DNA from: Impatiens glandulifera
Taxonomy: Eukaryota; Streptophyta; Magnoliopsida; Ericales; Balsaminaceae
Assembly: GCF_907164915.1 (NCBI RefSeq)
Contig: NC_061863.1
Span: 46,535,382 to 46,599,381, forward strand
Length of the DNA stretch: 64,000 nt
Direction of reading: 5' to 3'
Shown here: in pieces, positions 1 through 64,000 of the stretch
Layout of the letters: each line of letters begins with the position of its first letter
Position numbering within the stretch: position 1 is the stretch's first letter
The notes under the pieces: generated by a model
Databases searched by the model: none
Told to the model about the DNA's origin: nothing
What the model saw: only the letters and a program-made list of their open reading frames with translations
Translations under genes and position numbers: made by a program

Positions 1-1129
1 TTCCTCTGGGTTTTTTTTGCATTTGATTTGTTATGTTAACACAAAATTCCTTTTGCCTTAGGAGATGATGACAAGCCCATTATAAGATAATGCAACATAT
101 GCATAATATAAAATCACCAAGTCATTTAAAAAAATAAATTAAGCATGTTTATATAAGGGTTTAAACCTTAAACTAAACTTATAAACAAGATAACTAACTA
201 AGTTAAGAGATTTATTATTTTTTTTTATTAATTCTATATTGTTTTTAAAAATAGTTTAAAATAATTAAAAATAAATAAAAGTTGAATAGCGCACTCTAAC
301 TATACCCCATCCTAATAGTCGAACCTTAATTTAGCGTTATATAATTTATGATATGTGTTTGCATTGAGGTTAATGGTTGTATCGATATGTGTTAAGAATA
401 TGCATCGATTTTGTGTGACTTTGTTTAATAACATGTTCAGGTTCATTATTTGTAAAAAAAAAAAAAATCGTTATTTTTTAAATTTGTGAACAAAGATATA
501 TAATATGTTCATTTTCTTGAAGTTGTAATATCATTTCTTAATTTTGTATAGTTGCAAGAGGGAAGCAACTTTTATTCTCAATTTTGATATTCATATCTAA
601 ATTGATTTGATCTTTAGTGTTTCTTGTGAGAACTTGTAAAATATGTGTTCACCATATCAAATTTTGTCATGTTATTTCGAATTCCAAAAAGTTATGTTTG
701 AAAAATATGATTTTTAATGTTGAGTTTAAAATATTTCTAAATTCATCTCTCAAAATTTTTTGTGAGTATTTACCTTATTCATACTTTTGATATTTTTAAA
801 GTCTATTCCTACACATTTAGTTATGTTTTCTCATTTAACATGTTGAATTCCTTTTATTTTACTTTTAGTATTCTACCAAAATTACAAATTGGTCAATTAA
901 ATTTATAATTTTTTTGGTAATCAAAATTAAAAATTTGAAGATATTTAGATAATTTTGTAAATTTTCTATAAAAATAAATTAATTAGAACTTTTTTATGTT
1001 TAAATTAGAAGTTTTGTTTTTAATTCTCTCATACTCTTGATTTTTGTCTAAACACTTGTAGAACAATATCTTTCTTGGATCTATCTCATTCAATTAGGAA
1101 TTCCCATGTAAATCTCGCATATGGACTTG
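1..1129. other. AT-rich intergenic DNA
   Basis: No gene, RNA or clear element is visible. The stretch is AT-rich with short A and T runs and many stops in all frames. Confidence 0.6.
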
Positions 1130-1510
1130 GATGAATCGAAAGGTAAAAAATCAAAGCATTGAAAGGTAAACATAAAGACTTAGATGAATTGAAATATAAA
1201 AAATCAAATCATTAAAAAGTAAACATAACAATTAGTTTCTTATAACACTAGTTGTTACCTTCATTTTTCAGCTGAATACACTAATGAATTAAGACATAAA
1301 AATCAAAGCATTAAGAGGTAAACATAACAATTAATATTTTTACCCAAATTTGTTGTAATTTACCTTGAACGGTTTATCGAACAAAATTAAGAGCTAAAAA
1401 TCAAAATGTTAAAAATAAACCTAACAATTATTTCTCTTAGCAAAATATTTTGTCGTTTATGAGGTAAAATATTAAAAACATTGATTGATAAATATTACAA
1501 TTAGTTCTCT
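1130..1510. repeat. Degenerate tandem repeat of roughly 60-115 bp units
   Basis: The phrases aaaaatcaaagcatt, aggtaaacataa and acaattag recur in the same order at about 1145, 1195, 1300 and 1385, with drift between copies. It looks like an old, decayed minisatellite. No coding potential is seen. Confidence 0.5.
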
Positions 1511-1771
1511 TCAATTTTTTTTTTACCTTAATGTCTTTACTGTAACCAATTGTATTCAATTTAGCTCAAACTAATAAAAAAAAAAAATTACTTTTTTAAA
1601 CTCTTTCAAATATTCAAAATGAGTCAATAAATTTTATAAATCATTATTATTATTAACTAAAAAAAATTGTATTTTGACATTTTATTCAAATAACTAAAAA
1701 AAAAATTAATTTTTTTTTTACATCAAATCAAAACCCTGGTAAAATAAGAAACAAAAAGTGTAGGCAAAACA

Positions 1772-1780
1772 AAACCCTAA
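1772..1780 (+). promoter_or_regulatory. Telo-box-like motif upstream of the acidic protein gene
   Basis: The motif AAACCCTAA lies about 140 bp before the start codon, with related aaccctaac further down (about 1838). Telo-boxes are known in promoters of plant ribosomal, nucleolar and dividing-cell genes. Their role here is inferred from position only. Confidence 0.4.
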
Positions 1781-1912
1781 GGCTTTCCAATAAAAAAGGC
1801 TCTTCTTGTCACTCTGTTCTGCCCGTGCCCCAAAACCCAACCCTAACTGTACACATTTCTCTTTTCTCTCTCTATAATTTGATAACACGCCCTTGGAGAG
1901 TGACTGGCAGCA

Positions 1913-2920
1913 ATGGAGGTCGATGGGTTTCGTTCTAACTTGGCAGTTTCGGTCTGCTCGGTCGTGGCCGGAGAGACTCTATTGTCTGCACAGAGGTTCT
2001 TTGCTTACCTCTACCTTACGCTGGTAAATACTTTTCCTCCTTCTCTTTCGTTTCTTCGAAGATGAAGCTAGAATCTTTCGTCTGTTAGCAGTGATTGTGA
2101 TTGATTTTGAACTGTTGAATGTTGCTCTGCTTTCTGGGTTTTAGTTCTAGGGTTTTCTTGCGAAAAACGAAACAGGGTCTTCACACTGCTCAATTTTGGG
2201 CTTTAGTTCGTAGATATCTTGTTTTCGCAGTTCAACTGAGGGGGGTTTTGTTTATTAGAACTTGTGATCTTACTCGATAATAGTGTTGCCTAGTTCTAGG
2301 GCTTTTAGAATGGAAGAGAAAGAGGCCTCTTTGTATTTGAGACTGATTCTGAAGGATTGATTCCCTTTAAAGCTGATATCTTGAATTCTAAGCTTTTTGT
2401 TGTTTCATTTTTCTTTCACAGACTGCAATAGCTCTAAACAATTTGAATGGGTTTCCAGAATTTACTGGGACAGATGAGAGGTAATGAGTTTTTTCAATTG
2501 ATACAAGCTGTATGTATATTTTACTGCCTTACCATATGTTTAAAAGTCAATTATTGCAGGTTTCCCCTAGCTGAACTTAATAAAAGGCAACAACCCTGCC
2601 TTGAAAACAAAGATGCCAGTGATTCCGAAAATGATGATGGAGAGGATGATGATGAAGATGATGATAAGGATGATGAAGATGATGATGCGGGGGATGAAGA
2701 TTTCTCGGGTGAAGAAGGTGCAGATGACGACGATGATGATGAAGCCGATCCCAATGAGGAACCCAAGTCTAATGGCAAGAAAGGTGGTAGTGATGATGAG
2801 GAAGATGATGAAGAAGAAGATGACGATGAAGACGATGATGAGGACGATGATGATGATGATGAGGATGAAGACGATGATGAAGAAGATGAAGACCAACCAC
2901 CTCCTAAGAAGAGGAAGTAG
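1913..2920 (+). CDS. Acidic nuclear-type protein with Asp/Glu-rich tail (unknown function)
   Basis: Three exons, 1913-2023, 2422-2480 and 2560-2920, with GT-AG introns, join into an open frame of 176 residues. The first 57 or so residues form an ordinary non-repetitive region (starting MEVDGFRSNLAVSV). A short linker follows, then about 100 residues made almost entirely of Asp and Glu with a few Gly, Ser and Lys. The protein ends in PPPKKRK, a classic basic nuclear-import signal. I do not recognise a catalytic domain. Database entries for such proteins are often named after the acidic tail of fungal VHS3, which is probably only compositional similarity. Acidic tails of this kind are common in histone-binding and nucleolar proteins, so a chromatin role is a guess. 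A longer unspliced reading from 2447 exists, but it would run through intron 2 and lose the N-terminal region. The gene converges with the CDC26 gene downstream. Confidence 0.8.
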
Positions 2921-3328
2921 TTTAAGAAATGAGCTTTAGGTTGTTTTATCTTTATGGATTCTTTTTAAGGTTGTTCTGGATCTCTGTTAATTTGTGACTT
3001 GTGCTGTATGTGGAGTTTGTATTTGACTAGCCAATTGGGGATATTTCTGTAGCGTTTCTAAACTTGAAAACATTTTCAACTCAATTGTTTCTTGACTAAA
3101 CTAGAAATAACTGCAACAAATGAGACAAGAAAAAACACAGATTCAATGAAAGTGTCACTGGACTTAATATTGTTATTCAAGAACCATTCATTGTTTTGTT
3201 ACTCAGTTCAGATTGAAAAAACCTCCATTGACACACACATACACACACGTACAAAAGAAGAAAGATAAGGAAACACAGATTTAAGGGTATTTTTGGATGG
3301 TATTCCAGAGAGATTGGGTGATCTTCTT

Positions 3329-3520
3329 CTATGAAGAATTCAGTCCGATTCGCTGGGATTTGGAGATTGGGTCTTTGGTGGAATGGGGCAAGAGTTGAAG
3401 GAGATTGATGGCGGCACGTGGGGTTGCCTCGGCTACTACCATGGCACCTCGTTTGTGAGATTCAAGTTCTTGTTTGTCTTCCATCTTCACTTCGATCTTG
3501 CTTGCTTTTCTCCTCAGCAT
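3329..3520 (-). CDS. Anaphase-promoting complex subunit CDC26
   Basis: One exon encodes 63 residues. The N-terminus MLRRKASKIEVKMEDKQELE matches the invariant start of CDC26 proteins: MLRRK, then a basic-hydrophobic stretch and an acidic helix. The C-terminus carries the family's RIGL motif (KSQRIGLNSS). CDC26 is a very small subunit of the APC/C ubiquitin ligase. In other organisms its N-terminus threads into the TPR groove of APC6/CDC16 and stabilises it, which supports cell-cycle progression. The size fits plant CDC26. The gene is tail-to-tail with the acidic protein gene, with about 400 bp between the stops. Upstream (3660-3690) there are GGCCCA/TGGGCT elements, typical site-II boxes of plant cell-cycle and housekeeping promoters. 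Its short length makes it easy to miss in automatic annotation. Confidence 0.82.
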   Translation of the reverse strand: MLRRKASKIEVKMEDKQELESHKRGAMVVAEATPRAAINLLQLLPHSTKDPISKSQRIGLNSS

Positions 3521-3599
3521 CTTTCTTCTTCTTCGTCTTCTTCACAAATCAGCAATAAAGATGGTTTCTTTTCATCTTTAAAAAGCAAACCCTGATCAG

Positions 3600-4740
3600 G
3601 AATATAAACAATCAAATCCCTAAATCATGACTCATCACCGTCATTCCTTATTACTTACACACTCGGCCCATTCAATTTCAAATATGGGCTTCTTAACAAA
3701 GTCTTATTTCTTTCAATTTTTTCCTTTAGTTGAAAGATTACAAAATCAGCAAATTTATAGTCTCTTTCTTTTTAATATATATATATATTTTTAATTTTTT
3801 TATATTATCTATTATCGATGATTTATGAACTCGATAAGATGTTGCGAGCGATTTTTTTGTGTTATTTATATATTTTTTTATTTCATGTTTGTGTGTCAAT
3901 TGTGGTACCGTGAATTGGGCTGCCCAATCACGTAAAAAAATAACGTGATAATTATTTTATTTTTCATAACGACTATGCTAAACACTTTTTTTTAATTTAT
4001 TTTGTTAAATATAATTTACTAAAACTTTTATTTTTGTTGTAATAAATGTACTGTGCTCCGATGGCGGGTTGTCTTAACCCGTTTGTTTGTTGGGCTTACT
4101 CAATAGTCGGGGCGTGCTGTTACGATAAAATAACTATTTTTAAGTGTTTGTCCAAACCCACTTGCTATGTTTCCAGCTTATAGAGTAACATTAACTCAAA
4201 CTGTAAACTTATTTTTTGTGTTAATAAAAAAAACTAAGAGTCAAAGTAAATTAAGTGTTAATAAATTGGACTAATGTGCACTCAATGTATTTTTTAGAAC
4301 TATGAGACATGAATAAAGAGTTTGAATTCTCAATTTCAATTATGATTTCACACTAAACTTCAAACTATATTAATTAATGATTTAAATGTGAAGGTAACGG
4401 AAGAAAAAACATGTATAAAATGAAATATATTTTACATGACATGTAAAAGTAAGATGATAAATCATGTGACTAGATTAAAATATAATTAATTATCTTTTAT
4501 CTTCTATTACACAAATATAACTAGAGATAACAAATAAATTAATAAAAAGTTTGTACTTTTTTTTTCATCCCCTCGAATCCTCCATGCATTTGAAAATTGA
4601 AAAAGTTCATCCCTTTCTCTTTTCCTCAGCAATCTTTTTATTCACTTCCCAAAGCAAAGCATAGAAAAAATACCCACCCTCTCTTTATTTCTTCATGCAT
4701 TCTCTTTTTCTAATCTTAATTCTCCTATCCTAGTCCTCTA
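3600..4740. other. Intergenic region between CDC26 and the heparanase-like gene
   Basis: This is shared 5' DNA for two divergent genes. It is AT-rich, and the last 200 bp before 4741 is CT-rich, as expected of a plant leader. CATGCA (RY-type) motifs occur near 4583 and 4695. Nothing else is seen. Confidence 0.5.
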
Positions 4741-6847
4741 ATGGGTTTCAAGGTTCTTGAATTTGTGTTATGGGTTTTAATTATAAGTTCAACCTTCACT
4801 AATAATTTGGTAATGAGCTCGAATCAAGTCGGAATTCAAGAGATTATTACTAAAGGCAATATTCTTGTAGATGGTAACAAGGTGATTGGAAAAACAGACA
4901 CTAATTTCGTCTGCGCCACCTTGGATTGGTGGCCTCATGACAAATGTGATTATGGTTCTTGTAGCTGGAATCAATCATCTCTTCTAAATCTGGTCAGAAA
5001 ATCTCAATATATAGCTAACAAATTATAATTTAAGATATTGATTGTGATTTGTGTATGCAGGATCTCAACAACAAGATACTAATGAATGCTGTAAAAGCAT
5101 TTTCACCCCTGAAGTTGAGGTTAGGAGGAACATTACAAGACAGGATCATATATGAAACAGAGGATTCAGCATCACAGCCGCCACCCTGCATTCCCTTCTC
5201 CAAGAACAGCTCCAGCTTGTTTGGTTTCAATAAGGGTTGTCTCCCCTTGCGTAGATGGGATCAACTCAATACCTTTTTTAACAAATCCGGGTAAACTCAT
5301 AAATTTAATTAAAAAAAAATGAAGAAAGAAAGGAAAACTAACTTCATTTTATCTATATAGGGCGATGGTTGTGTTTGGATTAAATGTTTTGAATGGAAGA
5401 TCTATAAAGAATGGATCTGTTGTAGGATCATGGGATCCTACAAATGCGAAATCTTTGATTGAATATTCTCTTAGAAAAGGTTACAACATCCTTGGTTGGG
5501 AGCTTGGTATGTATTATAGAAAAATTCACTGTTTTTTTCATATTTATGTAAGTATTCATTTACTTAGCTTCTTAATTAGGAAACGAGTTAACTGGAACTG
5601 GAAGTGCGATTAGAATTGAACCAGATCAATATGCATCGGACATAATCTCTTTCAATAATGTAATTTGGGAAGCTTATAAGAATGAGAAAGTAAAACCATT
5701 GATTTTAGCTCCTGGAGGATTCTTTAATCCAGTTTGGTTCAAAGAATTCCTTCATAAAACAACTTCAACTCATCTTGATGTTGTCACTCACCATATATAC
5801 AATCTTGGACCAGGTAAGTAAGTACTAATTAATTTATGAATGACCAATCACGGTTGTTGTACTGTCGTTAAAAGTTTCATTTTTATTACTAGGATCCGAC
5901 AAGAACCTGGTTGATAAGATTCTAAACCCGTCTGTGTTTGAACATGGGGTGGTGGATACGTTTAAAGGGTTGAGAAAAGTTATCAACAATTCTGATCATC
6001 ATAATTCGGTTCAAGCTTGGGTGGGAGAAGCTGGAGGTGTTTACAATAGTGGTAGAAATCAAGTTACCAATACCTTTCTTGATAGTTTCTGGTAATGAAT
6101 TAAGATCAAACAAATGATGTTTAATTTCTTAAGAACATAGAACAATAATTAATTAACAATACAGGTACTTGGATCAGCTTGGATTAGCATCCACTTATGA
6201 TACAAAAACATACTGTCGACAGTCATTAGTTGGTGGAAACTATGGCATGCTAAATACAACCACTTTTAAGCCCAATCCAGATTACTACAGGTATAATACT
6301 AGCTAATTAACCTGATTAATTACTAGCCCAATCTTGATCATAATTTGTCTGTTCTTGTTCGTTTGAACTTTGAAGTGCTCTTCTATGGCACCGGTTGATG
6401 GGAAAGAAGGTCTTATGGACTAACTTTTCTGGGTCGAAAAAGATTCGGGCTTATGCTCACTGCTCAAAGCAATCACGAGGAATCACTTTGTTGTTGATCA
6501 ATTTGGATAAGAGGAGTAAGGTTGAGGCGAAATTGAAGGCTGTTGTTAATGGGACTAGTAGTTGCAGGCGCAAACACAGATCGGGCGGCCATCATCATCA
6601 TCATCATGGTGATCATATTCACCGGAAAAGGATTAGAGTAAGGGAGGAGTATGGTTTAACGGGTAAGGATGGGAATTTGCAGAATCAGAGTGTGTTGCTT
6701 AATGGTAAGGAGTTGAATGTTGATGATGAAGATAATATACCTCCAATGGAACCTGTCATTGTAAATGCAAAAGAACCCATAACCATTGCTCCTCTTTCCA
6801 TTTTGTTTGTTCATATCCCATATCTTTGCCTTCCTGCTTGTTCCTAA
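4741..6847 (+). CDS. Heparanase-like protein (glycoside hydrolase family 79)
   Basis: Seven exons (4741-4992, 5061-5290, 5361-5506, 5580-5813, 5893-6091, 6165-6290, 6376-6847) splice to 552 residues. The first 25 or so are a hydrophobic signal peptide. A (beta/alpha)8 clan-A hydrolase domain follows, with the expected acid/base Glu in GWELGNELTG (about residue 212) and nucleophile Glu in WVGEAGG (about 333). The spacing of about 120 residues fits GH79. The conserved stretches [11 protein letters not shown] and LRLGGTLQD are also present. Plant members act in the wall or secretory path, probably on glucuronic-acid-bearing arabinogalactan proteins; GUS2-like enzymes are the closest type I recall. 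C-terminal to the catalytic fold, within the beta-sandwich part, is an unusual insertion with six consecutive His (about 468-473) followed by GDHIH and a basic run. Substrate and localisation are inferred from family. Confidence 0.93.
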
Positions 6848-6997
6848 ATTCTGAATTCTCTTTTGATTCAATTTTATATTGTAATGTTTAAAACTCTCAT
6901 TTTCTTTTCAAATTTAATAAGTATTTGTTTTTGTTTTAAAAGTTTGTCATAATTTTAGATTCTAAACAATTTTTATTTTTATTTTTTTAAATACAGT

Positions 6998-7091
6998 CAG
7001 TTTGAATTTCTTTGAAAAAGAGCAGGTCGAACAAATAAATCATACAGTTTGAATTTCTTTGAAAAAGAGCAAGTCGAACAAATAAATCATA
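6998..7091. repeat. 47-bp tandem duplication
   Basis: Two adjacent copies of a 47-bp unit (6998-7044 and 7045-7091) differ at about one base. This is a recent local duplication in the 3' flank of the heparanase-like gene. Confidence 0.85.
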
Positions 7092-7174
7092 CGTTGTTGA
7101 AAAAATAACTACAGAAGGTTGATAAACAATGCCGTAAAATGTTCACATGTGATAATTCACTATTTATGTATATG

Positions 7175-7396
7175 CAGGGGCGGAGCCAAGTAAAAGCCGG
7201 CCCGGGCTGTAGCCCGGGTAGCCCTAATTAGACTGTATGTATTCATCAATAAATAGACTGTATGTATGGAAGGCATTGGCGACAACAAACTTGATTTATT
7301 TTGTTTGTTTATTTGATATTATTATAAAACTAGACCGGATAAATTTTTTTAATAAAAAATTAGCCCGGGTAGATTTTAAATCCTGACTCCGTTCTG
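7175..7396. mobile_element. Short non-autonomous hAT-like element (MITE)
   Basis: A 222-bp unit starts CAGGGGCGGAGCCA and ends with the imperfect inverse (TGACTCCGTTCTG). It is flanked by the near-perfect 8-bp duplication tgtatatg/cgtatatg. The 8-bp duplication and the CAGGG-type ends point to the hAT superfamily. It has no coding capacity and contains a GC-rich palindrome (gcccgggctgtagcccgggt) near its left end. Confidence 0.7.
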
Positions 7397-7399
7397 CGT

Positions 7400-8240
7400 A
7401 TATGATCAAAATAATGAATTACATAGACAAGACAGATTTACTCAGAGAGGCTTAAGAGTTCATCTCGATTTTCTTTTATATAATTATTTATTTATTTTAA
7501 GATAAAAATGTGACATAATTTATAATTTCTTAATTATTTTCAATTTAATTCATTGTTTATTTCTCTAATTAAAAAAAAAGAAAGATAAAACTCAAATTCA
7601 TTCATTAGTTTTATCCATATTTTTTCCTTTAATGTTTTAATTCATCCTAAAAATTTTCAAGCCACTACACCTTTTTTTTATTATTTATGTATAAATCAAA
7701 TGAAAAGATCATCCATAATTATTTATTTAAACAAAAGAGAAAAAAGACGGATTTCGGTTAAAAAAAAAAAATGTAAATAGACCATATAAATTATTGTATA
7801 TATTATTATCGAGTAACCCATAAAAAATTGAAAGTATTATTTGAATTAAAAAATTTAATGACAAAAAATATCCTGCGAACTCAACATAGTCATAAAATTA
7901 TTATAAAATTGACACTTAAAAAATATATGAAATAACCAATAACAAAATTGATTAAATTCAGTTTATCTAAATGATATTTATAAGTATAAATAAGAAATAT
8001 TGATTTCCTAATTTAATATTAAATTTGTATTAAATTAACGTTAGAAAGAATGATTATGATTATTATTAACACTTATCATTACAACAACTGTTACCGTTTA
8101 TAATAAGCAAATCAATATGCTCCAAAAGAAGATCCGAATCTTCTTACCCGACATAAGAACATTCCGACCCAATATGCGAATCAAACGCCATTTTTATATG
8201 TAATTTCCCCCATTATTTCAAACCAGAACCCAATTTCACT
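7400..8240. other. AT-rich intergenic DNA upstream of MGDG synthase
   Basis: No gene is seen. After about 8225 the sequence becomes CT-rich (cttcttcttcttcatctctc), which probably marks the transcribed leader of the next gene. Confidence 0.5.
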
Positions 8241-8385
8241 CTTCTTCTTCTTCATCTCTCTATCTCTCTCGCACTGTATTTTTCTCTGTTCTAGTACACC
8301 ATCATCTGTCTCCATCTCTCCATATGTATCTTCTTCACTCCCTCTAATTCGAAGAAACGCCTCTCACTGTTTCCATTATTATTTC

Positions 8386-8540
8386 GTAAGCTTTTTTAAG
8401 GTTTCATATTCATACTTGTGTTCAACCTTAAGAAGCTTTTATTAAATTTCACAAAAGTTTGAAACAGTACCATGTTTTATACAGACTTAACGAGAAAGTC
8501 TACTACTTTCTTTTTGATTATATAAACACACATAGAGCAG
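8386..8540 (+). other. Possible 5'-UTR intron of the MGDG synthase gene
   Basis: A GTAAG donor follows ttatttc at about 8386, and an AG acceptor (agagcag) lies at 8540, 21 bp before the start codon. The CT-rich leader begins some 150 bp before the donor. A 5'-UTR intron would explain the distance. The competing reading is a TATA-like tatataaac at about 8518 with a very short leader. Confidence 0.4.
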
Positions 8541-8561
8541 CAGACAGACTTGTACGTAAAT

Positions 8562-10447
8562 ATGGTGATGATGGCAGCTTCACCTAGGAGATCGATCGGT
8601 ACTGTGTTTCAGAGAGTCGGATTATACGCCCCACAGAAGAGATTCAAGTGTTACGAGGAGGTTAAGGAAACTATGGAGATGGATCAGATTTGTGCTGAAC
8701 GGACTAAGAATGTGCTTATTCTTATGAGTGACACCGGCGGCGGCCACCGTGCATCTGCTGAAGCCATTCGTGATGCTTTTTGTTTGGAATTTGGAGATCA
8801 ATATAGGGTCTTGATCACTTTTCTCTCTAAATGTTTTTCCAATTGAGCTTTATTTGAAATGGGTTGTTGATTTTTCAGGTTTTTGTGAAGGATGTTTGGA
8901 AGGAGTATACTGGGTGGCCGTTGAATAATATGGAGAGATCTTATAAGTTTATGGTTAAACATCCTCGGCTTTGGAAAGTTGCGTTTCATACTACTTCACC
9001 TCAATGGATTCATTCGTCTTATCTTGCTGCCTTTGCTGCTTATTATGCTAAGTATAGTACAAACACAAACACTTGATTTGGATTGAAACTAATGTTTAAG
9101 TTTCCTAATTTGGGTTCGTTTTGTCTCTGTTCAATGTTCAAAGGGAGGTGGAAACTGGATTGATGGAATATAAACCAGACATTATCATTAGTGTTCATCC
9201 TTTAATGCAGCATATCCCTTTATGTGTTCTGAAATGGCAACGTCTACAGAAGAAAGTCATATTTGTTACTGTCGTTACAGATCTCAACACCTGCCATAGA
9301 ACATGGTTCGTTTTTCATTCCCATTTTTCAAATCCCAATCTATTCTCTAAAACTCGGGTATTTCGAACATCAGGTTTCACTATGGAGTTGATCGGCTTTA
9401 CTGTCCGTCGAGAGAAGTGGGATACAGGGCGCTTCTTGATGGTCTAGAGGAAACCCAACTACGTGTGTTTGGCTTGCCAATTCGACCATCATTTTGCCGG
9501 GCTGTTCTCAACAAGGTGAGTGTGTCATTGATTCTAATCTCATTTTGTCTTTGAATTGGTTTTGATGAATTGGGTGGTTTTGAATTTGACAGGATGATCT
9601 TAGAGTGGAGCTTGAGATGGACAGAGTTCTTCCTGCGGTTCTGCTTATGGGAGGTGGTGAAGGAATGGGACCTGTTATGGAAACTGCAAAGGCACTAGAT
9701 GAATATCTTGTTAATAAATTCGGAAAGCCTAAGGGACAACTGATCATTATATGTGGGAGGAACAAAGATTTGCTTACTTCTTTGCAGTCATTTCAATGGA
9801 GAATACCAGTTAAGGTATTAGGTTTCCAAAATCAAATGGAGAAATGGATGGGTGCTTGTGATTGCATAATCACCAAAGTATGTTCTCATTTTGTTCTTAC
9901 CAACCCAATCCCAATTGGAGGTTACTAGAATTATCCATAACTTATGGGTTTACTTACAGGCAGGACCCGGGACCATTGCTGAGGCGTTGATTCGGGGTCT
10001 ACCCATTATTCTAAACGACTACATACCCGGACAAGTAAGAAACTTGCAAGACACAGACAGTCACTACTAAGTTATGTTTTCAAATGGGTCCAATACAGTT
10101 TCATTGATGCTTAACATTTATGTTAGGAAAAGGGAAATGTTCCATATGTAGTTGACAATGGTGCTGGAATCTTCACAAGGGATCCCGAGGAAACAGGAAG
10201 GAAAGTGGCAGAATGGTTCGGCACTAATAAGAAGAAGGGTGGTGAAGAACTGAGAAGGATGTCTGCAAATGCATTAAAATTAGCACAACCAAATGCGGTT
10301 TTTGACATTGTAAAGGACATCCACAAACTGGCATGCCAACAACAGCAGCAAGAACAGCAACATGAACAGCAACAACAGGGTCTTGATCATCAAACTAACA
10401 ACAACATCTCTTACAAGCTGACAGCTTCCTTCTTCAACATAATTTAA
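8562..10447 (+). CDS. Monogalactosyldiacylglycerol synthase, type B (MGD2/MGD3-like)
   Basis: Seven exons (8562-8807, 8879-9051, 9144-9305, 9374-9515, 9593-9877, 9960-10034, 10127-10447) give 467 residues. The enzyme transfers galactose from UDP-Gal to diacylglycerol, making the main plastid galactolipid. The N-terminal MGDG-synthase domain begins with the Gly-rich loop [14 protein letters not shown] (about 55-68). The C-terminal GT28 domain has [10 protein letters not shown] and the UDP-sugar site [16 protein letters not shown] (from about 337). There is no long N-terminal transit peptide, only about 50 residues before the catalytic core. That is the mark of type-B enzymes, which sit at the outer envelope and are induced by phosphate starvation in Arabidopsis. 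The C-terminus after about residue 431 is a Gln-rich tail ([15 protein letters not shown]) that I do not know from other MGDs. The start is the first in-frame ATG; an upstream TTG is not needed. Confidence 0.93.
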
Positions 10448-11640
10448 ATCTAGTGTGTGTCATGTACATGAATTAGGAATCTGTCATAGTCAAAGAAAGT
10501 GAAACCTTAAAAAATTATTTGATAAAATAGATTGGGGAAGTAGTAGTGGTAGTTTCTCTTAAATTTTTCTGCAGAAGATAGCAGCAGCAAAGCAATACAA
10601 GCTTATGCAATAATTTTGCATGATTGAATATTTATAATCTTGAAGGTGACCTTTTCTTTTGTCCTAATAAATGGGTAAACAAGAAACTGCTATTACGATT
10701 TGTTCTTAGCCTGGTAATAGAGACGCTCTTGATAACAAGTACAAATACAATCAATAATATAATATATCAAATGACTAATTTATCGAAGAACTTTCCTGCC
10801 CTTTCTTCTTCTTCTTCAATTTATCTATTATTCAAAATGAAGAACTTTTTCTTCTGCAAATGGGAGTCCAAGACATTTATGCCTAACTAACGAATAGAAG
10901 GAAACCCATAAATTTAAATGTGACCGGTTTGAAAAAGTGCCTTAGACTTTCTCATTGGCAATTGGACTATTTTGAAAAATCACTTGTCATTTTAGAAAAA
11001 ATAAAAGTAATCACATCTCCCAAACAAATTTCTTTTGGCCTTTTTTATTTTTTATTTTATGGTTTGAATTAGGGTTGTTTTTATATAATAAGACTAGGAA
11101 ACAACTAAATTTAACCCATTTAATTTAATAAAATTTTAAGTTTTTTAAATAATATTTTATTTAAAAACTCCAATAAATAATTATTTAAAATAAATATCTT
11201 ATTTATAAATTTAAAATAATTAAACACAAATTAAATAAATATTTTGGAATCAATTTTGTATTCATTAAAATATAAAATAATTAAAATAAATGTAAAGAGC
11301 AAAATTTTAAACCAGAAATAAATAATAATTTTGAGAAAAGATTATATTATTAGTCTCAAAATTATTAAAATTTAGTTTATAAACAAATAACTAGTTAGGA
11401 CAAGGTTATATTCTTTAATCCCAAATTAATTAAATTTAAGACTTAATTAAATAAAATAATTATTTTAAACAAATATTGTAATTATTTAAATTCAAATGAT
11501 TAAAAATAATGCCCTAAAATACCCAACAAAATAAATAAAATAAGCAAAGAATAATTTATATATATATATATATATTATTTTTTGTTTGTTTATTTTGCAT
11601 GTATATATAAAAAAAAAGTAAATGACTAAACAAGACCTAA
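10448..11640. other. 3' flank and AT-rich intergenic DNA
   Basis: The first 200 bp are probably the 3' UTR of the MGDG synthase gene. The rest is AT-rich with a short TA run near 11559-11575. No gene is seen. Confidence 0.5.
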
Positions 11641-11649
11641 GTTGTTTGA

Positions 11650-12345
11650 CCCAAATCAAATAAAGCTTAAAAGCCTAGGCTAGTCAGCGTACACAAAGAG
11701 GGCTAACACCTAAGCATCTATAGAGCAAACGAATCGCCTATAGAGCAACCGAGTGATCTAGAGTTGTCTTCTTTCTCGTGACAATGATAAGGATGACGTT
11801 TTATTTGAAATCATCTTATCCTTATATCGGCCATCTCTCGACCAAACGAGAATATTCAAGAAGGGAAATGATGACCAAGATTGAGGGTCAATGCAATTGA
11901 GCTCATCTATTAGTCCAATTCATTTTCCTCAGTTCAATCCGTCCCTATCGCTACGTGGGAACATAACCTATTTCCGAAAAGGCCACGCTTTTCATTCGAT
12001 CTCTATCTCAGGTGAAAGTCTAGCTCATTCGTAAGGCCACTTTCGTCCAAAAATCGACCAACTTGAACCATCGTTGTTCAAACAACTATTCAGAGTTCCG
12101 AGAGCTCCTTCTAAGGCTTGTTGAAAAATCCGTTGTCGGACTTGATTAATGGCCCTTTGTTGTTCAAAATGAATGGTTTCATTTTTGTAATTTTCTAATT
12201 GTTTCAAAGTTTTAGAAGTTGAATTAATCAAATTCAATTTTTCTCGCTCTATTTGTCTTCTGGTAAAGATAAGTCAAAGGAAGTTATTGTCGAAAAGTAA
12301 GAAAGAAAAAGAGGAAATAAGAGTCCCCTGCCTTATCTATGGTCT
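11650..12345 (-). pseudogene. Organelle-derived insert containing the 3' part of plastid atpF
   Basis: The base composition changes sharply from the AT-rich surroundings. On the minus strand, from about 12290 down to 12060, the translation ([44 protein letters not shown]) is the conserved C-terminal half of CF0 subunit I (atpF). The match stops abruptly after LNSCLNN, where the usual tail is missing and unrelated sequence begins. The sequence on both sides (11690-12040 and 12300-12345) does not look like the plastid neighbours of atpF. It may be mitochondrial, which would make this a mosaic copied from a mitochondrial genome that already held plastid DNA. It is not a functional gene in this setting. 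Confidence 0.75.
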
Positions 12346-12371
12346 CAAACCCAAAATGCAATAAACGTCAC

Positions 12372-13052
12372 ATCAAACACTAATTCATCTCTAACCAAAA
12401 ACTCATTTCCAAACTCAAAAGAATATTCTTAGAGTATTTCTTTCTTACACTAACTTTTTAATCTTATTAATATTATCTATATATTTATTAACTTTACATA
12501 TTTAACCCCAATTTTTTTAAATTATTTTAATAAAATTAGTTATATATCAATAATTCATACCCAACAAAATAATTCAATAATATATTTAAATAAACAAACA
12601 TATTAAATAAAATAATTGTTTCTTAACAATCGTTTCTATGTTTATTAGTACCGTTTAAAATTATAAATTTATAAAGTTTAAGTTATAAAATATAACGTAA
12701 AAATATAAAATAAAATAAAAAATAAATTAAATAATACTTCAAGTATAATAAATTTAATATTTTAATTATACATTTAAAAAATATTAAAACTTTTTATCTT
12801 AAAATTAAAAATTAAAAGACCAAATGAAATTTTTAAATATTTAAATTAAAGAGTTTATATATTTCAAGGGCTTATTTAAAATTTTAATTTTTGTTTTCAA
12901 AATGAACCGGAAATACGCATATATGCATTTTTTTTTTTTTTTTTTTTTTGAGAAAAAGAGTAAATTATCATTTTTCCACTGTGTGTGTTTGCCAGTCGGA
13001 GAAAAAAATGGTGATGCGTTTGCGTATGCGGTCCTATTGGAGATGGCCTAAC
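12372..13052. mobile_element. Possible non-autonomous DNA element
   Basis: The left side starts with aattcatctctaacc-type sequence and the right side ends ctattggagatggcc. This combination resembles the imperfect ends of plant MITEs, as does the related stretch at 52430-53045. The interior is AT-rich with a T23 run near 12929. Boundaries and superfamily are uncertain. Confidence 0.35.
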
Positions 13053-13093
13053 TTCTAAGTTTTTTTACACTTTGTAAAGAACTTATAAGCTCG

Positions 13094-13160
13094 GTTCTGA
13101 TCCACCGAAGAACTTCAACAAAAGTTTAGAAGTGTTCTGATCCACCGAAGAGCTTGCTTC
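13094..13160. repeat. 40-bp spaced direct repeat
   Basis: The phrase gttctgatccaccgaagarctt occurs twice, at 13094 and 13134, in a short less AT-rich island. No function is apparent. Confidence 0.5.
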
Positions 13161-15034
13161 TTGATTAAGCCCACCAGAGTTTTTGGAAGAAGTGAAGACT
13201 ATTATGATTGTCTATATTTTGAAAATCGATTTTTTTTTTGACATATTGGATTTGTGTTAATGTGGAAATTGTTAGATTATAGTGACCCTTATGGATTTTG
13301 ACCTAGACTCGTGGTGCAATAAAATAAAATCTTAACTATTTGATATTGAGCTCATTGAGCCAGTTATGACCTATAAATATATGGTCTTCGTTAAGTTTTA
13401 TTAATACACACAATATTTGTTATTATTTTTCTCTCTCTAAATTATAATTTTCTATTTTAACCATAATGAAAAGTTTCTTTTTCCCGTAGTTTTCTTGTCT
13501 TGAGTTTCCAAGTAAATCTAGTGTTATTTATATTTTTTTTAGCAAAAAAGTTCATCTAGACGTATGTACTTATATAACTAGTTCAGTTAGACGTATGAAC
13601 TAATAAAAGTTCATTTAAACATACCTATTATTAAAAATTGACTCATCTAGCCTCTATTAATAACCATCATGGTTATTTTTTTTTTAAATTTAATATTTAT
13701 TAATTTAATATTCATTTTGTCTCTCTCCTTTTTTATTAATTAATTCATTTCTCTCCTTTTTTTTATTTTTTTTTTGTCTAATCTTTTTTTATTAATTAAT
13801 TAATTCGTTTATCTCTTTTTACTATTTTTTTTGTTATTAATTATTTTATTTTTATTTTTTCTACTATTTTGCTTTTTATTATGTCAACATAGATTATTTT
13901 AAAATTATTTGGTCTCTTTTAAGGATACTATAATATTTAATTAGTTAGTTTATAAAACAATATATCCATTTGTCCTCCCAGTGATTTTTACTCCAATTTA
14001 CATAAATATGATGAGTACATAATTTGTGTTCATCTTGTGAAAGAACAATTTGCACAACAAATAAAATTCTTTGAAAAAAGATTATAAAAGTAATTATTTA
14101 ATAAAAATATTTGAGCAAAATATAAAAATATTAGAGTATCAAAACATTGAATTACTTTATACATTACAATATTCAAGTATTAACCCGCAAAATAGACCAA
14201 CTAATTTTCAAATAATCTATATAAAGAAATAAAATAATAGAAAAAATAATAATTAAATAACAAAAGAAAAATAGTAAAAATTGATAAATGGATTAATTAA
14301 TTAATAAAAAAAACAAAAAAAAAAACAAAAAATAGTAAATAGATTAATTAATTAATTAAAGAAGAAGGAGAGAGAAAAAATAAATATTTAATTAATAAAT
14401 ATTAAGTTTTTAAAAAAAAAATTAACCATGATTATTAAAAAAAAACTAGATGAGGGGAAATTTGATCAAATGACCCTCATTCTCATATTTAACCTCAAAA
14501 ATATCAAATTTTATTTTTAACATTTTTTATAAAAATTTCCCCTTTTTACCCTTACTAACCTTTTTTTCCTTTTTTTTTTCTTCATCTTTTTCTTCTTCTT
14601 CTTCTTCCTTTTCCTTTTCCCCCATTTTCCCTTCCCGTTTTCTCCCCATCTCTTCTCGGCGACATTGCTCCAGCCCCAGCCAGCCATAGCCGCCATCCCC
14701 TATCTTCCCCAGCGATCTTGCTCCAGCTCTAGCCGCCGTTGCTCCCTGGAATCACAAACAGGCCGACTCCCGACGATCGCCAAGCCCTGGAGACGCTGAG
14801 CCCGCCGCTCGCCCAGCATTACTGAGGTTAGTAATGCTTAATTAGTTCTACTCCCCAATGATTTTTCCGTTTTTTGCATGTTGAGTATGAAGTTTTATGG
14901 TTTTAGTTTAGGATTTAGGCTTTAGTTAAGGTTTAGGGTTGAAATGCTTAGTTAGTTCTATTGTTTTGGTTTGAAATACTTTGATCCGAGAAATGTAGTT
15001 TAATATGAATGGTTTGTGAATGAGGCGTGTGAAT

Positions 15035-15190
15035 CGTGGGGGTTGTGCGAGGGGCGTGGGGTAGTGCGAGGGTGGGGCGTGGGCTTGGGTGTGGGTGGGG
15101 CGTGGAGCATGGGCGGGGCGTGTGCTTGGGCATGAGCGTGGGCGTGGGCTTGGGCGTGGGTGGGGCATGGAGCGTGGGCTTGGGCGTGGA
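15035..15190 (+). repeat. G-rich minisatellite in the left arm
   Basis: Irregular repeats of gggcgtggg/gggcttgggcgtgg make a run with many G triplets. On paper it can form G-quadruplexes. The mirrored C-rich copy is in the right arm, with a different unit order and length. Confidence 0.85.
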
Positions 15191-15254
15191 TTTAATTGCA
15201 ATTCAATTGCGTACCACGCAATATGTAAAACGAATTTAATAAATTTATTAATAA

Positions 15255-15328
15255 GCGGGGATAGTTCAGTTGGAAGAGTGTTTGACTGAATATTTGAAGG
15301 TCAAGTGTACAATCCACCTTCATCGGAA
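15255..15328 (+). pseudogene. tRNA-Phe (GAA) relic, full length
   Basis: The 74-base stretch aligns end to end with plant nuclear tRNA-Phe. The acceptor start GCGGGGATA, D-loop AGTTGG, anticodon loop with GAA and AAGGTC variable region are visible. Several stem pairs are lost: the third pair of the anticodon stem, a T-stem pair and two acceptor pairs. The B-box reads GTACAATCC instead of GTTCGATCC. Many changes are C-to-T or G-to-A, as methylated DNA decays. It is not expected to be functional. Confidence 0.8.
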
Positions 15329-15420
15329 AAGTTTTTTTTTCTATTGGAAATTTTAAACAAACCATGTGACATCCCTGGTAAAACAGAGTTGTTATGCTGT
15401 AATGGATTCCTTATCTAAAA

Positions 15421-15789
15421 CTGACTTTCAGATCTTCACCAGGATTAAAGTTTTTTACCTTCAGATTCGATTTCAAAACCTCTAATTCGAATCGCAATCA
15501 AACAGGATTATCACCGAGACCACAAAATGAGAATAAAGTGAAAGTACTGAAGAAAATGAAGTCTATCAAGTAAGTAGCTAGTAAATCGATACGATTGATT
15601 ATATGGAATTGAAGATTAATGAATTGACTATTTAGGTTACCGTTCTATAGAAGATGGCCTCACGGTGAGATTGCGAGGAGAGGAACGGTATCGCTGGATA
15701 TAAGTAATTGTAATGATCTGAGTCTTGATTTGAAGAGCGACGCAGATTCAGTGGAAGGCGTTCGATCTCAATCTATGGATATGGATTAA
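15421..15789 (+). pseudogene. Captured gene piece with two exon-like blocks and an intron
   Basis: An open frame from 15421 to 15569 (ending VKVLKKMKSIK) continues after a clean GTAAGT...TTTAG intron (15570-15635). It resumes as LPFYRRWPHGEIARRGTV and later SLDLKSDADSVEGVRSQS, to a stop at 15789. Composition and codon use look like ordinary plant coding sequence rather than transposon. I do not recognise the protein. The intron shows that the piece was taken from genomic DNA, not from mRNA. Confidence 0.55.
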
Positions 15790-15959
15790 ATGTCTTCAGT
15801 ACTATCAACACATAATATAAAATTGACAATTATGGTTTATGGTATCAATTTAGACGACTTGCGGAACTTCCATGAAACTCGTTTTTCATTTTACTATTTG
15901 GCTTTTTGGGTGGAGAACTGGACAAGGAGATATGTTTAAGAATGCATTTAACTGAATTT

Positions 15960-16565
15960 CCTGGTAAATGTCATATTTCACAATGATATCCTAGGACTCT
16001 GTCTTGAAGGTGTGCTTCAATGAATTTTCTCATTCAAAATTTTATGACGGCAGCAGTGTTTTGTTCCAGCTTGGAAATTTTATATTTCACAATGATATAT
16101 TAGGACTCTGTCTTGATGGTGTGCTCCAATGAATTTTCTCATTCAAAATACTATGACTTTAACAGTGTTCTGTTCCAGCTGGGAAATTTTATACTGTTTG
16201 GAAAATTATGAACCAATTAGTGAATGGAGTAAGAGGTGTTAGAAGATCCTTTGATTCATGTGACTTGCGATGATATGATATACCGAGTGCGAATACTCTA
16301 GAGCTCCATGGAACACCCCTGTTTTACTTAATTCTGCAGCTCATATTTGGCTTCTTTGACAGGGAGGGGTAGAAAAGACAATATGTCTAAGAATACATTT
16401 TACCATTCATGGATGTTATAACTGAATTCTCTCTATATTCTGCCTGGGAATTGTCATATTCCACAATGATAGACATTTAACTCTTTGTCATGATGGTGTT
16501 TCAATGGATTTTCTCATTCATAATACTAGGTCTGCAAGAGTGTTAATGACGTTCTGTCTGATATG
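15960..16565. repeat. Imperfect three-copy repeat of about 110 bp in the element's centre
   Basis: The order atatttcacaatgatat, actctgtcttgatggtgt, aatgaattttctcattca, agtgttctgt recurs from about 15971, 16081 and 16454. The first two copies are adjacent and the third is displaced by about 250 bp. Confidence 0.75.
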
Positions 16566-16983
16566 AACCAATTAGTGAATGGGTAAGTGTTAAAAGATTC
16601 TTTAATTTCTTCTGCTTGGAAATTGACTTGCACTCGTTTGTTAATGCATAATGTGTCCACAATAAATGCATAAGAGAGTGTATTGTGTTTGGGCATACTT
16701 TAGAAGAAGGAACTCTGCTAGCGGCTTATGTTGGAGTTTTATTTGATGCTATTATTTTGTCACATATATATACTTCAATATATTTGTATTATTGTTATTA
16801 AAAATAACTGTTAATGTTGTTTCTAAAACATTTTGTTCTATTTGAATTGATATATGAGATCTCTTTCATTTTTTGAGATGATGTGTTTTTTTTCTTCATT
16901 GTCTTTTTTTAAGAACTTTTCTTCTAGTTTTTAATGTTAAATTTTAATTTGTACACTTTTAGAATACTCTAATTTGCATTACA

Positions 16984-17029
16984 CCTTCAGATCTTCAGTT
17001 TGACGCTCTCCCAACTGAGCTATCCACGC
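16984..17029 (-). pseudogene. tRNA-Phe relic, 5' half only
   Basis: On the minus strand the right arm ends in GCGTGGATAGCTCAGTTGGG, then GAGAGCGTCAAACTGAAGATCTGAAGG in pieces. This is the first 46 or so bases of tRNA-Phe up to the variable loop, where homology with the left arm stops. It is closer to the functional gene than the left copy. Confidence 0.8.
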
Positions 17030-17094
17030 TTATTAATAAATTTATTAAATTCGTTTTACATATTACGTGGTACGCAATTGAATTGCAATTAAAT

Positions 17095-17205
17095 CCACGC
17101 CCCACCCACGCTCCACGCCCAAGCCCACGTCCCGCCCACGCTCCACGCCCCACCCACGCCCCTCGCACAACCCCCACGCCTCACCCCCACGATCCACGCC
17201 CCATT
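17095..17205 (-). repeat. C-rich minisatellite in the right arm
   Basis: This is the inverse of the 15035-15190 repeat, with cccacgctccacgcc-type units. It is shorter than the left copy, so the two arms have changed repeat number independently. Confidence 0.8.
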
Positions 17206-18185
17206 CACAAACCATTCAGATTAAACTACATTTCTCGAATTAAAACATTTCAAACCAAAACAATAGAACTAACTAAGCATTTCAACACTAAACCCTAACT
17301 AAAACCTAAATCCTAAACTAAAACCCTAAAACCATAAAACTTCATACTCAACATGTAAAAAACGGAAAAATCATTGGGGAGTAGAACTAACTAAGCATTA
17401 CTAACCTCAATAATGTTGGGCGAACGTCGGGCTCAACATCTCTGGGGCTTGGCGATCGTCGGGAGTAGGCCTGTTTGTGATTCCAGGGAGCAACGACGGC
17501 TGAGGTTGGAGCAAGGTCGCCGGGGAAGATAGGGGGACGACGGCTGTGGCTGGAGCAATGTCGTCTAGGGAGTCGCCGGGGAAGAGAAGGGGAGAAAAGA
17601 GAAAACGGGAAGGAGAAATGGGGGAAAAGAAAAAGGAAAAGGAAGAAGAAGAAAAAGAAAAAGAAAAAGAAAAAGAAAAAAAATGTTAGTAAGGGTAAAA
17701 ATGGAAAAATTTTTAAAAAAAAGGTTAAAAATAAAAATTGATTTTTTGAGGTTAAAAATGGGAATGACCCTCTTTTGAGGGTCATTTGATCAAATTTCCC
17801 TAGATGGACCAATTTTTAATAGTACGTAAATGAATATTTATTAGTTCATACGTCTAAATGAGCTAGTTGTACAAGTATATACATACGTCTAAGTGATCTT
17901 TTTTCTTTTTTGTTTATTGTTACTATGTCTTTTATTTATCTTGGTTAGTCTTAGATCTATATCATTTTCTTTAACAAATATTTTAAATTAATATATAAAA
18001 AATAATATTTCATCATTTAAAGTGATAATAATATTTATATGATTAATATAGTTCAAAATTTTATCTTATTTTTAAATTTAACCGTTTCAAATCTTATGAA
18101 TGAGACCCGCAAATTAACCACCCGACCCATTTACAATAACAAAACAAATATTGTGTTTCAGTGCAAAGACTTAGTAATTTAATAA

Positions 18186-18287
<102 letters not shown>

Positions 18288-18448
18288 AATTAATTCAAAA
18301 TTTTAAAACTATTTAAATGCAATGTTACACATATTTATCAAACTTGATTTGTATTGATTATAAAATATAAAATTTTATTATCTTTAAAGTTTTATAGTTA
18401 TATAGTTATTATGCATGTTTAAGATTTGTATATATTATTTTTATGCAC

Positions 18449-18554
18449 GGATCAATTCTAACTCCTAAATTAACATTCTAATTCATTTTACTCTACTAAC
18501 GGGATCAATTCTAACTCGTAAATTAACATTCTAATTCATTTTACTCTACTAAAA
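18449..18554. repeat. 53-bp tandem duplication
   Basis: Two copies (18449-18501, 18502-18554) of ggatcaattctaactc and following bases are nearly identical. Confidence 0.85.
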
Positions 18555-18923
18555 TATGTGCATTGTAATATGAGAAATTAATGATTAAAATTTATTTTTT
18601 TAACTAATTTGATTTCTATAACACAATGTATTGTTATTTCAGCTTTTTATAAAAAAAATAATCAACTAAACGTATCTAAATTAAACATATCAATCAATAT
18701 TATATTATTGCTATTAAAAAAAATAATGAATTGTTATTCTAAAATATTAATATTAAAAAAATAATTATATATTGAAACTTAAATAAAAAGTAAACTCTTT
18801 TATTTTTCAAAAATAATTAATTAAAAAAACAAAATTTTAAAAAGTAAAATTAAACATTTAAAAAACAGTTTTCTTTTTAAGAATATAAAAAACATAAACT
18901 AAAAAAACAAATAAAGTAAGCAT

Positions 18924-19423
18924 NNNNNNNNNNNNNNNNNNNNNNNNNNNNNNNNNNNNNNNNNNNNNNNNNNNNNNNNNNNNNNNNNNNNNNNNNNNNN
19001 NNNNNNNNNNNNNNNNNNNNNNNNNNNNNNNNNNNNNNNNNNNNNNNNNNNNNNNNNNNNNNNNNNNNNNNNNNNNNNNNNNNNNNNNNNNNNNNNNNNN
19101 NNNNNNNNNNNNNNNNNNNNNNNNNNNNNNNNNNNNNNNNNNNNNNNNNNNNNNNNNNNNNNNNNNNNNNNNNNNNNNNNNNNNNNNNNNNNNNNNNNNN
19201 NNNNNNNNNNNNNNNNNNNNNNNNNNNNNNNNNNNNNNNNNNNNNNNNNNNNNNNNNNNNNNNNNNNNNNNNNNNNNNNNNNNNNNNNNNNNNNNNNNNN
19301 NNNNNNNNNNNNNNNNNNNNNNNNNNNNNNNNNNNNNNNNNNNNNNNNNNNNNNNNNNNNNNNNNNNNNNNNNNNNNNNNNNNNNNNNNNNNNNNNNNNN
19401 NNNNNNNNNNNNNNNNNNNNNNN
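18924..19423. other. Assembly gap of exactly 500 N
   Basis: A round-number run of N. It is a scaffold placeholder, so the true distance is unknown. Apparent open frames crossing it are meaningless. Confidence 0.99.
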
Positions 19424-19681
19424 TCTTTTTTCTTTCACTTTCTTTTTTGCACCTTAACATCCAAGCCAACTCTTGCCCATTTACCCAAAACATACACACT
19501 CACATATTGTCTTATGGTCCCGAGAAGATGAGATTTTATTTTTACGTAACTTATTTTAGATTTGTATATAAAATAATCGTTTAAGCAACATACCAAATGA
19601 GGATAAAGAACCACCCAATGAATTCTAGTTAAAATTATAAAATTACAAAACAACATGTAAAAACATTCACACTATACAAAT

Positions 19682-20533
19682 TGTTGGAATTTTTAAACTA
19701 GTTCTATAAATTCCATTAATGAATGGAAATTAGAATGTGGGTAATAAAATCAAATTCACATGAAATTCAAACGTGAATTAAAGGGTGAAATTTGATCCAA
19801 ATATATAATTTAAATCAATTAATTTAAATTAATTGATCTAAAATGCCTTGATGACCAATTAACAAAATGTTGTTAATTTGTAGTGTAACTTACATGAGTT
19901 TGTTATTATTATTATTATTATTATTTGTTATGATAATTTATATTATTATTAACAAATTAGAAAACCATGTAACATGCAACGTTAGTATTGAATTGTAAAT
20001 GCCTTAATTGTTTTGGCAAACAATTACTCTATAATGAAAAGAAAAATGTTAAGGTAATGAAGAGGCAAATAATGTCAACCGTTGGATCAAATGATGATTT
20101 TATTTAGTGGTTTAACTTTTCAACAATATAAGACCTCTCATCTCTAATCAAAAACTCACTTCATCCTTAATTTTTCTCACTCTAGAATTCCAAAAGCTCT
20201 CTTCTTATTTTGTGAGTGTTCTTCGAGTTCTTCGCTCGATATTTTCCATTGAAACCCGGTGATAGTTCAGGTACACTGATCAAGCTCAACGAGTAGTGAT
20301 TTCAGTGCAGAATCACTACTGGATTTATTGTACCTTGGGAGACAGCCATCTACGATAAGCTCCAGCACAAACGGGAGACGATGGAACTGTTTTAAAGGAA
20401 ATATGTCTAACACATGCCTCGAGTCAACATCTCAATCAGTGATTTCGTTTTTCATATATTTTATTTGTTTCATTTATTTGTACATCATTTTATATATATT
20501 TCTATAATTTATTTCAAGACAAGATTTCTAACA
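19682..20533 (+). repeat. Left LTR
   Basis: Begins TGTTGG and ends TTTCTAACA. It includes an ATT trinucleotide run, a region with tataagacctctcatc that could be a TATA/start site, and ttatttcaagacaagattt at the end. It is nearly collinear with the right LTR. Confidence 0.88.
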
Positions 20534-21070
20534 ATCTTAAAACAGTATCGTGTGCTAAGTTATTTAGTAGCTTTTGCCGTCGAAAATCTTTGCCTTTGAT
20601 GTTTCAAAAATACGAGTCGCGATGTTGCAAAGGAGATGGTGGCTTATTTCGATAAGATAAAGTTGTTCATCTAAAGGAATAAAAGAATTTACAAATAAAG
20701 ATAAGTCTTTATTGTATATATATAATGTTAATTATTATTAATATTATTTGTATGAAAGCTTACTTTTATAAGCTAATATATGTTGATGTAGATTTATATT
20801 CTAAAGAAAAATGATGTATATTCATTATACAAACGTGTTCTTGAAAATAATTTAGAAAACAATAATTTGTTTTCTTTTTCATTAAAAGTTTGATAGTTAC
20901 TAGAATTATTATTTTTAATAAATGAAAAGGTAACTAAAAGGTTAACTTATAATTTTCAAAATAAAATAAAATTAGTGGTTATATTTAATAGTAATTAAAA
21001 TTAATTATAATTGAAACATATGGTTTTAGTTTTAAAATAATTAATAATAATATATGCATTCTTAAATTAA
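20534..21070. other. Copia interior, no recognisable gene
   Basis: Leader-like sequence directly after the left LTR. cagtatcgtgtgctaag could be a decayed primer-binding site, but the match to tRNA-Met is poor. Confidence 0.4.
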
Positions 21071-21074
21071 TTAA

Positions 21075-22105
21075 GGGAATGCTTAGTACGTGCTTTTTGT
21101 ACTCAAGAATGAGAAAGGGAATGAAATGAGATGTTTGGTTGGTGGTTTTGATTTCAGGATATTGATTTGATTCTCGTATACTTAGGAATCATCCAATCCT
21201 TTCTAAATTGGGAGGAATGAATCACATTCCGATACATTTTTTCTCTCATTATCTCCACTCTCATATTTTCTCTCTCATAATTATAATTATAATATCATAT
21301 ATATTTTATAATTAACATAATAATAAATTTTTAATTATTTATGAATAAATAATTTCAATTATTTAAATAATATTAAGGAATCATTTAAAATAAAATTTTA
21401 GTAATAATTACAATAACTAATAATAATATAATTAATTTTAAATATTATATATTAATAATAAAAATAAATAAATTAATTAAAATATAAAACTAAAAATAAA
21501 ATAGCAATTTTATATAAAAAAAATATTAAAAAAAGTTAAATATGAAATATTTTAATAAAATTTATTATTAAAAAAATTATACCATGTTATAATATATTAT
21601 TAAATAAAATATTATATTTAATTTAAATTTATTTATCTACTATTAATATATTAATATATAATATTTAAAAAACTTGTCTTATATTAGTTATATTTAATAG
21701 ATAATTAATTATTTATAATTAGTAAAAAATTGAAACATAACATTTTTTTTTGTTGTTATAAGTATTTTATTTTTATTTTAAAAATATATAATTAATATGA
21801 AAAAATATTAAATCTTTATATTTTATTAAATTATGTCACTTAAATATTGTATATATTTTAAATGTTATAAAAATAATAATATTTTTAATTTTTAATTTAA
21901 TAAAAAAATTAAAAATAATCGTAATTTTAATAACAAAATTATATTTATAACTTTTCTCTTATAAATTCAAACGTTATCAATGAGAATAGGAATGATTAAA
22001 ACTCTTAACCAAACACTACACTTCTATCAATCATACCTATTCCTATTCCACACATCTATCAATCCCAATCATATTCCTATTCCTCTATTTGAACCAAGCA
22101 TCCCC
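21075..22105. mobile_element. Harbinger-like non-autonomous element nested in the copia element
   Basis: Starts GGGAATGCTTAGTACG and ends GAACCAAGCATCCCC, with TAA on both sides as a 3-bp target duplication. The subterminal parts are rich in attccnattcc motifs that pair across the element. The interior is very AT-rich and non-coding. Confidence 0.7.
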
Positions 22106-22291
22106 TAAATAAGGAGAGATGATCTATTTATTTATATATTATTTTACATACTATATTTTATTATGGTATTAAGATATCATTTTAAAATGTGTGTATATAT
22201 TTGTTTATTGACAGAGTTGAGTAAAAGAAAATAAATAGATTCTTCTAATTGAAGATACAAAAGGTCATAAAAGTAGTACAATGATGAAAGG

Positions 22292-22866
22292 TGCATTGGC
22301 GCAGTGGTTCAAAGTTCGGATGCAATGGTGCGTGATGGAAGTAGGGATGACAATTTGAAATTGTCTCGTGAAAACCGAACCGAATTGTCCCGTTTGGGAT
22401 AGTTTTTCCCCGAAACCGAACGGAAATGGGGCAGGGATGGTATTTGTTTCCCCGACCCGAACCCGCCCCGATCTCATCATGTTTCTACCCCGAACACTAT
22501 AAATATAATTAAATATATTAAATCACAATTATATTTATTTCTTCACTATATTTTATAAAAGTTTTAAGTTTATTTCTTTATAAAAATATAAACTTTCAAT
22601 ATATTTCAATATATATTGTATTAAGAAAATCCATTTATATAATTTTATTTTACAATTTTATTATTTTTTTAAAAATATTTTATTAACGGTGCCCCGTGGG
22701 GATTCTCCGAAATCGAATAAAATCGAACGGGGCGGGGATGGTATTAAAAAAATCCCCGAAACAAAAACGGTGCGGGGATGGTAAATGCATTCCCCGCCCC
22801 GAATCGCCCCATTGCCATCCCTAGATAGAAGGGAGGTCCCTTGTTCGAATCCGGTTGATGAGATGA
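22292..22866 (+). mobile_element. tRNA-derived SINE-like unit, interrupted
   Basis: The left part (gcattggcgcagtggttcaa) looks like a pol III A box in a tRNA D-arm. The right part (gtcccttgttcgaatccgg) is a typical B box. They would form one tRNA-like head but are separated by an inserted element at 22342-22823. Confidence 0.6.
22342..22823. mobile_element. Element with TAGGGATGRCAAT ends inside the SINE-like unit
   Basis: Starts TAGGGATGACAATTTG and ends CATTGCCATCCCTA. The subterminal parts are GC-rich (ccccgaaaccgaacgg, gcggggatggtat) and repeat in inverse. A relative lies at 56473-56950. The superfamily is not clear from the ends. Confidence 0.65.
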
Positions 22867-24560
22867 TTTATTTTGTAGAAATCAAAAGAAATCAGACATG
22901 ATAAAATGACAGTAGTCATTTACGTTGATTTCTTTTGTAGAAATCGGACGTGATAAAATGACAGTAGTCATTTACGTTGATTTCTTTTATAGAAATCGGA
23001 CGTGATAAAATGACATTAGTCATTAACGTTGAAACCATTCCAATTTCTTGTATAGAAATTATGAGATGAATGGAATGATAAATGATTTCTTTATAGTAAT
23101 CAGACTTGTTAAAATGATTATAGTCGTTGAAATTGAAATATTCCAATTTCTTAGGCAGAAATTATGAGATGAATGAGTGCCCATAACAATGTCTTATATA
23201 GAAATTTGATCTGTCAAAAAGATTTTAACCATGGATGTTAGAATGATTCTAATTTCTTGTGTAGAAATTATGAAATAAAATAGGGCACTTAACGATTTCT
23301 CATGTAGAAATTTAATTTTTTAAAATGACTTTATCATTTATATTTTGAAGCATTTTAATTTCTTCTATAGAAATTATGTGATTAATAATGACAGAAAATG
23401 AAGATCATATGTATAATGAGATTAAATAAGTTGTTTGTGTTAAAACTTATTCTAATCATGCATTTAAAGATATACGACTATGTTAGTCGAAATTATCTTT
23501 GCAAAAATTGTCTCGGTGAAAACAATCTATCCAAATTTATTTTGAGAGTGCATACTCGCTTCACGTCGATTATTGTTCAAAATATGGCAATGTAAGTATT
23601 TTGATTAAGACATGAAATATATTTATAGTTATATTTAATTTGATTATGTGCTAATTGATTATTAATATAAATCATGCATATTAGCTATTAATATGATGAT
23701 TCATATTATTCATAATAAGTATGATTATCTATAAATTTATATACATATATAAATTAAGATTTATTTTCTATCTATTTTTATTTTAATAGATAATTTTGAA
23801 ATTTATCACAAATCATGAGTTCTTTGATTAACAAAAATCTGTTATAGAATGTTAAAGGTCATCTAATTAATTAAGAAACGAATAATTAATGACATGAATA
23901 TTTATTTATATAATTAGTTAGTTTTATATTTGATTAAAGATAAATGGTCAACATTATAATTAAGTGTAATAATTAATATTTTAATTAATTATCATGTATT
24001 TTTTAAATGTATTTTTAATGATAAATGAAATTGTATATATATATATATTTAATAATATATGACATATTATTTATTTGATTACGTTTCTATGTTATTGACT
24101 ATATATATTATAGTTGTTTTGTTGTGGTGACTAAAGTTAATGAAGCAATAATATACAATATCATATATATGGATATATTAATTTTGGTTTAATATAATAT
24201 ATTTGATATACATTGATCAACGCATCATTAAGACTTACTTAATTTGATGATTTTGAAATCAAATAATTACAAGGAAAGTCTTTTTTTTGATTTGAGAATA
24301 ATGTGACAAACGTGCCGATATTGCGGGATGCAAATATGCAACCGAAAATAAATGTTTAAGCGGCTTCGTCTAAAGATGCTTGACACATTATGATTTCTTT
24401 TGTAGAAATCATGTGATATGGTGAATATTTATTTGATTAAATATTCTAATTTCTTTGATAGAAATTAAGTGTTGAAATAAATATTTTAATAGATTAAATA
24501 TTTTAATTTCTTATGTAGAGATTATGTGAAGAATGATTTATATATGAATAAACATTCTAA
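22866..24560. repeat. Run of hairpin-forming repeats built on TTTCTTNTATAGAAA
   Basis: Short inverted repeats of the form gatttcttttgtagaaatc or aatttcttgtatagaaatt occur a dozen or more times. The first three units (22870-23030) are spaced about 55-60 bp apart and nearly identical, with tgataaaatgacagtagtca between them. Later ones are drifted, and a second cluster lies at 24385-24580. Each unit can fold into a 7-8-bp stem. Stretches between clusters are AT-rich without a readable gene. Confidence 0.75.
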
Positions 24561-24819
24561 TGTCTTGTATAGAAATTATATTTTATTCAATTAAATATTT
24601 ATGAAATAGTTATCTTATTCATTGTATGATAAGTATAACAAAAGAAATTTGTAAAAGAATTGTGTGACAATTTCTTAATTAGAAAATCATTGATTTAAAT
24701 CATATAAGTGTGTGATTTAAAAAAGGGTACCAACACGAATGTGGGGGCAAATATTTTTATTGATTATAACACAAAAATAATTGTGTATATTATGATAAAT
24801 AAAAAAATAATTTATTGTT

Positions 24820-25440
24820 AGAGAAATATGTTTTATATAAAAGATAAAGTTGCGCAACTTTACAAAAGGAAAGAAAATAACAAGAAAATGTCTTGTTTAT
24901 ATTTGCCGAGTTGGTGCTCAAATCAATATTTAAAATTTGAGGATTTTGAAATCAAGAAACGTGTCATATTTTTACATTACTTTCATAAAATTTTTGAAAA
25001 ATCAATGTCTTCAAAAAAAATTTATGAAATAAATGAAAATGAAAGTTTATAAAGTCTTGATATGACTTATAACAAATTTTATAATAATGATAAGAAAATT
25101 TCATCATATTTTTATTAAAAAGTGGATGTGACAATTATATATATCATGAAGACAATGAAAATTATTTCATTACGTGTTTTTTGTACGATATTTTTATCGT
25201 TGAAAATTACGATAAAAATGATTAAATCCATTAAGGATAAGAATTACACTACACGAAATATCATGTTGTTATCAAATGATATATTGATATTATTAAATGA
25301 AAGACTTTACGTCTAAAAGTGAATATGTTTACACTTAGAAGTGCAATATACGTATGGAAATCTTCTAATAAACTTATGATGGATAGATTAAATATTATAA
25401 TCTATATTTTTGACTTATGTCGAAAAATAAAATATTTATA
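24820..25440 (+). pseudogene. Degenerate open stretches, possibly copia reverse transcriptase
   Basis: Broken frames read phrases such as KKIYEINENESL and FEDFEIKKRVIFLHYF, which may be remains of pol. The resemblance is too weak to assign a domain. A drifted copy of part of this stretch lies at 31435-31830. Confidence 0.3.
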
Positions 25441-25589
25441 TGTAAAATATATAATCGTTTACACGAAGGCAGAATAGTTCAAAGACATTTTGTCTACTAG
25501 TTAGTAAAGTAAACAATATTTTCATAAAACAAATTAAATGATAAGCATGTACGAATGACTATGCTTCTTATTAGAAGATGTTCCAAGGT

Positions 25590-25880
25590 TAACTAAGAAT
25601 GTACCAACATAAATTTCTAATTATTATGATAGTAATTTGAAATTGGACAAGCTTAGAGTCAATGACAAGTCTAGACATACACGTCTTAGACATAATGTCA
25701 TTAGACTATACTCTCTAATGGAGTTATCAAATTTGACTATATAAGTCAAAGATAACATTGTGGATCCACTAATCAGATTATTGAATAGAGAGATAGTTTG
25801 AAGTCTTTTGAGACATTAGCCTACTATAAGTTGTTACGAAGGAAAACTCAACCTATGCAGACTGAAAATCCCAAGAACTA
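25590..25880 (+). pseudogene. Copia pol relic (end of RNase H domain)
   Basis: With one internal stop the frame reads DKSRHTRLRHNVIR and then VKDNIVDPLIRLLNREIV. These are the well-known copia signatures K(T/S)RHI-RH--IR and (K)DNIADPLTK-L-RE. Upstream motifs are lost. This fixes both superfamily and orientation (+). Confidence 0.85.
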
Positions 25881-25899
25881 GGTTCAATGGGACAACCTA

Positions 25900-26336
25900 A
25901 TTATATTGACTTGAAAGTTATTATTGGATTAATCTTATAAGGAAACAATATATATTTTGACGAGGATAAGCATATCGCTTTTAATGATTCTTTGTGAGTA
26001 AAGAGATCACATATGTGAGGGAGAAGTAGGGCCGCTTCGAAAGAATTGCACGGCTCAGTTCTAGACCCTCTCACAGAACCAGGCGTGTGTTCTATGGCCA
26101 AAATGGACACAACCATGAGAGCTTGTCATGTATCAGAGAGAATTCTATGTGAAAGTGTGTAATCGCTTACACAAATGGCAGAATAGTTCAAGGACATCGA
26201 GTCTACTAATCGGCTAGTAAAGTTATATACTTTCATAAGGGAAGGTTCAAAGGGTTACACCTACCTATCCTATGTACAATTCAACTGTTGAACCTTTCAC
26301 CGGGTTAATCTTTCAATTTTCATTAATATGGGGAAT
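25900..26336. other. 3' untranslated part of the copia element
   Basis: Lies between the pol relic and the right LTR. A segment at about 26157-26224 (aatcgcttacacaaatggcag...) repeats one at 25450-25510, so part of this tail was duplicated into the interior. A polypurine tract abuts the LTR. Confidence 0.6.
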
Positions 26337-27196
26337 TGTTGGAATTTTTAATCTAATTCTATAAATTCCATTAATGAATAGAAATTAGAATGTGGGTAAT
26401 AAAATCAAATCAAATTCACATGAAATTCAAACGTGATTTAAAGGGTGAAATTTGATCAAAATGTATAATTTAAATCAATTAATTTAAATTAATTGATCTA
26501 AAATGCCTTGATGACCAATTAACAAAATGTTGTTAATTTGTAGTGTAACTTACATGAGTTTGTTATTATTATTATTATTATTATTATTTATTATGATAAT
26601 TTATATTATTATTAACAAATTGGAAAACCATGTAACATGTAACGTTAGTATTGAATTGTAAATGCCTTAATTGTTTTGGCAAACAATTACTCTATAATGA
26701 AGAGAAAAACGTTAAGGTAATGAAGAGGCAAACAATGTCAACCGTTGGATCAAATGATGATTTTATTTAGTGGTTTAACTTTTCAACAATATAAGACCTC
26801 TCATCTTTAATCAAAAACTCAGTTCATTCTTAATTTTTTTCACTCTAGAATTCCAAAAGCCCTCTTCTTATTTTGTGAGTGTTCTTCGAGTTCTTCGCTC
26901 GATATTTTCCATTGAAACCTAGTGATAGTTCAGGTACACTGATCAAGCTCGACGAGTAGTGATTTCAGTGCAGAATCACTACTGGATTCGTTGTACCCTG
27001 GGAGACAGCCATCTACGATAAGCTCCAGCACAAATGAGAGACGATGAAATTATTTTAAGGGAAATGTGTTTAACACATGCCTTGAATCAACATCTCAATC
27101 GGTGATTTCGTTCTTCATATATTTTATTTGTTTCATTTATTTGTACATCATTTTATATATATTTCTATAATTTATTTCAAGACAAGATTTTTAACA
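26337..27196 (+). repeat. Right LTR
   Basis: Starts TGTTGGAATTTTTAATC and ends TTTTTAACA. It is slightly longer than the left LTR because of small indels, for example one extra ATT-repeat unit and an extra tcaaa. Confidence 0.88.
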
Positions 27197-27330
27197 TAAA
27201 TCATACACACTTGCTACATAAATGAGATTGTAATGTTCGATTTGAAAAGGAAATTAAGCAAAAAACGATTATTTGAAGAGTATGACATTAGGAATCGAAT
27301 TTGATGTTTTACACAAATCTAAGTACAACT

Positions 27331-27560
27331 CTGTGCCGCTTCGCGTAACGCGATGTGTCTTCGCGTGATGATTGTGCCGCTTCGCGTGTGGACTGTGCCG
27401 CTTCGCGTAACGCGATGTGTCTTCGCGTGATGATTGTGTCGCTTCGCGTGTCGACCGTGCCGCTTCGAGTAACGCTGTGTGTCTTCGCGTGATGATTGTG
27501 CCGCTTCGCGTGTCGACCGTGCCGCTTCGCGTAACGCGATGGGCCTTCGCGAAATGTGAA
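27331..27560. repeat. 62-bp minisatellite with CTTCGCG core
   Basis: Units begin at 27331, 27393, 27455 and 27517, exactly 62 bp apart. Each contains three cttcgcgt blocks, giving a strongly CpG-rich island in AT-rich DNA. Because 62 is not a multiple of 3, the repeats give overlapping Arg/Ala/Ser-rich frames that are not genes. Confidence 0.9.
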
Positions 27561-28048
27561 GCCCTTCACAAAACGTGAAGTCACAAGAATCAAATGAATC
27601 TTCCTTGAAACGGAACCGAATCAGAGCATCATCAACTTCATCATCGACAAGATGAACAGCCACAATGAACAATAAGATGAATAATAAGAAAACCTCATGG
27701 TTTAGGTTTGAAGATGAATATAATGAAAATAAAACATAAATCGATCCAATCACCTGATCTTAGAACGTGTTTTCGTCGTCAATCGGTATAATGTGTTCGT
27801 TTAGGTTTAGGGTTTCGCTGTGGTTTCGTCGCCGCCGTGCCGTCGCGAGAAGAGAGAGGAGAGCGAGAAAGAAAATGACGAAATGAAAAAATTTAAGTAT
27901 TTATATAAAAAAATCCCTTCACGAAACGCGAAAAGGGTAATTTCGTCCAAAAAAATAAAAGTGACCACGAGAGCAAATAAAGTTATCAAGTGACCACCAG
28001 GTCAAATAACCCTATGTTTGGGGTCATTTCGTCAAATTTCCCCTTTAT
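27560..28048. mobile_element. Right end of a Mutator-like element
   Basis: Ends GGTCATTTCGTCAAATTTCCCC, close to the ends of the element at 14455-17799. It also has the same style of GC-rich subterminal block (cgtcgccgccgtgccgtcgc). A left end is not found nearby; the element may begin near 27230 and include the 62-bp array. Confidence 0.5.
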
Positions 28049-28054
28049 AGAATC

Positions 28055-29042
28055 TAGGGGTGTTCAATCGGTCGGTTAACCGGTTAACTAGTTAAACGGT
28101 TCTGGTTAATACCGGTTTTAGCTTTTATATTACAAATCGGTTAACTGGCCGTTAATGGTATTGGTTCTAGTACTACCGGTTTTGTTCGGTTCTGGTCGGT
28201 TAACCGGGTTTAACTAGGAACCGATAATTCAATTTTTTTAATTAAATAATAAATTTATAAAATATTTTTTTTAAATTACTGTTTGTACTTACATATTATA
28301 CCAATCTCCATCTTTTTTTTCTCTATTATAATATATTATATTATAATAATATATTTTATTGATATATTTAGGAATATATGCTATAATATATAATTTTATT
28401 GTAACAATATAATATATTTTATAGCTATTCTATTAGGTTTTATATGTTCCTTGAGAAAATTCAAATTCATTATATCGATTAGTTTTTGACCAACCATGTA
28501 TAAACGAATAAGATAAAATCCCCTTCTCAACCGATATAACGGGAAGTAGAATCGGTAAATTATAATTTATAACTTTGATTTTAGGTGTTTCCTTATTGGA
28601 CGTGTTGGAGAGAAAGTTCAAACATAAAGTGAAGGTTGAACTTTGAAGATATCAAGTTTTAATTTGCTTAACTATTTTGATTTTATTAATTTATAATTCC
28701 TAATAACAATTTTACATATTTTAATAATGTTTTATAATATTTTGTAAAATTTTATATAGATTATAATGTTTTTTAAAAATTATTCTATAAAAATTATTTA
28801 TAAAATAACTAATACAAATTATAAAATATAAAAATATATAATTAAATTATTACCGGTTAAACCGTTAGAAAAATAGGGAAACTAAAAACCGAACCGTTTA
28901 ACCGATAAAAAACCAATTAACCGGAACCGCTAAAAAAAGCCAATTAACCGGAACCGCTAAAACCGGTTAACCAATAAACCGTTAAAATGAAACCGATTAA
29001 CTATCGGTTTGGTTGGGTTACCGATTTTTTTTGCACCCTTGA
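28055..29042. mobile_element. DNA element with (A)GGGGTGTTCAA / TTGCACCCTT ends
   Basis: Both ends carry runs of the ccggttaaccggtt type, in inverse orientation, over about 150 bp. The interior is AT-rich. A partial relative lies at 31040-31440. The ends resemble those of the element at 61741-62301, whose 8-bp flanks suggest hAT. Confidence 0.65.
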
Positions 29043-30240
29043 TTCCGGCCTTGAGCCTTAATATATATTTAAATTTTTTTAAAAAATTATATATTTTTAC
29101 AAAATTATAAAAAGTTATATAACAGATTTAATATTTAATATATAATATAAAAATAAATAATATATTTAATATATATATATAATTTAAAAATTATATTAAA
29201 AATAGAAAACTTATTGCCAAAACTGTTGAATCATATTATCTTATATAAAAAAATGTACTATACAACATACCAAATTAAAGATAGATAACTTATTGGCAAA
29301 AGAAATATAAATTTCATTATAACTTTTTATCATTACAATATAATACAATCTAAGAACACAAACTTCAATCTATAAAATAAATACATAAAACTACATTTAG
29401 AACAATAAAGAAAATCCTCTTGATTTGTGAATTTTCCATGCAGTCCCATAATGGATTTGGCGGTACACCCAAAATATTAGTATATGGGCATGCATTTGGA
29501 ATTTCTTTACCACGATTCATTGGTCTTTGAATACAGACATGTCTTCTAATTCTTTCTTGTTGTGCTCTCTAACCAATTGATCAAATCTGTCCATAGAAAG
29601 TCTGTTTTTCAAACCATGGAGAAAAAATTATTTTAGTATATAGTTTTTACATTTATGATAGAAAATCAAACAAAAGAAATCTAACTCACCCATCTTTCTG
29701 AAAACAAATGTTTTAAACTATATAAACCATCATGGACGTTTACTGATATCACTCTCCTGCAGCAACAATAGACATCAACTCCGTATCCAAAACTCTTTTC
29801 ATCTTTCATCTTCTAATTAGAACTCAGTTTCTAAAATATTGATATGTATCCTCTATGGTTACTGTTTTCTTTTATAGACTTCAGAAAGGAGGAGACGGCG
29901 GCGCCTACTAGAAAAAATATAATTAGGTTAAAAAATCATATTGGGCCTGGGTCCGGTCCAGTTTTAACCTAGTTAGTAGGGTAATTAAGTAAAAGTACAT
30001 TGAAGTCCTTAAATAAGTTTATACTTTATAATTATATCAACTATTTTTCACGGATTAACATTCACCTCAAACTTATAATAAAATATAATGTACAACCAAA
30101 ATTTTTAGATTTTTTTTTTATAGTTTAGGCTTTACAATTTTTATTAAATACAGAAAATACAAATACAAATCTGTATTTATTTTTTATTGAATTTGATTAA
30201 AGGAGAATAAAACAATCTAAGAACACAAACTCAATTCTAT
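29043..30240 (-). other. Intergenic DNA with a possible decayed exon at about 29400-29600
   Basis: On the minus strand one frame reads RHVCIQRPMNRGKEIPN followed by CPYTNILGVPPNPLWDCM. A neighbouring frame reads DRFDQLVREHNKKELEDM. The composition looks coding, but frames shift and no start or splice plan is convincing. It may be a captured or decayed gene piece that I cannot identify. Confidence 0.35.
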
Positions 30241-30994
30241 AAAATAAAACATCTCCAATTTTAGTGGGATTCTAACAATTTCTTATTACGTAGAAATTTA
30301 ATTTATCAAAATGATGTTGTTATTAATATTCTGAGGTATTTTAATTATTTATATATAAATTATGTGATTAATCATGACAGAGAATGAATGTCATTGGTAT
30401 AAGGAGATTAAAAAAATTGTTTGTGTTAGAGACACGACTATGTTAGTCAAAATTATCTTTGCAAGAATTGTTTCGGTGAGAACAATCTACCTATATTTGT
30501 TTTGAGCATGTATAGTCGTTTCATGTCGATTATTATTAAAACATGGCAATATAAATGTAAGTGTTTCAATTAAAATATGAAATATATTTATAGTCATATT
30601 TTATTTGATTGTGTTATTAATCGATTATTTATATATATAATGCATATTAGCTAATAATATGATGATTCATTTCATTATGTAGGATTATTTAGCCATTTAT
30701 TTATATATATATATATATATATTATAAATATAAAGATTTATGATATATTGTTTTAATAAGATAATTTTGAAATTTGTCATAAAATTTTGTGTATTTTAAA
30801 TGATAATTTTTTTTTTTTATAAAAAGTTAAAGCTAGTCTAATTAATTAGAAAATCAATAATTGATGACCTAAATAATTATTTATACAATTTTTATATTTG
30901 ATTAAAGATAAATGATTAATATTTTAATTAATTATAATAACTTATCTTTTAATTAATTATTATGTATTTTATAGAGGTATTTTTAATTATATAT

Positions 30995-31026
<32 letters not shown>

Positions 31027-31870
31027 TATGTATAAATGATTTATTCATTTAAATATTTATAATAATAGTTATCTTATTTATTAAATAATAAGTATAACAA
31101 AATAATATTAAATATTAAACTTATTAAATAATTTTTTTTAAATTCTTTATTTGTCTCTATTATATAAATTATAATTTAAAATTATATATATATATATATA
31201 TTATTTATAATATATCTAATATTTAAAAAATAACTGATATAAATGTATATGATTAAATTATTACTTGTTTACCGGTTAAACCGCTAGAAAAATAGTTCAA
31301 CCGAAAACCGAACCGTTTAACCGGTAAAAAACCGATTAATCAGAATCGTTAGAACCGGTTAACCAATAAACCGGTAAAATGAAATCGGTAAGTTATCGAT
31401 TCAGTTGGGTTATCGGTTTTCCGGTTTTTTTTGCATAACCCTAATGACTTGTAAAATTTTTTATAATAATGATATGAAAATTTGATCATAATTTGTCTAA
31501 AAATGAATGTGACAATTATATATATCATAAAGACAATAAAATTTATTTCATTACGAGAATTTTGTACAATATTTTTGTCGTTGAAAATTATGATAACAAT
31601 GATTAAATTCATTAAGGATGTGAATTGCACTATATAAAATATTATGTTGTTATCAAATGATATATTGATATTATTAAATGAAAGATTTTACATCTAAAAG
31701 TAAATATGTTTATACTTAGGAGTGCAATCTACGCATGAAAATCTTCTAAGAAAATTATAATTGATTAAATGTCATAATTTATATTTTTGACTTATTTCAA
31801 AAAATAAAACATTTTTATGAAAAATATACACGAAGGAAAAATAGTTCAAAGAGTATGATATTATGATACG
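30240..31870 (+). repeat. Drifted second copy of the copia interior, without LTRs
   Basis: 30290-30760 follows 23290-23760, including cgactatgttagtc and aattatctttgcaa. 31435-31860 follows 25055-25480, including the stretches around agtgcaatctacg and acacgaaggaaaaatagttc. No LTR flanks it. The middle is interrupted at 31040-31440 by another element. Confidence 0.7.
31040..31440. mobile_element. Truncated relative of the 28055-29042 element
   Basis: The right half (attacttgtttaccggttaaacc to ttttttttgcataaccct) matches 28840-29042. The opposite end is missing or decayed. Confidence 0.6.
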
Positions 31871-31990
31871 TGGAGCGTTGAACGTGGGGCCCACTTCAAT
31901 GTAGTAGTTTCGGATTAACCTAATCAAGGGTTCTTATAGTAAACATTATGATAGGTGGAGCGTTGAACGTGGGGCTCACTTCGAAAGTCC
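31859..31990. repeat. 85-bp spaced direct repeat
   Basis: attatgatacgtggagcg and attatgataggtggagcg, each followed by ttgaacgtggggc, start at 31860 and 31945. They may be the remains of a retrotransposon end. Confidence 0.6.
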
Positions 31991-32471
31991 ACATATATCA
32001 ACAACCTTATAAACCATTTTAACCACTAAAAATCACCCAAAAGTAAATTTTAAAATTTAGATGAGTCATTTCAACATATCACAAAAGGAAGTGGATTCAC
32101 GGGTTTACTCAATGTGATTTGGATGAACTAACTTAAACAAGTCTAGAAACTTATCATATGGCAATTCATAGAAATTGAAAATAGAATTCAAAATAGAAAT
32201 GTCGAATTAATGTAGAAAAATTCAAGGATACAAAATGTGACATCTTCGATATTTAACATTAATTTTCCTAGAATATTGACATCGTAATTAATGTGATTAG
32301 TGTCATTATTTATTGTAGTAGGTATGGTTCTACATTCTTAGGATTTCGACAATGATAAGGGTAAGTATAATTACCCAATTATTGATAAACAAAGATAGTT
32401 ACAAATAGATTATAAAAGAAACAATTAAGTTGCTATTCATTCTTAGTTCTACAAGAGCTAACTAAAAATAA

Positions 32472-32853
32472 TCTATATACACAGTGATGCTTAAAGTCAA
32501 TAAGCACCACTCCACATCATCATCAAGTATAATCCACATTATCATCAGATATTTTCTCTCTTCTCTCTCATATTCTCTTTTTCTTAATTAAATTTTAGAT
32601 TTTAAAAATTATAAATATATTTTATCTTATATTTTTTTTCTTTCTTAATTATTCCACCCTCATTAATTATATATATATATATATATATATATTCACTAAT
32701 TATAAAATATATATTTTTTTATTAATAATTTATATATATATATATATTATATTATTATTATTTTTCATCATTAATTTATATAAATACATTTTATCTTTTC
32801 TTATACAATTTCTCTCATTATATATATATATATTTAATATAAAAATCAACTAA
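32472..32853 (+). mobile_element. Helitron-like 5' segment, copy A
   Basis: Begins TCTATATACACAGTGATGCT and continues taaagtcaataagcacc. TC followed shortly by TGCTTAAAGTC is typical of plant Helitron 5' ends. The sequence is collinear with 37195-37600 and, at its start, with 59750-59850. It is interrupted at its right side by the Mutator-like element at 32854. Confidence 0.55.
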
Positions 32854-33539
32854 GAAAAAGGAAAGGATAAGCTCAACGAATGATCAGCGAAAATAAGGCC
32901 ACGAATCCTACGTGGTCTGCCACGTAGGTAGGAGAGAGATTTTTTTTTTAAATATAATATTAAAAAACATTTCAATTCACTCTCTTTATTCTCTTTATTC
33001 TTTTCATTTTTCATTTCCGGTGATATCTCTCTTTTTTCTTTGGCGATTTCGTTTTCCGACTTCTGCGACTTCTTCTTTTCTCTTCATCATCGTCCGATCA
33101 AAAATGATAAGTGTTTTCTCTTTCCTTCGTTTTATCTTCCCTTCGTTTCGAAAATGATAAGTGTTTCATTCTACTTCTCTTCTTTTCAAGTTGGTTCAGA
33201 ATCATCGTCCGACAAGATTCTAAGGAAAATAAATACACCATAATATCCATCCTTTTAGAAACGGGTCTGTTTAGCTATTAGGTTTAGCTTCATTTTGGGT
33301 TTAGCTGTAGAACAATTTCGAATAAGGTTGTAAAAGAGTGATTTTGATATTTTAGTGATTAGAGTTTAACTTTATTTTGGGTTTAGCTGTAGAAACGATT
33401 TTGAATAGGGTTATAAAATAGTGATTTTGATATTTTAGTAATTAGGGTTTAGCGTAGAAACATTTTTTATATCAATATTCTGTTTAGCGATTAGAGTTTA
33501 GCTGCATAAACGATTTCGATTAGGGTTTTAAAAAAGAGT

Positions 33540-34735
33540 CCTGAAACCACCATTTCTAGTCCCAAAACCACCATTTTTATCCTGAAATCATCATTTTTTT
33601 GTTCCGAAACTACTATTTCTTGTCCCAGAACTACCTCTTTAGTCCCGAAATTACCATTTTTTGTCCCGAAACCCAAATTTTTTGTCCTGAAACCAATATT
33701 TCTTGTCCCAAAACCACAATTTCTGGTCCCGAAATCGTCATTTCTTGTCCCGAAACCACAATTTCTAATCCCAAAACTATAATTTCTTGTCCCGAAACAA
33801 CTAATTATGGTCCCGAAATCATCATTTCTTGTCCCAAAACCATTAATTATGGTCCCAAAATCATTATTTATTGTCCCAAAACTACCATTTATAGTCACAA
33901 AATTACAATTTCTTGTTCAAAAACTATCATTTCTTGTCTCGAAATCACCATTTCTAGTCCCGAAATCACCATTTCTAGTCCCGAAATCACCATTTCTAGT
34001 CCCGAAATCATAATTTCTTATCCCAAAACCACTATTTCTTATCCCGAAACCACTATTTATTGTCCCGAAACCACAATTTTTCTCCCAAAATCATCGTTTT
34101 TTTTGTTCCGAAACCACTATTTCTTGTCCTGAAACCACAATTTTTTATCCCGAAACCACTATATCTTGTCCCGAAACTACCATTTCTAGTCCCGAAACCA
34201 CTAATTATGGTCCCAAAATCATCAATTCTTATCCTAAAACCACCATTTTTTGTTCTGAAACCACAATTTATTCTCCCAAAATCATCATTTTTTTTCCCGA
34301 AACCACAATTTCTTGTTTCAAAACCACAATTTCTTGTCCTAAAACCACCATTTCTGGTACCAAAACCACTAATTATGGTCCCGAAATCATAATTTCTTAT
34401 CTTGAAACCACCATTTTTTATCCCGAAATCACAATTTCTGGTCCCAAAATCACTATTTTTGGTCTCGAAATTACAATTTCTAGTCCCGAAATCATTATTT
34501 CTAGTCCCGAAACTTCCATTTCTTGTCTTGAAACCACTATTTTTTGTCCCGAAACCACAATTTCTTGTCATAAAACCACCATTTATGGTCCTAAAACCAT
34601 CATTTCTAGTCCCAAAACCATCATTTTTAGTTCCGAAACCACCATTTTTAATCCCAAAATCACAATTTCTAGTCCCAAAATCATCATTTTTGGTCCCGAA
34701 ATCACCATTTCTGGTTCCAAAATCACCATTATCTA
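33540..34735 (+). repeat. 21-bp minisatellite, left arm (roughly 57 units)
   Basis: The unit is cgaaaccaccatttctagtc plus c, with many variants. 21 bp keeps the frame, so both strands show long artefactual open frames. The minus strand gives a heptad of the form N-G-x-F-G-T-R. Unit identity is highest near 33960-34010. Confidence 0.92.
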
Positions 34736-35149
34736 TGGTTAACAAGGAAGTGGATTCTAAGAAACAAGCAAATGTGAAGAATAACAATGATCTATTGAAT
34801 TATTTGAGATCATTGGAATCTCATATGGTTTGCCCTAATTAAAAATTTCTCCATTCTTTCTTGATTCTTCTTAAACTTGAAACATTGTTGGGTTTTTGAA
34901 TAGATGATTGAACTGTCACCATCTTCATTAGAAGTTGAGAAGATTATTCATCTACTACAATTTTTTAAAGAAGAAGAATCAAATGCAGAGAACATAAGCA
35001 ACATCAGCAACACTACACGTGATTATCTCGACATCATTATTATCCTTAACTTTCTCTTTTGATCATTACTCAGGTGTATGTTAATGAGTCATCACTTGAG
35101 AGGTCCGGAGAATAGATTACATTTGAGTTGTGATGTTGGTTTATTGTAA
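34735..35149 (+). pseudogene. Captured pieces of a DUF760-like plant gene
   Basis: Exon-like block 1 (34735-34827) reads NNNDLLNYLRSLESHM. A GT...TAG intron ends at 34903, and block 2 (from 34904) reads MIELSPSSLEVEKIIHLL and later TTRDYL. A further acceptor at 35073 precedes CMLMSHHLRGPENRLHLSCD, ending in a stop at 35149. From memory this order resembles plastid DUF760-family proteins, where LRSLEPHM, ELS-SS-EVE-VI and LGHHLRGLENRLHLSC occur in that order. Introns are kept, so the capture was from genomic DNA. The reading frame is broken between blocks, so it is not a working gene. Confidence 0.55.
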
Positions 35150-35659
35150 AGAATATATATATATATATAATATTTGCTCAAAAATTTTTAGTAAACTTGA
35201 TTGTCTCTTCATTGCTTTGTTTTTATACAAAATCCATAGATGATCGATGGAGCAAGGATCCCCATGGTCTAGTTTCACTCATGACTTCCAAGTAAACTAT
35301 TTTCTTTCACTAGATTTGAAAATGATTGGATTGCTAAACTTAGGGAGAGAGGATTAATAAAGAGTAAAGAAATAGATGATGTTTATGGAAAATAAGGGTA
35401 GTATGAAGAAGCGTCAACAAGAAATTTACATAATTAAAAACTTTAATAATTTACAAAGTTACAATTTGTCCTTTATAGCACCTTTAGAATACAACTTATT
35501 ATACATTTCAGGAGATCTCGAATAATCTCATTTATTCATTAACTTGATCAATAAGAAAATCTGGATTTTCATACATGACTTGCAAATAAAATTAACATCA
35601 CAATAAGATCATTGGTTTAAAAAAGAAATTAACTAGACATAAAAGATCTTATAAAAACC

Positions 35660-36447
35660 ATTTTTTGGGTCCGAAATAACCACTTCAAGGCCCCAAATCA
35701 CCATTGCGGGTCCTAAATGGTGATTTCGGGACTATAAAGGGTGATTTCGGAACAAGAAATGGTAATTTTGGGACTAGAAATTATAGTTTCATAACTAGAA
35801 ATGGTGGTTTCGAGACAAAAAATGATGATTTCAGGACAAAAAATGTGATTTCGAAACTAGAAATGGTGATTTCGGGACTAGAAATGGTGATTTCAAAACA
35901 AGAAATGGTAATTTCGGGACTAGAAATGGTGATTTTAGGACTATAAATTTTAGTTTCGGGGACAAGAAATGGTGGTTTCAAGATAAGAAAAGGTGGTTTC
36001 GGGACTAGAAATAGTGGTTTCAGGACAAGAAATGGTGATTTTGGGACCAGAAATTGTGATTTTAAGACTATAAATTGTGGTTTCGGGATAAGAAAAGATG
36101 ATTTCGGGACAAGAAATAGTGGTTTAGGGACAAGAAATGGTTATTTCGGGACAAGAAATGATGATTTCAGGACCATAATTAGTGGTTTCGGGACAAAAAA
36201 TTGTGGTTTCAGGACAAGAAATTGTGGTTTCGGGACAAGAAATTGTGATTTTGGGATAAGAAATTGTGGTTTTGAGACAAGAAATTGTAGTTCTGGACAA
36301 GAAATCGTAGTTTCGGGATAAGAAATGGTGATTTTGGGACTAAAAATGGTAGTTTCAGGACAAGAAATATTGGTTTCAGGATAAGAAATGATGATTTTGG
36401 GACAAGAAATGGTGATTTCGAGACTAGAAATGGTAGTTTCGGGACTC
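35660..36447 (-). repeat. 21-bp minisatellite, right arm (roughly 37 units)
   Basis: The inverse of the left array, with units such as ggtgatttcgggactagaaat. It has fewer copies than the left array. Confidence 0.92.
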
Positions 36448-37149
36448 TTTTTTACGACCCTAATCGAAATCGTTTATGCAGCTAAACCCAAAATGCAGTT
36501 AAACCCTAATCGTTAAACAGAATATTGATATAAAAAAATGTTTCTGCGCTAAACCCTAATCGCTAAAATATCAAAATAACTATTTTACAACCCTATTCGA
36601 AATCGTTTCTACCGCTAAACCCAAAATGAAGTTAAACCCTAATCGATAATATATCAAAATCACTTTTTTACAATCTTATTCGAAATCATTTCTACAGCTA
36701 AACCCAAAATGAAGCTAAACTTAATCGCTAAACAGATCCGTTTCTAAAAAGATGGATAACATTTTGTATTTATTTACCTTGGAATATAGTCGGACGATGA
36801 ACATGGACCAGCTTGAAAAGAAGAGAAGTAGTATGAAACACTCACCATTTTCGAAATGAAGGGAAGAGAAAACGAAGGAAAGAGAAAACACTTACCATTT
36901 TCGATCGGACGACGATGAAGAGAAGAAAAGAAGTCACGGAAGCCGGAGAGCGAAATCGCTAGAGAAGAAAGAGAGAGGTCGCCGAAAATGAAAAGAAAAA
37001 TAAAATAAAGAGAGGAAACTGAAACTTTTTTAATATTATATATTTTAAAAAAAATCCCTCTCCTACCCACGTGGCCTACCACTACCACGTAGGATTTGTG
37101 GTCTTGCTTCGCTGATTAATTGTTGAGTTTATCATCTCTCATTAACTAA

Positions 37150-37156
37150 TTAGTAA

Positions 37157-37204
<48 letters not shown>

Positions 37205-37540
37205 TATAAAGTCAACAAACACAACATTAATCCACATCATTATCAAGTATAATCCAAGTCGTCATCATATATTTTCTCTCTCATCTCTTATACTCTTTTT
37301 CTTAATTAAATTTTAGATTTTAAAGATTATAAATATATTTTATCTTATATTTTTTTTTCTTAATTAATTTTTTCCTCATTAATTATATATATTCTCACTA
37401 ATTATAAAATATATATTTTTTATTAATAATTTATATATATATATATTAAATGTAGTTACCTTATATATATTATATTATATTATTTTTCATTGTTAATTTA
37501 TATAAATACATTTTATCTTTTATTATACATTTCTTCTCTT

Positions 37541-37574
<34 letters not shown>

Positions 37575-37690
37575 ATATAAAAATTAATTAATTAGTAATA
37601 AATATTAAATACAAAATATATATACATACACAAAATAATAAAATTATTTTAGCGGTTAAAGTGTTCACCTTTTATGCTTGAGAGTTGACT
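37150..37690 (+). mobile_element. Helitron-like segment, copy B
   Basis: After a TA and AAT microsatellite (37157-37204), aaagtcaacaaacacaac begins a segment collinear with copy A (32490-32850). It runs further, to a tRNA-like phrase tttagcggttaaagtgttc at 37650-37680 that also occurs at 60190 and 60890. Confidence 0.5.
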
Positions 37691-37698
37691 CTATATAA

Positions 37699-37937
37699 GG
37701 CCTTGTTCGGATTGAGGTTATTGTAATAATCTAGAAGGAAAAAATAAATAATGATTGATGATGATTTTGAGAAGGTTTGAAAATATTTTTGATAAAATTA
37801 CTGAAAGAGTATTAATATATAATAATAATAATTTAAAATATATGGTAATTTTGGGTAATAAATTGAGTGATGTGATTGGAAAGTGAAAAAATATTTGAGT
37901 GGGTTAAGTTATTTGAAAAACTCAAACGAACAAAGCC
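37699..37937. mobile_element. Tourist/Harbinger-like MITE
   Basis: 239 bp, starting GGCCTTGTTCGGATTGAGGT and ending with the inverse form AACTCAAACGAACAAAGCC. It is flanked by TAA on both sides. Confidence 0.75.
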
Positions 37938-37952
37938 TAAGATAATATTTAA

Positions 37953-38802
37953 GGCTTTGTTCGGATTGGGGTTTTGTAAAAACCTAGAGAGGGAAAAAAG
38001 TAATGATTGGTTATGATTTTGAAGATGTGAGAGCATCCCCATCGATAGGTACAAATCTGATGTGGACAAAATTTGTACCTGGGTACACTAATGGGGAGAT
38101 GGGTACAAATTAGGAGAGAGAAAATTGAGTAGCAAAGTTTTGCTACTGGTTACAAATGAGAAAAAGTCAAAAAAAAAAAAAGTGGTCCCCACCCCCACTT
38201 TTTTATACAAAAAAATAAACATTTAAAAATTTTAAAAAATAAACCGTTTTATTTAATTTTTTATTTAACAAAATATGATTTAGTAGTCTATTTTTTTCAA
38301 GTATTATTGTGATAATAATTTCCTAAATTATTTTTAAAAATTATTGATTTTTTTTAATTTTTTAATATAATTTATAAATATTAGTTTTATTAATTTAAAC
38401 AAATTAGTATAATAAAAAATAAAACAAGATTACTTGAATTATTGAATTAAAAAATATTGTATGAATTAGATGATGTGGATGGTAGGACCACAATTGTACT
38501 TGAGATGGTTGGGGAATAGAGGTATAAATTAAGAGGTATAATTTATTTGTGATGTGGCTGCTGATGTGGCACATATTTGTACCTATGTATGGGTAGAAGG
38601 ATGGGGATGCTCTGATGATTATTTTTTGAGAAAAAAAACTTAAAAGGTATTAATATATATGAATAAAATAAAAATAATAATTTAAAATAAATGATATTTT
38701 AGTATTTTGGTTGATGAAATGAGTGATGTGATTGTTAATAAATGATTGATTGGAAAATTGATTTTGAATGAATTTTTTAAAAAACCCAAAGAGAACGTGG
38801 TC
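37953..38802. mobile_element. Second Tourist-like MITE, split by another element
   Basis: Same family as 37699-37937: starts GGCTTTGTTCGGATTGGGGT, ends AACCCAAAGAGAACGTGGTC, with TAA on both sides. Without the insertion at 38031-38612 it is about 265 bp. A partial extra copy of its right end follows at about 38813-38840. Confidence 0.75.
38031..38612. mobile_element. DNA element with GAGCATCCCCAT ends
   Basis: 582 bp with perfect 12-bp termini GAGCATCCCCAT/ATGGGGATGCTC and longer imperfect subterminal repeats (ataggtacaaat / atttgtacctat). Flanked by TGA on both sides, a 3-bp target duplication. AT-rich and non-coding inside. Confidence 0.8.
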
Positions 38803-38849
38803 TAACTCTTTAAAAAAAAATCTCAAAGAGAACATGGCCTAACTCTTTA

Positions 38850-40146
38850 TAAAGATATTTGAATGAGTTGAATTATTTAAATAATCGAGTCCTGGGAACA
38901 ATTAAAAACAAATGCAACAAATTTAATAAATTAATAATTTAACAAGACACACGCCCTTACTTAAAAAGTTGCATTTGCTGACATTTTGAAATTTGAAAAA
39001 ACAAGTGAAAAATTTTCGACATGTCAAAAGTAATATTTTTTTACTTGTACGATTATGTTATAAATCTTTAGATTAAAATAACAAATAAAACAATGTGTAT
39101 ACAATTTTATTATTATTCATACATTATGTATAACCATTTAAAATACTAACTTTTTATTATTTTTATTTTCTTATATTTTAAAAATATCAAAAAATGTAAA
39201 GAATTCAACCAAAATGAACAAAATAAGATAAATAATAAAAAAGAAGAAGTTAATAATACAATTCAATGCTAAATAAATTCAATGCTAAATAAAGTTAATC
39301 TATTTTACTTACATTTTTTTTTTATCAAATGCCAAAAATCATTTTACTTTAATAATTTTTTAAAATAATTGAAAAAATAAATCTGGTACTAAAATAGCTC
39401 AATGATATTAAATGCTTCAAAGTACTATTTTTTATTTTAATGTTACGCTTTAATTCTATGACTTCGACCCTATTTGATGACTCATCAATTTGAGTTATTC
39501 AACTAACATAAATCACTCCAACATTATTTCATTCTCCTTCTTATTTACCATATTACTTAATACACTAATCAAAAAATTAAAATATCATGTTTTTTTAAAC
39601 TATTATTTTCTTTATATATATTAATATTATTTTTTTTTGTCAATTCTTTAAAATCATTACCAATTATTATTTTTTTCTCTGACAAGATAATCAAATAATT
39701 CTATCCAAACAAGCCTTGTTAAATTTGTAGTGATAACAATTTGTTTTCGAAATTTGCTTCATTGAGCTCTTTAATGAATTATTTAACTTATCATACAAAA
39801 AAAAGAAGAAGAAGATATATATAGTTATAAAACTTGGCTATTGGGTTTGTTTTTGTTTTTAACTATTTATGTTGGCTAATATTGTCATTTCCCCTAATAT
39901 CATATGTTTAACATGGTTTATTTCAAAGGAATTACAATATAAATATAATAAATTGGGTATGTTTGGATCTGAAATTGTAGTAGAATTAAATTTGAACTAT
40001 TAATTATTTAAATTTGTTATTATATATATAACTAAACAAAAATTCAAAACATTATTTAATTTAAATCAATACCAATACCAGCCTAAGATATTAAAAAAAA
40101 TTAACCAACACTGGAGATGGGTTTACTTTGTATTCTTAAACTTCAT

Positions 40147-40218
<72 letters not shown>

Positions 40219-41029
40219 GAATTATTAAATGAATCAATAATCATCTTATGAAATCAATTTTAATATATTAGAAGAAAATAAAAGATAAAAAAAGAATCAA
40301 TTTGGGATATGCATTTGGGTCTCGTTCTATCCTTTGAGTTGCGTGCCAAACTTTTTATCTTTTGTCTTTATTCTGTCTTTTCTGCAAATATTAATTATAA
40401 ATGTAATAATTATAATAAGATGTATATATTAATTTATTATTTAAGCATAAAAAAAAAAAATTATGTTTACTAAAATAATGGACATTAAATATCTAAAGGC
40501 TATTTTATATATAAAATATAATTCTCATTTTAATATATTGTAAATAATATAAAACATCATTTTTTTAAAAAAAATAAAATAAATATATAATAATTTTGAT
40601 ATTATAAAAAATTAAACCCATTAAACAATTTGACTTAAAAAATCAAATTCATAAGTGATCATACAAAACAAGTTCAACAAACAAATCAAATTAATTAGTT
40701 TCGAATTAATTCTACAAAATATTATGAACTAGTTAATATTATTTTTACGAGTTAATGTGTAACGCCATAAAATTATACATGTGAATTGATAATTTATATA
40801 TATAATCAAAATAGTTTGATAAATAATCTCCAAATAAAATATCAAATTCATCCCAGTAAGATAAGTGGTTCTTAAATCGCCACATCTATATGGCAAATAT
40901 GCATCACGAATAATCCAGCCAAATTAATACGTTCTCGATTCTCACGTCATAACTTTATAGACATACAACTTCCTCTCTCTATATATAAATTTATTTAAAA
41001 ATAAAATGTAACACAAATGAAAAAGGAAA
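38850..41029. other. AT-rich intergenic DNA
   Basis: No gene is seen. Contains a (TA)n run at 40149-40214 and many short A/T runs. Confidence 0.6.
40149..40214. repeat. (TA)n microsatellite
   Basis: About 66 bp of uninterrupted alternating TA. Confidence 0.95.
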
Positions 41030-41173
41030 ATTTGACCAAATGACCTGGAGTCTCATTGCTGGTGAGCCCATTTTAACTATAAAAAAAATAGAAGTGATCA
41101 TCAATACAATTAAAATTGTGCATCAGCATATTTAAAGTCCTTTATAAGATCATTTAATCAAAATTTTCATAAC
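41030..41173. mobile_element. Small Mutator-like MITE
   Basis: Starts GGAAAATTTGACCAAATGAC and ends with the imperfect inverse gatcatttaatcaaaatttt. The same terminal motif is found at 14455, 17799 and 28048. It is short and non-coding. A target duplication is not clear. Confidence 0.5.
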
Positions 41174-41760
41174 AAAATATGAGTAATACAACCAACCAAT
41201 CTTTTTTTATCATAACATAAGATATCATAACAAACAAATATCTATTTTTTATTCTAAATAGCTTGATTGATAAAAAAAAATTATATATATTATTTATGAA
41301 TGATAAATTTGGCCATAGAATCCTCTTCTCCTGTTTCTTTCAACAAGAAGAGACAAAACAGTTATTAAAAAAAAACATTTAAAAAACGTTTTATTTATTT
41401 ATTTATTTATTTATTTATTGTTTTATAGGATCCGAATTGTATAAATTGATAATGGAATCAACTATTTTGTAAAAAGTTAGTTTAGTTTAGTTTGTACTTT
41501 TGTCATGAAAACTGATTATGCTGGAAATATATCAATATTTGAATGTTATTTATTTATTATTAATTTTATTTGTTTTCATATATAAAAACAATTAAATAAA
41601 AAGTTATGGTTATGAATCTTATGATTCATTATTATTCTTATATAATTGTTCAGCCATTCATTTACAATTCTTTAATTGAAAGATTTTCTCTTTTATTTAT
41701 TAGATTTATTACAGTTATTTAATTTGATTAATAGTTTAATTAACAGTAATATTATATAAT
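41174..41760. other. AT-rich upstream region of the purple acid phosphatase gene
   Basis: Contains a TTTA run at 41390-41420. The leader probably begins near 41760, where the sequence turns CT-rich. A 5'-UTR intron before 42153 is possible but not resolved. Confidence 0.4.
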
Positions 41761-42152
41761 TTACGCCTTCCGCATAATCTCTTTTGCTAAAGTACGCATC
41801 TCCGTCCGCCTCATCTTTCAACCAACTGCCACTTCTCGAGCTTTCTCTCTCTTTCTTCATCGGAAGGCCTTTTGGCTTGGCGATTCTCTCTCTAGATCTT
41901 CACCTTCATGTTTTCTTCTTTGCAATAGTAATATTTCTTTCATTTTGTTTCTTTTTCTTTGCATCCTTTGATTGAATGATTGTTATTAAACGAATTAGAG
42001 GATGATTTACTTTGCCTTCCTTAATCATTGCGAGAAAACAACGAATTGGAAGAATGTTTTATTGTTTTTTAATTCCAATGATATCTCGTCGTCTTCGTTT
42101 CTAATTGAGTTGAATGGGCAGGTAATAATCTCATCAATTTGAAGGCAAGGAA

Positions 42153-45100
42153 ATGAGGTCTAGATTGCTTCAGCTCCTGTTGACATCCTTTTTCTTATTG
42201 ACCTATGTAACTAGTGGTAGTTGTGGTGTTACGAGTAGTTTCATTCGTTCCGAGTGGCCGTCTGTTGATATTCCAGAGGACAACGAAATTTTTAGAGTTC
42301 CTAAAGGCTACAATGCACCGCAGCAAGTAAGTTTATTCATGTATTATATGCAACATCGATTGAATCCTTGTATGGAAGGAAGTAGTGATGAATTTCTTAC
42401 TGTGTTATATGCAACATCTAGCTAGGGTGTCTGGTTGGTTGCTACTATGTCTATTTCCTAATTTCAGTGTTAAATCAGAACGATGACTTAGTTGTAGCTG
42501 CAGATTTAGAGAAAAATGTTTGATTGTGGATATATTTTTGCTGTAGGTGCATATCACACAAGGTGATTATGATGGAAAGGCTGTTATAATTTCATGGGTG
42601 ACAGCAGAAGCACCAGGTTCAAACACTGTGCAATATGGATTATCGGAGAATAAGTATGACTTATCTGCATCAGGAACAGTGGGAAATTATACTTTTGGTC
42701 CCTACAATTCTGGATACATTCATCATACTGTTGTTAAAGATCTTGAGGTAAAGACACAATCGTTCATTTCTAAATACCCACCTTAATTTTCTTGTTTAAT
42801 CAATATTTGAATGTGGGACTGTGGTAGCTCAAGGAAACATAGGGAGGGTGAGATGGGTGTAGTGAAATTGGATACAGTCATATTTATTTACATTTATCTT
42901 GGTCTTTTTTCAATGTCTAGATATTTGTAAATTGTAGACAATATAGCTTATTTTTTTCACCTTCTTTTTGTAATTCTAGTTGATCAGCTGAAATACTTGT
43001 GGTATTGACATTCATCACTGTCCCCTTGAAAGAATGAATATATTCTAACTTAGGCTATACAACTTTGAACTTCACATCTATGGCCTTAAGTATCTTATTG
43101 AAGTTTAGAATTTTTGTTTGGATTGAAACTCCTATGACTTGCTAGAAGATTTCAGCATCTAGAGATATTCAAAAGTCATTAAGGATAAACCAATATAACT
43201 ATTTTGATCTATGAAAAATATATAAGTAGATTGCACTTTTTTATTGCGATTTATATGTAAATATGGATCTGTTATGTTTCTAGCACGACACCAAGTACTA
43301 TTACAAGATTGGAGAGGGGGATTCTGCGAGAGAATTTTGGTTTCAAACACCTCCCGAGATTGGCTTGGACACTCCTTACACATTTGGAATCATTGGTTAG
43401 TAATTATATTTATTGGAAACAATCTCCTGTCTCCCTTGTTACTTCTGTATAATTCCTAAGATGTTCATCCACTAATGTTTGCATGATTATGTTACGGTTC
43501 AAGATCGTTATGATAGAATTAGAATAGTGAAACAAAGGAAGAAATGAAGATGAGGAACTGGAGAGAATTGATTTTGATGAGAGGGCCAAAACTAAACTTC
43601 CATTCAAATCATATCCTAATTCATACCCTTGTACAAGTCTGCTACTATCATCTATTTATTTTGAAAGAATGGGAAATAAATAGATGATATTAGACTTGTA
43701 CTATAGTCTGTTTATACACATCATTAATCAGGATCAAATGAAGTATTCAGGCTCCGTTTAGATAAACATAAACCCAATATATATATAATTACTACTTGGA
43801 TCCTAAATGATTTGATTTCTATTCTTAAAGTGGGAGCTCAAACTGTTAATTAATCGAGTAAAATGGATTCATCCATCAAATATTTGGCGAAAGGCATGAA
43901 ATCAATTAAAAAAAAGGAATACCAATTGTATATCCCTAACTAACTTGTGTACTCTATTCCCTTACTAATACATTACGGTCTAGTTATGCCTTTGCATCAC
44001 AATTCCCTCAACCCTTGGTTCCTTTACATTTTAGCCCTCCATTTATTACCTAACTCTATATTGTTACGGATTATTTGTTTGTCTGTTTAAAGTTCATTGT
44101 ATAAAAGATCGTTAATCAACAACGAGAAAAGCAAATATGACAAAAAAAAAAATAGTCCAAAAAAAACAAACAAAAAACAAAGGATCCAAAACCATAAAAA
44201 AACCCTGGTCGCAACAGAAAAAGGAAACATCAAAAACCAAAGAAAAAACAGATGTCGAGGACAGAAGACATACATCCTCAACGAGTTCTGAGATGCTCAA
44301 GAAGATCCACGATACCACTTGCAGAGAGGACCGGAGAGCCTAAACGCACCTAGCCAAAGTCATGAGTATTGAACTTAAACCATGTTGTCAAGGATCTTCT
44401 ATTTTTATTGAGCCAAATGGTCCACATAAACAAGATCAGAATGGGTTATCTGGATCCATTAAGGACTTTGGGAGCCTGGATTCAACTCTGCAAGTTGTCT
44501 ATTTTCTTAATGCTGATATAGCTCCACATTCATTCCCATAATTGTTATACATGGAACGTTTGATATACAGATTGATTATAACCTTTATAAGTTAGAAGGA
44601 GATATATATGATTATATAGTCATCCGTGCCAATTAATTTGGAAAATGGTTTCTTGAGTATTTTTTATTATGAGCAATAGGAGCATACAGGAGCTCTGATT
44701 AGATACATAGTTTATTATACGCAAACTAGCATATGAGAAAGTACGTGGATTCTTGAAGATGCTGTCTCCACTGGCTATATAATAGTGTTATAAACCTAAG
44801 TATTTGTAGTGACTTACTTCATTATTTTGTTTAGGTGATCTGGGCCAAACATACAACTCTCTTTCCACTCTTCAACATTACATGGAGAGTGGAGGACAGG
44901 CAGTTTTGTTCGCTGGTGATCTTTCTTATGCGGACAGGTATTATTATGAGGATGTTGGCAAACGTTGGGATACATGGGGACGTTTTCTTGAACAAAGTGC
45001 AGCATATCAACCATGGCTTTGGAGTGCTGGAAATCATGAAATAGAGTACATGCCATACATGGTAATGAATTGAGCAACAAACTGTCTTTAATTTGCAGAG

Positions 45101-46278
45101 AAGGAAAATAGAGTTAATGCTGCATTCATAATTGCAGGGGGAGAGTATTCCTTTTAAGTCGTTCCTCCACAGATATCCTACACCTTTTGCAGCCAGCCAA
45201 AGCAGTGAACCTCTTTGGTATGCTGTAAGACGTGCATCAGCACACATAATTGTGCTCTCTAGCTATTCTCCATTTGGTAATCCTTCATTACTTGTATGAT
45301 TTTAGGTACTTCGTATACATGGAAGGATTTGACTAAAACATTTTTATGGCAGAAATTGAAGAGAATCATCATCATCTTATTATTAACAAACACACTAATC
45401 TATGACACTGTTTTTGACAGTGAAATACACTCCTCAGTGGAGGTGGCTCCAGGAGGAGCTGCAAAGGGTGGATAGGGAGAAAACACCTTGGCTTATTGTC
45501 ATTATGCATGTCCCACTTTACAACAGTAATGTAGCTCACTTCAAGGAAGGTGAAAGTATGCGTCCTGTCTATGAGGAGTGGTTTGTCCAATACAAAGTTG
45601 ATGTAATCTTTGCGGGTCATGTTCATGCATATGAAAGATCGGTATAGTGACAAAAAAAAATCAGTTTTCATATATCTATATTTTTTTTATGTAATTGCAG
45701 GCTTTCCCAAATGAGTGAATGTCTGACATTGTTGTGAACTGTGTGCAGTACCGCATTTCAAACATCCATTACAATATATCAAGTGGAGATCGGTATCCCA
45801 TACCCGACAAGTCAGCTCCTGTGTATATTACAATTGGAGACGGAGGAAATCAGGAAGGTCTTGCTTCAAAGTGAGTTGTTGACCCTCAACTACTGTTGGA
45901 CCGTCTTTATTTTAAAGTTTGTGTTGTAATTGTTATTGTTGTTGGCAGGTTTAGAGATCCACAACCTGATTACTCTGCATTCCGAGAAGCCAGTTTTGGG
46001 CATTCAACTCTAGAGATTAAGAATAGAACGCATGCCTTATATCACTGGAACCGCAATGATGATGGAAAGAAGGTGGCAACTGACGCCTTTGTGCTACAAA
46101 ACCAGTACTGGTAAGTAGTGTGATTGTGAATGTTGCATTCCCTGAATTGGTAAGTAATTATTAAGGTTGTGACAGGGGAAGCAATGGACGTAGAAGGAAA
46201 CTTGAAAAGAACCACCTGAAAATGCTTGTGGCTAAAATGTCTTCAGGCTGCAAAGGAGGACTCCAGATGTCCGTCTGA
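42153..46278 (+). CDS. Purple acid phosphatase (PAP10/12/26 group, PAP26-like)
   Basis: Nine exons (42153-42326, 42547-42747, 43284-43395, 44835-45061, 45138-45276, 45421-45641, 45749-45870, 45949-46110, 46176-46278) give 486 residues. The first 25 or so are a signal peptide. An N-terminal fibronectin-like domain follows ([14 protein letters not shown]), then the metallophosphatase domain. All metal ligands are present: D164 (GDLG), D191 and Y194 (GDLSYADRY), N229 (GNHE), H314 (IVIMHVPLY), H351 and H353 (GHVHAYERS). Tyr gives the Fe(III) charge-transfer colour of the family. It releases phosphate from monoesters in the vacuole or apoplast. The length and the Arg/Lys-rich end ([17 protein letters not shown]) fit the high-molecular-weight PAP26-like type, which aids phosphate remobilisation. 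Intron 3 is large (1.4 kb). PAP12 or PAP10-like remains possible. Confidence 0.93.
43396..44834. other. Large intron 3 of the phosphatase gene
   Basis: The intron is 1439 bp, against 65-540 bp for the others. It contains an A-rich stretch (44130-44270) and less AT-rich phrases (44290-44480) that may be a decayed insertion. caggctcc at 43749 and gggagcctgg at 44470 could be its ends. Not certain. Confidence 0.4.
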
Positions 46279-46980
46279 TGCCCCCAAAGAGTTACTGGCA
46301 TCATCATCATGATCATCGTCAACACGTAAGTTATTTTGTGTGTGTTTGATGTTGTTAAGGATGAAACTCATGAAATGTAATGTACTAATTTGTGCTTGCT
46401 TGTAGTATAAATTAAAATGTCTAAGGACAACAAATATTTACTCTATTTTTATGAATAAGAAACAAGTAAAACGTTTTAATTTTATTCGTATCAAGAGAGC
46501 TTTTTTAGTTCGAATAATCGCCTGGTATTTTGATTCATTACCCACTAAATGTGCCTTTCTTCTTTGTGTCTATGACCACTCCAATATGTTCCATTTGTTG
46601 AGCTTGAGAAACCTTCCTTCCTTTGTCCATGGCTTCTTCCATATCCAACCCCTCAAAGTTCATAGAAAAAAACACCCTCTTTGAATCTCTTGTGCAAGAG
46701 ACCATCATTTTGGTGATGATTAAACTCATAATCAAAACCTTGAATGATTAGTCTTTTTTTTTTTCCCTTCTAAATAAGTGATTCACTCAAAGATAAACTT
46801 GGATTATTGTAAACCATTTCTCATTTTGAAAACATTACATTTTGTAGACCATATTTTAAACTTTTTTCTTTTATAGAGTATATGGTCATCACTAACTTCT
46901 TCCAAACTATATCTTTTGTTATTGATATTATTTGGATGCTAATTTAACATTTTACAAAAAAATATAAGGCAATACTATGA
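46279..46980. other. 3' flank of the phosphatase gene
   Basis: The 3' UTR probably ends by about 46450. A short open frame on the minus strand (46538-46735) is not convincing. Otherwise nothing is seen. Confidence 0.4.
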
Positions 46981-47080
46981 AAGAGGCAATAGTGGCTTAA
47001 GAAGGAAAATAACAAAGAAAATTAATGTTAAAGAGGCAATAGTGACTTAAGAAGGAAAATAACAACTAAATAAATGTTTT
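46981..47080. repeat. 50-bp tandem duplication
   Basis: Two copies of aaagaggcaatagtg, each followed by cttaagaaggaaaataacaa, start at 46981 and 47031. Confidence 0.85.
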
Positions 47081-47214
47081 TATTGCTTATATTGCCTTTG
47101 CTTGAGGTCCATAACAAAGTTACTTTTTTGGTAGATTTGTCAATAGGAGGTAGCCAATTGTGATTTCAGATCACATTCTTCAAAATTTAAAAAATTGGGA
47201 CTTTTTTAATGTTG

Positions 47215-47503
47215 AAGTTATACAAAATGAAATTTTATCTTTACAATTTCAAATGTTGTTAATTTATTATTTACCTATCGTTTATAAATAAATAAAAGAT
47301 TTATGTCACTAATTTAACTACCGAATTTTAACGAATTGAGGGTTTTGACTATCGAATTTCAAAGAATCGATAGTCAAAACCCTTAATTCGCTGGTTGTTA
47401 AATTAGAGTAATGAATATTTTATTTATTTATTTATAAATGTTACGTAGATAATAAGTTAACGGCGTTAAAATCGTCAAGAAAAAATTCATTTTTATATAA
47501 CTT
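47215..47503. mobile_element. Foldback MITE, copy 1
   Basis: Almost the whole 289 bp is an imperfect palindrome. Ends are aagttatacaaaatgaa and the inverse, and the centre has actatcgaatttcaaagaatcgatagt. Confidence 0.75.
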
Positions 47504-48146
47504 TAACCGTCCCTTTGGGTGAGTTTTGAAAAAAAATGTTCTAAATCTTAATTAACCCATAACAATTTGTGAAGCAAATTAACATTTTTATCATTTTATG
47601 AAAGAGAAAATCTCAAATTGACAATTTATTCAAAGTTGAAGGGTAAACAGACATATGTACAAGATGAGATGTCCTAATTTGGCATAAATATTAGTAAAAT
47701 TGTTGTATTGAAAATATTGTATAAGCTGAAGGACAATCATATTATTTTGTCCAAACCTAAATTTAATATATATTTATACAGAAATGGGATCATGTATGTC
47801 AAGAAACACATGTGAAGCTTGCACGATTGAACCGGCAACAATTTTCAAATGTTGTTTCTGACACGTTGAATATAAACAAACAATAAAAGCATTGTTGGAG
47901 TTTTCGATATAAATAATAACAAATTAGATTTTTATAATGGCTTCATCATCTTAGAGCTGGCTTGATATTTGATTATTGAAATTAAATAATAATATTTTAT
48001 CAATTTTAATATTTATTCTTTTTATGTGATCCAGATTTATATTCTTTGAGGAGGTTAGCATGATCTAAGTGAGAATTAAAATTGTATTACTTAAATTATT
48101 GTGATAATAAATTTGGACCCATTTCTTGTATTGGTTATTAAAGAAA

Positions 48147-48170
48147 GGTTAGCCATTTCTTAGGCTAACC
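48147..48170. repeat. Perfect short hairpin
   Basis: GGTTAGCC-atttctta-GGCTAACC. Imperfect extension on both sides (ttggttatt / aataac...). Possibly the core of a small foldback element. Confidence 0.5.
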
Positions 48171-48531
48171 AATAACTAGTTATGAATTAATGATAGTATG
48201 GTCTTATTTAAGAAGGTGAAATTTTTTAGGTGAGCTAATTTGCCAACCAATAAATAATTAGGAAACAATTTAAACCTATCTTTCCTTATATACCCCCATT
48301 TGCATTTCTTCTTCTTCTTAACTCATTTTGTCCATTCTTTCTATAATAAAAATGTTTAATTAATAAAGAGTTCATTACAATTTACTCTATGCTTATAAGC
48401 AGAATCCATTCAAACAAATTACTTAGTTTACCAACACAAAGTTAATAATTTTAATAAGTGAGATTTGTCGAATAGGGGCTAGTTGAAGCTAATTGATTTG
48501 TCGGAACTCTCATAACAAACCTCATAATTTG

Positions 48532-48775
48532 TAACTTATACAAAATGAATAACAATTTCAAACGCGATTAATTTATTATCTACGTAACCTTTATAAATAA
48601 ATAAATAAAAGATATATATCACTAATTTAACTAATGAATTTCAATGTCTCTAAAATTCAGTAGTTAAAATTCTAAATTCACTAAATAAATTAATGAAATT
48701 AATATTTTATTTATAAATGTTACTTAGATAATAAATTATTGGCGATTGAAACCATTAACTCGTTTTGTATAACTT
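48532..48775. mobile_element. Foldback MITE, copy 2
   Basis: Same family and orientation plan as 47215-47503: aacttatacaaaatgaa at the left, cgttttgtataactt at the right, and shared taaataaataaaagat and atgttac.tagataataa blocks. Diverged from copy 1. Confidence 0.72.
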
Positions 48776-49675
48776 TATCAATAAAAAAATCGTTCATTTT
48801 CTAATTTAGCGACAATAAAATGTGAATATCTCAGTCTACTTGAAGTTTTGATTTTAAACATGTAGACGACAAGTTTCGCTTGTCTGATTAATTATGTTTT
48901 TAATCACTGACATTTATGATCTTTATTTAAACAATAGTGTTTCTAATGAAAATTAAATTTTAAATTATTGGTTATCAATACAATTACGATATATTTAAAG
49001 AAAAATATATATTTAAAATTGTGATGCAATTGGATATTATTGTAATTATAATGAATTTTGACAATAAAAATTTAAAGAAATCATATATTTAAGACTTTGG
49101 TGCAATTGGATATTATTGTAAATGATATTGAATTTTGATGATGAAATTTTTTAAATAAAGATTATGTTAATGCAATCATCCTCTTTTACTTTTTCATGAT
49201 AATTTAGTGATAAAAATTATTGATTAATTCACATAAGATGTACTAAAGGAAAAAAAAAAATTGATTTGAACAAATTGAAAAAGGAAAAGAATATATAAAA
49301 ATCCACAATTCTTATCTTCATTATTCAACTAATTGGTATTACTATTATTAAACTAGATTTTTTTGAAAAAAATGACATTTTGGTTGTAAAAATGAGTAAA
49401 TAAAATGTGGATAACCAAACAAAACCAAGCCAACTACCAACCAAGTATTTTATATCACAAACACTAATTGTTGGTACAGCTGCTGAATAGCCCTAAAACT
49501 GCACTTAATACTCTCTCTCTCTTCTTTCTCTTGTCTCTCCCATCTCCAAGGAGAGAAAGAAACACAGAACGAAGAAGAAGAAAGAAAGAAGAATCAAATC
49601 TATATAATAAAGTGTGTGTTTGTGTTCATCATTCTCCTTAATCACCCATCAATTCAGATCAATTCATCAGGAGAA
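48776..49675. other. Upstream region of the heptahelical protein gene
   Basis: AT-rich, then CT/GA-rich from 49500 (actctctctctcttc and gaagaagaagaaag), which is probably the transcribed leader. No other gene. Confidence 0.5.
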
Positions 49676-51107
49676 ATGAAGAGGGTCATAGAAGGATCCG
49701 GGTCTATTTGGAAGAGGAAAATGACAGAAATAGATCAGAAAGAGATTGGATCTATTAACAGTACCTCCTCAATCGCAATCACCCCACAAACAACAACAAA
49801 AGGCGGCAAGAAGAAAACGAAGGGAGTGAAGAAGAAGAAGAACAAACCAAAACAACCCCCACTTCTGTTGTTTCATGAACTGCCAGAGTATATGAAAGAC
49901 AATGAGTACATTCTCAGACATTATAGAGCCAATTGGTCCATTCGTCAAGCCTTTCTCAGCTTATTTCGATGGCATAATGAGACTCTCAACGTATGGACGT
50001 AAGTCTTAATAAATTCTTCCCAAATCATATCATTTTTTCCAACCCATGTTTTCCTTTTCTTTACCTTTACCTGTCCTCCAATTTCTCATTTTCGCAGACA
50101 CTTAATTGGGTTTGGATTGTTTCTGAGTTTGACCATGGCTAATTTCCTACCTGTTCCTCATTTGGTTGATTTCCTTTGTGTATTTCCGAGGTATGGATTG
50201 TTGTTGCCCATGATCTGATCTCTAGGAATGAAATTAGGGTTTTTCTTTCATTCTTGGATATTGAATTGAAATGTCTACCCATTTTGTTGTAATGACAGTT
50301 CTTTACCGGTGAGGTCAGAGGCTAACACATCCCAGAATTTAATGTATCCAGTTAGTAACTGATCCCCTTCTTCTTTTCTTCTTCCATTTGTTTATTCAAA
50401 GTATTGAGATCTTGATTAATCAAACCCAGGTCCCAACAAAGCTAATTGATCTAAATCAGCCATCATCAACTGAAATGGATTGGGCATCATCAAGTTCACC
50501 TGCGGTGGTGGAGAAATGGCCATTCTTTATATTCCTCGCCGGAGCAATGTTCTGTCTACTCTCAAGCAGCAGTTGTCACCTCTTCTGTTGTCACTCACAC
50601 AACCTAAACATCTTCCTATTAAGAATAGATTATGTTGGAATTGCAGTAATGATCATCACCTCCTTCTTCCCTCCAATCTATTACATCTTCCAATGCCAAC
50701 CCTTATGGCAAATCCTTTACTTGAGTGGAATATCCGTGATGGGTACAATCACAATCGTTACTTTGCTCACTCCGACCTTCTCCTCTGGTAAATATCGCGG
50801 ATTCAGGGCTTTACTGTTTGTGGGTATGGGTCTTTTTGGTTTGATTCCTGCTGTTCATGGAACTGTGGTTAATTGGAATGAACCGAGAAGGAAAGTGATT
50901 CTGGCTTATGAGTCTGCAATGGCTGTGTTTTACTTGACGGGGACAGGGTTTTATGTTAGCCGAATTCCGGAAAGGTTTAAACCTGGTTGGTTTGATCTAG
51001 CTGGGCATAGTCATCAGATTTTTCATGTATTTGTTGTATTGGGAGCATTGGCTCATTATGGTGCTGCATTGATATTCTTGGAGTATAGAGAAAAAGTTGG
51101 ATGCTGA
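49676..51107 (+). CDS. Heptahelical transmembrane protein (HHP, PAQR/adiponectin-receptor family)
   Basis: Four exons (49676-49998, 50098-50190, 50299-50350, 50430-51107) give 381 residues. A basic, Lys-rich N-terminal stretch (residues about 40-60) precedes the family signature [33 protein letters not shown] then opens the first membrane segment. The C-terminal part carries CHLFCCHS, the Asp of [10 protein letters not shown] and [19 protein letters not shown]. The Ser/His/Asp/His set corresponds to the zinc site of PAQR proteins. About seven hydrophobic segments can be counted, and the protein is predicted to be in the plasma or internal membrane. Arabidopsis HHPs respond to hormones and sugars, and some interact with cold-signalling transcription factors. 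The C-terminal sequence is nearest HHP1-3, while the opening resembles HHP4. The first ATG is used; an upstream GTG is not needed. Confidence 0.92.
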
Positions 51108-52429
51108 TCAAATTTCAATTATTTATCTTATTTAATAAGAGAGATCAATTTGTTTGAGGTTTGGTTTAGGCATTATTTATTATTAATTATTCACATGTAA
51201 TGTAAAACAACAAGGACATATCATCATTATTATATGTTTTTCTTTCTTTTTTCTTTACATGTTTTCTCATTTCTCGATGTATCCCATTGTTTGATTGTGT
51301 TTTTGGTAAAACTGTTACTCGAGTTATCTAAATTAGGAATGATAAATATGATACTTGTGTGTACCTAATTGTTGGGTTGAGTGTTTTAAATTGAGGTAGG
51401 GGACATGGGAGGGAAGAATGTATTTGATTGGGATGGGGAGAGTGTAAAACCAAATCCAAAATCTGATTATAATAGTATTAAAAATAAAATGTTTTTTTTA
51501 TTAAGATTTATTGTAACTTTTTAAATATCAATTGTTCATGATAAATCATACAATAAAAACATCATTTCTCTCGGAATCATTACCCTTAAATAGTTATTGT
51601 CTGTTCTCACTTTTATTTTCAATATATACTTTTTTTTAATTCATTCAAATCTTTTTTAACTATCTTAACAACAAATTTATTATCTTTTTCAATGTTTATT
51701 ACAAATTCTTGTCAGGAATCGGATACCTGACAAATCATGAATGTGATGGAAATAAAAATAATGTCGAGGTCAGGTAGTAAAATAAAAATCGGGTTCGGAG
51801 ACGATACGTCACTACTTGACCGATATGATTTTTATTAGACTAATTATTTTTCGGATGAACATAGTTAGAAGGTTCTATGCAAATGAGAAACTCACAACTA
51901 TTTTTTAAAATAATATAAAATATTTAAATATTTAAATTAACAAAAATAAATTAGTTTACTTAATTATTTAATTATTTGAGTTTGTTGCTTAAGTTTATTG
52001 TAATAAACAATAATGTTGAGCAGTTGATTTTGAGAAAAAAATATTTTTTAAATAAATAATATTTTAATTAATAAATGAAGTAACTTCATTACTAAAATTA
52101 ATTAGTATATATGATCAGCATATGTTGCATCACCTTATATACAATAGCCTTTATAAGATCTATAGTATTGATAAATTTACAAATCAATATATTAAGGTTA
52201 TATTTTTATTTAGAAAAAGAAATAAATGAAACAATTCAATTAGTTAACTATCCAACTTTTATGGCTGTGCTTAAAAATTTCATGCATTCAAAATATATTA
52301 AAGTTGGAGTGATGATTTTTTTTATAGATATATTTAACTATTAAAGTATTTAATATTTGTTTATATATATATATATTATTTCATATATATAAAAAATATG
52401 CATGTAAGAATAAAAATATGCATGTATTT
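51108..52429. other. 3' flank and AT-rich intergenic DNA
   Basis: No gene is seen. A short GC-richer stretch (51710-51850, with ggaatcggatacctgac and gaggtcaggtag) may be a decayed element. Confidence 0.5.
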
Positions 52430-53045
52430 GTTGAGTTAAATCTCCCACCTTAAAACACATCTTCAAACTCAAACAAATATTTTTGAAATATTTTTTTTAC
52501 TCTAATTTTTTTATACCCTTAAATAGTTATCAACTTTACAAATTAACCTCTAATATTATTTTCATTCTATTAGAAAAAATTATAATAAAATTAATTATAC
52601 ATTAATAATTTATACACATTCAAAAAAACAAATTAAACATTATTAATCATATTTTTATTTTCTTATCGTTAATTTTTATTATTTATCTTGTACTTTTATT
52701 GTGAAAATATAATTTTTTATCTTTGAGTATTAATTTAGTAATCTCAATATTTGTTTTATCAATTTCATATCTTATAAATTAGACTTCATATTAAAAAAAA
52801 AAAAACAATACAAACTAAAAAAAAAATAAAAGATAAAAATTACTAACATATTAATATTAAAAGGATTCATTTATAATTTGAGAAATGAAATGAGTTATTA
52901 AATAATAAAAGACAAAGAGAAAATAGTGATTTCACCGTTTTGAGTATGAGTTTGAGTAAGTGTCGGTCAAAGGGGAGAAACTCATTTTACGTTTTGTTTT
53001 TCCGTTTAAGTGACCATCATTGGAGATAGTCATAGGCCGTAACTG
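52430..53045. mobile_element. Possible non-autonomous DNA element
   Basis: Left part ctcccaccttaaaacacatc and right part with gagtttgagtaagtgtc and attggagatagtcata. The layout resembles 12372-13052. Ends and target duplication are unclear. Confidence 0.35.
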
Positions 53046-54370
53046 TATTTATTAATGTAGAAGAATTTATATATTCTTTCAATATATTTATTGTTATATA
53101 TTTTTAATCAAAATATCTTATTTAACTATATTATTTACTATTATTAACAGATTTAACTGTGTTAATGACTTGTAACAAATAAGTTTGTTGAATTGAATGT
53201 TATACTTGATTTCTTTTATTTATTTATTTATTTATTTATTTTTGTCTTTGAACATGTGAATTTTTGGAAGGATCGTATGCAAATAATTGACAAAACAAAA
53301 CTACCTTGATTAAGGTTAATAGTAAATTAATTTGTGGGACGATGATAAAATAACTAGGTGTCCAATTTTCTTATGGATTGTGATTGTGAATATGCCATTT
53401 TTCAGAAATACTATATTTATGATGCATATTTTCTCCACAATATTCTTTTAAGATGAATTGAATTTTAATTAGTAAATGTTAATGTCACGGCTCCACAAAC
53501 TTTATGAGATTATTGTGTTTTTTTTTTTTTTTTTTTTTTTTTTTTGAGGACATTGATTCGTTTTATCTTTAGAATCAAATATATAATTCCTTAGGCCAAG
53601 TTCAATATCTTATTTTTTTTTATGAAGTGTTATTTATAAGGTATTCTAATTGACTATTGAATTAAAAGAAAGGAATCACATTGCTTGATCTATGACACTT
53701 GTGCTTAAGGATTGAATGGGTTCCCACCATTTTCTTATTGATCTTGATTGCATTTTGAAATTTGAAATAGATTATCCTAAAACCATGAATTTATGTTATG
53801 AGATTATACCAGGAGTTGTAGTTATTTGAAGAAAAATTGAATTTGTGTTTTTTATGTCATGTTCTTATATTGTTTATGAGTTTTTATTGTTTTGATTTTA
53901 ACATTTTAGACTAATAAACTTTCTTTATTGTAATGAACAAGATAAATAAATAACAATATATTTTATTATAATAGTTGTGATTTTTCTTAAAAAATAGTTC
54001 ACTGTATTAAAAATTATAAAAAGTTGTATGAAAAATCAATAAGTTATCAAGTTCATAAGTAGAAGAACGATTAACTCCCCGACCAACTTTACCGACTTTT
54101 CGAAACGAATCTTAAAAAACGTCATAATAATAACATTATGAATAATACGAATCAGACGATTAAAATCAATGAAAGTTTGACGATTTCTCTCCCACTACTA
54201 GAAAATAATTGTAACAGTAACTCAAATATGTAGGTATACCATATTACTTTCAGTCGCATTAATCCAAACTTTTCAACAAATCTAAAAAAAAATAAAAAAT
54301 ACCCAAATAAAAATGGATAAAAGAATGTAATTTAATTAAAAATATTAAATTAATAAAATTATTTTAAAAA
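53046..54370. other. AT-rich intergenic DNA with microsatellites
   Basis: A TTTA run near 53216-53240 and a T-run of about 28 at 53518-53545. No gene is seen. Confidence 0.6.
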
Positions 54371-54480
54371 ATAAAAAATGGAGTGAATCTGACAAGAAAC
54401 TTTTGAGTGCTGCCCCACTGGGGTTGCCGGAACCGTTGGATGCGGTGAGTTGCATCTCGGCCGTACGTATACTCATGACT
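54370..54480 (+). other. Small exon-like island
   Basis: One frame reads SDKKLLSAAPLGLPEPLDAV followed by gtgagt, a plausible donor. Composition is coding-like, but no neighbouring exon is found. It may be a captured piece or part of the MIR396 promoter region. Confidence 0.3.
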
Positions 54481-54825
54481 TTACCTGTTTGTCAGCATTA
54501 TACATTTTTCTTTCTAAATGGGTTTTTAACACATATATGTATAAATAATATGTTACATTTATTGAAATTTGCTTTCAAAAGTAAATAAATTAAGGGCCCA
54601 TATATTCTTCTTGGGATTGCTGGTAAAAAGCAGCATTCCCAATTCTCCTCTCCTCCTCTTATAAGTAATTCCAATTATTTCTCCTCTTCCCCATCCCCAT
54701 AAGCTTACACCAACTCATCTTCTTCATCATCTTCTTCTTCACTGGTTTCAAGACATACATTATAAAGAAGGGTTTAGGGTTTTGAGATGGTGTGGATGAA
54801 ACAATATGTAAAAAGTGGTCCTCTT

Positions 54826-54940
54826 TGTATTCTTCCACAGCTTTCTTGAACTGCATCCTTCTAAATTCACCTTATGGGTGTAGTTATGTTGATCATGATT
54901 CAATGGGCGCGGTTCAATAAAGCTGTGGGATGATACAGAT
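54826..54940 (+). ncRNA. MIR396 microRNA precursor
   Basis: The 21-nt stretch at 54833-54853 (starting TTCCACAGCTTTC, ending TTGAACTG) matches plant miR396a as I know it. About 58 nt later, 54912-54932 (starting GTTCAATAAAGCTG) matches its star strand. The two arms pair along their length, with flanking gtat/atac extending the stem and a terminal loop of about 55 nt, as required for Dicer-like processing. miR396 represses GROWTH-REGULATING FACTOR mRNAs and so limits leaf cell proliferation. The upstream CT-rich stretch (54640-54740) probably belongs to the primary transcript. Confidence 0.93.
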
Positions 54941-56205
54941 GGGATCATTAATTAAACACATGATCTGGATTCAATTATGTCAATGAGGATAATATTAATA
55001 TTCAAGATCTAGCTAGCTAGATTATTGGATCTGCTTCAAATCCTACTTAATTCATGGTAAATATCACTCATTTCAATTAATGTAATACTAATGTGCCTTT
55101 TCATGGAAACCCTAGCTAGCTAGCTAGCTAGTTACTTGTTGTGTTTTCTTCTTTTCATTACTTATTTTTATTTTAGTAACTTTTTCATTTTTCATAAGTT
55201 ATATTTATTTACTTTATTCTTTGTAACATCATTAATCTTGAGTCAATGCAACATAGTAATCGGAACATAATTATTGATCATCAAAACAAGAAACGCGAAA
55301 AAAGGAGTGCAGCAAGACATGGGCCATATCGAGAAGTACTCAAAATAATAGTCTTCACTTATTCTTTACTCTTTTTATCTTCCTATTTTATGATTTTTTT
55401 AGTTTGATTATTGTCTCCACGTTTTCTTTTATGTTGCTGGATAACTCTTATAGACAATATGTAAGACCTAGCTAGGAGAAAATTATAAAGATTTTGGGTT
55501 GAATTAATATTGCATATCCTTATTAATTTTACATTTTATAACTTTAACTACTAGCTATTTGTTTCTACTTTCTACATGTGTGTTTGTTTGCCTTTAACAT
55601 GGCTCATGATGATGATTGATGAACATGTTAACATGCAGTATTTTTAAATATTGAAACCATCTTATTAGTTCATATTTAATATTTTGTGATTGTGATGATT
55701 ATATAAATAGTGATACTAGTAATCACAATAAATATTATATAATAAGAAATAATAGAGAAAATAAAATTTGGAAGAATGAATGAAAATAAATAACAGTGAC
55801 ACAATTTGATTGATTAAAAAAAAATATAAAAATTACTTTATTATTTTTCTTTTTTCCATCAAATGACTCACATTCCATTTCTGTCACTCCTCTTATATAA
55901 TACACTTAATTATGTAAAAATAAAATATAACTTAAATTTATATATTTGTTCAACTTGACTTGATTTATAATGGTTGTATTAGGTTCACATTATAATTTTT
56001 ACTGTATAATTTAATTAAAATAGTGTCTCATCAATTTATAAAAAGTAAATTATAACTTAAAAAGTTAATAATGTTTTTAGTGATTTTTAAGTTAGTATTG
56101 TGTACTTCTTAGGAGTTTAAGTTGTATCTTGTTTACAATTTAAGATTAGGGACTAATAATTCTTAAAAAAAAATATTGATACTACAATTTTTGAAATACT
56201 AAATT
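54941..56205. other. Downstream of MIR396, intergenic
   Basis: Contains the primary-transcript tail and a ctagctagctagctagctag run at 55111-55131. No coding gene is seen. Confidence 0.5.
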
Positions 56206-56213
56206 GTATCAAT

Positions 56214-56453
56214 TAGGGACGGACCGCACATCCTCAATTTTTTTTAGGGTTCAAAAATTTAGTAATATCCGTTAATTTTTTTTTTAAATAATTTTCAATA
56301 TAATTCAATATTTTTTTTTATATATTTATTAAAAACAATGTTCAAAATTACCTTTATACACTCGTTTTATTCGAAATTTTTTCGTTATTTTTTTAAACCC
56401 ACCCCAAATTTTTTTCAAGCCCACCCCAACCGTAAATCTTGTGTCCGTCCCCG
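56214..56453. mobile_element. hAT-like MITE with perfect target duplication
   Basis: 240 bp starting TAGGGACGGACCGCAC and ending TTGTGTCCGTCCCCG. It is flanked by the identical 8-mer gtatcaat on both sides (56206-56213, 56454-56461). Confidence 0.85.
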
Positions 56454-56472
56454 GTATCAATGCATCGTTCAT

Positions 56473-56950
56473 TAGGGATGACAATGGGTCAGTTCGGGGC
56501 CATCCCTGTTCCATTTTTATTTCGGAATTTTTTTTAATATAATTCCCGTCCCGTTCTGTTTTGTTCGGTTTAGAGAAATTTCCGCGAATCACCGTTAATA
56601 AAATATTTAAAAAATAATTATACAATAAAATTAAATAAACGGATTTTTTTATATAATATATACATAGTAATATATTGAAATTTTATATTATTATAAAATA
56701 ATAAACTTACTACTCTTATAAAATATATTGAATAAATAAATATAACTTGTGATTTAATATATTTAATTATGTTTATAGTGATTAGGAAAAAATCGGGAAC
56801 ACAAATATCATCCTCATCCCATCCTTGTTCGGTTTTGAGAAAAAACTGTCACAAACGGGATAATTCGATCGGGGACACAAATATCATTCCCATTCCATCC
56901 CTGTTCGATTTTGAGAAAAAACCGTCACAAACAGGCCAATTCAATTTAAA
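56473..56950. mobile_element. Relative of the TAGGGATGRCAAT element
   Basis: Starts TAGGGATGACAATGGG and shares the ttcggtttagagaaa and cgggaacacaaatatcat blocks, which recur in direct and inverse forms. The right end is not clean. An internal 70-bp unit is duplicated (56790-56860, 56870-56940). Confidence 0.6.
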
Positions 56951-57636
56951 TATTATATAAAAAAATTAATATATAAAATATAAATAATTAAAGTTATAAA
57001 AATAATTTATATATATATATATATAAATACAATAAATATAAATAATCAAATTTATAAAAATAATAATTTAAATATATATATAATAAAATAAAATTATAAA
57101 ATTTATATAATTTATAATTTTTATATATATATTTAAATTTAAATATTTAATAATAAATTATAATTGTTAAATGTAAAAAAAATATTTTAAACAATAAATT
57201 AGATTAATTTAAGAATTAATAAGCAAAAATAACTTAATTTGTAAAATTAAATTTTAAATAAATTATATTAGAAATCACCATTGTATTGAGTATATTGTAT
57301 TGAGTATAAGAAGGTTAACCAGAAAAGCATAATCAACCTCTTCCCTTTCTGTTTCTTTTCTCTTTGAAAAGTTTTGAAAAAAAACTAATATATATTTTAG
57401 AATATTATTTGATTTTAATCAATATTTAAATTAAATATTTAAAATATAATTTTTCAAATAAATTTATAGCTTCAAACTTTTGACTTTGAATGAAATATTT
57501 GAGTAGAAAAAACCTTGCATATTTCATTAAATTTGGAGGTATTGCTCGCTACTAATTGAAATGCATATTATATTCATTAGATCTCCGACAATCACTTATA
57601 TAATTACATTTTTTTTTAAATTATTTTTTTTATTAA
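56951..57636. other. Very AT-rich intergenic DNA
   Basis: Runs of ata and taa with no gene or clear element. Confidence 0.6.
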
Positions 57637-59383
57637 GACAAATTATCCGGGGCCCTCTTATTACTTCGATTGCTCATTTTTAGCCCTCAAATTAATTTTT
57701 AAAACAAATCACCCTTACAATTTTTAAAAAGATCAACCAACTTTTTGGTTAAATATAACTACTTAACCTTTAAATATATTTTTTTTTTGGAAAAAAGCTC
57801 ACTTAAAGTATGCACTTATACAAATGGCTCATTTAGACGTATTTACTATTTAAAAAAAAAAGCTCTTTTAATAATCGGAGTTAATTTTCCCTCTCCTTCT
57901 TTTTCATTAATTAAATATTCATATATTTTCTCTCCTTATTTTTTATTAATTAAACAAGTTAATTTATTTATTCTTAAAATTTTTATTATTTTAATATTAA
58001 TTTCTCTTTTCTCTTTTCTCTTTTTTTTTATCAGTTTTTATTTTTGTAAATTCTTAAATTCTCATTTTTTTAAATTTTTTAACAATTTATTTATGAATTT
58101 TGTGTTTTACTATAATATTTTTGTGAAAGTTTTTTTTATTTATTTAATTTAATATAAACAAAAATGAAATTAATAATTTTTTGTTTAATTTTTGATTTAT
58201 GACTTATAGTAGTAAGAATATTATTTTATCTAATATTTGATTATTATTTTTTTTTTATTATTTGATGAATGAGTTGATATTATTATCTAATTCTTAATTC
58301 TTAATTTATTTATTTTTGTGTTGAAGGATTTTTATTATTAAAAGGAGAAGTCATTGTTATATTTAATCATTATGACAAAATAATTTTAAAATAATTAATA
58401 ATCAATATTAATATAAGAAAAAATATAAAAAAGAGAAAAAAAAATATAAATTTAAAATAATTAATATTAATATATATATATATATATATATAAAAGATAA
58501 AATTAAAATAATTAATAATAAATACTCGTATAAAAATAATAAAAAATTTATAAAAAAAAGATAAAATAAAAAGTTCATTCATTGATGAAAAAGTAGGAAA
58601 GAAAAATATATTCTTATTTAATTAATAAATATATAAATAAAAAAAATAAAAATTAACTAAGCTTTATTAAAAGAGACTAAATGAGCCTATTTTTAATAGT
58701 ACATATATTTAAATGGTCTTTTATTAATACATACGTCTAAGCAAGATATTTATACAAATACATAAGTCTAAGTGAGATTTTTTCCTATTTTTTTATATAT
58801 TATCTTTAATCATAATTTATTTATTTTTATATATAATTATTAAATGTTTATATATTTATTATTAATTTTTATATAATAATATAATTATTAATTTTTATAT
58901 ATATATAAATAATATATATATATATTATTAATTTTTATTTTTATCTATATATATATATATATATATATATGAAAATTTAAAAAATTTATATATATTATCT
59001 TTAATCATTAATATATATATATAAATTTATATAATATATATTTAAAAAATATTTAAAAGTTAAAAATAAGTGTGACCCTCCAACCACTCAATTACTTTTA
59101 ACCCTCAAATTATTTTTAAAAATATTTATTATATATAAACTAATAATTAAAGATAATATAATATAATATAAATTATATATATATATTATAGAAATAAATA
59201 TAAATATGTATAAATAAAAATAAAAATATATAAAAAATAATATTTTAAAGTCAAACTTCTATATTTAATTAAAAAGTTAACGAAAAAGAGTCATGTACAA
59301 TTTTTAAAATTGAAATTACGATTTGTTTTAAAAATAATATAAGAGTTAAGAGTGAGCCATCAACACCCAGATAATTTACCCAT
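57637..59383. mobile_element. DNA element with AAATTATCYGGG ends, carrying a nested element
   Basis: Left: gacaaattatccggggccct, then gctcatttttagccctcaaatt. Right: its imperfect inverse, ending cccagataatttaccc. Terminal similarity spans about 140 bp. A further direct copy of the ccctcaaattatttttaaaa block lies at 59100. The nested element at 57789-58785 splits it. Confidence 0.6.
57789..58785. mobile_element. Foldback element of the CTTAGACGTATG family
   Basis: The left end (aaaaagctcacttaaagta, then ggctcatttagacgtat) and the inverse right end (ctcacttagacttatgt, then cttagacgtatg) match each other and the outer element at 13545-17905. About 1 kb, AT-rich and without protein. Confidence 0.7.
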
Positions 59384-59689
59384 TTATTAATTGAAGTCAA
59401 TTGTTGTTTTAATTCTAACGTTCTAACTTAAATTAAGGACAAGTGAGAGTGCTTTTAACTTTTCACCTTGAGAATATATATATATATATATATTCAAATC
59501 ATCCATCATAATTTCTCTTTTCTAATTTAATTATTTTAATTATTTTTTTTCTCTAATTTAATTATTCATAATTTATTTATTAATAAATATTTTTTCTCCC
59601 TTACCATATAAAGATATTTATATATTTTTCACATTAATCATATAAAATATTTATTTAACAATCACTTTTATATTTTACATGACATATTA

Positions 59690-59760
59690 ATATATATATA
59701 TATATATATATATTAATATATATATAATTATAATTATAATTATAATTATAATTATAATGC
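59690..59760. repeat. TA and ATAATT microsatellites
   Basis: tatata run followed by five to six copies of ataatt, immediately before the presumed Helitron left end. Confidence 0.9.
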
Positions 59761-59840
59761 TTAAAGTCCCACATTTATAATTCACATCATCATTTTTTTT
59801 TCCTCTCTCACTTTCTTAATTAATTTTTTTTCTTTCTATT

Positions 59841-59955
<115 letters not shown>

Positions 59956-60189
59956 TCTTTACCATATATTATCTAAAAAATTATATATATTAATATTAAT
60001 TCAAGATATAAATAATTTTTTGTTATAAACACATCTACCTTCAAATTTTTTATATTTTTATATATACATATATATAAACAATTTTTTTTTATAAATGCAC
60101 CTACATTCATAATTTTATATTTATTTGTGTAATAAATATAAAATACAAAATATATATACATACACAAAATAATAAAATTATTTCAACAA

Positions 60190-60255
60190 TCATAAGTAGT
60201 CTAATGGTTTAAGTGTTCACATTTTATGTTGAAGACCAGAGTTCGAATCCTAACA
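60190..60255 (+). other. tRNA-like pol III promoter phrase
   Basis: agtagtctaatggtttaag looks like an A-box/D-arm and gttcgaatcc (60241-60250) is a perfect B box. Part of it recurs at 60759-60800 (second gttcgaatcc at 60791) and at 60885-60930, each beside the same atacatacacaaaataataaaa leader. It may be a SINE head absorbed into the Helitron. Confidence 0.5.
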
Positions 60256-61740
60256 CAAATGATAAACATCTGAAAATGTGAGGGCGGAATTAGTGGTTGT
60301 TTGGCAAACATTTGAAAGTCTGAGGTCGGAATTAGTGGTTGGTATGACGAGCATTTGAAAATGGTGATGGGTGGTTTGTCGTGTGTGATGTCGGAATTAG
60401 TGGTTGGTATGACGAACATTTGAAAATGTGAGGTCGGGTGATGGGTAGTTTGTCGAGTGTGAGGTCAGAATTAGTGGTTGGTTTGGAAAATATTTGAATG
60501 TCTGAGGTCTTAAGATGGAGGTCGGGTGGTGGGTCGAGTGTGAGGTCGGAATTAGTGGTTCGTATGACAAGCATTTGAAAATGTGAGGTCGGGTGATGGG
60601 TGGTTAGTCGAGTGTGAGGTCAGAGTTAGTGGTTAGTTTGGCAAACATTTGAAAGTTTGAGGTCTCGAGATGGAGGTCGGGTGGTGGGTCGAGTGTGAGG
60701 TCCGAATTAGTGGTTCGTATGACAATCATTTAAAAATGTGAAGTCACGAGATGGAGGTTTAAATGTTCACATTTCATGCTGAAGATTAGGGTTCGAATCC
60801 CAATAAATGCGGATTTATATATTAAATATAATATATATATATATACATACACAAAATAATAAAATTATTTCAACAATCTTAATTGGTTTAGCGGTTTAGG
60901 TCTTCAAATTTCATGCTGAAGAATAGAAATGTGAGGACGGAATTAGTGTTGGTTTGACGAATATTTGAAAGTCTGAGGTCTTAATATGGAGGCCGGTGGT
61001 GGGTGGTTTGTCGAGTGTGAGGTCGAAATTAGTGATTGGTATAACGAGCATTGATAGACATCTGAAAATGTGAGGGCAGAATTAGTGTTGGTTTAGCGAA
61101 TATTTGAAAGTTTGTGGTCTTGAGATGGAGGTCGGGTGGTGGGTGGTTTGTCGAGTGTGATGTCGAAATTAGTGGTTGGTATGATGAGCATTTAAAAATG
61201 TTTTAATCAAATGATAGACATCTAAAAATGTGAGGGCAGAATTAGTGTTGGTTTGGCAAATATTTGAAAGTCCAAGGTCTTGAGATGGAGGTCGGATGGT
61301 GGGTGGTTTGTCAAGTGTGAGGTCGGAATTAGTGGTTGGTGTGATGAGCATTTGAAAATGTAAGGTCGGATAATGGGTGGTTTGTCAAATGTGATATTGG
61401 AATTAGTGGTTGGTATGACGAGCATTTGAAAATGTGAGGTCGGGTGATGGATGGTTTGTCGAGTGTGAAGTCAGAATTAGTGGTTGGTATGACGGCCATT
61501 TGAAAATGTGAGGTCGAGTGATGGGTAGTTTGTCGAGTGTGAGGTCGAAATTAGTGGTTGGTTTGGAGAACATTTGAAAGTCTAAGGTCAGAATTAGGGG
61601 TTGGTATGACGAGCATTTGAAAATGTGAGGTCACGAGATGAAGGTCGGGTGGTGGGTGGTTTGCCGAGTGTGAGGTTAAATTTAATGGTTGGTTTGACGA
61701 GCATTTAAAAGTGTGAGGTCACGAGATGGAGGTCGGGTGG

Positions 61741-62301
61741 TAGGGGTGTTCAATATTTGGTCTAAACTGAATGTCCGACCGAATTCAAATAAACCGAATT
61801 CGAATTTCATTTTCGGTTTTCGAATCGAATTTCAATCCAATTCGAATTCAAATACAGTTTTCGAATTGGTTTTCGAGTTTGGGTTTCAACTCGAAAACAA
61901 ACTGAAAACCGAATTCATTTTTTATTATTTATTCTTTAATACTTATCTTACAAAAAAGTTCATAATAATCAAATTAGAATATTTTGAATTCAAGATTTAA
62001 TAATAAAAGAAAAAAAGAAAGAAAAATACCAGTGGTCTAGTGGTGGAATAGTGTCTTGCCACATTACAGACGATGTTCAATTATCGGCTGGTACAATTAA
62101 TTTTGAGTTTATGAGGGGAGCCATGACAATTCAGTTTGATTCAAATTATTCGAAATTCAAACCGAATATCGAATTCAGTTCGGTTTAGTTAGAATTTATT
62201 CGAATTTGGTTCGGTTTTCGAATTGGCTAAAAAAATAAAAATTCGAATAAACCGAACTAAGAAACTCGAATAACTCGAAAACCGAACTAAGAACACCCCT
62301 A
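61741..62301. mobile_element. hAT-like MITE inserted in the tandem array
   Basis: Starts TAGGGGTGTTCAATATTT and ends AAGAACACCCCTA. Flanked by tcgggtgg and tcaggtgg, an 8-bp duplication with one mismatch. Both subterminal regions are rich in cgaattcgaatt/ccgaactaag repeats in inverse orientation. The centre carries a tRNA-Gly relic. Confidence 0.82.
62026..62095 (+). pseudogene. tRNA-Gly (GCC) relic
   Basis: The stretch ataccagtggtctagtgg, then aatagtgtcttgccacat, then tacagacgatgttcaatta, then ggctggtac follows tRNA-Gly(GCC) along its full length, with the GCC anticodon kept. The first acceptor bases and the B box (gttcaatta for gttcgattc) are altered, mostly by C-to-T and G-to-A changes. 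It is probably inactive. Confidence 0.8.
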
Positions 62302-63397
62302 TCAGGTGGTGGGTGGTTTGTCATGTGTGAGGTCGGATTTAGTGGTTGGTTTGGCGAACATTTGAAAGTCTGAGGTCTTGAGATGGAGGTCGGGTGGTGG
62401 GTGGTTTGTCGAGTGTAATGTCAGAATTAGTGGTTGGTATGACGAGCATTTGAAAATGTGAGGTCACGAGATGAAGGTCGGGTGGTTTGTCAAGTGTGAG
62501 GTCGGAATTAGAGGTTGGTTTGGCGAGCATTTGAAAGTGTGAGGTTACGAGATGGAGGTCGGGTGGTGGGTGTTTTGTCGAGTGTGAGGTTATGAATTAA
62601 TGGTTGATTTGAAGAGCATTTAAAAGTTTGAGGTCACGAGATGGAGGTCGGGTGGTGTGTGGTTTGTCGATTGTGAGGTCAGAATTAGTGGTTGGTATGA
62701 CAAACATTTGAAAATGTGAGGTCACAAGATGGAGGTCGGGTGGTGGATGGTTTGTCGAGTGTGAGGTCGGAATTAATGGTTGGTTTGGAGAGCATTTGAA
62801 AGTGAGGTCACGAGATGGAGGTTGGGTGGTAGGTGGTTTGTCGAGTGTGAAGTTGGAGTTAATGGTTAGTTTGACGAGCATTTGAAAGTGTGAGGTCATG
62901 AGATGAATATCGGGTGGTAGTTAGTGGTTGGTTTGACGTTGGATAAGAGGTGTGATCAATTGGGATTAGTTGTTGATTTGTTGAAGTGAGAGTAAAATAG
63001 ATGTTGACTAAAATTGGTGAGTGGATTTATGAAAAAGTGTGAGTCACAAGATTATAGTTAGTGGGTGGTTTGACGAGGGGATAAAGTGGCATATGAAAAA
63101 GTGTGAGTCATAAGATGATGATCAATTGGAGGGTTATTGGTTGAGTTTAAGGTGTGTCATCAATTGAGGTCGACTAAGATTGGTGGTGGTTTGCTGAAGG
63201 GATAAAAAATGCATATGAAAAAGTGTGAGTCACAAGATGATGGTCAATTGAGGAGTTAAGTGGATGCCGAAGAGAATATATATATATATATATTAATATT
63301 AAGTTTAAGATTAAACTTAATTTTATCTAAAATATTTATAAATAAATAATATTTTTTATATATTTTTATCCGTGCAAATACACGGGATTCATGCTAA

Positions 63398-63760
63398 TAA
63401 ATTTTAATGATAGTAATTTTAATTAAACATCCAACACATAATGAATCATGATAATGTATCTATTTTAAAAATAAATTGATTGTGTTTTAATATAACTTAC
63501 TTTTTAAGATTTAAAATTTTCATCAAAAAAGATTTATATATACAATATAAATAAATATATATATATATTGCAAACAATTCAACATAAATAGTATATAAAT
63601 AGTTAATACAAAATAGATAAAAAAAAATTGTCTTTTAACTAAGAAACAAAATAAAAAAACATAAGATTGAGTTAACATCACAGAAATAATAATTACTCTA
63701 AAGTCTAAGTTGTTGACTTTAAACTAAAATTATACATCAATGAGAACAAAAATCAGACTT
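63398..63760. other. AT-rich DNA to the right of the Helitron
   Basis: No gene is seen. Confidence 0.5.
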
Positions 63761-63764
63761 TCTA

Positions 63765-64000
63765 TGGAAGGGATTAATAAAGAAATAAAGGAAAACATAT
63801 TCAATATTATGAGAATCAAGGAAAGTGAACTACCAGTGAAATACCTTGGGGTACCCCTGTCATCAAAACAACTCTGATATAATCACTTTAGACAACTGGT
63901 AGAAAATGTTAGAAATTCTGTCTTGGGTTGAGCTATGAAAAAATTGTCTTATGCATATAGAATTGAACTCGTTAAAAGAGTCATCTTTGGAATGATTGAC
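63765..64000 (+). pseudogene. LINE (non-LTR retrotransposon) reverse-transcriptase relic, cut by the window edge
   Basis: With frameshifts and stops the plus strand reads LPVKYLGVPLSSKQL and later KKLSYAYRIELVKRVIFGM. This is the conserved plant LINE block LPVRYLGVPL...LSYAGRLQLIKSVL downstream of the RT active site. It is inactive here and continues past 64000. Confidence 0.8.

Follow-up and report, generated by a model that had tools for sequence, protein, structure and literature searches.

An insertion with inverted arms

How did a segment of the Impatiens glandulifera genome come to carry two inverted arms, more than half of each made of a 21-bp minisatellite, around a broken piece of a host gene? 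The segment occupies positions 32854-37140 (4,287 nt) of the window, i.e., the whole 64-kb stretch of DNA that was analysed, and it is very probably a non-autonomous foldback-type Mutator-like element (MULE) with Pack-MULE cargo, one copy of an old, multi-copy family in this species. An earlier note had recognized a MULE, its 9-bp target duplication and its long, composite inverted arms; this assignment is upheld by an empty site, by copies with the same ends, and by a transposase-bearing relative.

MULEs duplicate about 9 bp (8-11) of their target. The putative duplications, ATCAACTAA on the left (32845-32853) and ATTAACTAA on the right (37141-37149), neither assigned a strand, are identical at 8 of 9 positions, near-perfect as first described. 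Could such a match be fortuitous? The flank of the element exists in a second, adjoining copy, detected as a direct repeat at 37207-37566, and this paralogous empty site (37207-37600, + strand) contains a single 9-mer at 37583-37591: positions 37574-37600 read AATATAAAA-ATTAATTAA-TTAGTAATA, with flank bases matching 9/9 on either side. A chance match is dismissed because of this single 9-mer and its matching flanks. A site of this kind is what insertion predicts; the earlier note, which counted an empty site lacking the duplication against the element, had worded its test in reverse. Other copies of the family terminate in GAGAAATGATAAACTCAAC; the right end of the element differs from it by one mismatch, and the left end has about five bases more, which is why the left boundary at 32854 was taken from the target duplication.

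Architecture of the arms

The long terminal inverted repeats expected of a MULE measure 1,877 bp on the left and 1,426 bp on the right; the former estimate of about 1.9 and 1.5 kb is adjusted accordingly. The oppositely oriented 21-bp tandem repeats are confirmed by TRF and by segmentation. The left array (33538-34730, + strand, consensus GTCCCGAAACCACCATTTCTT) contains 57 units by segmentation and 56.8 copies by TRF at period 21; the right array (35715-36445, - strand) contains 35 units and 34.9 copies, and TRF places the two in opposite orientations. They fill 63.6% of the left arm and 51.3% of the right, so that "well over half", once claimed for both, is true of the left arm alone. Composite inverted arms with tandem repeats are a hallmark of Foldback elements.

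Outside the arrays, the outer left arm (32854-33537, +), which has family matches, and its right counterpart (36446-37140, -) are 88.4% identical over 666 aligned columns. Both arms also contain, outside the 21-bp array, an 83-bp repeat in about 2.2 copies by TRF (33270-33451, +; 36548-36732, -). Past the cargo, about 2.7 array units recur in left-arm orientation (35657-35713, +; score 51, against a maximum of 33 among the 631 window pieces that served as controls), and array orientation flips at a turning point at 35688-35733 (18-bp arms, 10-bp spacer, no strand assigned). Imperfect palindromes at the termini are another Foldback trait; the hairpins found here, likewise unstranded, are subterminal, not terminal: one at 32907-32928 (z -2.62; 6/200 shuffles fold as well) and one at 37066-37093 (z -1.92; 7/200).

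The order of units is common to both arms only weakly (27/2000 shuffles in one test, 20/300 in another) and is at chance level when anchored at the outer ends (272/2000 shuffles); local higher-order repeats in the arrays do not exceed those in shuffles (family-wise 0.42 and 0.67). Minisatellites and duplications are frequent in the 64-kb window, and the 21-bp unit was not found elsewhere in it at 15/21 ungapped.

Family copies in the genome

A genome search with the outer arm gave at least 40 matches (43 match rows; 40 of 645 candidates were scored), and a terminus pattern was found at 45 genome places, against 0 for a control pattern. Many copies have the same boundaries, whose absence the earlier note would have taken as grounds to give up the element. 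Among 23 other elements, TRF detects the 21-bp array in 19 and none in four, and 13 have the cargo of 32854-37140; L021, L023 and L025 are copies without it; further loci, chosen by interior search, have the array in 14/14 cases and the last cargo piece in 11/14. Arm arrays differ in length among copies, the shortest having about 3 units and the longest 57, and the cargo fragment sits at an equal position in many of them. Large copies owe their size to other insertions: frames read by eye are copia-like in L014 and L016 and LINE-like in L010.

Target duplications are less uniform. An exact 9/9 duplication, AATATATTT, lies at the element ends of L010+L011, and the duplication is unclear in most other copies. 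With exact ends, 11 other two-armed elements give 9/9 in one case and 7/9 in two; one of these two reaches 8/9 when shifted, and two more do so only after a shift or end loss (all shifts being without control). A convincing duplication is absent in 6 of the 11. Some copies are segmental duplicates with common flanks (L016, L017 and L018; L019, L024, L027 and L028), so insertions are fewer than copies.

Might the structure not be a transposon at all, and instead a minisatellite that was locally inverted and duplicated next to a gene fragment? Such an origin would suit a window rich in minisatellites and duplications and a family with segmental duplicates among its copies; it is refuted, within the reach of this analysis, by the empty site, the 9-bp duplication, and the copies with the same ends, which lie on other chromosomes too, and hardly deserves credence.

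Transposase-bearing relatives

If the family consists of MULEs, where is the transposase? Within 32854-37140, the ORF pieces scanned gave sub-cut-off matches only. L065, a relative of 9.2 kb, combines the family ends with five array blocks and, between these ends, FAR1 (44.1 bits, cut-off 28.1), MULE (119.2 bits, cut-off 27.6) and SWIM (23.0 bits, cut-off 19.6) domains; repeats of the 21-bp type lie in its noncoding parts. Its transposase frames are interrupted, and it is 73% identical to 32854-37140 at the ends (380 columns) and about 71% in the array. At this level of identity, L065 is a relative of the element rather than its demonstrated mover. L065 has a second gene region, on the minus strand, where no Pfam domain passed the cut-off in the scanned pieces; by its look, it may resemble the ULP1-type genes of FARE2-like MULEs. 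The repeat also occurs, with units partly 22 bp long, in another transposase copy, L067, one end of which resembles that of the family with 3 mismatches. Among the 41 array places and 150 MULE domains listed, 5 array places lie less than 2 kb from a MULE domain; uniform placement expects 0.09 such pairs within 5 kb.

The Mutator-like assignment is supported by L065, which combines family ends, the same repeats, and all three domains. The 9-bp duplications also speak against an origin in another superfamily, with a P/Galileo-like or hAT-like foldback that merely happened to yield 9 bp; P and hAT elements duplicate 7-8 bp. Foldback architecture does occur with unrelated transposases, that of Galileo being described as P-type, yet L065 largely refutes such an origin, which is very unlikely. 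For the Mutator-like family, a FAR1-MULE-SWIM-type transposase acting in trans on the ends probably moved the non-autonomous copies, and the arms probably grew through slippage of, or unequal exchange between, repeats already present in transposase-bearing relatives.

A captured host gene fragment

Between the arrays lies the 3' end of a host gene, LOC124915689 (DUF760; parent protein of 317 aa), taken over as DNA with its introns: cargo and donor locus are 90.6% identical over 405 columns, with both introns represented. On the + strand, the cargo comprises a piece of the third-last exon (34735-34827); a retained GT...AG intron that aligns with the donor intron (34828-34903); the next exon, with small deletions (34904-35027); what is left of the donor's last intron, which in this copy lacks its 5' part through deletion (35028-35073, boundary from alignment); the last exon up to the TAA stop (35074-35149); and sequence from downstream of the donor gene (35150-35348), the last part of which follows a jump of about 0.8 kb in the donor. 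An inner domain (35417-35650, +) common to other family copies, including the cargo-free L025, comes next. A host gene fragment in a non-autonomous MULE is what defines a Pack-MULE, and here the donor is located and the introns are kept; the earlier note did not mention this cargo.

Was the fragment captured more than once? At 13 of 423 columns, every cargo copy present has one and the same base where the donor has another, which fits the prediction of one capture. A single event probably put the fragment 2-3 units before the turning point, with the left array on one side and the inner domain on the other, after which the loaded element probably spread. The peptide used in the cargo search included about ten intron residues. 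A TGA considered as an in-frame stop in the cargo was rejected: by alignment, it falls in the donor's last intron.

A predicted hairpin

Can a strand of the element fold back over its arms, as Foldback elements do? The 4,287-nt strand has a predicted fold of -1,984 kcal/mol in which 1,252 left-arm bases pair with the right arm, the longest perfect helix is 36 bp, and 17 perfect runs reach at least 21 bp (all from one prediction, without a shuffled control). The very long double-stranded RNA expected from the arms thus survives insofar as they pair in the predicted fold; the hairpin is imperfect, and the transcript is hypothetical. Any transcript of the element would form this imperfect hairpin and could feed small-RNA silencing. 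By analogy with Mu killer, which is proposed to work via a long hairpin RNA, the arms might even function as a hairpin locus for silencing the transposase of the family, as the roughly 1,250 pairs of the predicted fold would allow; but this is improbable, given that the transcript and small RNAs are hypothetical, that no transposase coding sequence was found in the hairpin stem, and that the arms diverge by 11.6%.

Known relatives of the design

Arms of this build had been put forward as possibly undescribed, a claim that is not supported: repeat-built foldback arms are known on Mutator-type elements, as accounts of Tm1 and FARE indicate. Foldback elements have been described with composite inverted repeats that contain tandem repeats. 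FARE of Arabidopsis, a foldback for which a MULE-domain transposase is cited, resembles the balsam family in its plant foldback arms and in the presence of this transposase in some copies. FARE2 is its larger coding form; we know of no FARE with 21-bp minisatellite arms.

A close counterpart is Tm1, a Mutator/Foldback element of root-knot nematodes in which foldback design is combined with a MULE-type transposase and 9-bp duplications (PMC3169594). Tm1 shares with the balsam element composite, unequal arms with a short motif in variable number, and with its family the 9-bp duplications and the few transposase-bearing and many non-autonomous copies; unlike it, Tm1 lives in a nematode, uses a Phantom-type transposase, has far fewer units (1-9 of a motif of about 14 bp), and is described with no comparable host gene fragment (PMC3169594). 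Arabidopsis VANDALs are Mutator-like and, similarly to L065, have short-motif tandem repeats in noncoding regions of coding copies; in contrast to the balsam element, they are described with degenerate terminal repeats, a VANC gene, and no foldback arms (PMC10398659). Pack-MULEs and MULEs whose terminal repeats are in tandem offer parallels in the duplication of arm sequence and in the amplification of an element with a host gene fragment, but there the whole terminal repeat is reported as duplicated, whereas in balsam a 21-bp unit recurs dozens of times (PMC3310237). Drosophila Foldback, Galileo and Tetris are described with the same outer domain, tandem-repeat domain and loop, with copy-variable repeat number; they differ in being animal elements, with a Tetris unit of about 220 bp and a P-type transposase in Galileo.

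In the open-licence literature searched, as far as its texts were available, no MULE turned up whose arms consist of a 21-bp minisatellite. The unusual part is that a short minisatellite is common to transposase-bearing and foldback members. One genome holds the stages together: transposase-bearing copies with the 21-bp repeat in their spacers, repeat-armed foldback copies, cargo-free copies, the gene that served as donor, and copies that spread with their cargo. Two questions become directly testable as a result: by what route a Mutator-like element acquires foldback arms, and at which sites and with what frequency gene fragments are captured.

What is the 21-bp repeat?

Does the repeat do anything? 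It may be a working cis-element of the whole Mutator-like family, although we regard this as doubtful: dozens of putative protein-binding sites, two helical turns apart, would lie in noncoding parts of transposase-bearing copies and be multiplied in the foldback arms, where they might recruit the transposase or, by analogy, a VANC-like anti-silencing protein and thereby have favoured the foldback form. L065 and the proximity of arrays to MULE domains raise the probability of this idea: the same repeat is present within L065 as well as next to a further transposase copy, and arrays lie far nearer MULE domains than chance predicts among those listed. Unit spacing is tightly kept, at exactly 21 bp in 51/56 left and 31/34 right steps, and precedents are on record in Galileo and VANDAL, in the latter of which tandem motifs are described as bound by the element-encoded VANC protein in anti-silencing. 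The case is weakened because arrays preserve unit length anyway, L067 units are partly 22 bp, and TRF finds no array in four of the 23 other elements. Nor does the unit behave as a dyad-symmetric binding site, a candidate that was rejected: the half-sites of its weak dyad lack co-variation (p 0.59), and the dyad is perfect in only 17/92 units.

Other readings of the array were discarded. One frame of the left array is nearly stop-free (2 stops in 397 codons); a coding role was rejected, as column-wise reshuffling reproduces the counts of the three in-phase stretches that were examined (65/92 units; e.g., 1/17/0 observed vs 2.1/16.2/0). The match of this frame to a grass antifreeze beta roll in Pfam (20.3 bits, cut-off 30) is ascribed to repeat composition. 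Across all columns, changes from the unit consensus include 206 C-to-T or G-to-A vs 3 in reverse, a contrast that sharpens without the three hypervariable columns (14, 19, 21). No signature of methylation decay is read from these changes: the transition:transversion ratio of the arrays over all columns (1.9) is not above that of the outer arms (2.2), and CpG o/e is 1.05-1.11 in the arrays and 1.39-1.45 in the outer arms, depletion being confined to the interior (0.32).

Architecture of the Element and Its Insertion Footprint

The element at 32854-37140, bordered by ATCAACTAA and ATTAACTAA, has two arms of one design: each starts on the outside with a domain of ~0.4 kb, followed by an 83-bp repeat present ~2.2 times and then by a 21-bp array. 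The array takes up 1,193 bp of the left arm (1,877 bp; 57 units) and 731 bp of the right (1,426 bp; 35 units), in opposite orientations; the outer arms are 88.4% identical across 666 columns, with 11 gap openings. The element lies within one copy of an AT-rich head-to-tail duplication (32492-32841 and 37207-37566) whose copies are 92.7% identical over 328 ungapped columns. In the other copy, all nine flank bases are identical on either side, and the 9-mer occurs once. Because the region is AT-rich, this empty-site junction alone would be modest evidence; joined with the surrounding repeat, it makes a strong case. The borders, the opposite arrays, and the empty site bear out the earlier note, which had observed an element with 21-bp arrays at this position.

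Units resemble one another as much between the arrays (75.6% identity) as within the left (75.1%) or the right (76.5%): the within-minus-between difference, 0.003, was equalled in 291 of 1000 label shuffles. Either this diversity would predate the parting of the arms, or the arms may swap units. A unit order common to both arms gives a weak signal (27/2000 shuffles; 20/300 in a second test), and the outer-anchored order of the two arms is no better than chance (272/2000 shuffles). The arms are predicted to form a hairpin, with no cargo sequence in its stem. Long MULE terminal repeats are stated to be siRNA sources in an article on Arabidopsis VANDAL elements (PMC10398659); by analogy with such repeats and with Mu killer, the hairpin may feed silencing.

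Family Copies in the Genome

The window occupies C2:46535382-46599381 in the Impatiens glandulifera genome. The outer 447 bp, used as a query, gave at least 43 matches (40 scored of 645 candidates). Around the outer-arm matches, 23 other elements were read, 18 in a first set and five (L060-L064) in a second, with L010 and L011 counted as one element and L012 and L013 likewise. Flanks are common to L016, L017, and L018, and other flanks to L019, L024, L027, and L028; these are therefore segmental duplicates, and the 18 first-set elements represent ~13 sites. TRF found 21-bp arrays of at least three copies in 19 of the 23, and none in L024, L027, L061, or L063; array size ranges from ~3 to 48 units, versus 57 in the window element, and cargo is present in 13. 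Fourteen more loci (L046-L059), picked by an interior search, all carry 21-bp arrays, and 11 contain the last cargo piece. They form a second, abundant foldback subfamily, in which those 11 retain the end of the cargo only and arrays reach ~50 units.

Family copies share the end GAGAAATGATAAACTCAAC, a 34-base version of which occurs at 45 places with up to 3 mismatches (reversed control, 0). Target duplications at exact ends match at 9/9 bases in L010+L011 and at 7/9 in L012/L013 and L020; 8/9 is reached in L019 after a shift of 1, in L014 after an end loss of 7, and in L020 with shifts of 4 and 2. None was convincing in six other elements checked.

Origin and Position of the Cargo

The loop peptide matches DUF760 in Pfam at 20.3 bits (cut-off 20.2); a shorter form matches other families only, all below cut-off. 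A protein search admitting full-length proteins returned a single match among 21 candidates, the 317-aa product of LOC124915689, with E 2.0e-30 and identity at 81 of the 119 columns aligned (19 gaps); the gene is at C9:28992878-28994055. The cargo is 90.6% identical to this donor DNA over 405 columns, which run through one intron and a portion of the last one, whose 5' part is deleted in the window element; donor homology extends to ~35348. Compared with the donor, the cargo in 12 other aligned copies shows 85.8-91.0% identity, and compared with the window copy, 89.0-94.7%; at 13 of 423 columns the cargo copies present all share a state that differs from the donor. Such a pattern fits a single capture, which would have spread afterwards.

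Where did the fragment enter? In copies with both found side by side, the array ends within ~5-40 bp of the same cargo base. Past the inner domain (35417-35650) of the window element, ~2.7 left-orientation units lie ahead of the flip (35688-35733), where array orientation turns; their score is 51, and control maxima are 14 among interior pieces (n = 80), 33 among window pieces (n = 631), and 25 among simple shuffles (n = 500). Comparable blocks of 3-4 units precede the flip in L011, L016, L017, and L018 and in 5 of the 14 interior-search loci (L046, L050, L051, L052, L059). In the cargo-free L021 and L023, the two array orientations adjoin, though the stretch covered includes just one flanking outer arm in each; in L025 the inner domain is present and the cargo absent. 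Judged by these junctions, pre-flip blocks, and cargo-free copies, the cargo went in between the left array and what is now the inner domain, probably in an element already foldback in form.

Transposase-Bearing Relatives

PF10551 has at least 150 matches in the genome, all scored ones above the cut-off (150 scored of 2,920 candidates). A family terminus lies 6.9 kb from one of the matches listed. At this locus (C4:10274300-10284200), the element L065 spans 9.2 kb and is bounded on both sides by family ends (73% over 380 columns and 78% over 79 columns); it has 21-bp-type arrays at five places and a target duplication of 8/9 at exact ends, though in TA-rich sequence. Its ORF pieces match FAR1 (44.1 bits; cut-off 28.1), MULE (119.2; 27.6), and SWIM (23.0; 19.6), in an interrupted transposase frame. 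Together with the 9-bp duplications and the family ends, these domains uphold the earlier note's Mutator-like reading; judging from L065, a FAR1-MULE-type transposase would mobilise the element in trans. The transposase part has at least 40 copies (scored of 908 candidates), the others being 90-92% identical. Among the matches listed for both, 5 of 41 array places lie within 2 kb of a MULE domain; uniform placement of the listed matches predicts 0.09 pairs within 5 kb. L067, a piece beside another transposase copy selected as the best match, carries same-type repeats, partly of 22 bp, and an end that resembles the family's, at 3 mismatches. A second gene region of L065 (local 5038-7850, minus strand) resembles ULP1-type MULE genes by eye only and gave no Pfam match above cut-off in the scanned pieces.

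Comparison with Known Foldback Elements

The suggestion that the element belongs to an undescribed kind is unsupported. The nematode family Tm1 already combines tandem-repeat foldback arms, a MULE transposase, and 9-bp duplications (PMC3169594); FARE of Arabidopsis has been cited as a foldback that has a MULE transposase; and tomato has both tandem arms and an amplified Pack-MULE (PMC3310237). Three traits are particular here: the degree of repetition, with a 21-bp unit present as many as 57 times in a single arm; the occurrence of that repeat in transposase-bearing relatives too; and the position of the cargo. No published precedent for such a degree of repetition, sharing, or cargo placement was found in literature mostly outside subscription journals.

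Other Features of the Window

A second inverted-repeat element (14455-17800), with arms of ~0.8 kb that are 91.5% identical over 776 ungapped columns, contains telomere-like pieces and an array of the hexamer GGGCGT and has a near duplication, TAGATGAG / TAGATGGA (6/8). It adjoins an AT-rich palindromic stretch (13642-14454; 71.6% self-inverted match), and its flanks, once joined, match the other arm of this host palindrome. Homology of the palindrome resumes in 17800-17870; the insertion is therefore nested.

Three direct duplicates follow the same order at 6.4-7.0 kb spacing: 19679-20533 / 26334-27196 (95.8% identity over ungapped columns, as for the others), 23290-24075 / 30273-31045 (82.9%), and 25062-25485 / 31444-31852 (87.5%). 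A segmental duplication in tandem, either uneven in age or partly converted, may explain them. A 500-N assembly gap occupies 18924-19423. An ORF at 50343-51107 matches an I. glandulifera protein at 100% identity, with 89% of the query covered. A GC-rich 21-bp / 62-bp minisatellite (CTGTGCCGCTTCGCGTGACGA) at 27331-27551 has no evident relation to the element's arrays, and a large complex minisatellite region at 60256-62938 has periods of 74, 81, 88, and 155 bp. The sole Rfam match within the window is a MIR396 precursor at 54823-54941 (84.3 bits; gathering score 80).
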